From contig JALVEE010000067.1 of assembly GCA_027008645.1 (NCBI GenBank), forward strand, positions 1-40,066: a DNA stretch of 40,066 bases, written 5' to 3'. The position numbers and the translations under genes are program-made. The notes under the pieces were generated by a model. That model did no database searches and was not told where the DNA came from. It was given only the letters and a program-made list of their open reading frames with translations. This DNA is from Saprospiraceae bacterium. GTDB taxonomy: Bacteria; Bacteroidota; Bacteroidia; Chitinophagales; Saprospiraceae. Positions 1 to 40,066 of the stretch are shown here, piece by piece (position 1 is the first letter of the stretch; each line of letters starts with the position of its first letter).

Positions 1-199
1 AATATTAAAAGATATTTCATTTGACAGTGATATTTTGAACTCTCATTAAGAAAATCAACAAAGAATACAGATTTATTCTTGCATTTGTTGAAATATTAAT
101 GCCAATTAAGTATTGTAACGAAAATCCGGCAAAATTAATATACTGCAAAACTACTATATTTTTTATTAGTGTCCGCAAGAGGGCGAATTTCAATTTTTC

Positions 200-450
200 G
201 CATTGTGAGTTCTATCCATCGATTTTATGGAAAGATAAAATTTCCCCGACAGGGAAAAAATGTGAATAACCGTGGGTGAAACCCGCGGTATCCGAACAAG
301 TAAAATACAACTCCAGAGGAGTAGAATTTTGAATGACCATACAATATAATAATTGAAAATAGAACACCTTTCAGTGTTCATATCCCCTCTCAAATTTACT
401 CCGCATTTCATACGGGGCTAATCATATTAAACCACAGTCGTGGTTTTGCT
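200..450. repeat. Intergenic block of small palindromes
   Basis: The first 716 bases hold no convincing gene. Within them at least five short inverted repeats follow one another: TTTCCC/GGGAAA at 241-257, ACCGTGGGT/ACCCGCGGT at 269-289, ACTCC/GGAGT at 310-322, GAACAC/GTGTTC at 362-379 and AAACCAC/GTGGTTT at 429-446, with loops of 3 to 6 bases. The block is richer in G+C than the DNA on either side. The arrangement, and the sequence style around 390-446, resembles the multicopy palindromic intergenic repeats I know from other Bacteroidota genomes; that link is from memory and was not searched. Bases 1-180 and 450-580 show nothing I can name. Confidence 0.5.
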
Positions 451-586
451 CTCTCATATATAAACCAAACTATTTATAAAAAAATGAAATATACCTGTGC
501 ACGAAAATATGAATGAATACATTTTGAGTTAACAAAGTGTTAAATTATTTGGATAATTTCTAATTTTTTGTTAAAAAATTGATTGT

Positions 587-620
587 GTTGCAAAGTTTTA
601 GAAGATTAGTTCTACTTTTG
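587..620 (+). promoter_or_regulatory. Putative promoter of the barrel gene at 717
   Basis: TACTTTTG at 613-620 fits the Bacteroidota -7 consensus TAnnTTTG. A TGTTG ending at 590 lies 22 bases upstream as a weak -33 element. This predicts a leader of about 90 bases before the ATG at 717. It rests on consensus matching only. Confidence 0.4.
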
Positions 621-716
621 GCTTGAAAAATCATTCTGTTTTTATATTGGTGAGATAAGTATTTTTCTCTATCAGTGTAGAATCAGGAATATTACTTAAA
701 CAAAAATTATTTGACG

Positions 717-1286
717 ATGAAAAAACTTATTATTTTATTAGCGATTTTTACGATGGGAATTAGCGTGAATGCGCAGGTAGCCATGTCAGTTCAGGCAAGC
801 ACAAAATATCAGAAAACCACCTTTGGGTATAGAATGGGAAAGATTCAACCTTATATTGGTTTAGGTTTTTTGAATTATGGAGGGTCTTCAGAATACATTG
901 ATTTTGATGAAGACAAATACACGACAAAAGGCTATATAAATGTTGTGATGCCTAATTTGGGTGTGAAATTTACTTTGCTTAGTAAAGATAGTCTAAAAGC
1001 CGGTGTTGATGTAGGTATTTACAAACCATTTATTTCTGGAAAATTAGAAGACGATGGTGAAGAAATAAAAGAATTTAGTGACAATTTGAAAAAGATTCAT
1101 GCATTTGGTGGTGAACTGGGAGTGTTTGCCGAGTACTTTTTCAATGAACATTTTAGTGTTGGGGGAGAGTTTGGTCTTAGATTTGCAAAATCAAATTATA
1201 AACAAAAAGATGAATTTGATGATTATAAATTCAATGTGCATCTCGGATTGACTTATACTACAGTAAGCGCTAATTTTTATTTCTAA
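717..1286 (+). CDS. Small outer-membrane beta-barrel protein
   Basis: This 189-residue protein is probably a porin-like outer-membrane barrel of unknown role. It opens with a signal peptide, MKKLIILLAIFTMGISVNAQ, with likely cleavage just before or after the final Q. The mature part alternates glycine and aromatic residues (for example the Y-I-G-L-G-F run near residue 48) and ends in an aromatic residue (SANFYF), as barrels inserted by BAM usually do. The open frame extends to a TTG at 711, but the ATG at 717 gives the cleaner signal peptide, so I chose it. It stands alone, with its own putative promoter and a terminator shared with the opposing porV. No enzymatic motif is seen, so I assign only the fold class. 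Confidence 0.75.
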   Translation: MKKLIILLAIFTMGISVNAQVAMSVQASTKYQKTTFGYRMGKIQPYIGLGFLNYGGSSEYIDFDEDKYTTKGYINVVMPNLGVKFTLLSKDSLKAGVDVGIYKPFISGKLEDDGEEIKEFSDNLKKIHAFGGELGVFAEYFFNEHFSVGGEFGLRFAKSNYKQKDEFDDYKFNVHLGLTYTTVSANFYF

Positions 1287-1300
1287 TCAGTTATTATTAA

Positions 1301-1340
1301 AAAAAAGAGGCGGTCAATTTATTGGCAGCCTCTTTTTTTT
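1301..1340. terminator. Bidirectional terminator between barrel gene and porV
   Basis: GAGGC at 1307-1311 pairs with GCCTC at 1328-1332, flanked by an A-run on the left and a long T-run on the right. It can therefore stop transcription from both sides of this tail-to-tail pair. Confidence 0.75.
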
Positions 1341-1357
1341 TATCAGGATAATAAAAG

Positions 1358-2569
1358 CTATTCCTTAAATTTTTCTTTAGTGAAATCCATTGAAAATGAA
1401 AATCTCAATGTTCCATCTAATGGATTTCTTGTGTTATTTGTAGGAACCAGATAAGAAATACTCATTCCATATACATTGTAATTTAGTCCGAGACCTAAGG
1501 TTAGAAACTGTCTGTCCCCTTTCAATGGGTGTTCGTAGAAATATCCTGCTCGAATTGCAAATTGCTTGTCATACCAATATTCCACTCCAACGCTTGTGCT
1601 GATTTCTCTTAACTCTTCGGTCAATCCTCCCTCAGCATCAGTAAATGAATGCAAAGCGGCATTAATTGGAGAACCATCAAATTTTATATATCTTAAAGTT
1701 CCGGAAGAATCTTTTTGAAGTACCGGAGTTGGCAACAATAGTTTGTTGAAATCCAAAATAAATGATATTGAATTGTAATCGTCAAATTGCATATCCAATG
1801 AGGTTCCTAATCCGAGATTTTGTGGCAAAAAGTCTTTGTCGGTACTCTTGGTATATGTAATCGGACTACCGATATTGGAAATAGTCAATCCTGTGTTTAA
1901 TTTTGTCTTATATCCACCCAAATTGAATTTCGTTTTGTGGAATAAAGAAATATCGATTGCAAAAGATTTTGCTGATTCTATTGCAATACCGTCAACACGT
2001 TGTCCAACCGCTAGATTGGAATAAACAAATTTACCTGTCAATCCTGCAGAAAATCTATTTGATAATTTCCTCGCATATGAAAGAGCAACTTCAAATTCAG
2101 CCGGATTTCCTGTGCCGGTAATATCTCCGGTATTGTTTCTGTATTCCAATTCTCCTAGTGAAAAATATCTAATACTATAACCTATCGCTTGTATCTTATC
2201 AAATTTATTGTATCCTGAGAGGTATGCCAAGTAAATATCATTCAAACCGAGATTCTTAAGCCATGGTGTATATGTTGTAGATAGTTCAAATTCTTTTTCG
2301 GACATAGCCAATTTTGCAGCATTGAAGTGCATTGCCGATGGGTCTGCGGAAATAGCTATTCCTGCATCACCTAAAGCAGCACCTCTGGCATCAGGCACGA
2401 TTCTCAAAAAAGGTAAAGCGGAGAGAATGGTATTAGGTATGCATTCATCGGTTGATTCATCAATATAGCAGTGTCTTACAGGGTCATATGCTGTTTGAGC
2501 TGATGCACTTTTGATACTTATAAAGGATACTATCGAGATAAGTAACAATATGATTAAATTCTTTTTCAT
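1358..2569 (-). CDS. porV: T9SS outer-membrane protein PorV (LptO)
   Basis: PorV is a 14-stranded FadL-like outer-membrane barrel. In T9SS it carries cargo from the SprA/Sov translocon to the PorU sortase. The 403-residue product has a signal peptide ending in SASAQ at residue 25. It then shows the very typical PorV opening: a short lead ending in P-N-T-I, L-R-I-V-P-D-A-R, G-A-A-L-G-D-A-G, and S-A-D-P-S-A-M-H-F-N-A-A-K. A T-Y-T-P-W-L motif follows. The length fits the family. It lies 48 bases downstream of porU on the same strand, and this porU-porV order is conserved in gliding Bacteroidota, so the two are probably one transcript. I am confident of the family and nearly as confident of the specific gene. 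Confidence 0.93.
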   Translation of the reverse strand: MKKNLIILLLISIVSFISIKSASAQTAYDPVRHCYIDESTDECIPNTILSALPFLRIVPDARGAALGDAGIAISADPSAMHFNAAKLAMSEKEFELSTTYTPWLKNLGLNDIYLAYLSGYNKFDKIQAIGYSIRYFSLGELEYRNNTGDITGTGNPAEFEVALSYARKLSNRFSAGLTGKFVYSNLAVGQRVDGIAIESAKSFAIDISLFHKTKFNLGGYKTKLNTGLTISNIGSPITYTKSTDKDFLPQNLGLGTSLDMQFDDYNSISFILDFNKLLLPTPVLQKDSSGTLRYIKFDGSPINAALHSFTDAEGGLTEELREISTSVGVEYWYDKQFAIRAGYFYEHPLKGDRQFLTLGLGLNYNVYGMSISYLVPTNNTRNPLDGTLRFSFSMDFTKEKFKE

Positions 2570-2617
2570 TTTAGTTTTTGTTTTTTTTTTTTTGTAAAAA
2601 ATTATAAAGTCTATGTC

Positions 2618-5600
2618 CTATTTTAAAATAACTAGTTTTTCAAACTTACTTTCTTTTGTAATATTGTATTCTTGTGAAAAAACTTTTATTTTGTAAAGAT
2701 AAATTCCGTTTGCTAACTTACTGCCATAGTCATCAGTTCCATCCCATGATATATCCGATATTTCAAAGCCGGGGGAGAAAGTACTGTATTTTATGGTTTT
2801 TACAACTTTTCCTGATAATGTGAAAATATTGATTATAATGTCTAAATCACTATCTGCCAAATCGTGTTCAAATCTAAAATTAGTTTGTGTTGTAAAGGGA
2901 TTAGGATAGTTCAAGACATGTGAAAGTTCTGTTTTTGATTTATCCAAAACTACAAATTCAATTAATTTTTCGCTTTTATTATTGAAAATATCATAAGCTG
3001 TAACTTTTATAGTATGCTTTCCGGGTTTTAATTTTGACAAAGGATATCTGAAACTACCTTTTTTATAGGAATTTACATCGGATTTGTAAAAATCATTCAA
3101 AATGAATTTATCATCGATATCTTTGTCCATTTCCCCTGAAAGTTCATGCCCGATACTTGAGCTGGAAATATTGATTCCGCTCTCATCTGAAAGATATCCC
3201 AATAATACGGGAGAAGAATTTGTAATACCTCCATATGCAAAACCAATATCATTCATATAAAGGTCGATTTCCGGTCCTTCTTTATCAACGACCACATTGC
3301 CGGAAGTACCGCCGATAGAAAAACCTGTGTAATATCCGGCTGCTTGTTCCAATTTGTCATCTATGGCATAATAGCTTAACTTTCCCCTGCCGTATTGGTA
3401 ATTTATATCTTTTGGCAGGATAAAGGAAATTTCAAATTCTCCATTATTGACCTTGGCAAGACCTTTAAATAAAATATTTTTTTGAATTGTAAATTTGTAT
3501 TTACTAGCTTGGTGGTCATTGTTATTGGTCATTCTCTCAGATGGTTTGTCATATAGTGTGACATTTATTTTGCCATTGAAATCATTCTTTATCTTTCCTG
3601 AATTGTCTGCGATATATCCTTTGATTGTAACTTTATCTAAAGCACTAAGAGTATCAATAATGTCAGTAGAATCAACAGGGATGTTATTTATGCTCTGAGT
3701 GACAACCTTATATTTAGGAAATTTCATGCTTAAAGACGGGTCACCAAATAATAAAAATTTTCGTTTGTTTTCTACGCTACTAGAAGTTGTATTTTTCGAT
3801 AATTTAATAATTTCTCCAATTGGCAAATGTTTTGATTCGTCATCCTTGAAGAAAGCATCAAAGGTGGATTTCATCAATTTGTCATTACTAGAGGAATAAA
3901 CAGCCCTTACAGTTGAAAATAGCCCTATAACACCGCCTTTTTTCTTCAAAAAAGCTATCTCCCCTGCGGTATTATATTTAGGGTCATCAAACCCTGTGAA
4001 AGAGCAGGTTGCTGTTATTAGCAATGGAAGTTTGTTTTTGTTTTCCCAATTTAATATATCATTTGTTTGAAGTACTCGCTCTTGAGCCAAGCCTTTTGGC
4101 CCGCCGTGTCCTACATAGACAAACATCAGATGACCTGAATAAAAACTCAAGTTTATCGCTTTTGTAGCATCAGGATAGCGTTGTCCTCCCGCATTATTCT
4201 CTTGAATATACGAATCAAGATATATTTTGTTAATATTGAATACAGGGTATTTCTTGCTTATATTAGTATTTATCTTTTCAGCACCAAAAAAATGCGTTGA
4301 ATCCCAACTGGCATCAATGTCATCAGCAGAAAGCGTAATATTATTTACCCAATCACCATATTGATTGATGTCAGTTTCATAGTCTTTGATTTTTTGAACA
4401 AAAATCTTTGCCTGCTCAATATTTCTCACAGGAAACCTACCGATTGCGATATCCACTTTGCCACTTAGTCTATTTGTACCTTCTCCGTATGAGAGCAAGC
4501 CAAAATAGTCGTCTGAAGGAAATGAAAATATAGGATCCAATGATTTTTTTGTTTCATATACAGGTATAAAATTATCGGTTTTCCTCATGCGTCCTCTGGC
4601 ATCAAAAGATCCGTCTCCAAACAAAAGTAAATAATTGAATTTATCATTTTTTACTTTTAGCATTCTCGCAAAATCCCTGATTGCTGTCGGATCCCATTTT
4701 CCGCATGAAAACTCGTTGAATACTTTTTGCAGTTCAATAGCGTAAGTTTTTATTCCGGAATGTTCTTCCCTGTATGTAGCAAATTCCAAAGCAGACTTTT
4801 CAAACTCTTTGGGGTAAACTACAAGCATTTCAGCATCCAATATGCCATGTATGTTTTGGTTTTCGATTTCTGTTGATTTCCCGGGAGTTAAAAAATCGCC
4901 TGTTTTATCAAAGGCTATAAATCGTGACGATTCCCCTGAATCATACACAATAGTATTATTGTCTTTTGATATATCGATACTTTTGACATTATTGTGATCG
5001 GTTATATCCCAAACCATAGTATTGGTATTTGTTCCTTCGATTTTAATGCCTGCCATTGTGTTATTTGGAGCATATTTGTCAGAAATCATCATTTGTTTGC
5101 CTTGAAATTTTGCCGGCATTCTAGAGTTCAAAATGATTTTATCCAGCCATCCTTTTTCACCTTGATATTTGATCTTAATACTTACTCTATCCTTGGCGGG
5201 TATGAAATTTTCTTTAATTGTTTTTGTATTTGCATAAATGGATTCAGGATCTGATATACTTACTCCACTGATTGTACTGTCAAATATAGCATTGCTTGTA
5301 GATAATGTCAGCTTTTTGCTATTGTCATCTCTGCCTGCAAAAACCATGTTTATATCTACACCTTCACTTTTGTCGAAAATAAAATCCTTGAAATAACTCG
5401 AAAAATCTTTTTCCGATCCGTTGGAAATAAATTCGCCATACCAGTCTTGTCCCGAGCCTTCGGTTTTATTATAACTACCGAGTAAATTGACCAAATCTTC
5501 TTCGTGTACGGCGTAAGAATCAATATTGTTTGAGATATATGCAGGTGAGTTATGGTTTGTCACTGGCTCTATGCGCAATCCTCTTGTATCTGATAATTTG

Positions 5601-6058
5601 ATATAATAATAGTTGTGGTCAGAGTAAATATTTTTTTTGTAATACCAATTTTTAGTAGCATTATTAAAGCTCCATTTGTCCTGTCCCTCTCCATAGAATA
5701 ATATATAATCAGATTGGTCAAATTTTTCATCCGCTTCACCTTCAATATAAATGGGAACTTCAACAAGGTCGTCCATATAATCATCGGTGATTAATTGGGG
5801 GAGCATTCCTCCGCCATTACCATATAACTTAATGTTTTTTGGATTAATAGATTCCAAATTCAGACCCATATCTTTGAGATAACTGTACGGGATTTTATAA
5901 ATTCCATCTTTACTGACTTCTATTTTGTATATTTTACCATCGCCTAAAACTGAATTATCGGTATATTTAGGAGATCTAAATCTAATGCTATCCGGGTCGG
6001 TTTGTGCTATCGAGTAAACACTAAAAAATATAATGAAAATAAATAATGATTTTTTCAT
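2618..6058 (-). CDS. porU: T9SS sortase PorU (C25 peptidase)
   Basis: PorU is the cell-surface sortase of the type IX system. It removes the C-terminal sorting domain of cargo and links the cargo to A-LPS. The product is about 1146 residues. It has a signal peptide ending I-A-Q, a long beta-rich N-terminal region, and a gingipain-type C25 catalytic domain. The catalytic pair is visible as His651 in V-Y-V-G-H-G-G and Cys685 in T-A-T-C-S-F, the spacing expected for the family. The tail carries a Y-P-N-P-F motif and an Ig-like fold ending N-G-I-Y-L-Y-K. The frame continues to a TTG at 6064, but the ATG at 6058 starts the signal peptide directly. The gene is followed by porV and is divergent from a PorP/SprF gene, both T9SS components. 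Confidence 0.93.
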   Translation of the reverse strand: MKKSLFIFIIFFSVYSIAQTDPDSIRFRSPKYTDNSVLGDGKIYKIEVSKDGIYKIPYSYLKDMGLNLESINPKNIKLYGNGGGMLPQLITDDYMDDLVEVPIYIEGEADEKFDQSDYILFYGEGQDKWSFNNATKNWYYKKNIYSDHNYYYIKLSDTRGLRIEPVTNHNSPAYISNNIDSYAVHEEDLVNLLGSYNKTEGSGQDWYGEFISNGSEKDFSSYFKDFIFDKSEGVDINMVFAGRDDNSKKLTLSTSNAIFDSTISGVSISDPESIYANTKTIKENFIPAKDRVSIKIKYQGEKGWLDKIILNSRMPAKFQGKQMMISDKYAPNNTMAGIKIEGTNTNTMVWDITDHNNVKSIDISKDNNTIVYDSGESSRFIAFDKTGDFLTPGKSTEIENQNIHGILDAEMLVVYPKEFEKSALEFATYREEHSGIKTYAIELQKVFNEFSCGKWDPTAIRDFARMLKVKNDKFNYLLLFGDGSFDARGRMRKTDNFIPVYETKKSLDPIFSFPSDDYFGLLSYGEGTNRLSGKVDIAIGRFPVRNIEQAKIFVQKIKDYETDINQYGDWVNNITLSADDIDASWDSTHFFGAEKINTNISKKYPVFNINKIYLDSYIQENNAGGQRYPDATKAINLSFYSGHLMFVYVGHGGPKGLAQERVLQTNDILNWENKNKLPLLITATCSFTGFDDPKYNTAGEIAFLKKKGGVIGLFSTVRAVYSSSNDKLMKSTFDAFFKDDESKHLPIGEIIKLSKNTTSSSVENKRKFLLFGDPSLSMKFPKYKVVTQSINNIPVDSTDIIDTLSALDKVTIKGYIADNSGKIKNDFNGKINVTLYDKPSERMTNNNDHQASKYKFTIQKNILFKGLAKVNNGEFEISFILPKDINYQYGRGKLSYYAIDDKLEQAAGYYTGFSIGGTSGNVVVDKEGPEIDLYMNDIGFAYGGITNSSPVLLGYLSDESGINISSSSIGHELSGEMDKDIDDKFILNDFYKSDVNSYKKGSFRYPLSKLKPGKHTIKVTAYDIFNNKSEKLIEFVVLDKSKTELSHVLNYPNPFTTQTNFRFEHDLADSDLDIIINIFTLSGKVVKTIKYSTFSPGFEISDISWDGTDDYGSKLANGIYLYKIKVFSQEYNITKESKFEKLVILK

Positions 6059-6245
6059 ATCCAATGTTTTTCCTAATTTAAAATCAAAAAATAAATCTCA
6101 TGTAATTTTCTAATCAATAGCAATAGTTTTAGGTCGATTTAGATTATAAGGTAAGTTTATGCGTATTTTTTATGCAATTAATATAATTTTTTCACAACTT
6201 CAATGTTAAAGAAACGTTAATAAAATAATTGTATTATAATTTTAT

Positions 6246-7298
6246 GTGTTTTTCTCTAATTGGATTTTTGATTTGAATAGATTTAAAAAAATATTGTTGT
6301 TTATTGCTTTTATTATAGGAAATGGAAGTTTCACGTATATTATATCTCAAGATCCTGTCTTTACACAGTTCTATAATGCCCCTTTGCAGATAAATCCCGC
6401 TTTTGCCGGTAATACTTATGCCCCAATGGTTCATTTAAATACTAGATTGGAATGGCCTGCAATCGGCTTAGCTTATAATACTTACTCTTTTTCCGTAGAT
6501 AGATTCTTTCATGATTATAATTTTGGTTCGGGATTATTGATTACTATGGACAATAGTGGAAATGGTATATACAAAAGATTCAGGGCAGAAGGAGTTTTTT
6601 CGTACAGATTAAAAATTAGAGACAAGAGATACATGAAAATGGGACTTAGTTTAGCTTATGGACAAAATACACTGGATTGGCAAAAATTGGTTTTTGGAGA
6701 TGAGATTGATCCCAGGTATGGATATGTCTTGCCTGACGGCACAAAACTGCCTACAGGAGAGGTTCAGCCGGATGATTTAACCGTAGGTTATTTGGATATA
6801 TCGGCAGGGATTTTATTTTATTCAAAAGAATTATATTTTGGAATAGCCGTAAAACACGCCAATACACCTGTGGATTATTATAATAACAAACAAAATACCG
6901 TTAATGCCGGATTACCTGTTAGAGTTACAGCACAAATTGGTGGAGAATTTGACATGTTTCCAAATTATGGTGGGGAAAGAAAATATTATACACCTAGCTT
7001 GTTATTTGCAGGTCAATCGGGATTATATCAGATAGTTTTTGATAATCATATTGATTTGGGCGCGATTTTTGCAGGTATTGGATACAGGTGGAATATTGTT
7101 AATTCGGATGCTGTATTGTTCTCAGTAGGTATGAGTAAGGAAATGTTTAAAATATCATACAGTTTCGATTATACTGTTTCCAAACTCGGTATTGGATCAG
7201 GAGGCAGTCATGAGGTGGGAGTATCGATAAATTTTGATAAATCGACCTTGTTTAAAGCTCCTTATAGATATAGCGATTGTTTTAATATGTTTAGATAA
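6246..7298 (+). CDS. PorP/SprF-family outer-membrane protein
   Basis: PorP/SprF proteins are outer-membrane barrels of T9SS. Some support the motor, and others partner with a particular secreted adhesin. The family opening is clear: S-Q-D-P-V-F-T-Q-F-Y-N-A-P-L-Q-I-N-P-A-F-A-G in pieces around residues 34-55, then a barrel of about 300 residues. No ATG exists in this frame, because a stop lies at 6237-6239. I list the GTG at 6246 as start. A TTG at 6273 would give a tidier signal peptide (L-N-R-F-K-K-I-L-L-F), so the true start is uncertain. Many paralogs exist per genome, and no adhesin gene is adjacent, so I give no symbol. It is divergent from porU and followed by gldJ. Confidence 0.88.
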   Translation: MFFSNWIFDLNRFKKILLFIAFIIGNGSFTYIISQDPVFTQFYNAPLQINPAFAGNTYAPMVHLNTRLEWPAIGLAYNTYSFSVDRFFHDYNFGSGLLITMDNSGNGIYKRFRAEGVFSYRLKIRDKRYMKMGLSLAYGQNTLDWQKLVFGDEIDPRYGYVLPDGTKLPTGEVQPDDLTVGYLDISAGILFYSKELYFGIAVKHANTPVDYYNNKQNTVNAGLPVRVTAQIGGEFDMFPNYGGERKYYTPSLLFAGQSGLYQIVFDNHIDLGAIFAGIGYRWNIVNSDAVLFSVGMSKEMFKISYSFDYTVSKLGIGSGGSHEVGVSINFDKSTLFKAPYRYSDCFNMFR

Positions 7299-7319
7299 TA
7301 AAAAATAAATGCTCGAAGA

Positions 7320-7352
7320 TTTGTATAGTTGATTTATTTTTTTTTAACTTTG
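7320..7352 (+). promoter_or_regulatory. Putative promoter upstream of gldJ
   Basis: TTTG at 7320-7323 and TAACTTTG at 7345-7352 are separated by 21 bases, matching the Bacteroidota -33/-7 pattern. The leader to the gldJ ATG would be about 170 bases, which is long, so another promoter closer to the gene cannot be excluded. Confidence 0.45.
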
Positions 7353-7527
7353 GCTGCTCAAATGAAGAATACTTGTTTTAAAGTGAAAATATTTGTGTAT
7401 TTTTCATGATAGATGCAATATAATATTGTAATTATTGTTATCTATTTGCGACGAATTTTAATTGTTTTAACTATTTCTCGATATTTACATTATTTAGTGT
7501 AATATCAATAACAAAATTAATTAACAG

Positions 7528-9021
7528 ATGAAAATGTTTAGTAAAATTTTAGGAACTCTACTTCTTTTTACCTTGATCGTCTCTTCTTGTAAACACGAAG
7601 AGCGTTCTGAGACCACAGGTTGGAAATACAACGATCCGGAATGGGGAGGATTTGAGAAAATTGATTATAAAGGACAAGTTACAGCTCCAAATTTAGTATT
7701 GATTGAAGGAGGTACTTTTGTGATGGGACAGGTAGATGAAGACGTGATGTATGAATGGAATAATATGCCGAGAAGAGTTACTGTTTCCTCATTTTATATG
7801 GATGAAACAGAAGTGTCCAACATTGCTTATAGAGAATATTTGCATTGGTTGCACAGAGTTTATAAAACATACCCTGAAGTATATAAAAAAGCTCTACCTG
7901 ATACATTGGTTTGGAGAGAGGAATTGGCATTTAATGATGAATATGTTGAAAATTACTTGAGATCCCCCGCTTTCAATGATTATCCTGTTGTTGGAGTGAG
8001 CTGGGTTCAAGCAAGAGATTATTCCAAATGGAGGTCAAATGTGACTAACGAAATGTTTTTGATTGAAAGAGGTATCTTGAATCCCAATCCACAACAAGTG
8101 GATTCTGATGCATTTGATACCAAGGCTTATTTCGCAGGTCAATATCAAGGAAATGTGAGAAAGAACCTTGAAGATTTGACAAATGGAGGAGAAAGACCCG
8201 CGAGAAAAGAGGATGGGATAACAACACCGGACTATAGATTGCCTACAGAAGCAGAATGGGAATATGCAGCTTTGGCCTTAGTGGGAAATCAGGCTCCATC
8301 AAAAGACGAAATATATACCGATAGAAAATATTTTCCTTGGAATGGTTATACTGCGAGACACAAAAGACACGATAAACATCAAGGAGAATTTTTGGCTAAC
8401 TTCAGACGAGCCGGTGGAGATTATATGGGTATGGCAGGACGCCTTAACGACAAGGCTGCAATAACCGCACCTGTTAGATCCTTTTGGCCTAATGATTTCG
8501 GATTGTACAATATGGCAGGTAATGTAAGTGAATGGGTGGCTGATGTATATAGACAGACTACATTTACAGATTTGAGTGATGCACAAAATCAAGAATTGAA
8601 TCCATATAGAGGTAATAGATTTGAAGAGTATGTCAAGGATGAGAATGGTAATTATGTTGAAAAAGATAGTTTGGGACATTTGAAGAAAAGATTTGTTGAG
8701 GATGAAGAAGTGAAAAATAGGGATAACTATCGAAAAGCTGATTTGAGAAATTATAATGATGATGATAGCGAATTTGTAACTTATGGTTATGGAAAAAGTT
8801 CTTTGGTAAACGATCACTCAAGAGTTTATAAAGGAGGTTCATGGGAGGATAGACTTTATTGGTTATCACCTGCTCAAAGAAGATTTATGGACGAAAACAA
8901 ATCCAGTCGTTCGATCGGATTTAGATGTGCTATGACAAGATTAGGGGCACAAGCCGGAAATGGTGATGCTGATGGAAATTATTTTGGTAAAGCACCAAAG
9001 GTAAGGAGAAAGTATAAATAA
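7528..9021 (+). CDS. gldJ: Gliding/T9SS lipoprotein GldJ (FGE-sulfatase fold)
   Basis: GldJ is an outer-membrane lipoprotein needed for gliding and for stable T9SS function in Flavobacterium. It resembles the formylglycine-generating enzyme fold but is thought to be structural. The 497-residue product has a lipobox V-S-S-C with the lipidated Cys at residue 21. It then has the GldJ-like T-G-W-K-Y-N-D segment and a SUMF1 domain beginning L-V-L-I-E-G-G-T-F-V-M-G near residue 57. Other typical pieces are Y-M-D-E-T-E-V-S-N, A-L-P-D-T-L-V-W-R and the end motif S-I-G-F-R-C-A-M. The closest alternative is GldK, but the P-D-T-L-V-W-R and D-V-M-Y-E-W-N-N segments favour GldJ. It sits near porU/porV, as in other gliders, and ends at a strong terminator. 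Confidence 0.88.
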   Translation: MKMFSKILGTLLLFTLIVSSCKHEERSETTGWKYNDPEWGGFEKIDYKGQVTAPNLVLIEGGTFVMGQVDEDVMYEWNNMPRRVTVSSFYMDETEVSNIAYREYLHWLHRVYKTYPEVYKKALPDTLVWREELAFNDEYVENYLRSPAFNDYPVVGVSWVQARDYSKWRSNVTNEMFLIERGILNPNPQQVDSDAFDTKAYFAGQYQGNVRKNLEDLTNGGERPARKEDGITTPDYRLPTEAEWEYAALALVGNQAPSKDEIYTDRKYFPWNGYTARHKRHDKHQGEFLANFRRAGGDYMGMAGRLNDKAAITAPVRSFWPNDFGLYNMAGNVSEWVADVYRQTTFTDLSDAQNQELNPYRGNRFEEYVKDENGNYVEKDSLGHLKKRFVEDEEVKNRDNYRKADLRNYNDDDSEFVTYGYGKSSLVNDHSRVYKGGSWEDRLYWLSPAQRRFMDENKSSRSIGFRCAMTRLGAQAGNGDADGNYFGKAPKVRRKYK

Positions 9022-9042
9022 TGAATATTTGTAAATTTTTAT

Positions 9043-9077
9043 AGAGGCTGTTCGTTTTCGGACAGCCTCTTTTTTTA
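9043..9077 (+). terminator. Rho-independent terminator of gldJ
   Basis: AGAGGCTGT at 9043-9051 pairs perfectly with ACAGCCTCT at 9062-9070, followed by a run of T. It lies 21 bases after the gldJ stop codon. Confidence 0.85.
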
Positions 9078-9301
9078 TGATGATTTCAGAAAAAAATGAA
9101 ATGCTGCTCCCTTATAAAGTATAGATACTGATAAAAATATATTTTCAGTTTTGCAGCGAATTGGATTTTATTTGCGTCTAAATAAAAAAAAGATATTTTT
9201 CTATTGCATTTTAGAAAAAAATTGATTATACGAAATTATTTTTTAAAAATCAATGTTATTAATTACGATACTTAATTAATCTCTGATAATATCTATTTAA
9301 T

Positions 9302-10159
9302 ATGCGTCAGCTTAAGATTGAAAATAAAATAACCAATAGGGAAAATCAGTCGCTCGACAGATATCTTAGTGATATTAGTAAGATTGATTTATTGCTTCCT
9401 GAAGAGGAGGCTGCTTTAGCTGCCAGGATACGAGAAGGAGATGAAGAGGCTTTGGAAAAATTGACCAAGTCTAATTTGAGATTCGTAGTTTCTGTTGCCA
9501 AACAATACCAAAACCAAGGACTGTCTTTGAGTGACTTGATAAATGAAGGTAATGTCGGTTTGATGAAAGCAGCCAAAAGGTTTGATGAAACAAAGGGATT
9601 TAAGTTTATATCATATGCTGTTTGGTGGATAAGACAATCTATACTTCAAGCAATAGTTGAATATTCGAGGATAGTAAGGCTACCGGTTAATAAAGCCACA
9701 ATGTACAACAGAGTTCAAAAGGCTTTAGCTTCATTTATCCAAGAATATGAAAGGAGACCGAGCAATGAAGAGTTGGCAGAGATGATGGAAGTTTCACCGG
9801 AAGAAATAAAAAAAATCCTTTCTCTTGGTACTAATCAAGTATCATTTGATGCTCCTATTTCAAATGAGGATAGTGATACGACTATGATAGATATTTTCGT
9901 GAATAAAGATTATAAACATACTGATGAAGAATTGTTGTTGGAATCAGTATCGATTGATATCCTCTCAAGTCTTTCTGTTTTGAGTCTCAGGGAAAAAGAG
10001 ATTCTCAAAGATTATTTTGGCTTGGACGGAAGACCTGAGCTGAATTTGGAAGAAATATCAGAAAAAATCGGACTGACACGCGAAAGAGTGAGGCAAGTAA
10101 AAGAAAGAGCACTCCGCCGCTTGCGTAAATCCTATAATAGAAATATTTACAAAAGATAG
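9302..10159 (+). CDS. rpoD: Primary RNA polymerase sigma factor RpoD/SigA
   Basis: This is the housekeeping sigma-70 factor that directs RNA polymerase to -33/-7 promoters. At 285 residues it is the compact Bacteroidota form that lacks region 1.1. Region 1.2 shows S-L-D-R-Y-L-S-D-I, region 2 shows L-I-N-E-G-N-V-G-L-M-K-A-A-K-R-F-D and Y-A-V-W-W-I-R-Q-S-I, region 3 contains R-R-P-S-N-E-E-L-A, and region 4 ends with T-R-E-R-V-R-Q-V-K-E-R-A-L-R-R-L-R. The ATG at 9302 is the only sensible start. The 140 bases before it are very AT-rich, with no exact TAnnTTTG match. The gene runs tail to tail into porX, with only 5 bases between the stop codons. Confidence 0.95.
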   Translation: MRQLKIENKITNRENQSLDRYLSDISKIDLLLPEEEAALAARIREGDEEALEKLTKSNLRFVVSVAKQYQNQGLSLSDLINEGNVGLMKAAKRFDETKGFKFISYAVWWIRQSILQAIVEYSRIVRLPVNKATMYNRVQKALASFIQEYERRPSNEELAEMMEVSPEEIKKILSLGTNQVSFDAPISNEDSDTTMIDIFVNKDYKHTDEELLLESVSIDILSSLSVLSLREKEILKDYFGLDGRPELNLEEISEKIGLTRERVRQVKERALRRLRKSYNRNIYKR

Positions 10160-10164
10160 AAACC

Positions 10165-11721
10165 TTATCTTGGTCTTAATGTGATTACCGGACATATTAT
10201 TTCTTCCATAGATATACCACCATGCTGGAACGTGTCATTGTACAATCTGTTATAATAATTGTAATTATTTGGGTACAGGAAATAAATATCCTCTTTTGCA
10301 AATATATACCTTGTGCTTACATTGGGTCTTGGTAGCCCCACTTTCTCAGGTTTGTCTATAAGGAAAACATCTTTTTGATTGAACTGAATGTTTTTTCCCA
10401 TTTTATACCTCAAATTTGTGGTTGTATTTTTGTCTCCGATTACTTTAGAAGGAGTTTTTACCCTTATTGTACCGTGGTCGGTTGTTATTATGACTTTTAC
10501 ATTTTTCGTACTAAGGTATTCCAAGGTTTGATATAAAGGAGAGTTTTTAAACCAAGACAGTGCAAGAGAGCGATATGCTTTTTCGTCACTGGCCAATGCT
10601 TTTAAAACATCCATTTCTGTCCTCGCGTGTGATAACATATCAATAAAATTATATACCAAAACAGTCAAGTCATAATTCAAGATATTACTTGCATTGTCAA
10701 GAACTTGTTTGGCGGATTTGGTATTTAGTATTTTTGCATACTGAACCTTTACATCTTTTCTGAACTTTCTCTTTATTTGTTCATTGAGCAAATCTTCTTC
10801 ATGATTGTTTTTTCCACCATCTTCAAAATCATTTACCCACCAATCCGGATACAGTCTGTCTATATCATAAGGTGTTAGTCCTGAAAAAATTGCATTCCTG
10901 CTATATTGGGTTGTGGTTGGCAGGATACTGAAAAAAGCATCTTCGCTTTCTTTGATAAAATATTTCAAAACAAGAGGTTCGAATACTTTCCATTGGTCAA
11001 ATCTGAGATTGTCCAAAAGAATCATGACTGTCGGTGTGTCGTTTTTTATTTTTGGAAATACAAATTTACTCATCAATTCATGTGACAGTACAGGTTTATT
11101 ATCCTCTGAGTTGTGCCAATCGTAATAATTTTTTGATATAAATTTAGAAAACTCGGCATTGGCTTGATTTTTTTGCATTGATAGTATATCCGCCATTTCG
11201 CTTATATCGCTGTGATCCAACTTCAGTTCCCATTTGATCAATTGCAGATACGTCTCAATCCATTCGTCATATTTAAGTCCGCTACCTATTTTCATAATTA
11301 TATCCCTGAATTCTTGCTGGTATTCAGAAGTTGTTTTTTCACGAACCAATCTGTGATTGTCGATTATTTTTTTTAAACTAAGGAGTATTTGATTAGGGTT
11401 AACAGGCTTAATCAGATAATCGTCGATTTGAGAGCCAATGGCTTCTTCCATGATATTTTCCGCTTCGTTTTTTGTAATCATAACAACAGGGACAATAGGT
11501 CTGATTTCTTTTATCTTGCTCAATGTTTCCAGTCCTGTTAAACCCGGCATTGATTCATCTAAGAATATTATATCTATTTGGTCATCATTTTTGATTATTT
11601 CCAATGCGTCATAGCCATTGCTGACAGATTCTACTTCGTAACCTTTTTTATTTAGGAAGAATAATTGTGGCTTTAAAGTTTCTATTTCATCATCCACCCA
11701 TAATATTTTTATACTACTCAT
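10165..11721 (-). CDS. porX: T9SS response regulator PorX (REC-PglZ)
   Basis: PorX is the response regulator of the PorX-PorY system, which controls type IX secretion genes. In Porphyromonas it works with the ECF sigma factor SigP, and its PglZ domain has been reported to be a zinc phosphodiesterase acting on oligonucleotides. The 518-residue product starts with a receiver domain: acidic pair Asp10-Asp11, phospho-acceptor Asp55 in F-L-D-E-S-M-P-G, Thr83, Lys105. A helical linker follows, then a PglZ/alkaline-phosphatase-like domain with L-L-D-N-L-R-F-D, S-I-L-P-T-T-T-Q-Y-S, I-T-T-D-H-G-T and a final H-G-G-I-S-M-E-E. No DNA-binding domain is present, as expected. No porY kinase or sigP is in the window. 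Its location near porU/porV/gldJ supports the call. Confidence 0.93.
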   Translation of the reverse strand: MSSIKILWVDDEIETLKPQLFFLNKKGYEVESVSNGYDALEIIKNDDQIDIIFLDESMPGLTGLETLSKIKEIRPIVPVVMITKNEAENIMEEAIGSQIDDYLIKPVNPNQILLSLKKIIDNHRLVREKTTSEYQQEFRDIIMKIGSGLKYDEWIETYLQLIKWELKLDHSDISEMADILSMQKNQANAEFSKFISKNYYDWHNSEDNKPVLSHELMSKFVFPKIKNDTPTVMILLDNLRFDQWKVFEPLVLKYFIKESEDAFFSILPTTTQYSRNAIFSGLTPYDIDRLYPDWWVNDFEDGGKNNHEEDLLNEQIKRKFRKDVKVQYAKILNTKSAKQVLDNASNILNYDLTVLVYNFIDMLSHARTEMDVLKALASDEKAYRSLALSWFKNSPLYQTLEYLSTKNVKVIITTDHGTIRVKTPSKVIGDKNTTTNLRYKMGKNIQFNQKDVFLIDKPEKVGLPRPNVSTRYIFAKEDIYFLYPNNYNYYNRLYNDTFQHGGISMEEIICPVITLRPR

Positions 11722-11760
11722 TATTTTTTATTTATTTAAAAATTTTGTGAGAACAATAAA

Positions 11761-11779
11761 CTTAACGATATTTGTTAAG
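11761..11779. promoter_or_regulatory. Dyad in the divergent porX / HD-gene promoter region
   Basis: CTTAAC at 11761-11766 and GTTAAG at 11774-11779 form a perfect inverted repeat with a 7-base centre. It overlaps GATATTTG, a one-mismatch -7 box, 14 bases before the ATG of the HD gene and 40 bases before porX. It could be an operator, but AT-rich dyads also arise by chance. Confidence 0.25.
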
Positions 11780-11792
11780 ATTATATTTTAAT

Positions 11793-12983
11793 ATGAAAAA
11801 AAAGAAAATTTTTAATGACCCTTTGTATGGTTTAATCGGGTTTGATCATGAGATTATTTACAAACTAATTGATCATCCGTATTTCCAAAGGTTGAGGAGG
11901 ATTAAACAGATGGGGCTCTCGGATTATATTTATCCCGGAGCTGTTCATACGCGTTTTCAGCATAGCTTGGGAGCATTGTACTTGATGAAAAAGAGTATTG
12001 AGTCTCTCAAATGGAAAGGAGTCAAGATCAGCGATGAGGAATATAAGGCAGTGAGTATCGCTATCTTGCTGCACGATATCGGACATGGACCTTTTTCTCA
12101 TGCATTGGAAGGTATATTTATCTCGATTGGACACGAAGAGATAACCCTTAAAATAATGGAGAAGCTGAATGTTGAGTTTGGAGGCGAATTGGGTCTGGCA
12201 ATAGATATATTTAGGGATAAGTATCCTCGAAAGTTTTTTAAGCAGCTTATCTCCGGACAACTCGATGTTGATAGATTGGATTATCTTACAAGAGATAGTT
12301 TTTATACGGGAGTTGCAGAGGGGGTGATTGGGTATGACAGGATTATTGCTATGTTGAATGTAGTAGATGATAAGCTTGTAGTCGAAGAAAAAGCTATTTA
12401 TTCAATAGAGAAGTTTTTAGTCGCACGAAAAATTATGTATTGGCAGGTTTATTTGCACAAAACATCCTTATCTGCTGAAAATATGATTTATCATCTATTC
12501 GACTATATAATTAATGAAGCGGGGAATATGGATAAATCGTCATTGCCATTGTCATTGCAAAGAATAATAGCAGAAAATAATGTTGATAGACAATTGGAAT
12601 ATTTTATTAAATTGGATGACTCCGATATATTATATGCGATAAAAAATTTAATGGATTCCGGAGATTCATTTGTTAGTTTTATGTCAAATGGACTAATAAA
12701 AAGACAACTTTTAAAAATTTTGTTAAAAAATGTTAAAATAAATAGTGACTACTTAGAATCGATACGTCTTAATGTTGAAAAAAGATATAGATTTAACAAA
12801 AATGTGCTTAAAAGGCTGGTGTTTACGGGGGAAGTGTCAAATGAGTCATATAGTGAAAAACAAGACGAAATCGAATTTTTACTGAAATCAGGCGATACTA
12901 TTAAATTAAGTGAATTTGCCCCAATGACATCATATAGTTCAAAAAGTGTTAAATATTTTGTTTTGTTTCCTGAATATGCTTAA
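11793..12983 (+). CDS. HD-domain phosphohydrolase (dNTPase-like, COG1078)
   Basis: This is a metal-dependent HD-superfamily phosphohydrolase related to deoxynucleoside triphosphate triphosphohydrolases. The exact substrate of this bacterial branch is not settled. In the 396-residue product the metal ligands are visible: H-T-R-F-Q-H at 52-57, the HD pair at 94-95 in L-L-H-D-I-G-H-G-P-F-S-H, and D-V-D-R-L-D-Y at 158-164. The typical opening D-P-L-Y-G and F-Q-R-L-R-R-I-K-Q-M is also present. The frame extends to a TTG at 11772, but the ATG at 11793 matches the family start. It is divergent from porX across about 70 bases. Its stop codon overlaps the -7 box of the next gene, so the two are probably separate transcripts. 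Confidence 0.88.
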   Translation: MKKKKIFNDPLYGLIGFDHEIIYKLIDHPYFQRLRRIKQMGLSDYIYPGAVHTRFQHSLGALYLMKKSIESLKWKGVKISDEEYKAVSIAILLHDIGHGPFSHALEGIFISIGHEEITLKIMEKLNVEFGGELGLAIDIFRDKYPRKFFKQLISGQLDVDRLDYLTRDSFYTGVAEGVIGYDRIIAMLNVVDDKLVVEEKAIYSIEKFLVARKIMYWQVYLHKTSLSAENMIYHLFDYIINEAGNMDKSSLPLSLQRIIAENNVDRQLEYFIKLDDSDILYAIKNLMDSGDSFVSFMSNGLIKRQLLKILLKNVKINSDYLESIRLNVEKRYRFNKNVLKRLVFTGEVSNESYSEKQDEIEFLLKSGDTIKLSEFAPMTSYSSKSVKYFVLFPEYA

Positions 12984-12988
12984 TTTTG
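12957..12988 (+). promoter_or_regulatory. Promoter of the PGBD repeat-protein gene
   Basis: TTTG at 12957-12960 and TAATTTTG at 12981-12988 with a 20-base spacer are an excellent match to the Bacteroidota consensus. The -7 box lies on the stop codon of the HD gene. The predicted leader is about 48 bases. Confidence 0.6.
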
Positions 12989-13042
12989 CAAAATCTATAT
13001 TAAACTTTATTATTAATTAATTTTAACAAAATCAACTTGATT

Positions 13043-14299
13043 ATGAAAAAAATGAATTTACTTTTATCTGTTGCGTTTATGTTGATGGCATTTGTGTCAT
13101 TTGCTCAACCGGGCGCAGACTTAAAAAACCCTGAGTCAGGAAAATGTTATGCTAAATGTTTGATTCCTGCAAAGTATGAAACAGTATCTGTTCCAGTTGT
13201 AATTAGAGAAGCTTCAATGAAGGTTAATATTTCGCCTGCTACATTTGCTTCTGCATCTGAGCAAATATTGGCGAAAGAAGGAGCTAAAGCTTATTCAGCT
13301 ACTTCAGCTACTTTCGAAACAGCAAGTAAAAGCTTGTTGAAAAAAGATGGCTACAAAGTATTAACAGTAGTTCCTGCTAAATTTGAAACTCAATCTGAGC
13401 AAGAATTAGTACAAGAGGCTTATAAGATTGCAAGAGTTATTCCTGCAACTTATAAAACAGAATCATTCCAATTAATGGTTAAGCCTGCTTATACTACTTA
13501 TCAAAAGAAGCCTGCTCAATACAGAACAGAGACAGAAACAATAGAAACTGTACCTGCAAGTACCAAGTGGGTTAAGAAAAAATCAAAAGACAACTGTTTG
13601 TCTGCTGACCCAAGCGACTGTATGATCTGGTGTTTGGTTGAAGTACCTGCTCAATACAGAACTATAACTAAAAGTGTAAGAGTTGGATGTGAAGACGGAT
13701 GGATGCAAAAAGGAGACGACTGTGTAAAGGCTGTAAAAGTTGACGCGGTTTATAAGTCTTATACAAAGAAAGTTGTAGATCAACCTGCAAGAGTTGAATA
13801 TACAGATGTTCCTGCTAAGTATAAAACAAGAACTTGGCAAAAGCTTGTTTCTGATGCGAGAGTTGAAGAAAGAACTGTTGCACCTGTTTATGAAGATTGG
13901 AAATATAAGAAGTTGGCTGCCGATGCCGGAGCAACTGAAAGTATGATTCCTGAGAAGATGGTTACAAGAACCTACAAAACTTTGGCTAACGATGCTACAT
14001 TGACAGAATCAACTATTCCTGAGAAAGTGATTAACGTTTCTAAGAGAAACTTGGTTAGCGCAGGTGGATTTACAGAGGAGTGGAGAGAAGTTGTATGTCA
14101 AGCTGACGTTACTCCTAGATTGATTGCTCAAGTACAAAGAGCGTTGATTGCAAGAGGATACAATGTAGGTGCTGCCGGAGCTGACAATGTGTTTGGTAGA
14201 GCTACAAAAGATGCTTTGATCAAATTCCAAAAAGCTGAAGGATTACCTGTTGGAAATCTTGACTTCGAAACATTGAAAGCATTAGGTATTAAGCAATAA
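13043..14299 (+). CDS. Secreted repeat protein with C-terminal PGBD domain
   Basis: This 418-residue envelope protein probably anchors to peptidoglycan, but its role is unknown. A signal peptide ends V-S-F-A-Q near residue 22. A long region follows of degenerate units of about 20-25 residues with the theme V-P-A-x-Y-x-T-x-(S/T), and eight cysteines in pairs (G-K-C-Y-A-K-C, D-N-C, S-D-C-M-I-W-C, G-C-E-D-G-W, D-D-C-V, V-V-C-Q) that could form disulfides. The last 65 residues are a peptidoglycan-binding PGBD fold (L-I-A-Q-V-Q-R-A-L-I-A-R-G-Y, F-G-R-A-T-K-D-A-L, F-Q-K-A-E-G-L). The frame opens at a TTG at 13037, but the ATG at 13043 starts the signal peptide. The next gene is a close paralog with a different end domain. 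It has its own promoter and terminator. Confidence 0.85.
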   Translation: MKKMNLLLSVAFMLMAFVSFAQPGADLKNPESGKCYAKCLIPAKYETVSVPVVIREASMKVNISPATFASASEQILAKEGAKAYSATSATFETASKSLLKKDGYKVLTVVPAKFETQSEQELVQEAYKIARVIPATYKTESFQLMVKPAYTTYQKKPAQYRTETETIETVPASTKWVKKKSKDNCLSADPSDCMIWCLVEVPAQYRTITKSVRVGCEDGWMQKGDDCVKAVKVDAVYKSYTKKVVDQPARVEYTDVPAKYKTRTWQKLVSDARVEERTVAPVYEDWKYKKLAADAGATESMIPEKMVTRTYKTLANDATLTESTIPEKVINVSKRNLVSAGGFTEEWREVVCQADVTPRLIAQVQRALIARGYNVGAAGADNVFGRATKDALIKFQKAEGLPVGNLDFETLKALGIKQ

Positions 14300-14327
14300 T
14301 TTATTGACTTTATGTTGTGAAATAATT

Positions 14328-14362
14328 GAGGCTCTTTTCTTTTGGGAAAGAGTCTCTTTTTT
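14328..14362 (+). terminator. Terminator of the PGBD repeat-protein gene
   Basis: A 12-pair stem with two G-T pairs (14328-14339 with 14345-14356) is followed by a T-run. It separates the two paralogs into independent transcripts. Confidence 0.8.
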
Positions 14363-14421
14363 GGAAATATTATTGATTAAATGCTCTAAAAGGAGGAAAA
14401 ATAAAATACATTCCAATAAAT

Positions 14422-14453
14422 TTTGTGTATTCCAAATATATTATTTAACTTTG
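14422..14453 (+). promoter_or_regulatory. Promoter of the OmpA-tailed paralog
   Basis: TTTG at 14422-14425 and TAACTTTG at 14446-14453 are 20 bases apart, the same spacing as in the promoter of the first paralog. The predicted leader to the ATG at 14490 is about 30 bases. The last bases before both ATGs are also alike (AAAATCA, then TGATT before ATG). Confidence 0.6.
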
Positions 14454-14489
14454 AACAAATTATTCTTTTAAATAAAAATCAGCCTGATT

Positions 14490-14544
14490 ATGAAAAAAAT
14501 CACAACTTTATTAACCGTATCCCTCGTATTTATGGCGAATTTTG
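14490..14544 (+). other. Signal-peptide coding stretch, out of frame with its gene
   Basis: From the ATG at 14490 the reading is M-K-K-I-T-T-L-L-T-V-S-L-V-F-M-A-N-F, a signal-peptide start. It then runs out of frame with the following mature protein. Removing one T from the four at 14540-14543 joins it to L-S-F-A-Q-P-G and gives a complete signal peptide with cleavage after S-F-A, exactly as in the upstream paralog. So there is a one-base insertion here, either a real mutation, a sequence error or, least likely, programmed slippage. Indels in the earlier A-run do not repair it, because that frame meets a stop. Confidence 0.8.
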
Positions 14545-15906
14545 TCATTCGCACAACCGGGACCGGATTTAACGAATCCTCAAGCAGGAAAATGTTATGC
14601 TAAATGTTTGATTCCTGCAAAAATCGAAACAATATCAGTACCAGTAACTATTAGGGAAGCATCTTCAAGAGTAAATATTACTCCCGCTACTTTTGCTTCC
14701 GCATCAGAAAAAATATTGGCAAAAGAAGGAGCTAAGGCTTATTCTGCTACATCAGCAACATTTGAGACTGCCAGCAAAAGCGTTTTGTCAAAAGAGGGGT
14801 ATAAAGTATTAACAGTAGTTCCCGCTAAATTTGAGACTCAGTCCGAGCAACAAATGGTGCAAGAGGCTTATAAAATTGCAAGAGTTATTCCTGCAACTTA
14901 TAAAACAGAATCATTCCAATTAATGGTTAAGCCTGCTTATACTACTTACCAAAAGAAACCTGCTCAATATAGAACTGAGACAGAAACAATTGAAACAGTA
15001 CCTGCAAGTACTAAGTGGGTCAAGAAAAAATCAGGTGACAATTGTTTGTCCGCCGATCCTAGTGACTGTATGATCTGGTGTTTGGTTGAAGTGCCTGCTC
15101 AATATCGAACTGTCACAAAAAGTGTAAGAGTAGGATGTGAAGACGGTTGGATGCAAAAAGGAGATGACTGTGTTAAGGCAGTAAAAGTTGATGCGGTTTA
15201 CAAAACTTATACAAAGAAAATCGTTGATCAACCTGCAAGAGTCGAATATACCGATGTTCCCGCTAAATATAAAACAAGAACTTGGCAAAAACTTGTTTCC
15301 GAGGCAAGAGTTGAAGAAAGAGCTGTCGCTCCCGTGTATAAAGATTGGAAATATAAGAAGTTGGCTACCGATGCCGGAGCAACTGAAAGTATGATTCCTG
15401 AAAAAATGGTTACAAGAACTTATAAAACTTTAGCCAGTGATGCATCGCTTACCGAAACTCCGGTTGATGCAAAAGTTATTAATATCACAAAAACTAATAC
15501 AGTAAGTCCTGAAGGATTTACCGTACAATGGAAAGAAATTAAATGTGAGCTTGTAGAATACAATCCACTACCAATTAACTGGAATCTTAATAGTGCTACC
15601 TTGACAAGAGGAGCAAAACAAATAATTGATTCAAGATTGTTGCCATTGTTGAAAACCGGCGTAACTGTCGAATTGGCTTCACATACAGATTCAAGAGGTT
15701 CTGATTCTTTTAATCAAGATTTGTCTGATAGAAGAGCTAATGCCGTGAGGACTTATTTGATCTCAAAAGGAATCAATCCTAACCAATTAATTGCAAAAGG
15801 ATATGGAGAGACAAGATTGAAGAACAGATGCTCCAATGGCGTACAATGTACAGAGCAAGAGCATTTGGTAAACAGGCGTACAGAATTTAGAGTGATTAAT
15901 AGATAA
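14542..15906 (+). CDS. Repeat protein with C-terminal OmpA domain (5' frameshift)
   Basis: This is a tandem paralog of the gene at 13043. It shares the same repeat region (V-P-A-x-Y-x-T units and the same eight cysteines) over about 330 residues, but ends in an OmpA/MotB-type peptidoglycan-binding domain instead of PGBD. The OmpA part shows A-S-H-T-D-S-R-G, L-S-D-R-R-A-N-A-V, L-I-S-K-G-I, G-Y-G-E and N-R-R-T-E-F-R-V, plus a Cys pair in N-R-C-S-N-G-V-Q-C. OmpA domains bind the diaminopimelate of peptidoglycan, so this should be a periplasmic or outer-membrane anchor. The open frame begins at a TTG at 14542, but that would lack most of the signal peptide. The intended start is the ATG at 14490, cut off by a one-base frameshift. 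It ends at a good terminator. Confidence 0.85.
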   Translation: MSFAQPGPDLTNPQAGKCYAKCLIPAKIETISVPVTIREASSRVNITPATFASASEKILAKEGAKAYSATSATFETASKSVLSKEGYKVLTVVPAKFETQSEQQMVQEAYKIARVIPATYKTESFQLMVKPAYTTYQKKPAQYRTETETIETVPASTKWVKKKSGDNCLSADPSDCMIWCLVEVPAQYRTVTKSVRVGCEDGWMQKGDDCVKAVKVDAVYKTYTKKIVDQPARVEYTDVPAKYKTRTWQKLVSEARVEERAVAPVYKDWKYKKLATDAGATESMIPEKMVTRTYKTLASDASLTETPVDAKVINITKTNTVSPEGFTVQWKEIKCELVEYNPLPINWNLNSATLTRGAKQIIDSRLLPLLKTGVTVELASHTDSRGSDSFNQDLSDRRANAVRTYLISKGINPNQLIAKGYGETRLKNRCSNGVQCTEQEHLVNRRTEFRVINR

Positions 15907-15936
15907 TCCCAATTGTACATTAGATTTAAAAAATTT

Positions 15937-15967
15937 AAGCCTCTTCATTTTGAAGGGGCTTTTTTTG
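15937..15967 (+). terminator. Terminator of the OmpA-tailed gene
   Basis: AAGCCTCTTC at 15937-15946 pairs with GAAGGGGCTT at 15952-15961 (one G-T pair) and is followed by T7. Confidence 0.85.
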
Positions 15968-16043
15968 TATAGAATATATTTAAATTGATGCAAGAACATT
16001 AATAAATAAATGTATAAAGACTTCTTTGTTTCATACTTATTAT

Positions 16044-16051
16044 TATTTTTG
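16044..16051 (+). promoter_or_regulatory. Putative -7 box of glyA
   Basis: TATTTTTG fits TAnnTTTG and lies 18 bases before the glyA ATG. No TTTG is found at the right distance upstream, so only the -7 part is supported. Confidence 0.4.
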
Positions 16052-16068
16052 CCCTTAAAATTGTACTC

Positions 16069-17343
16069 ATGAGAGATATTGTATTTGATTTAATAAGAAA
16101 AGAGAATAAAAGACAAAGAACAGGCGCTGAATTGATAGCTTCCGAAAACTTTGTGAGCGAAAATGTATTGACTGCAATGGGCAGTGTACTGACCAATAAA
16201 TACGCCGAAGGGTATCCGGGAAAAAGATATTATGGGGGATGTGAAATTGTTGATGAGATTGAGCAATTGGCTATCGATAGATTGAAGGAATTATTTGGGG
16301 CTTCATTTGCTAATGTACAACCACATTCAGGGGCACAAGCCAATGCTGCCGTCTTTTTAGCTGTGTTGAAACCGGGAGATACCGTTTTAGGTTTTGATTT
16401 GTCTCACGGGGGACATTTGTCACATGGTTCTCCTGTTAATTTTTCAGGGAAATATTTTAGAGCTACTTTTTATGGAGTAGAGAAAGAGACCGGTATTATT
16501 GATATGGATAAAGTAGCAGAGAAAGCTAGAAAAGAAAAACCCAAATTGATTATAGCCGGAGCATCTGCATATTCCCGGGATTGGGATTTCAAACGATTTA
16601 GAGAGATTGCCGATGAAGTAGGTGCATTGCTTTTGGCAGATATTGCACATCCTGCCGGACTTATCGCAATGAAAAAGCTAAATGATCCGCTGCCTTATGC
16701 GCATATAGTTACTTCAACAACACATAAGACATTGCGGGGACCCAGAGGAGGAGTAATAATGATGGGGCAGAATTTTGACAACCCTTGGGGAGAATTGACA
16801 AAAAAAGGGAATCCAAAAAAAATGTCATTGATATTGAAGAGTGCTGTGTTTCCCGGTATGCAAGGAGGTCCATTGGAACATGTTATCGCAGCCAAAGCAG
16901 TTGCTTTTGCAGAGGCATTGACAGATAGTTATAGAAAATATATAGATCAGGTGATAAAAAATGCTCAAGTTATGGCCGGCGCATTTGTGGATAAAGGATA
17001 CAATATAATTTCCGGAGGAACAGACAATCACTTGATGTTAATTGATTTGAGAACAAAGAATATCACGGGCAAAGATGCCGAAAATGCACTGATAAAAGCT
17101 GATATTACCGTAAATAAAAATATGGTTCCCTTTGATGACCAAAGTCCTTTTGTTACTTCAGGAATGAGAATTGGTACTCCTGCAATGACATCGCGTGGAT
17201 TGGTTGAGAAAGATATACTACAATTGGTAGAATGGATTGATGAAGTGATAATGAATAAGGATAATGAAAATAAAATCAAAGCGATAAAAACCGAAGTCAA
17301 TAATTATATGGAAAAGTTTCCGCTTTTTCCTAAAGTATCATAA
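16069..17343 (+). CDS. glyA: Serine hydroxymethyltransferase
   Basis: GlyA interconverts serine and glycine with tetrahydrofolate, using PLP in the cytoplasm. It supplies one-carbon units for purine and thymidylate synthesis. The 424-residue length is normal. Key signatures are [10 protein letters not shown] near the start, [32 protein letters not shown] and the PLP lysine in [14 protein letters not shown] (about Lys220). The ATG at 16069 is well placed. It is followed by a strong terminator and then purL, a user of folate-linked purine chemistry, so the neighbourhood fits metabolically, though the two are transcribed separately. Confidence 0.97.
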
Positions 17344-17348
17344 AAATT

Positions 17349-17373
17349 AAAGGGGCTTTGTCGCCCCTTTTTT
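17349..17373 (+). terminator. Terminator of glyA
   Basis: AAAGGGGC at 17349-17356 pairs perfectly with GCCCCTTT at 17363-17370 across a 6-base loop, followed by T. Confidence 0.88.
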
Positions 17374-17398
17374 AATATAATTTATTAAAATATTAAGT

Positions 17399-20300
17399 AT
17401 GAATTATCTTTTTGGAGACAAGAAAAAATTGATTTATTTTGTAAAAACAGACAATAGACTTAACTCTGAGGATATTGGTAAACTGGTTTGGCTTTTTAAT
17501 GGGAAAAAAGTATTAGAGGATAGTTCATTGACAGGTAAATTTATCGGCCCACGAAAAGAGATGATTACTCCTTGGAGTACCAATGCCGTTGAGATTACTA
17601 ATAATATGGGAATAAGCGGTATTGAACGTATCGAAGTCTTTTATCCGGCATCAGACTCCTCAGTATTTGATCCGATGATTAGTCAAAAATATGATTTTAT
17701 TGACGAGCATACATTGACTATTGATAAAAAAGCTGAACCTATTGTATATATCGAAGATATTGAAAGTTATAATCAAAAAGAAGGACTCGCACTTTCTCAA
17801 GAAGAAATTGAGTACCTCAATGGTTTGAGTAAAAGAATCGGCAGGAAATTGACAGATACTGAAGTATTTGGGTTTTCACAAGTAAACTCCGAGCATTGCA
17901 GGCACAAAATATTTAATGGCGTCTTTGTAATTGATGGAGTAGAACAGGAGCTGACCTTATTCCAATTGATACGCAAGACATCAAATCTTAATCATAATAG
18001 GATTGTTTCTGCATATTCGGACAATGTAGCCTTTGTCGAAGGTCCAAAAGCAATCCAATTTGCACCCAAAAGCCCCGAAAAACCCGATTTTTTCAATGAA
18101 AAAGAAATACAAACTATAATTTCACTCAAAGCTGAAACCCACAATTTCCCCACTACAGTTGAACCTTTTAACGGAGCAGCAACAGGATCAGGAGGAGAAA
18201 TAAGGGATAGAATGGCAGGAGGCAAGGGTAGTTTTCCTATGACGGGAAGCGCAGTATATATGACTCCTTACACAAGATTGGAAGAGGATAGAGGATGGGA
18301 GAAACACACAAAAGCCAGAAATTGGCTTTATCAAAATCCGGTAGAATTGCTCATAAAAGCTTCGAATGGAGCCAGTGATTTTGGTAATAAATTTGGACAA
18401 CCTTTGATAAACGGAAGTGTATTGACATTTGAATACGCCAATGGAGATAAGCATTACGGGTACGATAAAGTCATAATGCTCGCCGGTGGAGTAGGGTATG
18501 CTAAAGCAGCAGATAGCCATAAAGACGATGCATCCAAAGGAGATAAAGTGATTGTAATGGGAGGAGATAATTACCGTATAGGTATGGGAGGTGGTGCAGT
18601 ATCATCAGTTGCCACCGGAGAATATGACAATGCTATCGAATTGAATGCTGTACAAAGATCCAATCCGGAGATGCAAAAAAGAGTTTTTAACGCTATTAGA
18701 GCACTATCGGAAATGGATAAAAATCCGATAATATCTATACATGATCACGGTGCAGGAGGACATCTGAATTCATTGTCCGAATTGGTAGAGACATCGGGAG
18801 GAAAAATCGATATAAGAAAATTGCCTATTGGAGATGAGACCCTATCCTCTAAAGAGATTCTGGGCAACGAATCACAGGAAAGAATGGGATTGTTGTTAAA
18901 AGATAGGGATATAGACTTGTTGGAAAAAATATCAGGCAGAGAAAGAGCTCCGATGTATGTTGTGGGGGAAGCTACAGGAGATATGAGATTGCAATTTATT
19001 GACGATACACAAGATGGAACACCTTTTGACTTGGATTTATTGGATTTGTTTGGCAATCCTCCAAAATCTGTCTTGAAAGATGATACTATTTATAATGAAT
19101 TTGAAAATCCTGTTTATGATATTGATAAAGTGTACGAATATACCAAATCTATTTTGCAAATGGAATCTGTCGCTTGCAAGGATTGGTTGACTAACAAGGT
19201 AGATAGATCAGTGACAGGGAAGGTAGCTATGCAGCAAAATGCCGGTATTTTGCATCTGCCATTGAATAATCTGAGTATTACTGCAATGGATTTTGTCGGG
19301 AATAAAGGAATCGCCAATGCAATAGGACATGCCTCGGTTATGGGCTTGTTGGACTCTAAAACAGGATCTATAATGTCAGTCGCTGAGGCTTTGACAAATA
19401 TAGTTTGGGCTCCACTCCAAGACGGTATCAAGGGTATATCATTAAGCGCAAATTGGATGTGGCCTGCAAAGAATCCCGGAGAAGACGCCAGGCTGTATTC
19501 TGCTGTCAAAGCGATAAGTGATTTTGCTATTGAGCTTGGGATAAATATTCCAACCGGAAAGGACAGTATGTCAATGAAGCAAAAGTATCCGGATGGAGAT
19601 GTGGTGTATGCTCCGGGAACTGTCATAGTCTCTGCTGTGGCTGAAGTTAAAGACTTTGATAAGGCGGTAAAACCCGTTTTGAAAAATGTTTTGGACTCCC
19701 AATTATTACTTATTGATTTTTCGGATTGGGAAGAGACAATAGATGCAAGTGCTTTTTCTATATTGATAGGTAAATTGGGGAATAATCCGCCCTCAATTAA
19801 ATCTGCGAGTTATTTTGTTCGTGCATTTGAGACATTACAAGAGCTTATTGATAAGGGATTAATCCTTGCTGGGCACGATGTTAGCACGGGAGGACGGATT
19901 ACTTCACTACTCGAAATGACTTTTTCATCTGATAAAATGGGGCTGGATTTGGATATAACCGGACTTGGTGTAAAAGATATTGTTTCATTTTTGTTTAGTG
20001 AAAATAGTGGTGTTTTTGTTCAAGTGAAAGATGTAGAGAAAGTAATGGAGATATTGGACGAGAACAATATAAAATATGCTCAAATCGGCGATGTTGTGAG
20101 TTCAGATACTGTTACTATCAAAAACAATGAGTCTATTTATTCTTTCAATATAGAGGAATACAGAGATTATTGGTATAAAACATCTTTTTTGCTTGATTCA
20201 AAGCAAACACCTGAAAAATTGGCAAAAGAGAGATATAAGAATTATAAAACCCAAAAATTGAAATTTGAATTTCCTGTGAGTTTTGAAGGAACTTACAGCA

Positions 20301-21082
20301 AATACAGCCATAGTGATACCGGCGAAAAAGTAAAGGCTGCGATTATACGCGAAAAGGGGATTAATGGCGACAGGGAAATGGCTTATGCCTTGTATTTGGC
20401 GGGTTTTGATGTCAAGGATGTGCATATGACAGACCTTGTTAGTGGGAGAGAAACGCTTGAAGATATCCAAATGATAGTATTTCCCGGGGGATTTTCCAAT
20501 TCCGATGTATTGGGTTCGGCAAAAGGTTGGGCAGGAGCATTTTTATACAATGACAAAGCCAATAGGGCTATAAAGAAATTTTATCAAAGAGAGGATACAA
20601 TGAGTCTCGGAGTGTGCAATGGTTGTCAATTGATGGGGGAACTCGATCTTATTTATCCGGAAATTGGTAAAGGTCCGAGATTATTGCACAATGATTCAGG
20701 TAAATTTGAATCTGCGTTTTTAACAGTTGATATAGCAGAGACAGGCTCGATTATGCTTGATTCTTTGGCCGGCAGTAAATTAGGGGTCTGGGTAGCACAT
20801 GGTGAAGGGAAATTTGCATTCCCATCAAAGAATGAAAGCGATTTTATTATACCGATGAAGTACTCCAATGATTCGTATCCCGGAAATCCAAATGGTTCAC
20901 AATTTGATGCCGCTGCGATATGCTCCAAAGACGGACGTCACCTTGCGATGATGCCACACTTGGAAAGAGCGATTTTTCCATGGCAATGGGCTCACTACGA
21001 TGAAAAACGGTGCGGTGATAAAGTGAGTCCTTGGATTGAGGCATTTGTAAATGCTCGGGAATGGTTGGAGGAGAATAGATAG
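17399..21082 (+). CDS. purL: Phosphoribosylformylglycinamidine synthase, large form
   Basis: PurL makes FGAM from FGAR, ATP and glutamine, the fourth step of purine synthesis. At 1227 residues this is the single-chain form that fuses the synthase halves and the glutaminase. Visible parts are the N-terminal PurS-like region, Q-V-N-S-E-H-C-R-H-K, K-A-E-T-H-N-F-P-T with the glycine-rich A-A-T-G-S-G-G-E-I-R-D, H-D-H-G-A-G-G, P-T-G-K-D-S-M-S, and a C-terminal class-I amidotransferase with Cys1073 in L-G-V-C-N-G-C-Q and His1187/Glu1189 in P-H-L-E-R. All catalytic pieces are intact. It has no close partner gene, and I see no riboswitch in the 25 bases between the glyA terminator and the start. Confidence 0.97.
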   Translation: MNYLFGDKKKLIYFVKTDNRLNSEDIGKLVWLFNGKKVLEDSSLTGKFIGPRKEMITPWSTNAVEITNNMGISGIERIEVFYPASDSSVFDPMISQKYDFIDEHTLTIDKKAEPIVYIEDIESYNQKEGLALSQEEIEYLNGLSKRIGRKLTDTEVFGFSQVNSEHCRHKIFNGVFVIDGVEQELTLFQLIRKTSNLNHNRIVSAYSDNVAFVEGPKAIQFAPKSPEKPDFFNEKEIQTIISLKAETHNFPTTVEPFNGAATGSGGEIRDRMAGGKGSFPMTGSAVYMTPYTRLEEDRGWEKHTKARNWLYQNPVELLIKASNGASDFGNKFGQPLINGSVLTFEYANGDKHYGYDKVIMLAGGVGYAKAADSHKDDASKGDKVIVMGGDNYRIGMGGGAVSSVATGEYDNAIELNAVQRSNPEMQKRVFNAIRALSEMDKNPIISIHDHGAGGHLNSLSELVETSGGKIDIRKLPIGDETLSSKEILGNESQERMGLLLKDRDIDLLEKISGRERAPMYVVGEATGDMRLQFIDDTQDGTPFDLDLLDLFGNPPKSVLKDDTIYNEFENPVYDIDKVYEYTKSILQMESVACKDWLTNKVDRSVTGKVAMQQNAGILHLPLNNLSITAMDFVGNKGIANAIGHASVMGLLDSKTGSIMSVAEALTNIVWAPLQDGIKGISLSANWMWPAKNPGEDARLYSAVKAISDFAIELGINIPTGKDSMSMKQKYPDGDVVYAPGTVIVSAVAEVKDFDKAVKPVLKNVLDSQLLLIDFSDWEETIDASAFSILIGKLGNNPPSIKSASYFVRAFETLQELIDKGLILAGHDVSTGGRITSLLEMTFSSDKMGLDLDITGLGVKDIVSFLFSENSGVFVQVKDVEKVMEILDENNIKYAQIGDVVSSDTVTIKNNESIYSFNIEEYRDYWYKTSFLLDSKQTPEKLAKERYKNYKTQKLKFEFPVSFEGTYSKYSHSDTGEKVKAAIIREKGINGDREMAYALYLAGFDVKDVHMTDLVSGRETLEDIQMIVFPGGFSNSDVLGSAKGWAGAFLYNDKANRAIKKFYQREDTMSLGVCNGCQLMGELDLIYPEIGKGPRLLHNDSGKFESAFLTVDIAETGSIMLDSLAGSKLGVWVAHGEGKFAFPSKNESDFIIPMKYSNDSYPGNPNGSQFDAAAICSKDGRHLAMMPHLERAIFPWQWAHYDEKRCGDKVSPWIEAFVNAREWLEENR

Positions 21083-21096
21083 TATCAATTTAAGTT

Positions 21097-21118
21097 TTTC
21101 ACCCGTTTGGGTGTGAAA
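21097..21118 (+). terminator. Weak hairpin after purL
   Basis: TTTCACCC pairs with GGGTGTGAAA (two-base bulge) 14 bases after the purL stop, without a real T-run. It may end the purL transcript or shape the leader of the next gene. Confidence 0.35.
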
Positions 21119-21169
21119 TGAAAATATTTATTGTAATAGTTTTGCAAAATAATCAAAAAAATAAATATT

Positions 21170-22873
21170 ATGAAAGCAAGACTAACTATTTTATTCATTT
21201 TGTTTTTCTCACAATTATTTGCTCAAGTAGGAATCGGAACAATAAATCCCGAGGGACAGTTGGATATTGTATCATCCACTACAGGGCTTGTCTTACCACG
21301 TGTATCAAGAATTGAAAATGTAAGAACACCCGGAGGTGATCCGGCGGTTGATGGTACTGCTGTTTATGATATTTCAAGAGATGCAGTTTGCTACAGAATG
21401 GCAGGAAGTTGGGTCTGTGTTGAAATTGATGATGCCGGAAATCCACAGTTGAATTTATTTGATATTATTTACAATGGAATATCTAATTATGTGAAAGCAT
21501 CTAATACTACAGGTCAAGATTATTTTGGTAGTAGTTTGGCAATCTCCGAGGATGGTATGTATTTGGCAGTTGGTGCGTATAAAGAGAGTTCGTCTTCAAC
21601 GGGTATAAACGGCAGCGATTCAAACACAGGAGCCAATCAATCAGGAGCAGTATATCTATTTCATAGGCTTGGATCTGTTTGGACTCAAGAAGCTTTTATC
21701 AAAGCTTCTAATACAGGAGCTTCTGATGAATTTGGAAAAGATTTAGCCATTTCTTCTGATGGAAGTCGTTTAGTGGTTAGTGCACATAAGGAAGATTCAA
21801 ATGCTACTGGAATTGATGGGGATCAAAATGATAATTCAATGCCTAATTCAGGAGCTGTATATATATATGTAAGAACAGGGTCTAATTGGACGCAAGAAGC
21901 ATATATCAAGTCTTCAAATACAGAATCCGGTGATGAATTTGGACATAGTGTTAGTATGAGTTCCAGTGGTGACAGGGTAGTAGTGAGTGCAATAAAAGAA
22001 GATTCAAATGCTACCGGAATAGATGGTGATCAAAATGATAATTCAATGTCTAATTCAGGAGCTGTTTATTTGTTTGAAAGAACAGGAGGAGTGTGGTCTC
22101 AAATAGGCTATTTTAAATCACAAATCCCTGAGATAAATGGTGCTTTTGGAGAAAGTGTATCATTCTCAGGTGATGGTTTGAGTTTTGCAGTAGGTGCAAT
22201 AAAAGAAGACTGTGGATTTGCTGATAATGGATATGTGTATGTTTTTAAAGATGCCTCCGGTTGGAATCAAGATGTCAGAATTTGTGGTTATGGAGATGGT
22301 ACATATCATTTTGGGAATAGTGTAAGTTTAAATAATGATGGAACTAGATTGGCAATTGGAGCGCAAAATGATGACTCTCCCTCATCTGGTATAAATGGAG
22401 CTAAGAACACTGGTGGATCTGGATCTAATGATTCAGGCGCTGCATATGTGTATTTTAGATCAGGTGGTGTTTGGTCAGAAGAGGCGTATATTAAAGCTTC
22501 TAATCCGGATGGTGGAGACAATTTTGGTCATAGCGTTTGTTTATCTCCGGATGGGTTGAGATTAGCAGTTGGTTCATGGAATGAGGAGTCTAATGCTCAA
22601 GGGATAGGTGGAGATCAATCAGATAATTCTAATAATACTTGCGGGGCAGTTTACGTATTTGATAGGAATGGAGTTACTTGGTCTCAAAAATCATATGTAA
22701 AAGCATCTAACTCTGATTCAAGTGATAAGTTTGGACATGAAGTGTCGTTAACATTAAATGGAGATATCCTGGTTGTGTCAGCACAACAGGAAGATTCTAA
22801 TGCTACCGGCATAAATGGAGATCAATCTAATAATTCCGAAAATAATGCGGGAGCAGTTTATATTGTGGAATAA
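21170..22873 (+). CDS. Secreted seven-repeat FG-GAP-like beta-propeller protein
   Basis: This 567-residue surface or secreted protein has no known function. A signal peptide ends L-F-A-Q, followed by the V-G-I-G-T-x-N-P-x-G-x-L-D-I opening common in Bacteroidota surface proteins. From about residue 108 there are seven tandem repeats of roughly 55-75 residues with the pattern Y-(I/V)-K-A-S-N ... D-x-F-G-x-S-(V/L)-(A/S)-(I/L)-S-x-D-G ... L-(A/V)-V-(G/S)-A ... G-A-V-Y-(I/V)-(Y/F). Seven such units suggest one closed seven-bladed propeller like integrin FG-GAP domains. Repeats 2 and 3 are almost identical at DNA level. The protein stops right after the seventh unit, with no sorting domain, so its route after the periplasm is unclear. 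Confidence 0.8.
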   Translation: MKARLTILFILFFSQLFAQVGIGTINPEGQLDIVSSTTGLVLPRVSRIENVRTPGGDPAVDGTAVYDISRDAVCYRMAGSWVCVEIDDAGNPQLNLFDIIYNGISNYVKASNTTGQDYFGSSLAISEDGMYLAVGAYKESSSSTGINGSDSNTGANQSGAVYLFHRLGSVWTQEAFIKASNTGASDEFGKDLAISSDGSRLVVSAHKEDSNATGIDGDQNDNSMPNSGAVYIYVRTGSNWTQEAYIKSSNTESGDEFGHSVSMSSSGDRVVVSAIKEDSNATGIDGDQNDNSMSNSGAVYLFERTGGVWSQIGYFKSQIPEINGAFGESVSFSGDGLSFAVGAIKEDCGFADNGYVYVFKDASGWNQDVRICGYGDGTYHFGNSVSLNNDGTRLAIGAQNDDSPSSGINGAKNTGGSGSNDSGAAYVYFRSGGVWSEEAYIKASNPDGGDNFGHSVCLSPDGLRLAVGSWNEESNAQGIGGDQSDNSNNTCGAVYVFDRNGVTWSQKSYVKASNSDSSDKFGHEVSLTLNGDILVVSAQQEDSNATGINGDQSNNSENNAGAVYIVE

Positions 22874-22913
22874 TAATTGAACTGGCTATTCGTTATAAAT
22901 TGAGTAAGTTAAT

Positions 22914-22937
22914 AGTGTCTGTTTTCGTACAGGCACT
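22914..22937 (+). terminator. Possible terminator hairpin after the propeller gene
   Basis: AGTGTCTGT at 22914-22922 pairs with ACAGGCACT at 22929-22937 (one G-T pair, 6-base loop). The bases after it are AT-rich but not a clean T-run. Confidence 0.4.
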
Positions 22938-22988
22938 AAATAAAATATTTCGTCTATGAATAAATGATACTTAACTAAAACAAATAAA

Positions 22989-23042
22989 ATGAGTAAAGTG
23001 TTTTTTGTTTTCGTGGCAATTTTAATTTTTACTTCTCTCTGA
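22989..23042 (+). pseudogene. Orphan signal-peptide-like ORF of 17 residues
   Basis: ATG at 22989 opens 17 codons reading M-S-K-V-F-F-V-F-V-A-I-L-I-F-T-S-L and then TGA. A basic residue followed by a long hydrophobic stretch is what an export signal looks like, but nothing follows. It may be the 5' remnant of a lost secreted-protein gene, a tiny membrane peptide, or chance in AT-rich DNA. It follows an A-rich stretch (ACAAATAAA) typical before Bacteroidota start codons. Confidence 0.25.
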
Positions 23043-23083
23043 GTCCAAAGTTTATAGTGATATTTACAGATAGAAGCAAACAT

Positions 23084-23287
23084 TACCCCAATTTTGGGGT
23101 ATTAATTTTTTTTGTTATTTCGAACATAACACGTGTATTCTCAAGAACATAACCCAATTTATAAATTAAAATGGTGAATAATTGGAGTTAATCCGTTTTA
23201 CTCCTAATAAACTACAGCAATGTGCCGCTAGGCACAAAACATGGGTAAAATAATCTATACCAACTAAGATGCGTGCCGTAGGTACGC
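23084..23287. repeat. Palindromic repeats in a 965-base gene-free gap
   Basis: The gap 22874-23838 holds no convincing gene. It contains a perfect palindrome TACCCCAA/TTGGGGTA at 23084-23101, an 8-base ACACGTGT at 23129-23136 flanked by two copies of GAACATAAC (23122 and 23145), TGTGCC/GGCACA at 23221-23236 and GCGTGCC/GGTACGC at 23271-23287 (one G-T pair). The last two, with their G-C-C-G-T-A-G-G-like centres, look like members of a palindromic intergenic repeat family seen in Bacteroidota genomes (recalled, not searched). From about 23500 to 23700 the DNA is extremely AT-rich, which may act as an upstream promoter region for the large gene at 23839. Confidence 0.5.
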
Positions 23288-23838
23288 TATGTTGCCCACA
23301 TCAACAAAACTTCTTACAAAAAAGTGAAAAAATGAAATGCACCTTTTTGAAGTATATCCAAATTATCGCATTTTTGATGCCAAATTTAATATGTATTAAC
23401 TTTATTGATTTATGCGCCTAAAATGGTTAAGATAATCATTCCGGATAGTCAATATCGCTTAGTGAAATCTACTAATCTGTTAGTAAATTTGTGTATTCAG
23501 CTATTATCTTGAAATTTGAAAAAGTTAAAAAAATATCATATTATAAAAAAATATAATACAAATATAAAACTGGAAATATGTAAAAAATAAGAATCAAAAA
23601 ATATATTAGATTTAAAAGCAAAAAATAAAATACTGTATAAAATATTTTGTTTTATAAAAAGTGTTAATTTTTTTTTAATTTAGGATAATTATTTTCAAAT
23701 TGTGCTCCGAAAAACTTACTTAAAGACGAAATCAAGGATTATTGTGTTTGTTATTAATACAGAGCAACAGCTGTTATGGTTTACGCCTTGGAGAAGTCTT
23801 AAAGTATTTGTATTAATATTTATTAAAACCAAACTATT

Positions 23839-26800
23839 ATGAAAAAATTATTACTATTTTTGTTTTTTGCATTCTTTGCATTAAGTTGGCAGGTGGATGC
23901 GCAGGTAACGATTGGCACTGAAACAGCAACTGATCAAGGATTACCAATTGAGCCATATTTTGGCTATTCTTATTCTCAAGTTATTTATCTCCAATCTGAA
24001 ATTGGAGCATCAGGAGATATTACAACACTCACGTGGGATTTTGCAGGTAATTCCATTTCCAGTTCAAATGATTGGACTGTATATATCGGCCACACTACAA
24101 AAACGGAATTTGCTTCTGTGTCTGATTGGGTAGATGTTTCGACATTGACACAAGTTTTTTCAGGAACGGTTACTGTAGATGCAAATGATAAGGTTGTTGT
24201 AGATATTACTGATTTTACATACAACAATACAGACAATCTTATTATTGCAGTTGATGAAAATGCATCCGGATACAATGGAAGCGGTGATGATTTCTATTGT
24301 AGTTCTGTCTCTAGTTTCAGAGGCTTGGAGTTTCATAGCGATAGTAATAATCCAGACCCTACGAGTCCTCCAGATGGGAATTTGAAAGGATACATTGCTA
24401 ATATTGTTTTAGGAGGTATTGCTCAATCTTGCCCTGCCCCATCAGACTTGACAGTAACAAATGAAACAACATCCGGTGCGGATCTTGGATGGACAGAGAA
24501 CGGTTCTTCAATACATTGGGATTTAGAAATTGGAACTACAGGATTTACTCCAACCGGTACCCCTACTGATGATGATGTAACCACAAATCCATATACTTGG
24601 TCAGGGGGTAATGCTGCAACAACTTATGATTATTATGTAAGAGCAGATTGTGGTGCTGACAATTCAGATGTTAGTGGATGGGTTGGCCCTTATACTTTTA
24701 CTACTTTGTGTAATGCATTTACTGCAACATACTCTGAAAATTTTGATGCCGTTTCAACTCCTGATTTGCCGTTATGTTGGTCAAAAATTGTTGATGCTAC
24801 TTCTACTTATGCAGCAGTTGAAACAACAACAACGAATAACTCAGCACCAAACGGTGCGAGATTGTACAATTCAAGTGATAATGCTGCAACTTTACTATTG
24901 ATTACACCGGAATTTAGTGATTTAACTTCGCAAGCTAACCAAATTAGATTTTATGCTAGAGGAAATGGATATGATTTAATAATAGGTACAATGTCAGATC
25001 CAAGTGATCAAAGTACTTTTACTTCTTTCACTACATTGACTTTAACTTCATCATTTGAGGAATATACCGTAAGTTTTAGCACTTATACAGGTTCTGACAC
25101 ATATATTGCCTTTAAACATGGTTTAGGTGGAACATATAGAACTATATATATTGATGATTTTAATTATGAACCTATACCTGCTTGCCCCTCTCCATCATCA
25201 CAAGCAGAATCCAATATGACAGCAACAACTGTGGATTTGAGTTGGCAAGAAAACGGTACTGCAAGTTCTTGGGATATTGAATTAGGGACAACCGGTTTTT
25301 CACCTACAGGTACACCAACTCAATCCGGTGTTACAAATCCATATACTTATGGTGGTTTAACTGCCAATACAACTTATGATTGGTATGTAAGAGCAGATTG
25401 TGGTGGTGGAAGCTATTCTAATTGGGTAGGTCCTCATACATTTACGTTAGTTCCTCCTCCCGCTAATGATGATTGTGACGGAGCATATATGCTTACTGTT
25501 AATAGTGATTTGAATTGTGGAAGTACGACTAATGGTACTGTGGAAGGAGCAACACAGTCTCCGGAAGATGCTTCTGCATGTGGCGGTACTGAAGATGATG
25601 ATGTCTGGTTTAAGTTTGTGGCAACAGCAACAGAACATAAAATCGAATTGTTGAATGCTGCAGGTTCTACAACTGATCTTTATCATTCAGTTTGGGAAGG
25701 TACATGTCCCGGAGGGCTTACATTAGTCTCGGGTACTTGCAGTGATCCTAATTCACAAACAGTATCTGGTCTTACAATAGGAAATACTTATTTTATCAGA
25801 GTTTATACATGGACATCTACCGGAGGTCAAAATACTACTTTTGATGTTTGTGTCGGTACTCCTCCTCAACCACCTGCTAATGATGATTGCTCAGGAGCTA
25901 TTGCACTTACAGTTGGTAATCCTGGGGATTGTCCGACAAATCAGGTGACAACAGATGCAACTTCAGCTACTGCCGATGGAAATACAAGTTGTGATAATTC
26001 GGGGGAGAATATTGGTGTATGGTATTCATTTGTTGCCCCTGCTACCGGTGAAGTTGTTGTGAATTATACAGCAGGAACTGCAACCGGAAATCCGGGTATA
26101 ACAATATTTGATGCTTGTGGTGGGGCAGAAGTTGCCGGAACATGTCAAGATAATCCTGCTACTTTAAGTAACATTACAGGCTTGACAGGAGGTACTACCT
26201 ATTATATGCTTTTATGGTTTGACGGTGCATCAGCTGCAGGTTCATTTGATATATGTTTGGAAGATGTCGGTGCTTGTCCAAAGCCGTCCGGACAAACAGA
26301 ATCAAACATTACTGCTACTTCAGCGGATCTCGATTGGACGGAAAACGGTACAGCTACTACTTGGGATATTGAATTAGGAGCTAACGGATTTGCACCAACG
26401 GGAACACCTACTAAAATGGGTGTAACAAAACCTTATAAATATGATAATTTAACAGCAAATACTTCTTACGATTGGTATGTGAGAGCAGATTGTGGAGCTG
26501 GTTCACAATCAGTATGGGAAGGTCCTCATACATTCACGACATCTCCTCCACCTCCTGCAAATGATATGCTTTGTAATGCTATCGCACTTACAGTTGATGC
26601 AGCACCTGCTACTTATACAAATACCAGTTCTACAGGTGAGACCGGTGAACCTAACGGTAGTTGTTGGTATGGTACAACTACAATGGAGTCTGTATGGTTT
26701 TCATTTGTAGCTCCTAATACAGGTAGTGTGGAAGTAACCACTGATTTTGATACTCCTCTTAATGATACACATATTGCAATATATGAAGTTGGTGATTGTA

Positions 26801-28128
26801 ATGATATGGCAACTTTGACAGAAAAAGGTTGCGATGAGGATAGCGGCGATGCCGGTCAGTATGGCTGGAATTCAATAGCGCAGGTTTACGGTTTGACTGC
26901 TGGAAATACTTATTATGTTCAAGTTGACGGTTATAATGATAAGGATGGTGAATTTCAAATTCAAATAAAAAAGATATGTCCTAATAACCTTGTCGTATTG
27001 CCTGCAGCATCTACATCTACTACTTCAACTGCAAGTTGTATTGATGGAGATTGGACACACTTTTATGATGGTACAAATATCCTTCTTTCCTTGAAGCTTG
27101 GGTCTTCAGGTGCAGTGATTACGGATGTGACAGTTGATCCTGACGGTGCTACAGATGCTCAATGGTTTGCTAATGATGCTGATGGATTCCCTAGTGTTGC
27201 AGGGGAAACAGGAGCTGCATTTATGAAAAGAAAATGGAATGTAAATGCTTCTACTCAACCTAGTTCAGATGTAGGAGTAAGATTTTATTATACTGATGAT
27301 GAATTTGATGCAGTAAATACTGTACTAACTAATAATGGTGGTACTGCATTGACAGGTAAAAATGGAATGGATTTCTATAAGGTTACTTCAGGTGAAGATC
27401 CGTTCAATATTAGTCCCGGTGGAATTGCTCAAGGTGATTATGAGTTGATTCAACATGGTGCTGCAGCGGGTATCAATACATGGGTTGACGGTACATTTGG
27501 AACTGAAAATTATGCTGAATTTAATGTTGCAGGATTTTCAGGTGGTGGTGCAGGATCCGGTTCTGCCGGTAAATCTATACCTATTGAGTTGTTATCATTT
27601 ACAGGTTATGCTGATAAGGATGCGAATGTATTAAATTGGTCAACATTGTCTGAAATTAATACATCAATGTTCTATGTCGAGCGAAGTGAGATTGGAAAGG
27701 AATGGGATGTTGTGGCAAAAGTTGAGGCTTCCGGTAATAGCTTATCAAAGAGAGATTATCAGGTTAAGGATAAAGAGCCTGTAACTAAAGCTTTCTATAG
27801 ATTGCGTTCAGTAGATAGAGATGGTAAATATACTATATCAAGAGTAATCACAATAGAGAGAAAGGAAACAGGATTGAGACTAAATGCTGTTTATCCTAAT
27901 CCAAATAATGGTAATTTTGTTGTGAACTTGACATCACTACCCGGAGAAAAAGGACAAATTGTATTGATAAATGCACTTGGCATTAAGGTATATACCAAAG
28001 AACTTAACACCAAAGGGGGAAGGACAATTGAGAAAATCAATGTCAATCAACTTCCAAACGGTGTTTATACCCTGATGTTAGAGCAAAATAGCGATATTAT
28101 CACAAAGAGGATTGTGATAAGTAAGTAA
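23839..28128 (+). CDS. Large fibronectin-III protein with T9SS type A sorting tail
   Basis: This 1429-residue protein is a predicted cell-surface or secreted cargo of the type IX system. A signal peptide ends V-D-A-Q at residue 22. Next come a beta-sandwich, a fibronectin-III unit from about 198, a MAM/jelly-roll-like domain at about 294-448, a second Fn3 from 449, two repeats starting A-N-D-D-C at about 542 and 680 (lectin- or PPC-like), a third Fn3 from 813, a further A-N-D repeat from 907, and a linker with S-I-P-I-E-L-L-S-F near 1245. The last 80 residues are a type A sorting domain: Y-P-N-P-N-N-G-N-F, then L-P-N-G-V-Y-T-L and a basic end K-R-I-V-I-S-K. PorU, encoded upstream, would be expected to process it. 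The ligand is unknown; adhesion is an inference from the domain types. Confidence 0.88.
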   Translation: MKKLLLFLFFAFFALSWQVDAQVTIGTETATDQGLPIEPYFGYSYSQVIYLQSEIGASGDITTLTWDFAGNSISSSNDWTVYIGHTTKTEFASVSDWVDVSTLTQVFSGTVTVDANDKVVVDITDFTYNNTDNLIIAVDENASGYNGSGDDFYCSSVSSFRGLEFHSDSNNPDPTSPPDGNLKGYIANIVLGGIAQSCPAPSDLTVTNETTSGADLGWTENGSSIHWDLEIGTTGFTPTGTPTDDDVTTNPYTWSGGNAATTYDYYVRADCGADNSDVSGWVGPYTFTTLCNAFTATYSENFDAVSTPDLPLCWSKIVDATSTYAAVETTTTNNSAPNGARLYNSSDNAATLLLITPEFSDLTSQANQIRFYARGNGYDLIIGTMSDPSDQSTFTSFTTLTLTSSFEEYTVSFSTYTGSDTYIAFKHGLGGTYRTIYIDDFNYEPIPACPSPSSQAESNMTATTVDLSWQENGTASSWDIELGTTGFSPTGTPTQSGVTNPYTYGGLTANTTYDWYVRADCGGGSYSNWVGPHTFTLVPPPANDDCDGAYMLTVNSDLNCGSTTNGTVEGATQSPEDASACGGTEDDDVWFKFVATATEHKIELLNAAGSTTDLYHSVWEGTCPGGLTLVSGTCSDPNSQTVSGLTIGNTYFIRVYTWTSTGGQNTTFDVCVGTPPQPPANDDCSGAIALTVGNPGDCPTNQVTTDATSATADGNTSCDNSGENIGVWYSFVAPATGEVVVNYTAGTATGNPGITIFDACGGAEVAGTCQDNPATLSNITGLTGGTTYYMLLWFDGASAAGSFDICLEDVGACPKPSGQTESNITATSADLDWTENGTATTWDIELGANGFAPTGTPTKMGVTKPYKYDNLTANTSYDWYVRADCGAGSQSVWEGPHTFTTSPPPPANDMLCNAIALTVDAAPATYTNTSSTGETGEPNGSCWYGTTTMESVWFSFVAPNTGSVEVTTDFDTPLNDTHIAIYEVGDCNDMATLTEKGCDEDSGDAGQYGWNSIAQVYGLTAGNTYYVQVDGYNDKDGEFQIQIKKICPNNLVVLPAASTSTTSTASCIDGDWTHFYDGTNILLSLKLGSSGAVITDVTVDPDGATDAQWFANDADGFPSVAGETGAAFMKRKWNVNASTQPSSDVGVRFYYTDDEFDAVNTVLTNNGGTALTGKNGMDFYKVTSGEDPFNISPGGIAQGDYELIQHGAAAGINTWVDGTFGTENYAEFNVAGFSGGGAGSGSAGKSIPIELLSFTGYADKDANVLNWSTLSEINTSMFYVERSEIGKEWDVVAKVEASGNSLSKRDYQVKDKEPVTKAFYRLRSVDRDGKYTISRVITIERKETGLRLNAVYPNPNNGNFVVNLTSLPGEKGQIVLINALGIKVYTKELNTKGGRTIEKINVNQLPNGVYTLMLEQNSDIITKRIVISK

Positions 28129-28151
28129 GAGAGTTTTAATAATGATATGAA

Positions 28152-28181
28152 GGAGTCCGGTGAGAACCGGACTCTTTTTTT
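28152..28181. terminator. Terminator between sorting-domain protein and FtsE-like gene
   Basis: GAGTCCGGT at 28153-28161 pairs perfectly with ACCGGACTC at 28166-28174, followed by T7. It directly precedes the end of the opposing gene and may serve both. Confidence 0.88.
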
Positions 28182-28183
28182 GT

Positions 28184-28876
28184 TTAATCTATACTTTGTA
28201 GATGACCGTCTTTACAAAGATAAGTCAGTGCAGGAAATTTTTCGACAATTCTCATATCGTGGGTGGCAAATATTACAGCAGTTTGATTCTGATATGCTAT
28301 TTTTTTAATGAGGTACATCAGTTCATCAGCAGAATTCATATCAAGGCTACCTGTCGGTTCATCTGCGACTATCAATTTAGGGTAGTTTAAAAGTGCTCTG
28401 GCAATGGCAACCCTTTGCTGTTCACCTCCTGACAGTTCGAATATACTGCTTTTGATTTTATTTGATAGTCCTATATCCGATAGCACTTCCTTTATGCGCA
28501 ATAATCTCTTGTCTTTGTCTTTCCAATCGAGAGCTCTGAGACTATAATCCAGATTTTGATGTACATTCCAAGATTTTATGAGATTGAATTGCTGAAAAAT
28601 CATTCCCAATTTTCGTCTGAATATATATTTATTTTCGTATGTCAATTTTTTTATATCCTGATCGACAACAATTCCTGTTCCTTTTTTTAAGGGTAATTCC
28701 CCGTAAATGGTTTTTAGTAAACTGCTTTTTCCACTTCCGGTTTTGCCGATAAGGTAAGTAAATTCCGCTTCTTTAATATTCAAATTTACATCTTGAAGAA
28801 TTAGACTTTCTCCCTGATAGATATCGGCGTTTTTAAGACTGATGATATTTTTGATATTTAATCCAAGGACTTCCAT
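28184..28876 (-). CDS. ABC transporter ATPase, FtsE/LolD-like
   Basis: This is an ATP-binding subunit of the MacB/FtsE/LolD branch, which drives mechanical work on a membrane partner. The 230 residues include Walker A G-K-T-G-S-G-K-S at 44-51, Q-loop Gln95, the signature L-S-G-G-E-Q-Q-R at 148-155, Walker B L-I-V-A-D-E-P-T-G from 168, and the switch His in F-A-T-H-D. The closest type is FtsE, the division ATPase that pairs with FtsX to control peptidoglycan hydrolases. Bacteroidota often encode FtsE away from FtsX, and no permease is in this window, so the partner is inferred. It lies 13 bases after the HAD gene and probably shares its transcript. Confidence 0.85.
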   Translation of the reverse strand: MEVLGLNIKNIISLKNADIYQGESLILQDVNLNIKEAEFTYLIGKTGSGKSSLLKTIYGELPLKKGTGIVVDQDIKKLTYENKYIFRRKLGMIFQQFNLIKSWNVHQNLDYSLRALDWKDKDKRLLRIKEVLSDIGLSNKIKSSIFELSGGEQQRVAIARALLNYPKLIVADEPTGSLDMNSADELMYLIKKIAYQNQTAVIFATHDMRIVEKFPALTYLCKDGHLQSID

Positions 28877-28889
28877 TTTTTCTTGTGTT

Positions 28890-29576
28890 TTATTCGATTA
28901 TTTTTTTCAATTGATTTATATCTTGAATTTCAAAATCGGTAAATTCTTGTTGGTCATTTTCCAATAAATGGGGATTGAACCAGCATGTATCAAATCCGTA
29001 TTTTTTTCCTCCCCTGACATCTGCAATATTATTATCACCAACTACCAAATATTCAGATTTGTCTAAATTCCCTGTTTTTTTGTGAACAAATCTAAAGTAT
29101 TCTTTATTGGGTTTGGATAGTCCCATTTCCCCTGAAATAAATACACCATCGAATATATTTTTTATCCTGCATTTGTTAAACCGGGGTCTTTGCACCTCTT
29201 TCATTCCATTTGTGATAATTGCCATTTTGATATTTCCTGCCAATGAGAGAAGAAATTGCTCTGTACCATCGATAAGTTTTGAGTATTTGATAAGATTACT
29301 GATAAATTTGGTATTGAAGTCATCCAAATTTACATTTTGAATATTAAGATTGTCAAATAAAACCTTGAATCGCTCGGTTTTAATTTCATCATGAGTGATT
29401 TTGTTTTCGTCAAAAGCCTGCCATATTTTATTATTCAATTGTGTAAAAACAGGAAACAAATCATCGTGGTATTCCAATCCGAATTCTTCAAAAGTATATC
29501 TCAATGCATTCCTTTGCGAATGAGTGAAATCAAAGAGGGTATTGTCAGCATCAAATAGTATCCAAGTGTATTTCAT
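28890..29576 (-). CDS. yjjG: HAD hydrolase, YjjG-type nucleotidase
   Basis: This is a haloacid-dehalogenase-type phosphatase. YjjG relatives dephosphorylate pyrimidine nucleoside monophosphates, including non-standard ones. The 228-residue product has motif I D-A-D-N-T (Asp9 nucleophile, Asp11), motif II T-N-G, motif III Lys in L-S-K-P-N and motif IV G-D-N-N-I-A-D. The helical cap with L-F-P-V-F-T-Q-L-N-N-K-I-W fits the YjjG family rather than phosphoglycolate phosphatases. The substrate here is unproven. It sits between a DoxX-like gene (12 bases upstream) and the FtsE-like gene, most likely one operon. Confidence 0.83.
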   Translation of the reverse strand: MKYTWILFDADNTLFDFTHSQRNALRYTFEEFGLEYHDDLFPVFTQLNNKIWQAFDENKITHDEIKTERFKVLFDNLNIQNVNLDDFNTKFISNLIKYSKLIDGTEQFLLSLAGNIKMAIITNGMKEVQRPRFNKCRIKNIFDGVFISGEMGLSKPNKEYFRFVHKKTGNLDKSEYLVVGDNNIADVRGGKKYGFDTCWFNPHLLENDQQEFTDFEIQDINQLKKIIE

Positions 29577-29588
29577 TGCAATTTGTTT

Positions 29589-30005
29589 TTAACCCGGGAG
29601 CCTCATTACATAAAACAATCTTTTTATACTGTATTTTCCCGGTTTGTTGACTATAAGCAGGAGTAATCCACCTATTATAGCCAGATTTTTCATAAAATTT
29701 ATCAATTGTATCCTCACTACATCCTTGGGGACATCCCAAAATGAGTAAAAGATAACAGTGTATGGAATAATGTATGCAAGCAGTAATATCGCACCTATAT
29801 TGGAATAATATCCTATTAGCACTAATGTCGCCCCTAATATTAGGAATACAATGATGCTTGTCAGAAGCAAATCTTGCTTCCAAGTAATACCGTACTTTGT
29901 CATCGTCTCTTTTGTTTGGCTAAATAGCAAAAAGGAATCAAATGCCTCATAATAGAACATAATAGCTATAAATATCCTCGCAATGAGATCGGTTGTATTT
30001 TTCAT
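29589..30005 (-). CDS. DoxX-family integral membrane protein
   Basis: This 138-residue inner-membrane protein has four hydrophobic segments at roughly residues 5-25, 46-68, 70-88 and 104-122, the usual layout of the DoxX/SURF4-like family. The pieces I-A-R-I-F-I-A-I-M-F-Y near the start and N-F-M-K-N-L-A-I-I-G-G-L-L-L-L near the end are typical. Family members have been linked to redox or thiosulfate metabolism, but for most the role is unknown. It is the first gene of a compact minus-strand cluster with the HAD and FtsE-like genes. I see no clear promoter box in the 130 bases upstream. Confidence 0.8.
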   Translation of the reverse strand: MKNTTDLIARIFIAIMFYYEAFDSFLLFSQTKETMTKYGITWKQDLLLTSIIVFLILGATLVLIGYYSNIGAILLLAYIIPYTVIFYSFWDVPKDVVRIQLINFMKNLAIIGGLLLLIVNKPGKYSIKRLFYVMRLPG

Positions 30006-30090
30006 TCAAATAATTTAATTATATGATGTCGTCTTTTAAAAAAGCGAATAGTGCGTACGAAGATACTATTTTTATACTATAATTGTTAAA

Positions 30091-30106
30091 TATTTTTGTA
30101 ATTTTG
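30091..30106 (+). promoter_or_regulatory. Tandem -7 boxes before the barrel gene at 30146
   Basis: TATTTTTG at 30091-30098 and TAATTTTG at 30099-30106 both match TAnnTTTG and abut each other. No TTTG -33 box is found at standard spacing for either. Confidence 0.35.
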
Positions 30107-30145
30107 AAGTTGAACTTGTATGATTAATAAAAAAAGTTGTTGCTT

Positions 30146-30832
30146 ATGCATTTTTATAAAAGGATTTTATTAGTTTCATTTCTTTTCTTTTCTTCACAAG
30201 TGATGAAATCTCAAATAGGTATAGATTTTATTGCAAATAAAAATAAATTTGCAAGTTGGAATGATGTGATTTATGAGTATTCGGACAATCAGGATAAAAT
30301 ATTTGAATATTCATTTGGTGGAGGCATCAATTATTGGTTTAGATTAAGAGATTTTAGACTTGAATTTACTCCCGGTGTATATTATTTGTATTCTGATTTT
30401 AAATTGAATGATGTAAATCGACACTTTAAGTATATTTCGCATGTAATAGGAATAGAATTTGATGCAAATGTTTATCCTTTTGACTTTATAAGGAGAACTT
30501 ATGAGAGAGATTGCCCGACGTTTTCAAATGGAAATGATTGGTTGAAAAAGAGTTTTTTTGTGCAATTTTCACCAGGCATTTTTGGTGTCGCAAGAGAGAT
30601 TCAAGATGCACCTGAGAAGGTGAGTGTAAAAAATATCGCCGGTAAATTTGATTTCGGAATAGGTGTTGATATGAAATTAACACGACATATTATTGTAGCA
30701 CCTATAATAAAATATGGAATTGATATAGGGGATAAATGGGATGGGTTTTCAGAGTTTCATAGCCAAAATAGCTTTAATGACGGAACCTCAAATTCGTATT
30801 TGTCATTGACTTTGGCCTTTTACTTGAAATAA
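30146..30832 (+). CDS. Outer-membrane beta-barrel protein (type PorT-like)
   Basis: This 228-residue probable outer-membrane barrel has a signal peptide M-H-F-Y-K-R-I-L-L-V-S-F-L-F-F-S-S-Q-V-M and K-S-Q after it. Alternating aromatic and glycine residues follow (F-G-G-G-I-N-Y-W-F, L-E-F-T-P-G-V-Y-Y-L-Y, V-Q-F-S-P-G-I-F-G-V), and it closes with the strand S-Y-L-S-L-T-L-A-F-Y-L-K. The pattern of G-G-G-I-N-Y-W followed by P-G-V-Y-Y recalls the PorT-like barrel fold, but I would not claim the T9SS component PorT. The frame reaches a TTG at 30137; the ATG at 30146 gives a better signal peptide. It is divergent from the DoxX cluster and monocistronic as far as I can see. Confidence 0.7.
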   Translation: MHFYKRILLVSFLFFSSQVMKSQIGIDFIANKNKFASWNDVIYEYSDNQDKIFEYSFGGGINYWFRLRDFRLEFTPGVYYLYSDFKLNDVNRHFKYISHVIGIEFDANVYPFDFIRRTYERDCPTFSNGNDWLKKSFFVQFSPGIFGVAREIQDAPEKVSVKNIAGKFDFGIGVDMKLTRHIIVAPIIKYGIDIGDKWDGFSEFHSQNSFNDGTSNSYLSLTLAFYLK

Positions 30833-30900
30833 GCTTTTAGTTCACAAAGAAATGATTGTTTTAATCATCAAAGATTCCATGTGACAATGAGTATAATATA

Positions 30901-31054
30901 AAAATTAAACACATGAAACGAGCAAGATTTTTATTAATCATAAAATACACAAAAGTGTATGATAAAAAAAATCTTGCGAGAGCAAAGCGGTTACATGGGT
31001 GCAGATTTTTTTTTGCATCTTTTATTAACAAAAAAAATTAAACACATGAAACGA
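30901..31054 (+). promoter_or_regulatory. Leader with direct repeat, hairpin and 42-codon ORF before the LdcA-like gene
   Basis: A 21-base sequence containing AATTAAACACATGAAACG occurs at 30901-30921 and again at 31034-31054, where it spans the start codon of the carboxypeptidase. Between the copies lies an imperfect hairpin from 30922 to 30977: outer stem GCAAGATTTTT/AAAAATCTTGC, inner parts ATCAT/ATGAT and TACAC/GTGTA. The ATG in the first copy (30913) opens a 42-codon frame that ends with TAA at 31039-31041, four bases before the real ATG at 31046. This could be a leader peptide that couples translation, or the scar of a small insertion or duplication. Codon use of the small ORF is rich in Lys and Phe and looks non-selected. 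Confidence 0.55.
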
Positions 31055-32104
31055 AAAACTTTTAACCGTTTATTGTTAGCCGGAGCCGGTATTGGTGTTG
31101 CCTCTTGTTCAGTACCGCTAAAAGTAGGTGAAGACAAATCTAATACGATAAATGAGCCATTAAAACTTAAACCAAAGAGACTTAAGGCAGGAGACACAAT
31201 TGGTCTTATCGCTCCGGGTAGTGCTTTCAGCGAAGAAGCATATGAGAGAACTATAGAAAATATCGAAAGTTTGGGATTGAATTATAAAAATGCTCAGAAT
31301 TTATTTAAGAGTTACGGTTATGTGGCAGGAACTGATAAAGAGCGAATCGATGATATACACGAGATGTTTGCTGATAAAGAGGTCGATGCTATTTGGTGTG
31401 TCAGGGGAGGCTATGGCACGACCCGGATAATAGAGAATTTGGACTATAAACTTATCAAAAACAATCCCAAAATAATTGTAGGATATAGTGATATTACAGC
31501 TTTGCTCCAAGCGATTCATGTAAGTACCGGACTGATTACTTTTCACGGACCGGTGGGAGCATCGGAATTAACGCCTTATACATTGGAGCAATTTAGAAAA
31601 GTATTATTTGAAAATAAAGAAAAACTAAGGATTCCAATTTATAAAAATGAAGATAGTGAGGATACTGCATTTATTCCCTCAATTATTGTAAAAGGTAAAA
31701 TGCGGGGAGAGTTAATAGGAGGAAACCTTAGTTTGCTGTCATCCTTATCAGGTACAAAATATAATCTTAACTTGAAGGACAAAATAGTGTTTATCGAAGA
31801 TGTGGGCGAGAAGCCCTATCGCATAGACAGAATGTTGACCCAATTGATAAATTCTACCGATATATCAAAATCAGCAGGGATTTTACTTGGTATATTCAAT
31901 GATTGCGATGTAAAACCCGGTACTGAGGGCACACTGCGATTGATGGATACATTAAAAGACAGGCTTGAACCTCTTGGAGTTCCTGTTTTTTATGGATTTT
32001 CTTTTGGTCATATAAAGAATATGTGTACTTTGCCCGTCGGTATTGAAGCGGAATTTGATATGGGAAATAAGGAATTGGTATTATTGGAAAACGCAGTTAT
32101 TTAG
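31046..32104 (+). CDS. LD-carboxypeptidase, S66 family, predicted lipoprotein
   Basis: S66 peptidases such as LdcA remove the terminal D-Ala from murein tetrapeptides during cell-wall recycling. The 352-residue product keeps the catalytic triad: Ser148 in I-V-G-Y-S-D-I-T, Glu251 in V-F-I-E-D and His322 in S-F-G-H. Family pieces I-G-L-I-A-P-G-S and C-V-R-G-G-Y-G are present. The N-terminus M-K-R-K-T-F-N-R-L-L is followed by a lipobox V-A-S-C (Cys21), so it is probably a periplasmic lipoprotein, unlike cytoplasmic E. coli LdcA. The open frame extends to 30959 but overlaps the odd leader; the ATG at 31046 is right for the lipoprotein signal. Four bases later the epimerase gene begins, forming a muropeptide salvage operon. 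Confidence 0.88.
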   Translation: MKRKTFNRLLLAGAGIGVASCSVPLKVGEDKSNTINEPLKLKPKRLKAGDTIGLIAPGSAFSEEAYERTIENIESLGLNYKNAQNLFKSYGYVAGTDKERIDDIHEMFADKEVDAIWCVRGGYGTTRIIENLDYKLIKNNPKIIVGYSDITALLQAIHVSTGLITFHGPVGASELTPYTLEQFRKVLFENKEKLRIPIYKNEDSEDTAFIPSIIVKGKMRGELIGGNLSLLSSLSGTKYNLNLKDKIVFIEDVGEKPYRIDRMLTQLINSTDISKSAGILLGIFNDCDVKPGTEGTLRLMDTLKDRLEPLGVPVFYGFSFGHIKNMCTLPVGIEAEFDMGNKELVLLENAVI

Positions 32105-32108
32105 TAAT

Positions 32109-33134
32109 ATGGTATTGAAGTACAAATCATTTGATTTAACCCTTAAACACACATTCGGTATTGCGAGGAGTTCACATAAGATACAACGCACATTGATTGT
32201 GAGTCTGGAACAGGATGGTTTTACCGGATATGGAGAAGCAGTTGAAAACTCGTATTATGGTTTTACCATTGAAGGTATGATAGCGAGACTTGAAGAGCTA
32301 AGATCTGAGATTGAGAATTATCCATTGGTGAATCCGGAGGAGTTTTGGGACTATATGAATAAATTTTTGGATAAAAACAGGTTTTTGCATTGCGCTATTG
32401 ATATTGCAGCTAATGATCTATATGGTAAAATCAAAGGCAAACCATTGTATGAATTGTGGGGATTGAATACAGATAATATGCCAATGACCAATTATACTAT
32501 TGGTCTTGATAAAATTGATGTGATGATTAGTAAAATGCGTGAATTCCCTTGGCCATTATATAAGATAAAATTAGGTACGGACAAAGATATTGATATAGTA
32601 AGAGCACTGAGGAAATATTCGGATTCAAGGTTCAGGATAGATGCAAATGCATCTTGGAACGTCGAGGAAACTATCGCTAATTCGATTGAGCTAAAAAAAC
32701 TTGGGGTGGAATTTATAGAACAACCGCTTGAAGCAAGAGATTGGAGTGGAATGGAAGAAGTTTATGCTAAAAGCCAATTGCCATTGATAGCGGACGAAGC
32801 TTGCCGAACAGAAGATGACGTGCCAAAATGTGTAAATAGATTTCATGGGATAAATGTAAAATTGGTAAAAGCAGGAGGATTGACACCCGCGAGACGGATG
32901 ATTCTTGAGGCTAAGCAAGTCGGTTTAAAGACTATGGTAGGATGTATGACAGAATCATCGGTTGGAATTGCAGCAGTTGGTCAATTATTACCTTATCTTG
33001 ATTATGTGGATATGGATGGGGCATTACTTCTAAAAAATGATATCGCTAAAACGCATACTATAGTTGATGGAAAAATCACTTTATCTAATTTGCCCGGTAC
33101 AGGAGTTGAAATGAAGACGAAAGATTTATTCTAG
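32109..33134 (+). CDS. L-Ala-D/L-Glu epimerase (enolase superfamily)
   Basis: This enzyme converts the murein dipeptide L-Ala-D-Glu to L-Ala-L-Glu for further breakdown. The 341-residue protein has the muconate-lactonizing fold: catalytic Lys152/Lys154 in Y-K-I-K-L-G, metal ligands Asp178 (R-I-D-A-N), Glu204 (I-E-Q-P-L) and Asp229 (I-A-D-E), second-side Lys254 in N-V-K-L-V-K-A-G-G-L, and the D-M-D-G motif at 301-304 that marks dipeptide epimerases. The open frame reaches back to 32043 inside the upstream gene; the ATG at 32109 gives the family start and a 4-base gap. Pairing with an LD-carboxypeptidase strongly supports the dipeptide substrate, though related dipeptides are possible. Confidence 0.9.
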   Translation: MVLKYKSFDLTLKHTFGIARSSHKIQRTLIVSLEQDGFTGYGEAVENSYYGFTIEGMIARLEELRSEIENYPLVNPEEFWDYMNKFLDKNRFLHCAIDIAANDLYGKIKGKPLYELWGLNTDNMPMTNYTIGLDKIDVMISKMREFPWPLYKIKLGTDKDIDIVRALRKYSDSRFRIDANASWNVEETIANSIELKKLGVEFIEQPLEARDWSGMEEVYAKSQLPLIADEACRTEDDVPKCVNRFHGINVKLVKAGGLTPARRMILEAKQVGLKTMVGCMTESSVGIAAVGQLLPYLDYVDMDGALLLKNDIAKTHTIVDGKITLSNLPGTGVEMKTKDLF

Positions 33135-33189
33135 AAGTTTTGTCTTTTGTATTCCGTTATTTCGTTCCAAAATCATAACTTTTTATTTA

Positions 33190-33445
33190 GACCCCACCTC
33201 ACTCCTCCCTTACAAGTAGGGCTGGACAGTTCTATCTTGCTTTTGCTATACTCGCCTCCCAACCTCCTAAAGGAAGTGCATCAACCCGCACTTTATCAAT
33301 GCCTTGAAATTGCATGTGAATTTCCCCTTTTGGGGATTAAGTGGCAAGTTATTGCAGAACTGTACAACCCTGCCCTTACAAGGGTCTTTGTGAGGGCAGA
33401 GTCGGGGATGAGTGCTAAAACCGGAATCAGTTCTCTCATGAGAGA
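33190..33445. repeat. Hairpin-rich intergenic element
   Basis: The 312 bases between the epimerase and the opposing 604-residue gene are clearly richer in G+C than the genes around them and hold several stems: AAGTGC/GCACTT at 33274-33293, CCCC/GGGG at 33324-33335, a 12-pair stem with one G-T pair at 33370-33399 (CTGCCCTTACAA with TTGTGAGGGCAG), and the perfect palindrome CTCTCATGAGAG at 33433-33444. A plus-strand frame runs through it but has no family likeness. The composition recalls degenerate CT-rich intergenic repeats common in Bacteroidota. Part of it may terminate either gene, since no ordinary terminator is seen for the epimerase. Confidence 0.5.
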
Positions 33446-33446
33446 T

Positions 33447-35261
33447 TTATACCAATTCCAAGGTAAGGCTCGTTATATCTTTTTCTATATCATCAAGTCT
33501 TTTTTCTTGAAATTCTATTCCTTTATTGATATTTTCAACAGTATCGTCAAATTTTGCTGTTACGGTATTAAACAGATGCTTGTAATATTCAATTCCATCT
33601 CTAAGGTTAGATACAAAAGCATTAAGATATTTTTCTTGTTTTTTATCCATATTACCTATGGATTTTTCTACTTGATCTTTCAGATAATCAATATAAAGCT
33701 TTAATTCCTTTACAAACATATTGGGTCTGTTATTGAAAGGCATGATATTTTTCCGGCCATAAATATGGGAGCACATTTCTTCCAAGTTGGTCTCCTTATT
33801 AAAATATGCGGTATTAGGTCCGGGACAAACCAATACAGCATCACCCTCTATTCTCCTTTCAATATCATATTTGACAAGTGCAGCTGTCCCTAATCCTACA
33901 CAAAGGCATGATTTTGCGGTGATAGCATCAAATTGTTTTTTATATTCCTTTGGATTTAATTCCTTTGAATCCAATTCTTTTAGTTTAAGTCTTTGGTATT
34001 GGCGGGAAGCAGTACAAATAGGTTTTTCAGTAAATTCCGTATTAAAGTTCAAATGCAGTTTTGGACAAGAGCTACCCGGTCTGCCTTTTGCTATTTTTTC
34101 CAATCGTTCGATTTCTCCTGTATCACCTCTCAAGCTGTTGAAGGGAACACCGAGAGGAGATAAGTCACTCAAATATATATCTTTCTCTTTTGCGTCAATC
34201 AGTTGTTGTAATGTAGTGTCGTCAACAGTAGTTACATCAGGAGCCAATAAGAATGGCGAACCCCAACCCACGGAATCAACATTATAGTGTTCGAGAAGAA
34301 ATTCGTGTTCATTTGCCGTACCAACTCCACCTTGAGCTGTTAGTTTTAGCTTAAGTGGTTTGCTTGGTACTATCTTGCCTTGTTTTGTCAATGCTTGAGA
34401 TAATATCTTGAATACCTCTACCTCTAAATCTTCCCTGTGTTTATTAAACTCTTCTAAAATGGGTCCCATCAGGTATCCGTCAGAAGCAAATGCATGGCCA
34501 CCGCAATTCAAACCCGATTCTACTCTGTATTCGGATATCCAAATGCCTTTTTTTGCTAAAAATTTGCCTTGGATTAAAGCTGAACGATAATCGCTTACTT
34601 TCAATACGATTTTCTTTTTTATATATCCTGCTTCATTTGGGTAAAAATCTTCAAATTTGCCTATATAACCGTAAAGTCTTGGATTCATTCCGGCAGATAA
34701 AACAATAGACGATTCAAGATTGCTTTCTGCAAATCCTCTTAGAGCTGCATGTGCATCATTGTATTCTACAGGGAGTTTCTCTCCATTCTTATCGTAGTAC
34801 TCCCTATCGAGTTTTGTCATAATATTGACATCGATACTACCCTTGTAAATATTGTCGTGTATCCAAGCTGAAAACTCACTAAAATTTAAGTATTTATCCT
34901 TTAGTCTAAAAAATTCGTCCTTTATTTCCGAAGTGTCCGGAAGCATGTTAAAATACTTTTTTATTTCTTCGGTTTTTTCAGCAGTTACACTTTTTAATTC
35001 TTCGATTTTTCTATCTACAATATCATTAACCAAATTTAAGTATGATGTTATTCTCTTAGCCCTGAAATCATCTATTTTGTCAGATATTTCTTGGTAAGGT
35101 ACTTCGAATAGTTCGCTGTACATCATTCTCATCTTTTCCAAAAGCATGTCATCACCAATAGAAATAACGGAGTCAATTCCGTATTGAGCTACTTTTATCG
35201 GTGAATCAACAGTATAGCCTAAACCCATAACGGGAATGTGAAAAGAATGTATATTACTCAT
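33447..35261 (-). CDS. Conserved protein of unknown function, TIM-barrel-like core
   Basis: The 604-residue cytoplasmic protein has no signal peptide. The opening H-S-F-H-I-P-V-M-G-L-G-Y-T-V-D-S-P-I-K-V looks strongly conserved and recalls the start of nitronate monooxygenase-type flavin barrels. Other glycine motifs fit such a fold: E-S-G-L-N-C-G-G-H-A-F (247-257) and T-A-Q-G-G-V-G-T (308-315), followed by G-W-G-S-P-F-L-L. Seven cysteines (253, 399, 416, 452, 454, 479, 497) include C-L-C, suggesting a metal or Fe-S site. The last 80 residues are probably coiled coil. I recall similar unnamed proteins in other Bacteroidota but no function. It is divergent from the etf operon, which also uses flavin, and it has its own promoter-like boxes. 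Confidence 0.8.
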   Translation of the reverse strand: MSNIHSFHIPVMGLGYTVDSPIKVAQYGIDSVISIGDDMLLEKMRMMYSELFEVPYQEISDKIDDFRAKRITSYLNLVNDIVDRKIEELKSVTAEKTEEIKKYFNMLPDTSEIKDEFFRLKDKYLNFSEFSAWIHDNIYKGSIDVNIMTKLDREYYDKNGEKLPVEYNDAHAALRGFAESNLESSIVLSAGMNPRLYGYIGKFEDFYPNEAGYIKKKIVLKVSDYRSALIQGKFLAKKGIWISEYRVESGLNCGGHAFASDGYLMGPILEEFNKHREDLEVEVFKILSQALTKQGKIVPSKPLKLKLTAQGGVGTANEHEFLLEHYNVDSVGWGSPFLLAPDVTTVDDTTLQQLIDAKEKDIYLSDLSPLGVPFNSLRGDTGEIERLEKIAKGRPGSSCPKLHLNFNTEFTEKPICTASRQYQRLKLKELDSKELNPKEYKKQFDAITAKSCLCVGLGTAALVKYDIERRIEGDAVLVCPGPNTAYFNKETNLEEMCSHIYGRKNIMPFNNRPNMFVKELKLYIDYLKDQVEKSIGNMDKKQEKYLNAFVSNLRDGIEYYKHLFNTVTAKFDDTVENINKGIEFQEKRLDDIEKDITSLTLELV

Positions 35262-35321
35262 AATTAAAATAGTTAATTTTACAATGCCAAATATTGCAAT
35301 TACTTAAAATAGTATAATCCG

Positions 35322-35352
35322 CAAAAATAATGTAAAGTTATATATAAACAAG
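35322..35352 (-). promoter_or_regulatory. Putative promoter of the 604-residue protein gene
   Basis: On the minus strand TATTTTTG (35329-35322) matches TAnnTTTG, with CTTG 19 bases upstream (35352-35349) as a near -33 box. The leader would be about 55 bases. The rest of the 337-base divergent gap (35262-35598) holds nothing else I can name. Confidence 0.4.
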
Positions 35353-35563
35353 TAAAAGCCGAATTTTGTTGAGATTAATAAGTATATAAGTTTGCACACT
35401 TCACCCGTAATTTTTGTCAATACCTAAACCACTAATTGAAAATAGGGTTAATTCTCCGTAAAATGGATTTGTCAGAATATCAAAATATGAAGTACAAAAA
35501 ACTTAGATTAATTTCAAATTGCAAATTATAATGATTAAAAATAAAAAACTTGATATAAAATAT

Positions 35564-35571
35564 TATTTTTG
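35564..35571 (+). promoter_or_regulatory. Putative -7 box of the etf operon
   Basis: TATTTTTG matches TAnnTTTG and lies 27 bases before the etfB ATG. No TTTG sits at the expected -33 distance. Confidence 0.4.
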
Positions 35572-35598
35572 TGTCCGATTAACAAAAAAAATAATAGA

Positions 35599-36474
35599 AT
35601 GAAGCCACTTAAAATAGTAGTTTTGGCGAAACAAGTGCCCGATACAAGGAATGTAGGCCCGGATGCAATGAAGCCGGATGGAACGGTTAATAGAGCTATA
35701 TTGCCTACGATTTTTAATCCTGACGATTTGCATGCACTTGAATTTGCTTTGCAAATCAAAGACAAGATAGAGGGTACTCAAGTAATAGTATTGACAATGG
35801 GGCCGAAAAGGGCTGCTGATATAGTCAGAGAAGGATATTACAGAGGTGCTGACTACGGTCTTATGGTATCCGATCGTAGATTTGGTGGTGCAGATACTCT
35901 TGCTACAAGTTATACCCTGGCGATGACTATCAAGAAAATCGGCGATGTCGATATGGTATTGGCCGGAGTGCAAGCTATTGATGGTGATACGGCTCAAACC
36001 GGACCACAAACTGCTGAAAAAATCAATTTTCCTCAAGTGACTTATGTGGAAGAAATAATCGGTTTGGGAAATAATGAGATTACTGTAAAAAGGCGTTTGG
36101 ACAAAGGAATTGAAATAGTAAAAGCTCCAATTCCAGTTTTGATGACTGTAAATGGTACTTTTGATAAATGCAGATCAAGGAATGCTAAAAAACTATTGAA
36201 GTATAAATATGCCAGGACCAATACTGAACTCGCAAGAGAAGAGGATTATATCAAGGAAATGGTTGAGCAAAGACCGTATTTGCACATTCCCGAATGGAAT
36301 GTTGAAGATATCGAAGCAGAGTTGTCCAAAATCGGATTGGCAGGATCTCCTACCAAAGTCAATAAGGTGGAAAGTATAGTGATGAAAGCCAGTGAGGCAA
36401 AAGTATTGAGCGATTCTCAAGAAGATATCGATTTGATGGTTGGTGAATTGATAAGTTCACATGTAATTGGATAA
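35599..36474 (+). CDS. etfB: Electron transfer flavoprotein beta subunit
   Basis: EtfB pairs with EtfA to carry electrons from acyl-CoA dehydrogenases to the respiratory chain via ETF-quinone oxidoreductase. The 291-residue product begins with I-V-V-L-A-K-Q-V-P-D-T and contains N-P-D-D-L-H-A-L-E-F-A, the A-G-V-Q-A-I-D-G-D-T-A-Q-T-G-P loop and V-K-R-R-L-D-K-G, all usual in the family and involved in AMP/FAD contact. It is longer than the roughly 250-residue mitochondrial type. The open frame reaches a TTG at 35569, but the ATG at 35599 fits the family start. It is followed 17 bases later by etfA and then an acyl-CoA dehydrogenase, a coherent fatty-acid or branched-chain oxidation operon. Confidence 0.95.
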   Translation: MKPLKIVVLAKQVPDTRNVGPDAMKPDGTVNRAILPTIFNPDDLHALEFALQIKDKIEGTQVIVLTMGPKRAADIVREGYYRGADYGLMVSDRRFGGADTLATSYTLAMTIKKIGDVDMVLAGVQAIDGDTAQTGPQTAEKINFPQVTYVEEIIGLGNNEITVKRRLDKGIEIVKAPIPVLMTVNGTFDKCRSRNAKKLLKYKYARTNTELAREEDYIKEMVEQRPYLHIPEWNVEDIEAELSKIGLAGSPTKVNKVESIVMKASEAKVLSDSQEDIDLMVGELISSHVIG

Positions 36475-36491
36475 TAATAAAACAAAATAAA

Positions 36492-37514
36492 ATGGACGGA
36501 AATGTATTTGTGTTTTGTGAAACGGACAATGGGAAAGTAGTAGATATAAGTTTGGAATTGTTGTCAAGCGGTAAAAAACTTGCAGGAAAATTGAATTGCC
36601 AATTGGAAGCGATTGTTCTTGGAAATAATATAAGCGATATCGAAAAGCAAATATCAAAATATGGAGTTGATACGATTCATATCGCTGACGATTCCAGACT
36701 TGACCCTTATCTTACATTGACATATAGTAAGATTATAAGTTCTGTATTGGATAAACACCAACCGCAAATTGTATTATTTGGAGCTTCATCAATAGGTAGG
36801 GATTTAGCACCGAGAGTCGCATCAACATTGCAGTGCGGCTTGACAGCAGATTGTACGCGCCTTGAAATAGGAGACCATTTGGAGAAGAAGACAAAGGTAC
36901 TGTATAAAGATTTGCTCTTGGCTATCAGACCGGCTTTTGGGGGTAGTATTATGGCTACAATCGTGAATTGGGATATGCCTCCCCAAATGGCTACAGTTAG
37001 AGAAGGAGTAATGAAGAAAGAGGTATTTGATGAAAATTATAAGTCGGATATTGTCAATATTGATATATCGGATCTGATAAAAGATGAGGATTTTGTTATT
37101 GAGGTATTGGAACGACATATGGAGGAGAGCAAAGTGAATCTAAAGGAAGCACCGATTATCGTAGCAGGTGGGTACGGTGTTGGTTCAAAGGAAAATTTTG
37201 ACTTATTATACGAGTTGGCGGATATGTTAGGAGCTGATGTAGGTGGGTCAAGAGCTGCTGTAGATGCAGGATTTTTGGAAAACGAAAGACAAATCGGTCA
37301 AACAGGAGTAACTGTGAGACCAAAATTATATATAGCTTGCGGTATCTCCGGAGCTATACAACATACTGCCGGTATGGATGAATCTGCGATGATCGTCTCT
37401 ATTAATAAGGACGAAAATGCGCCTATTAATAAAATTGCGGATTATGTCATAGTTGGAGATTTGAATGAAGTGATACCAAAAATAATTAAATCATTTCACA
37501 AGCAAGCCCAATAA
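36492..37514 (+). CDS. etfA: Electron transfer flavoprotein alpha subunit
   Basis: EtfA holds the redox-active FAD of the ETF heterodimer. The 340-residue product shows the N-terminal domain with G-A-S-S-I-G-R-D-L-A-P-R-V-A and the C-terminal FAD domain with G-G-Y-G-V-G-S-K-E-N-F, G-G-S-R-A-A-V-D-A-G, Q-I-G-Q-T-G and the ETF-alpha signature L-Y-I-A-C-G-I-S-G-A-I-Q-H-T-A-G-M, then I-N-K-D and A-D-Y-V-I-V-G-D-L. Nothing is missing. It sits between etfB and the dehydrogenase on one likely transcript. Confidence 0.96.
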   Translation: MDGNVFVFCETDNGKVVDISLELLSSGKKLAGKLNCQLEAIVLGNNISDIEKQISKYGVDTIHIADDSRLDPYLTLTYSKIISSVLDKHQPQIVLFGASSIGRDLAPRVASTLQCGLTADCTRLEIGDHLEKKTKVLYKDLLLAIRPAFGGSIMATIVNWDMPPQMATVREGVMKKEVFDENYKSDIVNIDISDLIKDEDFVIEVLERHMEESKVNLKEAPIIVAGGYGVGSKENFDLLYELADMLGADVGGSRAAVDAGFLENERQIGQTGVTVRPKLYIACGISGAIQHTAGMDESAMIVSINKDENAPINKIADYVIVGDLNEVIPKIIKSFHKQAQ

Positions 37515-37556
37515 GCATTGATCGCTTATTATTATTAAATATTTAAAGAAAGCAAA

Positions 37557-39266
37557 ATGGATAATTTTTATTTAGATACACCGGATTTCAGATTTCAATT
37601 TGAGCATCCCTTGATGGAAAAAATAATCAGGTTAAAAGAAAATGATTTTGAGGATAAAGATAAATACGATTATGCTCCGGTCAATGTAAAAGATACAATT
37701 GATTCTTACGATAAAACGATGGAAGTCGTAGGTGACATCTGTGCAAACGTGATTGCACCAAATGCCGAAAGTGTTGATAAAGAAGGTGGAGCCAGATTGG
37801 TTAATGGGCATGTCGAATATGCAAAAGGGACTGCTGAAAATTATGAAGCACTGTACAAAGCAGGTCTTATCGGGATGTCTTTACCTAGAAAATACAGCGG
37901 TTTGAATTTTCCAATGGTACCATATGTAATGGCTGCTGAAATGGTATCAAGAGCTGATGCGAGTTTTACAAATATATGGGGGCTTCAAGACTGTGCTGAA
38001 ACGATTAGAGAATTTGCAGACGAAGATCAAAAAATGAGATATTTGCCAAGGTTCAATAAAGAAGGAGCTACCGCGGCAATGGTATTGACAGAACCTGATG
38101 CCGGTTCGGATCTTCAAGCCGTTCAGCTCAAAGCGGAATATGATGAAGAAAAAGGTGTTTGGTTGCTAAATGGTGTTAAGAGATTTATAACCAATGGTGA
38201 TGCTGATATCGCTTTGGTTATGGCGAGATCGGAACCCGGCACTACGGATGCCAGGGGGATATCCTTGTTTATTTACGACAGGTCTTCCGATGCGGTTACT
38301 GTTAGGCACTTAGAGCACAAGTTGGGAATAATCGGTTCACCTACTACGGAATTGGTATTCAAAGATGCTCCTGCAGAATTGTTGGGGAAAAGAAAATTCG
38401 GATTGATTAAGTATGTTATGGCTTTGATGAATTCAGCTAGACTTGGTATTGGTGCTCAATCTGTGGGTATCGCTGAAGCTGCATACAGGGAAGCGGTAAA
38501 ATACGCCAATGAAAGAGAACAATTTGGAAGTAAAATCTTGGAATTTCCTCAGGTATATGAGATGCTTACCAATATGAAAGCGCAGTTGGACGGAATACGT
38601 GCACTTTTGTACGAAACAACGAGATATGTAGATATCACAAAGGCATATGATGATTTGAAAAATAGTAAGGGATTGGACAAGGAGCAGAGGATGGATATGA
38701 AAAAATATTCCAAATTGGCAGATGTTTTTACTCCTTTGATAAAATTATTTGGTAGCGAATATGCCAATTCAATAGCTTATGATTCATTGCAGATTCACGG
38801 AGGAACAGGGTTTACTACGGATTTTCCCATTGAGCGAATTTATAGAGATGCCAGAATCACGTCTATCTACGAAGGGACATCCCAGTTGCAGGTTATAGCA
38901 GCGATAAGAGGCGTTACGACTCATGTGTTCAGTTCAGCTATCAAAGAATACAATGCGAGTTTGGATGATAGTTATTCCGAATATAAAACCAAACTTGAAA
39001 AATTGACAATAGAATACAATGATGCAATAGAATATGTGACATCAAAAAGCAATAAAGAAATATTGGAGTTTCATTCAAGAAGGTTAGTCGAAATGGCAGG
39101 TAATATTATCATTACCTATTTATTGCTTTTGGATAGTCAGAGGGATGAGAAATATCTCAAATCAGCCAGAGTCTTTTTGCGAATTGCAGAAAGTGACAAT
39201 GAAGCAAAAAAAGCATACATTTATAATTTTGAAGACAGCGATTTGGACGAATATAAATACAAATAA
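37557..39266 (+). CDS. Acyl-CoA dehydrogenase, long form
   Basis: This is an FAD enzyme that oxidises acyl-CoA to enoyl-CoA and hands electrons to the ETF encoded just upstream. The 569-residue length is that of the large family with an added C-terminal helical domain rather than the roughly 380-residue short type. Visible are the signature A-M-V-L-T-E-P-D-A-G-S-D-L, the second signature Q-I-H-G-G-T-G-F-T-T-D-F-P-I-E-R-I-Y-R-D and the catalytic base Glu439 in Y-E-G-T-S-Q. Chain-length preference cannot be read from the sequence. It follows etfA by 42 bases and ends at a strong terminator, closing the operon. Confidence 0.93.
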   Translation: MDNFYLDTPDFRFQFEHPLMEKIIRLKENDFEDKDKYDYAPVNVKDTIDSYDKTMEVVGDICANVIAPNAESVDKEGGARLVNGHVEYAKGTAENYEALYKAGLIGMSLPRKYSGLNFPMVPYVMAAEMVSRADASFTNIWGLQDCAETIREFADEDQKMRYLPRFNKEGATAAMVLTEPDAGSDLQAVQLKAEYDEEKGVWLLNGVKRFITNGDADIALVMARSEPGTTDARGISLFIYDRSSDAVTVRHLEHKLGIIGSPTTELVFKDAPAELLGKRKFGLIKYVMALMNSARLGIGAQSVGIAEAAYREAVKYANEREQFGSKILEFPQVYEMLTNMKAQLDGIRALLYETTRYVDITKAYDDLKNSKGLDKEQRMDMKKYSKLADVFTPLIKLFGSEYANSIAYDSLQIHGGTGFTTDFPIERIYRDARITSIYEGTSQLQVIAAIRGVTTHVFSSAIKEYNASLDDSYSEYKTKLEKLTIEYNDAIEYVTSKSNKEILEFHSRRLVEMAGNIIITYLLLLDSQRDEKYLKSARVFLRIAESDNEAKKAYIYNFEDSDLDEYKYK

Positions 39267-39271
39267 TAAAA

Positions 39272-39303
39272 CAGGCTGCCGGATTCCGACAGCCTGCTTT
39301 TAT
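39272..39303. terminator. Terminator of the etf/acyl-CoA dehydrogenase operon
   Basis: CAGGCTG, mismatch, CGG at 39272-39282 pairs with CCG, mismatch, CAGCCTG at 39286-39296, followed by T4. An A-rich left flank lets it work for the opposing gene as well. Confidence 0.85.
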
Positions 39304-39345
39304 GATATACAGAGTAATTTCTTAGCCTTTTGAAATAAACTTCTA

Positions 39346-39951
39346 TTAATCTACGATAATTTCAACCTTATTGATAGCTGCTTTGTTTGCATCTGAATCG
39401 CTCATTCCTTTAAAAGAGATTTGAGATTTTTTAACACCCAATGTTACCAACATATCTCTTACGACATTCGCTCTCAACTCAGATACTTTTTTACCCTCTT
39501 CAGTATAAACCTTCACTTTAATTACGCTATTAGGATTAGCTTTAAGTGCACGAGCGAGACCTTCTACTTCAGCTTTGGAGTAAGTTTTGATACGGTGATC
39601 ATCCTTTTTAAATGTGATATTGCTCAATGTATAGGTTCTTGTCGCTCCTGATTTTTTTGTCAACATATTGTTGAAAAAAGTAGTCATTTGGTCAACGGTT
39701 TTTTTGACTGCTTTGACTATATTATCCCATATTCTTCCCAGTCTATTACCTTTTTTATCATAATAAAATCCACCTTTTTTACTATATTCACCTTTTTTGT
39801 AAAGTACTTTTCCTGATGAATCTACAAGGTTACCATTTGCATCAATACTTAGTCTTGTACTAGGGTATTTTCCTAAGAATGATTTAATTTTAGCTAAAAG
39901 ACTATTGCTAAAACTACCTGCTCTTGCGATGATTTTATTATTTTTATCCAA
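39346..39951 (-). CDS. Degenerate OmpA-like protein without visible signal peptide
   Basis: This protein of about 201 residues ends in an OmpA-like fold: Y-T-L-S-N-I-T-F-K-K-D-D, S-K-A-E-V-E-G-L-A-R-A-L-K-A-N-P, V-K-V-Y-T-E-E-G-K-K-V-S-E-L-R-A-N-V-V, and a final N-K-V-E-I-I-V-D. The usual G-H-T-D and N-R-R segments, which hold the peptidoglycan-binding Asp and Arg, are replaced by V-Y-T-E and I-N-K, so binding is doubtful. The N-terminal part has tandem D-x-x-G-x short units (D-A-N-G-N-L-V, D-S-S-G-K-V, D-K-K-G-N-R). No ATG exists between the upstream in-frame stop (39970-39972) and residue 90. A TTG at 39951 is the only fair start, and no signal peptide follows. It could be truncated, internal or start elsewhere. 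Confidence 0.6.
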   Translation of the reverse strand: MDKNNKIIARAGSFSNSLLAKIKSFLGKYPSTRLSIDANGNLVDSSGKVLYKKGEYSKKGGFYYDKKGNRLGRIWDNIVKAVKKTVDQMTTFFNNMLTKKSGATRTYTLSNITFKKDDHRIKTYSKAEVEGLARALKANPNSVIKVKVYTEEGKKVSELRANVVRDMLVTLGVKKSQISFKGMSDSDANKAAINKVEIIVD

Positions 39952-39978
39952 TAGTGTCCTAAATAAATTTTACCAAAG

Positions 39979-39986
39979 CAAATATA
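39979..39986 (-). promoter_or_regulatory. Putative -7 box of the OmpA-like gene
   Basis: On the minus strand TATATTTG (39986-39979) fits TAnnTTTG and would give a leader of about 20 bases to the TTG at 39951, which supports that non-ATG start. No TTTG is found at -33. Confidence 0.3.
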
Positions 39987-40030
39987 AGCTTATAACCAAT
40001 AAAATAGGATATAAAAAACACAAAATCAAA

Positions 40031-40066
40031 AAAGAACCCCCTGAATTATTTTATCAGGTGGTTTTT
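40031..40066. terminator. Terminator at the right edge
   Basis: AACCCCCTGA at 40035-40044 pairs with TCAGGTGGTT at 40054-40063 (one mismatch), with T on the right and an A-run on the left. No gene inside the window ends into it, so it most likely ends a minus-strand gene lying beyond 40066. Confidence 0.7.

Follow-up and report, generated by a model that had tools for sequence, protein, structure and literature searches.

Two adjacent genes in the window (the whole 40,066-nucleotide stretch of Saprospiraceae DNA that was analyzed) share a repeat body that probably forms a length-variable, in-register antiparallel β-hairpin rod anchored to the cell wall at its base; this grade applies to the hairpin structure and the wall anchoring, not to a role as a spacer. 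In the proposed structure, the chain would fold back so that the N arm pairs with the C arm, antiparallel and in register, as one long β hairpin. A three-cysteine centre would form the rod tip, and the cysteines of the N-cap and C-cap would meet at the rod base, next to the anchor. Evolution (equal unit numbers, lock-step change, covariation) and AlphaFold models support this predicted arm pairing. From the signal peptide and the domain families, we infer export and wall binding.

The following features of the gene pair were assigned (window coordinates, all on the + strand):
12957..12988, +: Bacteroidota-type promoter-like site of gene A (TTTG-N20-TAnnTTTG)
13043..14299, +: gene A, with signal peptide, a rod body whose arms have six units each, and PGBD tail
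13145..13159, +: gene A N-cap CYAKC (Cys 35, Cys 39), invariant in 32/32 aligned sequences
13160..13594, +: N arm of gene A (six 23-residue units over 145 residues)
13595..13633, +: gene A centre with Cys 185, 193, and 197 (invariant in the 32-sequence alignment), the predicted tip
13634..14080, +: C arm of gene A (six units and a Cys loop over 149 residues)
13688..13723, +: gene A Cys loop (Cys 216 to 227), adjoining the centre
14081..14098, +: gene A C-cap WREVVC, Cys invariant in the 32-sequence alignment
14123..14284, +: gene A PG_binding_1 domain (residues 361-414; Pfam)
14328..14356, +: terminator-like hairpin after gene A
14422..14453, +: Bacteroidota-type promoter-like site of gene B (TTTG-N20-TAnnTTTG)
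14490..14541, +: gene B signal-peptide codons, out of frame with the gene B body
14542..15906, +: gene B open frame, encoding a rod body (six units in each arm) and an OmpA tail
14608..15042, +: gene B N arm
15043..15081, +: gene B centre with three Cys
15082..15528, +: gene B C arm
15589..15843, +: gene B OmpA domain (open-frame residues 350-434; Pfam)
15937..15961, +: terminator-like hairpin after gene B

A preliminary description of this DNA had reported tandem genes with a shared body, one ending in a PGBD domain and the other in an OmpA domain. The comparison bears this out: the bodies of genes A and B are 87% identical, the genes are adjacent and on the same strand, and both tails score above their Pfam cut-offs (gene A, PG_binding_1, PF01471, 1.3e-11, 44.9 bits against 23; gene B, OmpA, PF00691, 7.9e-15, 55.4 bits against 27.2). 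That description had also read the body as V-P-A-x-Y-x-T repeats with cysteines. The motif (V/I-P-A-x-Y-x-T) and the cysteines are present in the shared body, but not as a single array: two arrays of 23-residue units flank the three-Cys centre. Both genes have all landmarks of the paired-arm rod, with an N arm of 145 and a C arm of 149 residues and six units in each.

Reading from the gene B ATG at 14490 runs into stops and lies one base off the frame of the body, which is open from a TTG at 14542; compared with gene A, gene B has one extra base in this part, and it lacks an intact signal peptide in the window sequence. The frameshift may be an assembly error or a real lesion, and gene B may be broken in the source genome. 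In the congener G002, the frame of the gene B counterpart is intact (477 aa).

Each gene is followed directly by one of the four terminator-like hairpins in the window (1.7 expected), in keeping with the claim that each has its own terminator. The claim of a consensus promoter for each gene did not stand in that form, with σ70-type matches at chance level in the window (11 against 10.2 expected); the sites upstream of both genes instead follow TTTG-N20-TAnnTTTG, which we take to be the Bacteroidota-type promoter consensus. Seven such sites occur in the window against 3.0 expected, a number reached in 3 of 100 shuffles.

Across the family, the body runs from an N-cap with two cysteines through the N arm, the three-Cys centre, and the C arm to a C-cap with one cysteine, followed by the anchor. 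Each 23-residue unit consists of a 12-residue strand, a kink, a 7-residue strand, and a second kink, and the number of units per arm ranges from 3 to 22. The cysteines of caps and centre are invariant in the 32-sequence alignment, the number of cysteines between the caps is even in 101 of 101 proteins, and the C-arm Cys loop is present in 39 of these 101. Thioredoxin-like ORFs occur in 24 of 80 rod loci; the profile behind this count was built on nine neighbours taken from the loci themselves (L046, L051, and L052, missed by the rod pattern, are in this count of 24 and not in a count of 20). From the invariant cysteines, the even counts, and the thioredoxin-fold neighbours, we infer disulfide bonding.

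The two arms match in length in nearly all proteins counted. In the 101 of 105 ORFs with all landmarks (L005, L009, L050, and L101 each lack one), arm lengths correlate with r = 0.993 over 24 distinct length combinations, and the summed difference between arms is 12.3 units, whereas placing the centre at random 100,000 times gave 192 on average and never less than 88; a separate arm-length correlation used 78 of the 105 ORFs. Among the 126 proteins with all three landmarks, unit number is equal in both arms in 119. The seven exceptions comprise three with inserted OmpA domains, one with a Gly/Ser insert by the centre (L099), and three whose arms are one unit apart. On a tree of 105 of the 126 proteins (tail length 55-90, no inserted OmpA; branches without a support test), 23 branches carry a change in length. 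Both arms changed on 21 of them, by the same amount on 19, while the N arm alone changed on two and the C arm alone on none. Because repeats have been gained and lost in step, the two halves seem to zip together.

Inserted domains and loops are found in both arms, at heights that do not match exactly. Facing loops in L017, L096, and L097 lie 62-81 and 49-66 residues from the caps, an inexact agreement within one unit that we do not take as proof of pairing, and by eye the inserts of L008 and of L009/L031 are at different heights in the two arms. The C arm is more positive than the N arm in 69 of 101 proteins (25 of 47 in the shortest class); charge complementarity of the arms is an average trend, absent in the shortest class.

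Pooled covariation mixed unit positions, and class-wise tests were used instead. In the 4-unit class, 47 of 56 sequences were kept once redundant ones had been removed, and the seven highest-scoring of 341 antidiagonals have sums of 231-237, with z up to 5.06, the register that aligns cap with cap. The mean of this antidiagonal band is 0.354 sd; under 60 permutations it averaged 0.005 and rose to 0.134 at most. Of the top 40 couplings, 12 fall inside the band against 1.5 expected. Resolved by unit pairs (48/57 sequences), mean z is 1.4 to 2.4 in register and -0.2 to -0.5 off register, with one of the four in-register pairs at offset 2 reaching -2.0. An earlier single-class test (36/43 sequences) gave the same register, and covariation in the 5-unit class is weak.

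The AlphaFold2 models, made from input alignments that overlap those of the covariation tests, are consistent with this register. Read from the strand lists, eight strand pairs of a compact model mirror each other at sums 231-234, and the gene A model has 10 strand pairs at sums 340-341 and two at 331-332, past the Cys loop. Confidence in the two models is modest (mean pLDDT 68.1 and 74.6; pTM 0.32 and 0.37), and parts of both arms of gene A fall below pLDDT 50. In VIA-align, the first and last aligned residues sum to 229-237 in 16 of the 16 listed rows that match the body, on long hairpin stems, although these matches are weak (Z 2.1-3.9, rmsd 3.9-35.5). Foldseek matches of the body to the PDB are likewise weak: one search gave none at E 0.001 or better, and the best body match in another (8.5e-4, rmsd 45.6) was not used for fold assignment.

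We considered that the arms might instead be two separate β-solenoids or meanders flanking a disulfide knot, their equal lengths arising from a dimer that pairs unlike arms or from symmetric recombination. Consistent with this reading, a separation of 23 gives the best same-arm diagonal (z 2.82), as a solenoid would, and the modest AlphaFold2 confidence leaves room for it; moreover, a domain swap, in which the N arm of one chain pairs with the C arm of another, would produce identical covariation. The antidiagonal band is nonetheless stronger (z up to 5.06), and lock-step change on 21 of 23 branches is unexpected of independent arms. We regard separate arms as quite unlikely.

PG_binding_1 is matched in 31 of 32 aligned members (E up to 0.01), and the 126 proteins comprise 106 with PGBD alone, 12 with OmpA (gene B of the window among them), three with a PGBD tail and an OmpA domain inserted in the C arm, four without a tail (one of which ends at a contig end), and one cut short. 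This tally supports, across the family, the earlier proposal of one body with two alternative wall-binding tails, and PGBD and OmpA would be interchangeable anchors. The pair itself is also found beyond a single genome, as that proposal needed: it is certain in two of five same-genus genomes, G000 and G002. In a third (G001), an A-like 5′ part and an OmpA tail lie at two contig ends sharing an identical overlap, so that two genes are not proven there; G003 and G004 each have one OmpA-tailed gene at the locus. The two bodies of G002 look homogenised, as by gene conversion, with tails that are still different.

The rod body is common in Saprospiraceae and Chitinophagales. Among the matches listed, at least 163 of 396 genomes of the order match a family profile that includes the PGBD, so that some may match by the tail alone (in a separate search, 15 of 30 matching genomes did so by the PGBD part only). 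Taxonomic spread was taken from 80 of 254 relatives and is to that extent incomplete; of the 80, 79 have titles naming Bacteroidota and one names Nitrosomonas (L036), a record that is probably mis-binned. Three plasmid records match, one of them in the body (Methylobacterium bullatum, a frame with by eye about two units per arm, entered in no count). A phage origin was considered and rejected: phages gave no match, and for four viral contigs the match is confined to the PGBD part.

Another reading is that the protein is simply an ordinary wall-associated one, a passive filler or Cys-rich redox buffer, with the pair a recent duplication whose tails were shuffled without a special role. The possibly broken gene B, the many genomes of the order without a match, and the homogenised bodies in G002 would all fit such a protein. 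We nevertheless hold it to be unlikely, because lock-step length conservation and invariant Cys caps show strong selection on the architecture.

Searches of PHROGs, PADLOC, Pfam, NCBIfam, and the PDB with the body returned the tail domains and sub-cut-off or scattered weak matches in few members, of which the recurrent one is EirA at the centre. The preliminary description knew of no system built in this way, and a match to a characterised family would have counted against it; the body of A and B stays below every Pfam and NCBIfam cut-off and has no sequence match in the PDB. The rod proteins are visible in these libraries solely via the wall-binding tail, and the rod itself thus escapes annotation. 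Its motif strings were absent from the literature searched, in which no description of the family was found by title or abstract start; the body is apparently a widespread, undescribed family.

Several known systems resemble the proposed rod in part. Wall-binding proteins of PF01471 and PF00691 have the same anchors, above family cut-offs in A and B, but do not account for the body. In NCBIfam, HxsA (TIGR03979) gives the best partial match for gene A as well as for 35 of 38 compact members, reached through the PGBD and the stretch preceding it; gene A scores 38.1 bits against a cut-off of 121.65, and no His-Xaa-Ser repeats were seen. EirA (NF038254) weakly matches about 35 residues at the three-Cys centre of gene A (E 0.022; 14.2 bits against a cut-off of 45) and of 18 of 38 compact members (best 5.7e-4). 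The arms are unmatched, and by sequence EirA is a possible distant relative of the rod centre only. Long β-hairpin stems of pore-forming proteins in the PDB would be alike in shape, one long antiparallel ribbon, but at low scores (Z 2.1-3.9) and with no sequence relation. SMC arms, in which the chain folds back, equal N and C halves pair antiparallel, and a hinge lies midway, would offer an analogy for the proposed fold-back and equal paired halves; they are cytoplasmic coiled coils, whereas the rod would consist of β strands of 23-residue units and is predicted to be exported and wall-anchored. As a device that sets a distance from the wall, the rod would work like the Lpp- and OmpA/Pal-type outer membrane-peptidoglycan tethers (PMC8824477, PMC5736177, and PMC5771553). 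The rod, however, is a predicted β hairpin of 3 to 22 units per arm and not a coiled coil, and gene A has neither a lipobox nor an Lpp-type terminal lysine (its signal peptide ends SFAQPG and its C-terminus is GIKQ).

The preliminary description had left the location as surface or periplasm, and its surface reading, a scaffold tied to the wall in two ways, draws on the two wall-binding tails. Such tails are known from the periplasm, and neither A nor B matched Por_Secre_tail (Pfam, E up to 1) or another surface-export signal, although a neighbour gene at 23839 does match Por_Secre_tail. With no T9SS sorting tail in A or B, the periplasm is the default place, and we consider the surface scaffold very improbable.

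The neighbourhood raises another reading, that the rod belongs to the T9SS or gliding machinery, for instance to the periplasmic track filaments seen by microscopy, and is not a spacer. In the window, PorV is some 11 kb away from the pair, which is found beyond PorU-like, PorP/SprF, FGE-domain, and PorX-like genes; in 11 of 19 genomes, a PglZ (PorX) gene occurs no more than 3 kb from the rod. PorV, however, is near the rod in one of those 19, the window's, and PorV and PglZ matches occur in 25 of 25 genomes checked, so that co-occurrence with the rod does not discriminate. PMC9870892 describes abundant bundle fibres in osmotically shocked cells of S. grandis, which carries the rod, but the same text associates such rails with GldJ in F. 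johnsoniae, and the S. grandis PglZ lies about 43 kb from the rod. A T9SS or gliding component seems to us a poor prospect, about as unlikely as separate solenoid arms.

For the hairpin rod, we tentatively propose, at somewhat less than an even chance, the role of a periplasmic, peptidoglycan-rooted tether or spacer in which the number of units would set the distance of the conserved tip. Because a lone two-stranded ribbon is unlikely to be stable, a putative oligomer is probably needed. Of note, we can also envisage, as a speculation more apt to be wrong than right, a disulfide-capped β zipper whose arms evolve in lock step, a molecular ruler of 3 to 22 steps on swappable peptidoglycan anchors, with odd end cysteines joining rods into covalent dimers or chains for envelope spacing, or into a periplasmic filament, in Saprospiraceae and relatives.

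On this speculative reading, the paired-arm rod would represent a fibrous protein of a new architectural class. In repeat proteins, length usually changes within a single array. The rod family has two arrays around a fixed centre that changed together on about 20 reconstructed branches; as evolutionary evidence for long-range pairing this is unusually direct, and it predicts a rod fold. Should the rod be a wall-rooted spacer, its natural series of 3 to 22 units would be ready-made material for studying what determines envelope spacing in Bacteroidota.

The preliminary description had called attention to a gene pair, and the pair is real, but the main finding lies elsewhere: the two genes belong to a family of paired-arm beta rods whose base carries either of two wall-binding domains. 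The pair and its associated sites are as follows.

12957-12988, + strand, promoter-like site 5′ of gene A, Bacteroidota type with an N20 spacer
13043-14299, + strand, gene A, ending in PG_binding_1 (PGBD; Pfam)
14422-14453, + strand, promoter-like site 5′ of gene B, Bacteroidota type with an N20 spacer as for A
14490-14541, + strand, gene B signal-peptide codons, out of frame with the body
14542-15906, + strand, gene B open frame, ending in OmpA (Pfam)

As proposed, the adjacent genes have a common body (87% identity), and Pfam bore out the PG_binding_1 tail of A and the OmpA tail of B. The claim that each gene has its own promoter and terminator held in part: a terminator-like hairpin lies 3′ of both genes and Bacteroidota-type sites precede them (7 such sites in the window versus 3.0 expected), whereas sigma-70 promoter matches in the window were at chance level. 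The natural ATG of gene B (14490) is out of frame with the B body, and in its signal-peptide region B has one base more than A; the B frame of the congener G002 is intact (477 aa).

In a 32-sequence alignment of the rod, six cysteines are invariant (two in the N-cap, three at the centre, one in the C-cap), and two arrays of 23-residue units separate these landmarks. The N/C arm lengths, in steps of 23, are 76/70, 99/93, 122/116, 145/149, 168/170, 214/217, 282/284, and 444/446; a cysteine loop 17–18 residues past the centre, present in 39/101, constitutes extra C-arm residues. In the ORFs with a full set of landmarks (101 of 105), N- and C-arm lengths correlated with r = 0.993. The arm difference summed over 24 distinct combinations was 12.3 units, whereas 100,000 random placements of the centre gave 192 units on average and never fewer than 88. 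Both arms have the same number of units in 119 of 126 proteins (range 3 to 22 per arm); of the seven exceptions, three (L008, L114, and L115) have an OmpA domain within the C arm, L099 has a Gly/Ser insert beside the centre, and the remaining three are off by one unit. L008, L114, and L115 carry PGBD at the end in addition to the arm-inserted OmpA, and L009/L031 seemingly have one inserted OmpA per arm, as judged by eye.

We reconstructed unit number by Fitch parsimony for each arm separately on a midpoint-rooted FastTree phylogeny of the constant regions (105/126 proteins). Unit number changed on 23 branches, in both arms on 21 and by the same amount on 19 of these; the N arm changed alone on two (one being the L099 insert) and the C arm alone on none. 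Changes included 4 to 12, 5 to 9, and 5 to 19 units. Covariation was measured in the 4-unit class (47/56 proteins left after redundancy removal), numbered on L037, a compact member of 290 residues. Here the top seven of 341 antidiagonals were the contiguous sums 231–237 (z up to 5.06), the band 232–238 contained 12 of the top 40 couplings versus 1.5 expected, and band coupling was 0.354 compared with at most 0.134 after shuffling of N/C arm partners (60 shuffles); the best same-direction coupling, at separation 23, had z 2.82. In-register unit pairs had mean z of 1.4 to 2.4, with individual cells down to −2.0, versus −0.2 to −0.5 off register (five offsets, 48/57 proteins). The 7-unit class agreed (1.68 versus −0.32 at offset 2, n = 17), and the signal in the 5-unit class was weak.

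AlphaFold models of gene A (pLDDT 68.1, below 50 in mid-arm; pTM 0.32) and of a compact member (pLDDT 74.6, pTM 0.37) both show long strands alternating with short ones, which in the compact model have 12 and 7 residues. As read from the strand lists, eight N-arm strands of the compact model mirror eight C-arm strands at sums 231–234, and in gene A ten strand pairs mirror at 340–341 and two at 331–332, a shift expected if the cysteine loop bulges out. In all 16 listed VIA-align rows matching the body, first and last aligned residues sum to 229–237; these matches are mostly to long hairpin stems (Z 2.1–3.9), a likeness of shape rather than relationship, and PGBD was matched well (Z up to 10.3). 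Evolutionary evidence supports the paired-arm structure well, and prediction supports it moderately. The arms could conceivably pair between two chains rather than within one.

Every one of 101 proteins has an even number of cysteines between its caps (6 in 61, 8 in 33, 10 in 4, and 12 in 3). The base and the predicted tip have three cysteines each, which leaves one per end unpaired locally; joining of rods into dimers or chains would resolve these. Thioredoxin-like ORFs occur in 24/80 loci, on the same strand and within two ORFs in 20.

Rod loci with adjoining thioredoxin-like genes: L033, L034, L036-L046, L052, L056, L065, L083, L085, L091, L092, L098

Of eight neighbours searched against Pfam, six are thioredoxin-like, with matches to Thioredox_DsbH, Thioredoxin_7, or Thioredoxin_2. 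Because Thioredoxin_7 has only 4 to 21 matches per genome in ten such genomes, chance adjacency to a rod should be rare. Roughly half of these 24 loci (L033-L045) are alike and may have one shared origin, but the position of the gene varies from locus to locus: upstream, downstream, or, in L041, L042, and L045, on both sides.

The preliminary description asked whether the tandem might be a single-genome duplication. Among five same-genus genomes, the A–B tandem is present in both the window's genome and G002, so the pair is not confined to one genome. G003 and G004 have one OmpA-tailed gene at the locus; in G001, two contig ends that overlap identically carry an A-like 5′ part and an OmpA tail, hence one or two genes. 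In G002 (L026, G002:C552), the two bodies do not differ at all over four successive windows of 120 columns, across which A and B of the window are 82–94% alike, and the tails are unrelated; body sites supported within-genome pairing at 24, orthologue pairing at 45, and cross pairing at 2. Partial-body gene conversion in G002 with the tails kept is the simplest reading of these sequences. Two rods stand side by side in 8/80 named loci; L060 and L065 pair a very long rod (~20 units per arm) with a short one (5 units), and in L039, L041, and L042 the second copy is without a tail.

These two copies are the rods seen in the window's genome. Counting that genome, 23 of 40 relatives gave matches, as did 163/396 genomes at order level among the matches listed (some perhaps via the tail alone) and 30/395 at phylum level, 15 of the 30 via the PGBD part only. 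Of the best 80 of 254 contig relatives, 79 are labelled Bacteroidota, including Saprospiraceae, other Chitinophagales, Aureispira, and Saprospira grandis. A contig labelled Nitrosomonas (L036) carries a rod locus close to Chitinophagales ones, and the label is probably mis-binning. A Methylobacterium bullatum replicon (L133, plasmid 1; Alphaproteobacteria) encodes a short relative that matches in the body; the 240-aa frame of this relative looks like a minimal rod of two units per arm without a wall anchor. The preliminary description knew of no system built this way, and no characterised family emerged: the body passed no cut-off in Pfam (genes A and B) or NCBIfam and matched no PDB sequence. 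A weak, below-cut-off NCBIfam match to EirA (NF038254) at the three-cysteine centre, for example gene A residues 165–199, recurs in 18/38 compact members.

The pair lies downstream of an HD hydrolase and of the following set.

1358-11721, T9SS/gliding neighbourhood: PorV, C25 peptidase with FlgD_ig (PorU-like), PorP/SprF, FGE-domain protein (presumably GldJ- or GldK-like), sigma-70 factor, PorX-like regulator

A T9SS or gliding role for the rod is a fair alternative rather than a conclusion. A PglZ (PorX) gene lies within 3 kb of a rod in 11 of 19 genomes compared; however, PorV is near a rod only in the window's genome among these 19, and in S. grandis PglZ is ~43 kb away. S. grandis cells subjected to osmotic shock show bundle fibres (PMC9870892). 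Elsewhere in the window, a 1429-aa protein encoded at 23839-28128 combines GBD_T9SS_assoc and fn3 with a T9SS sorting tail. For the rod proteins themselves, the domain families of their tails predict binding to the peptidoglycan wall, and we infer that the rod would serve as a length-set tether or spacer.
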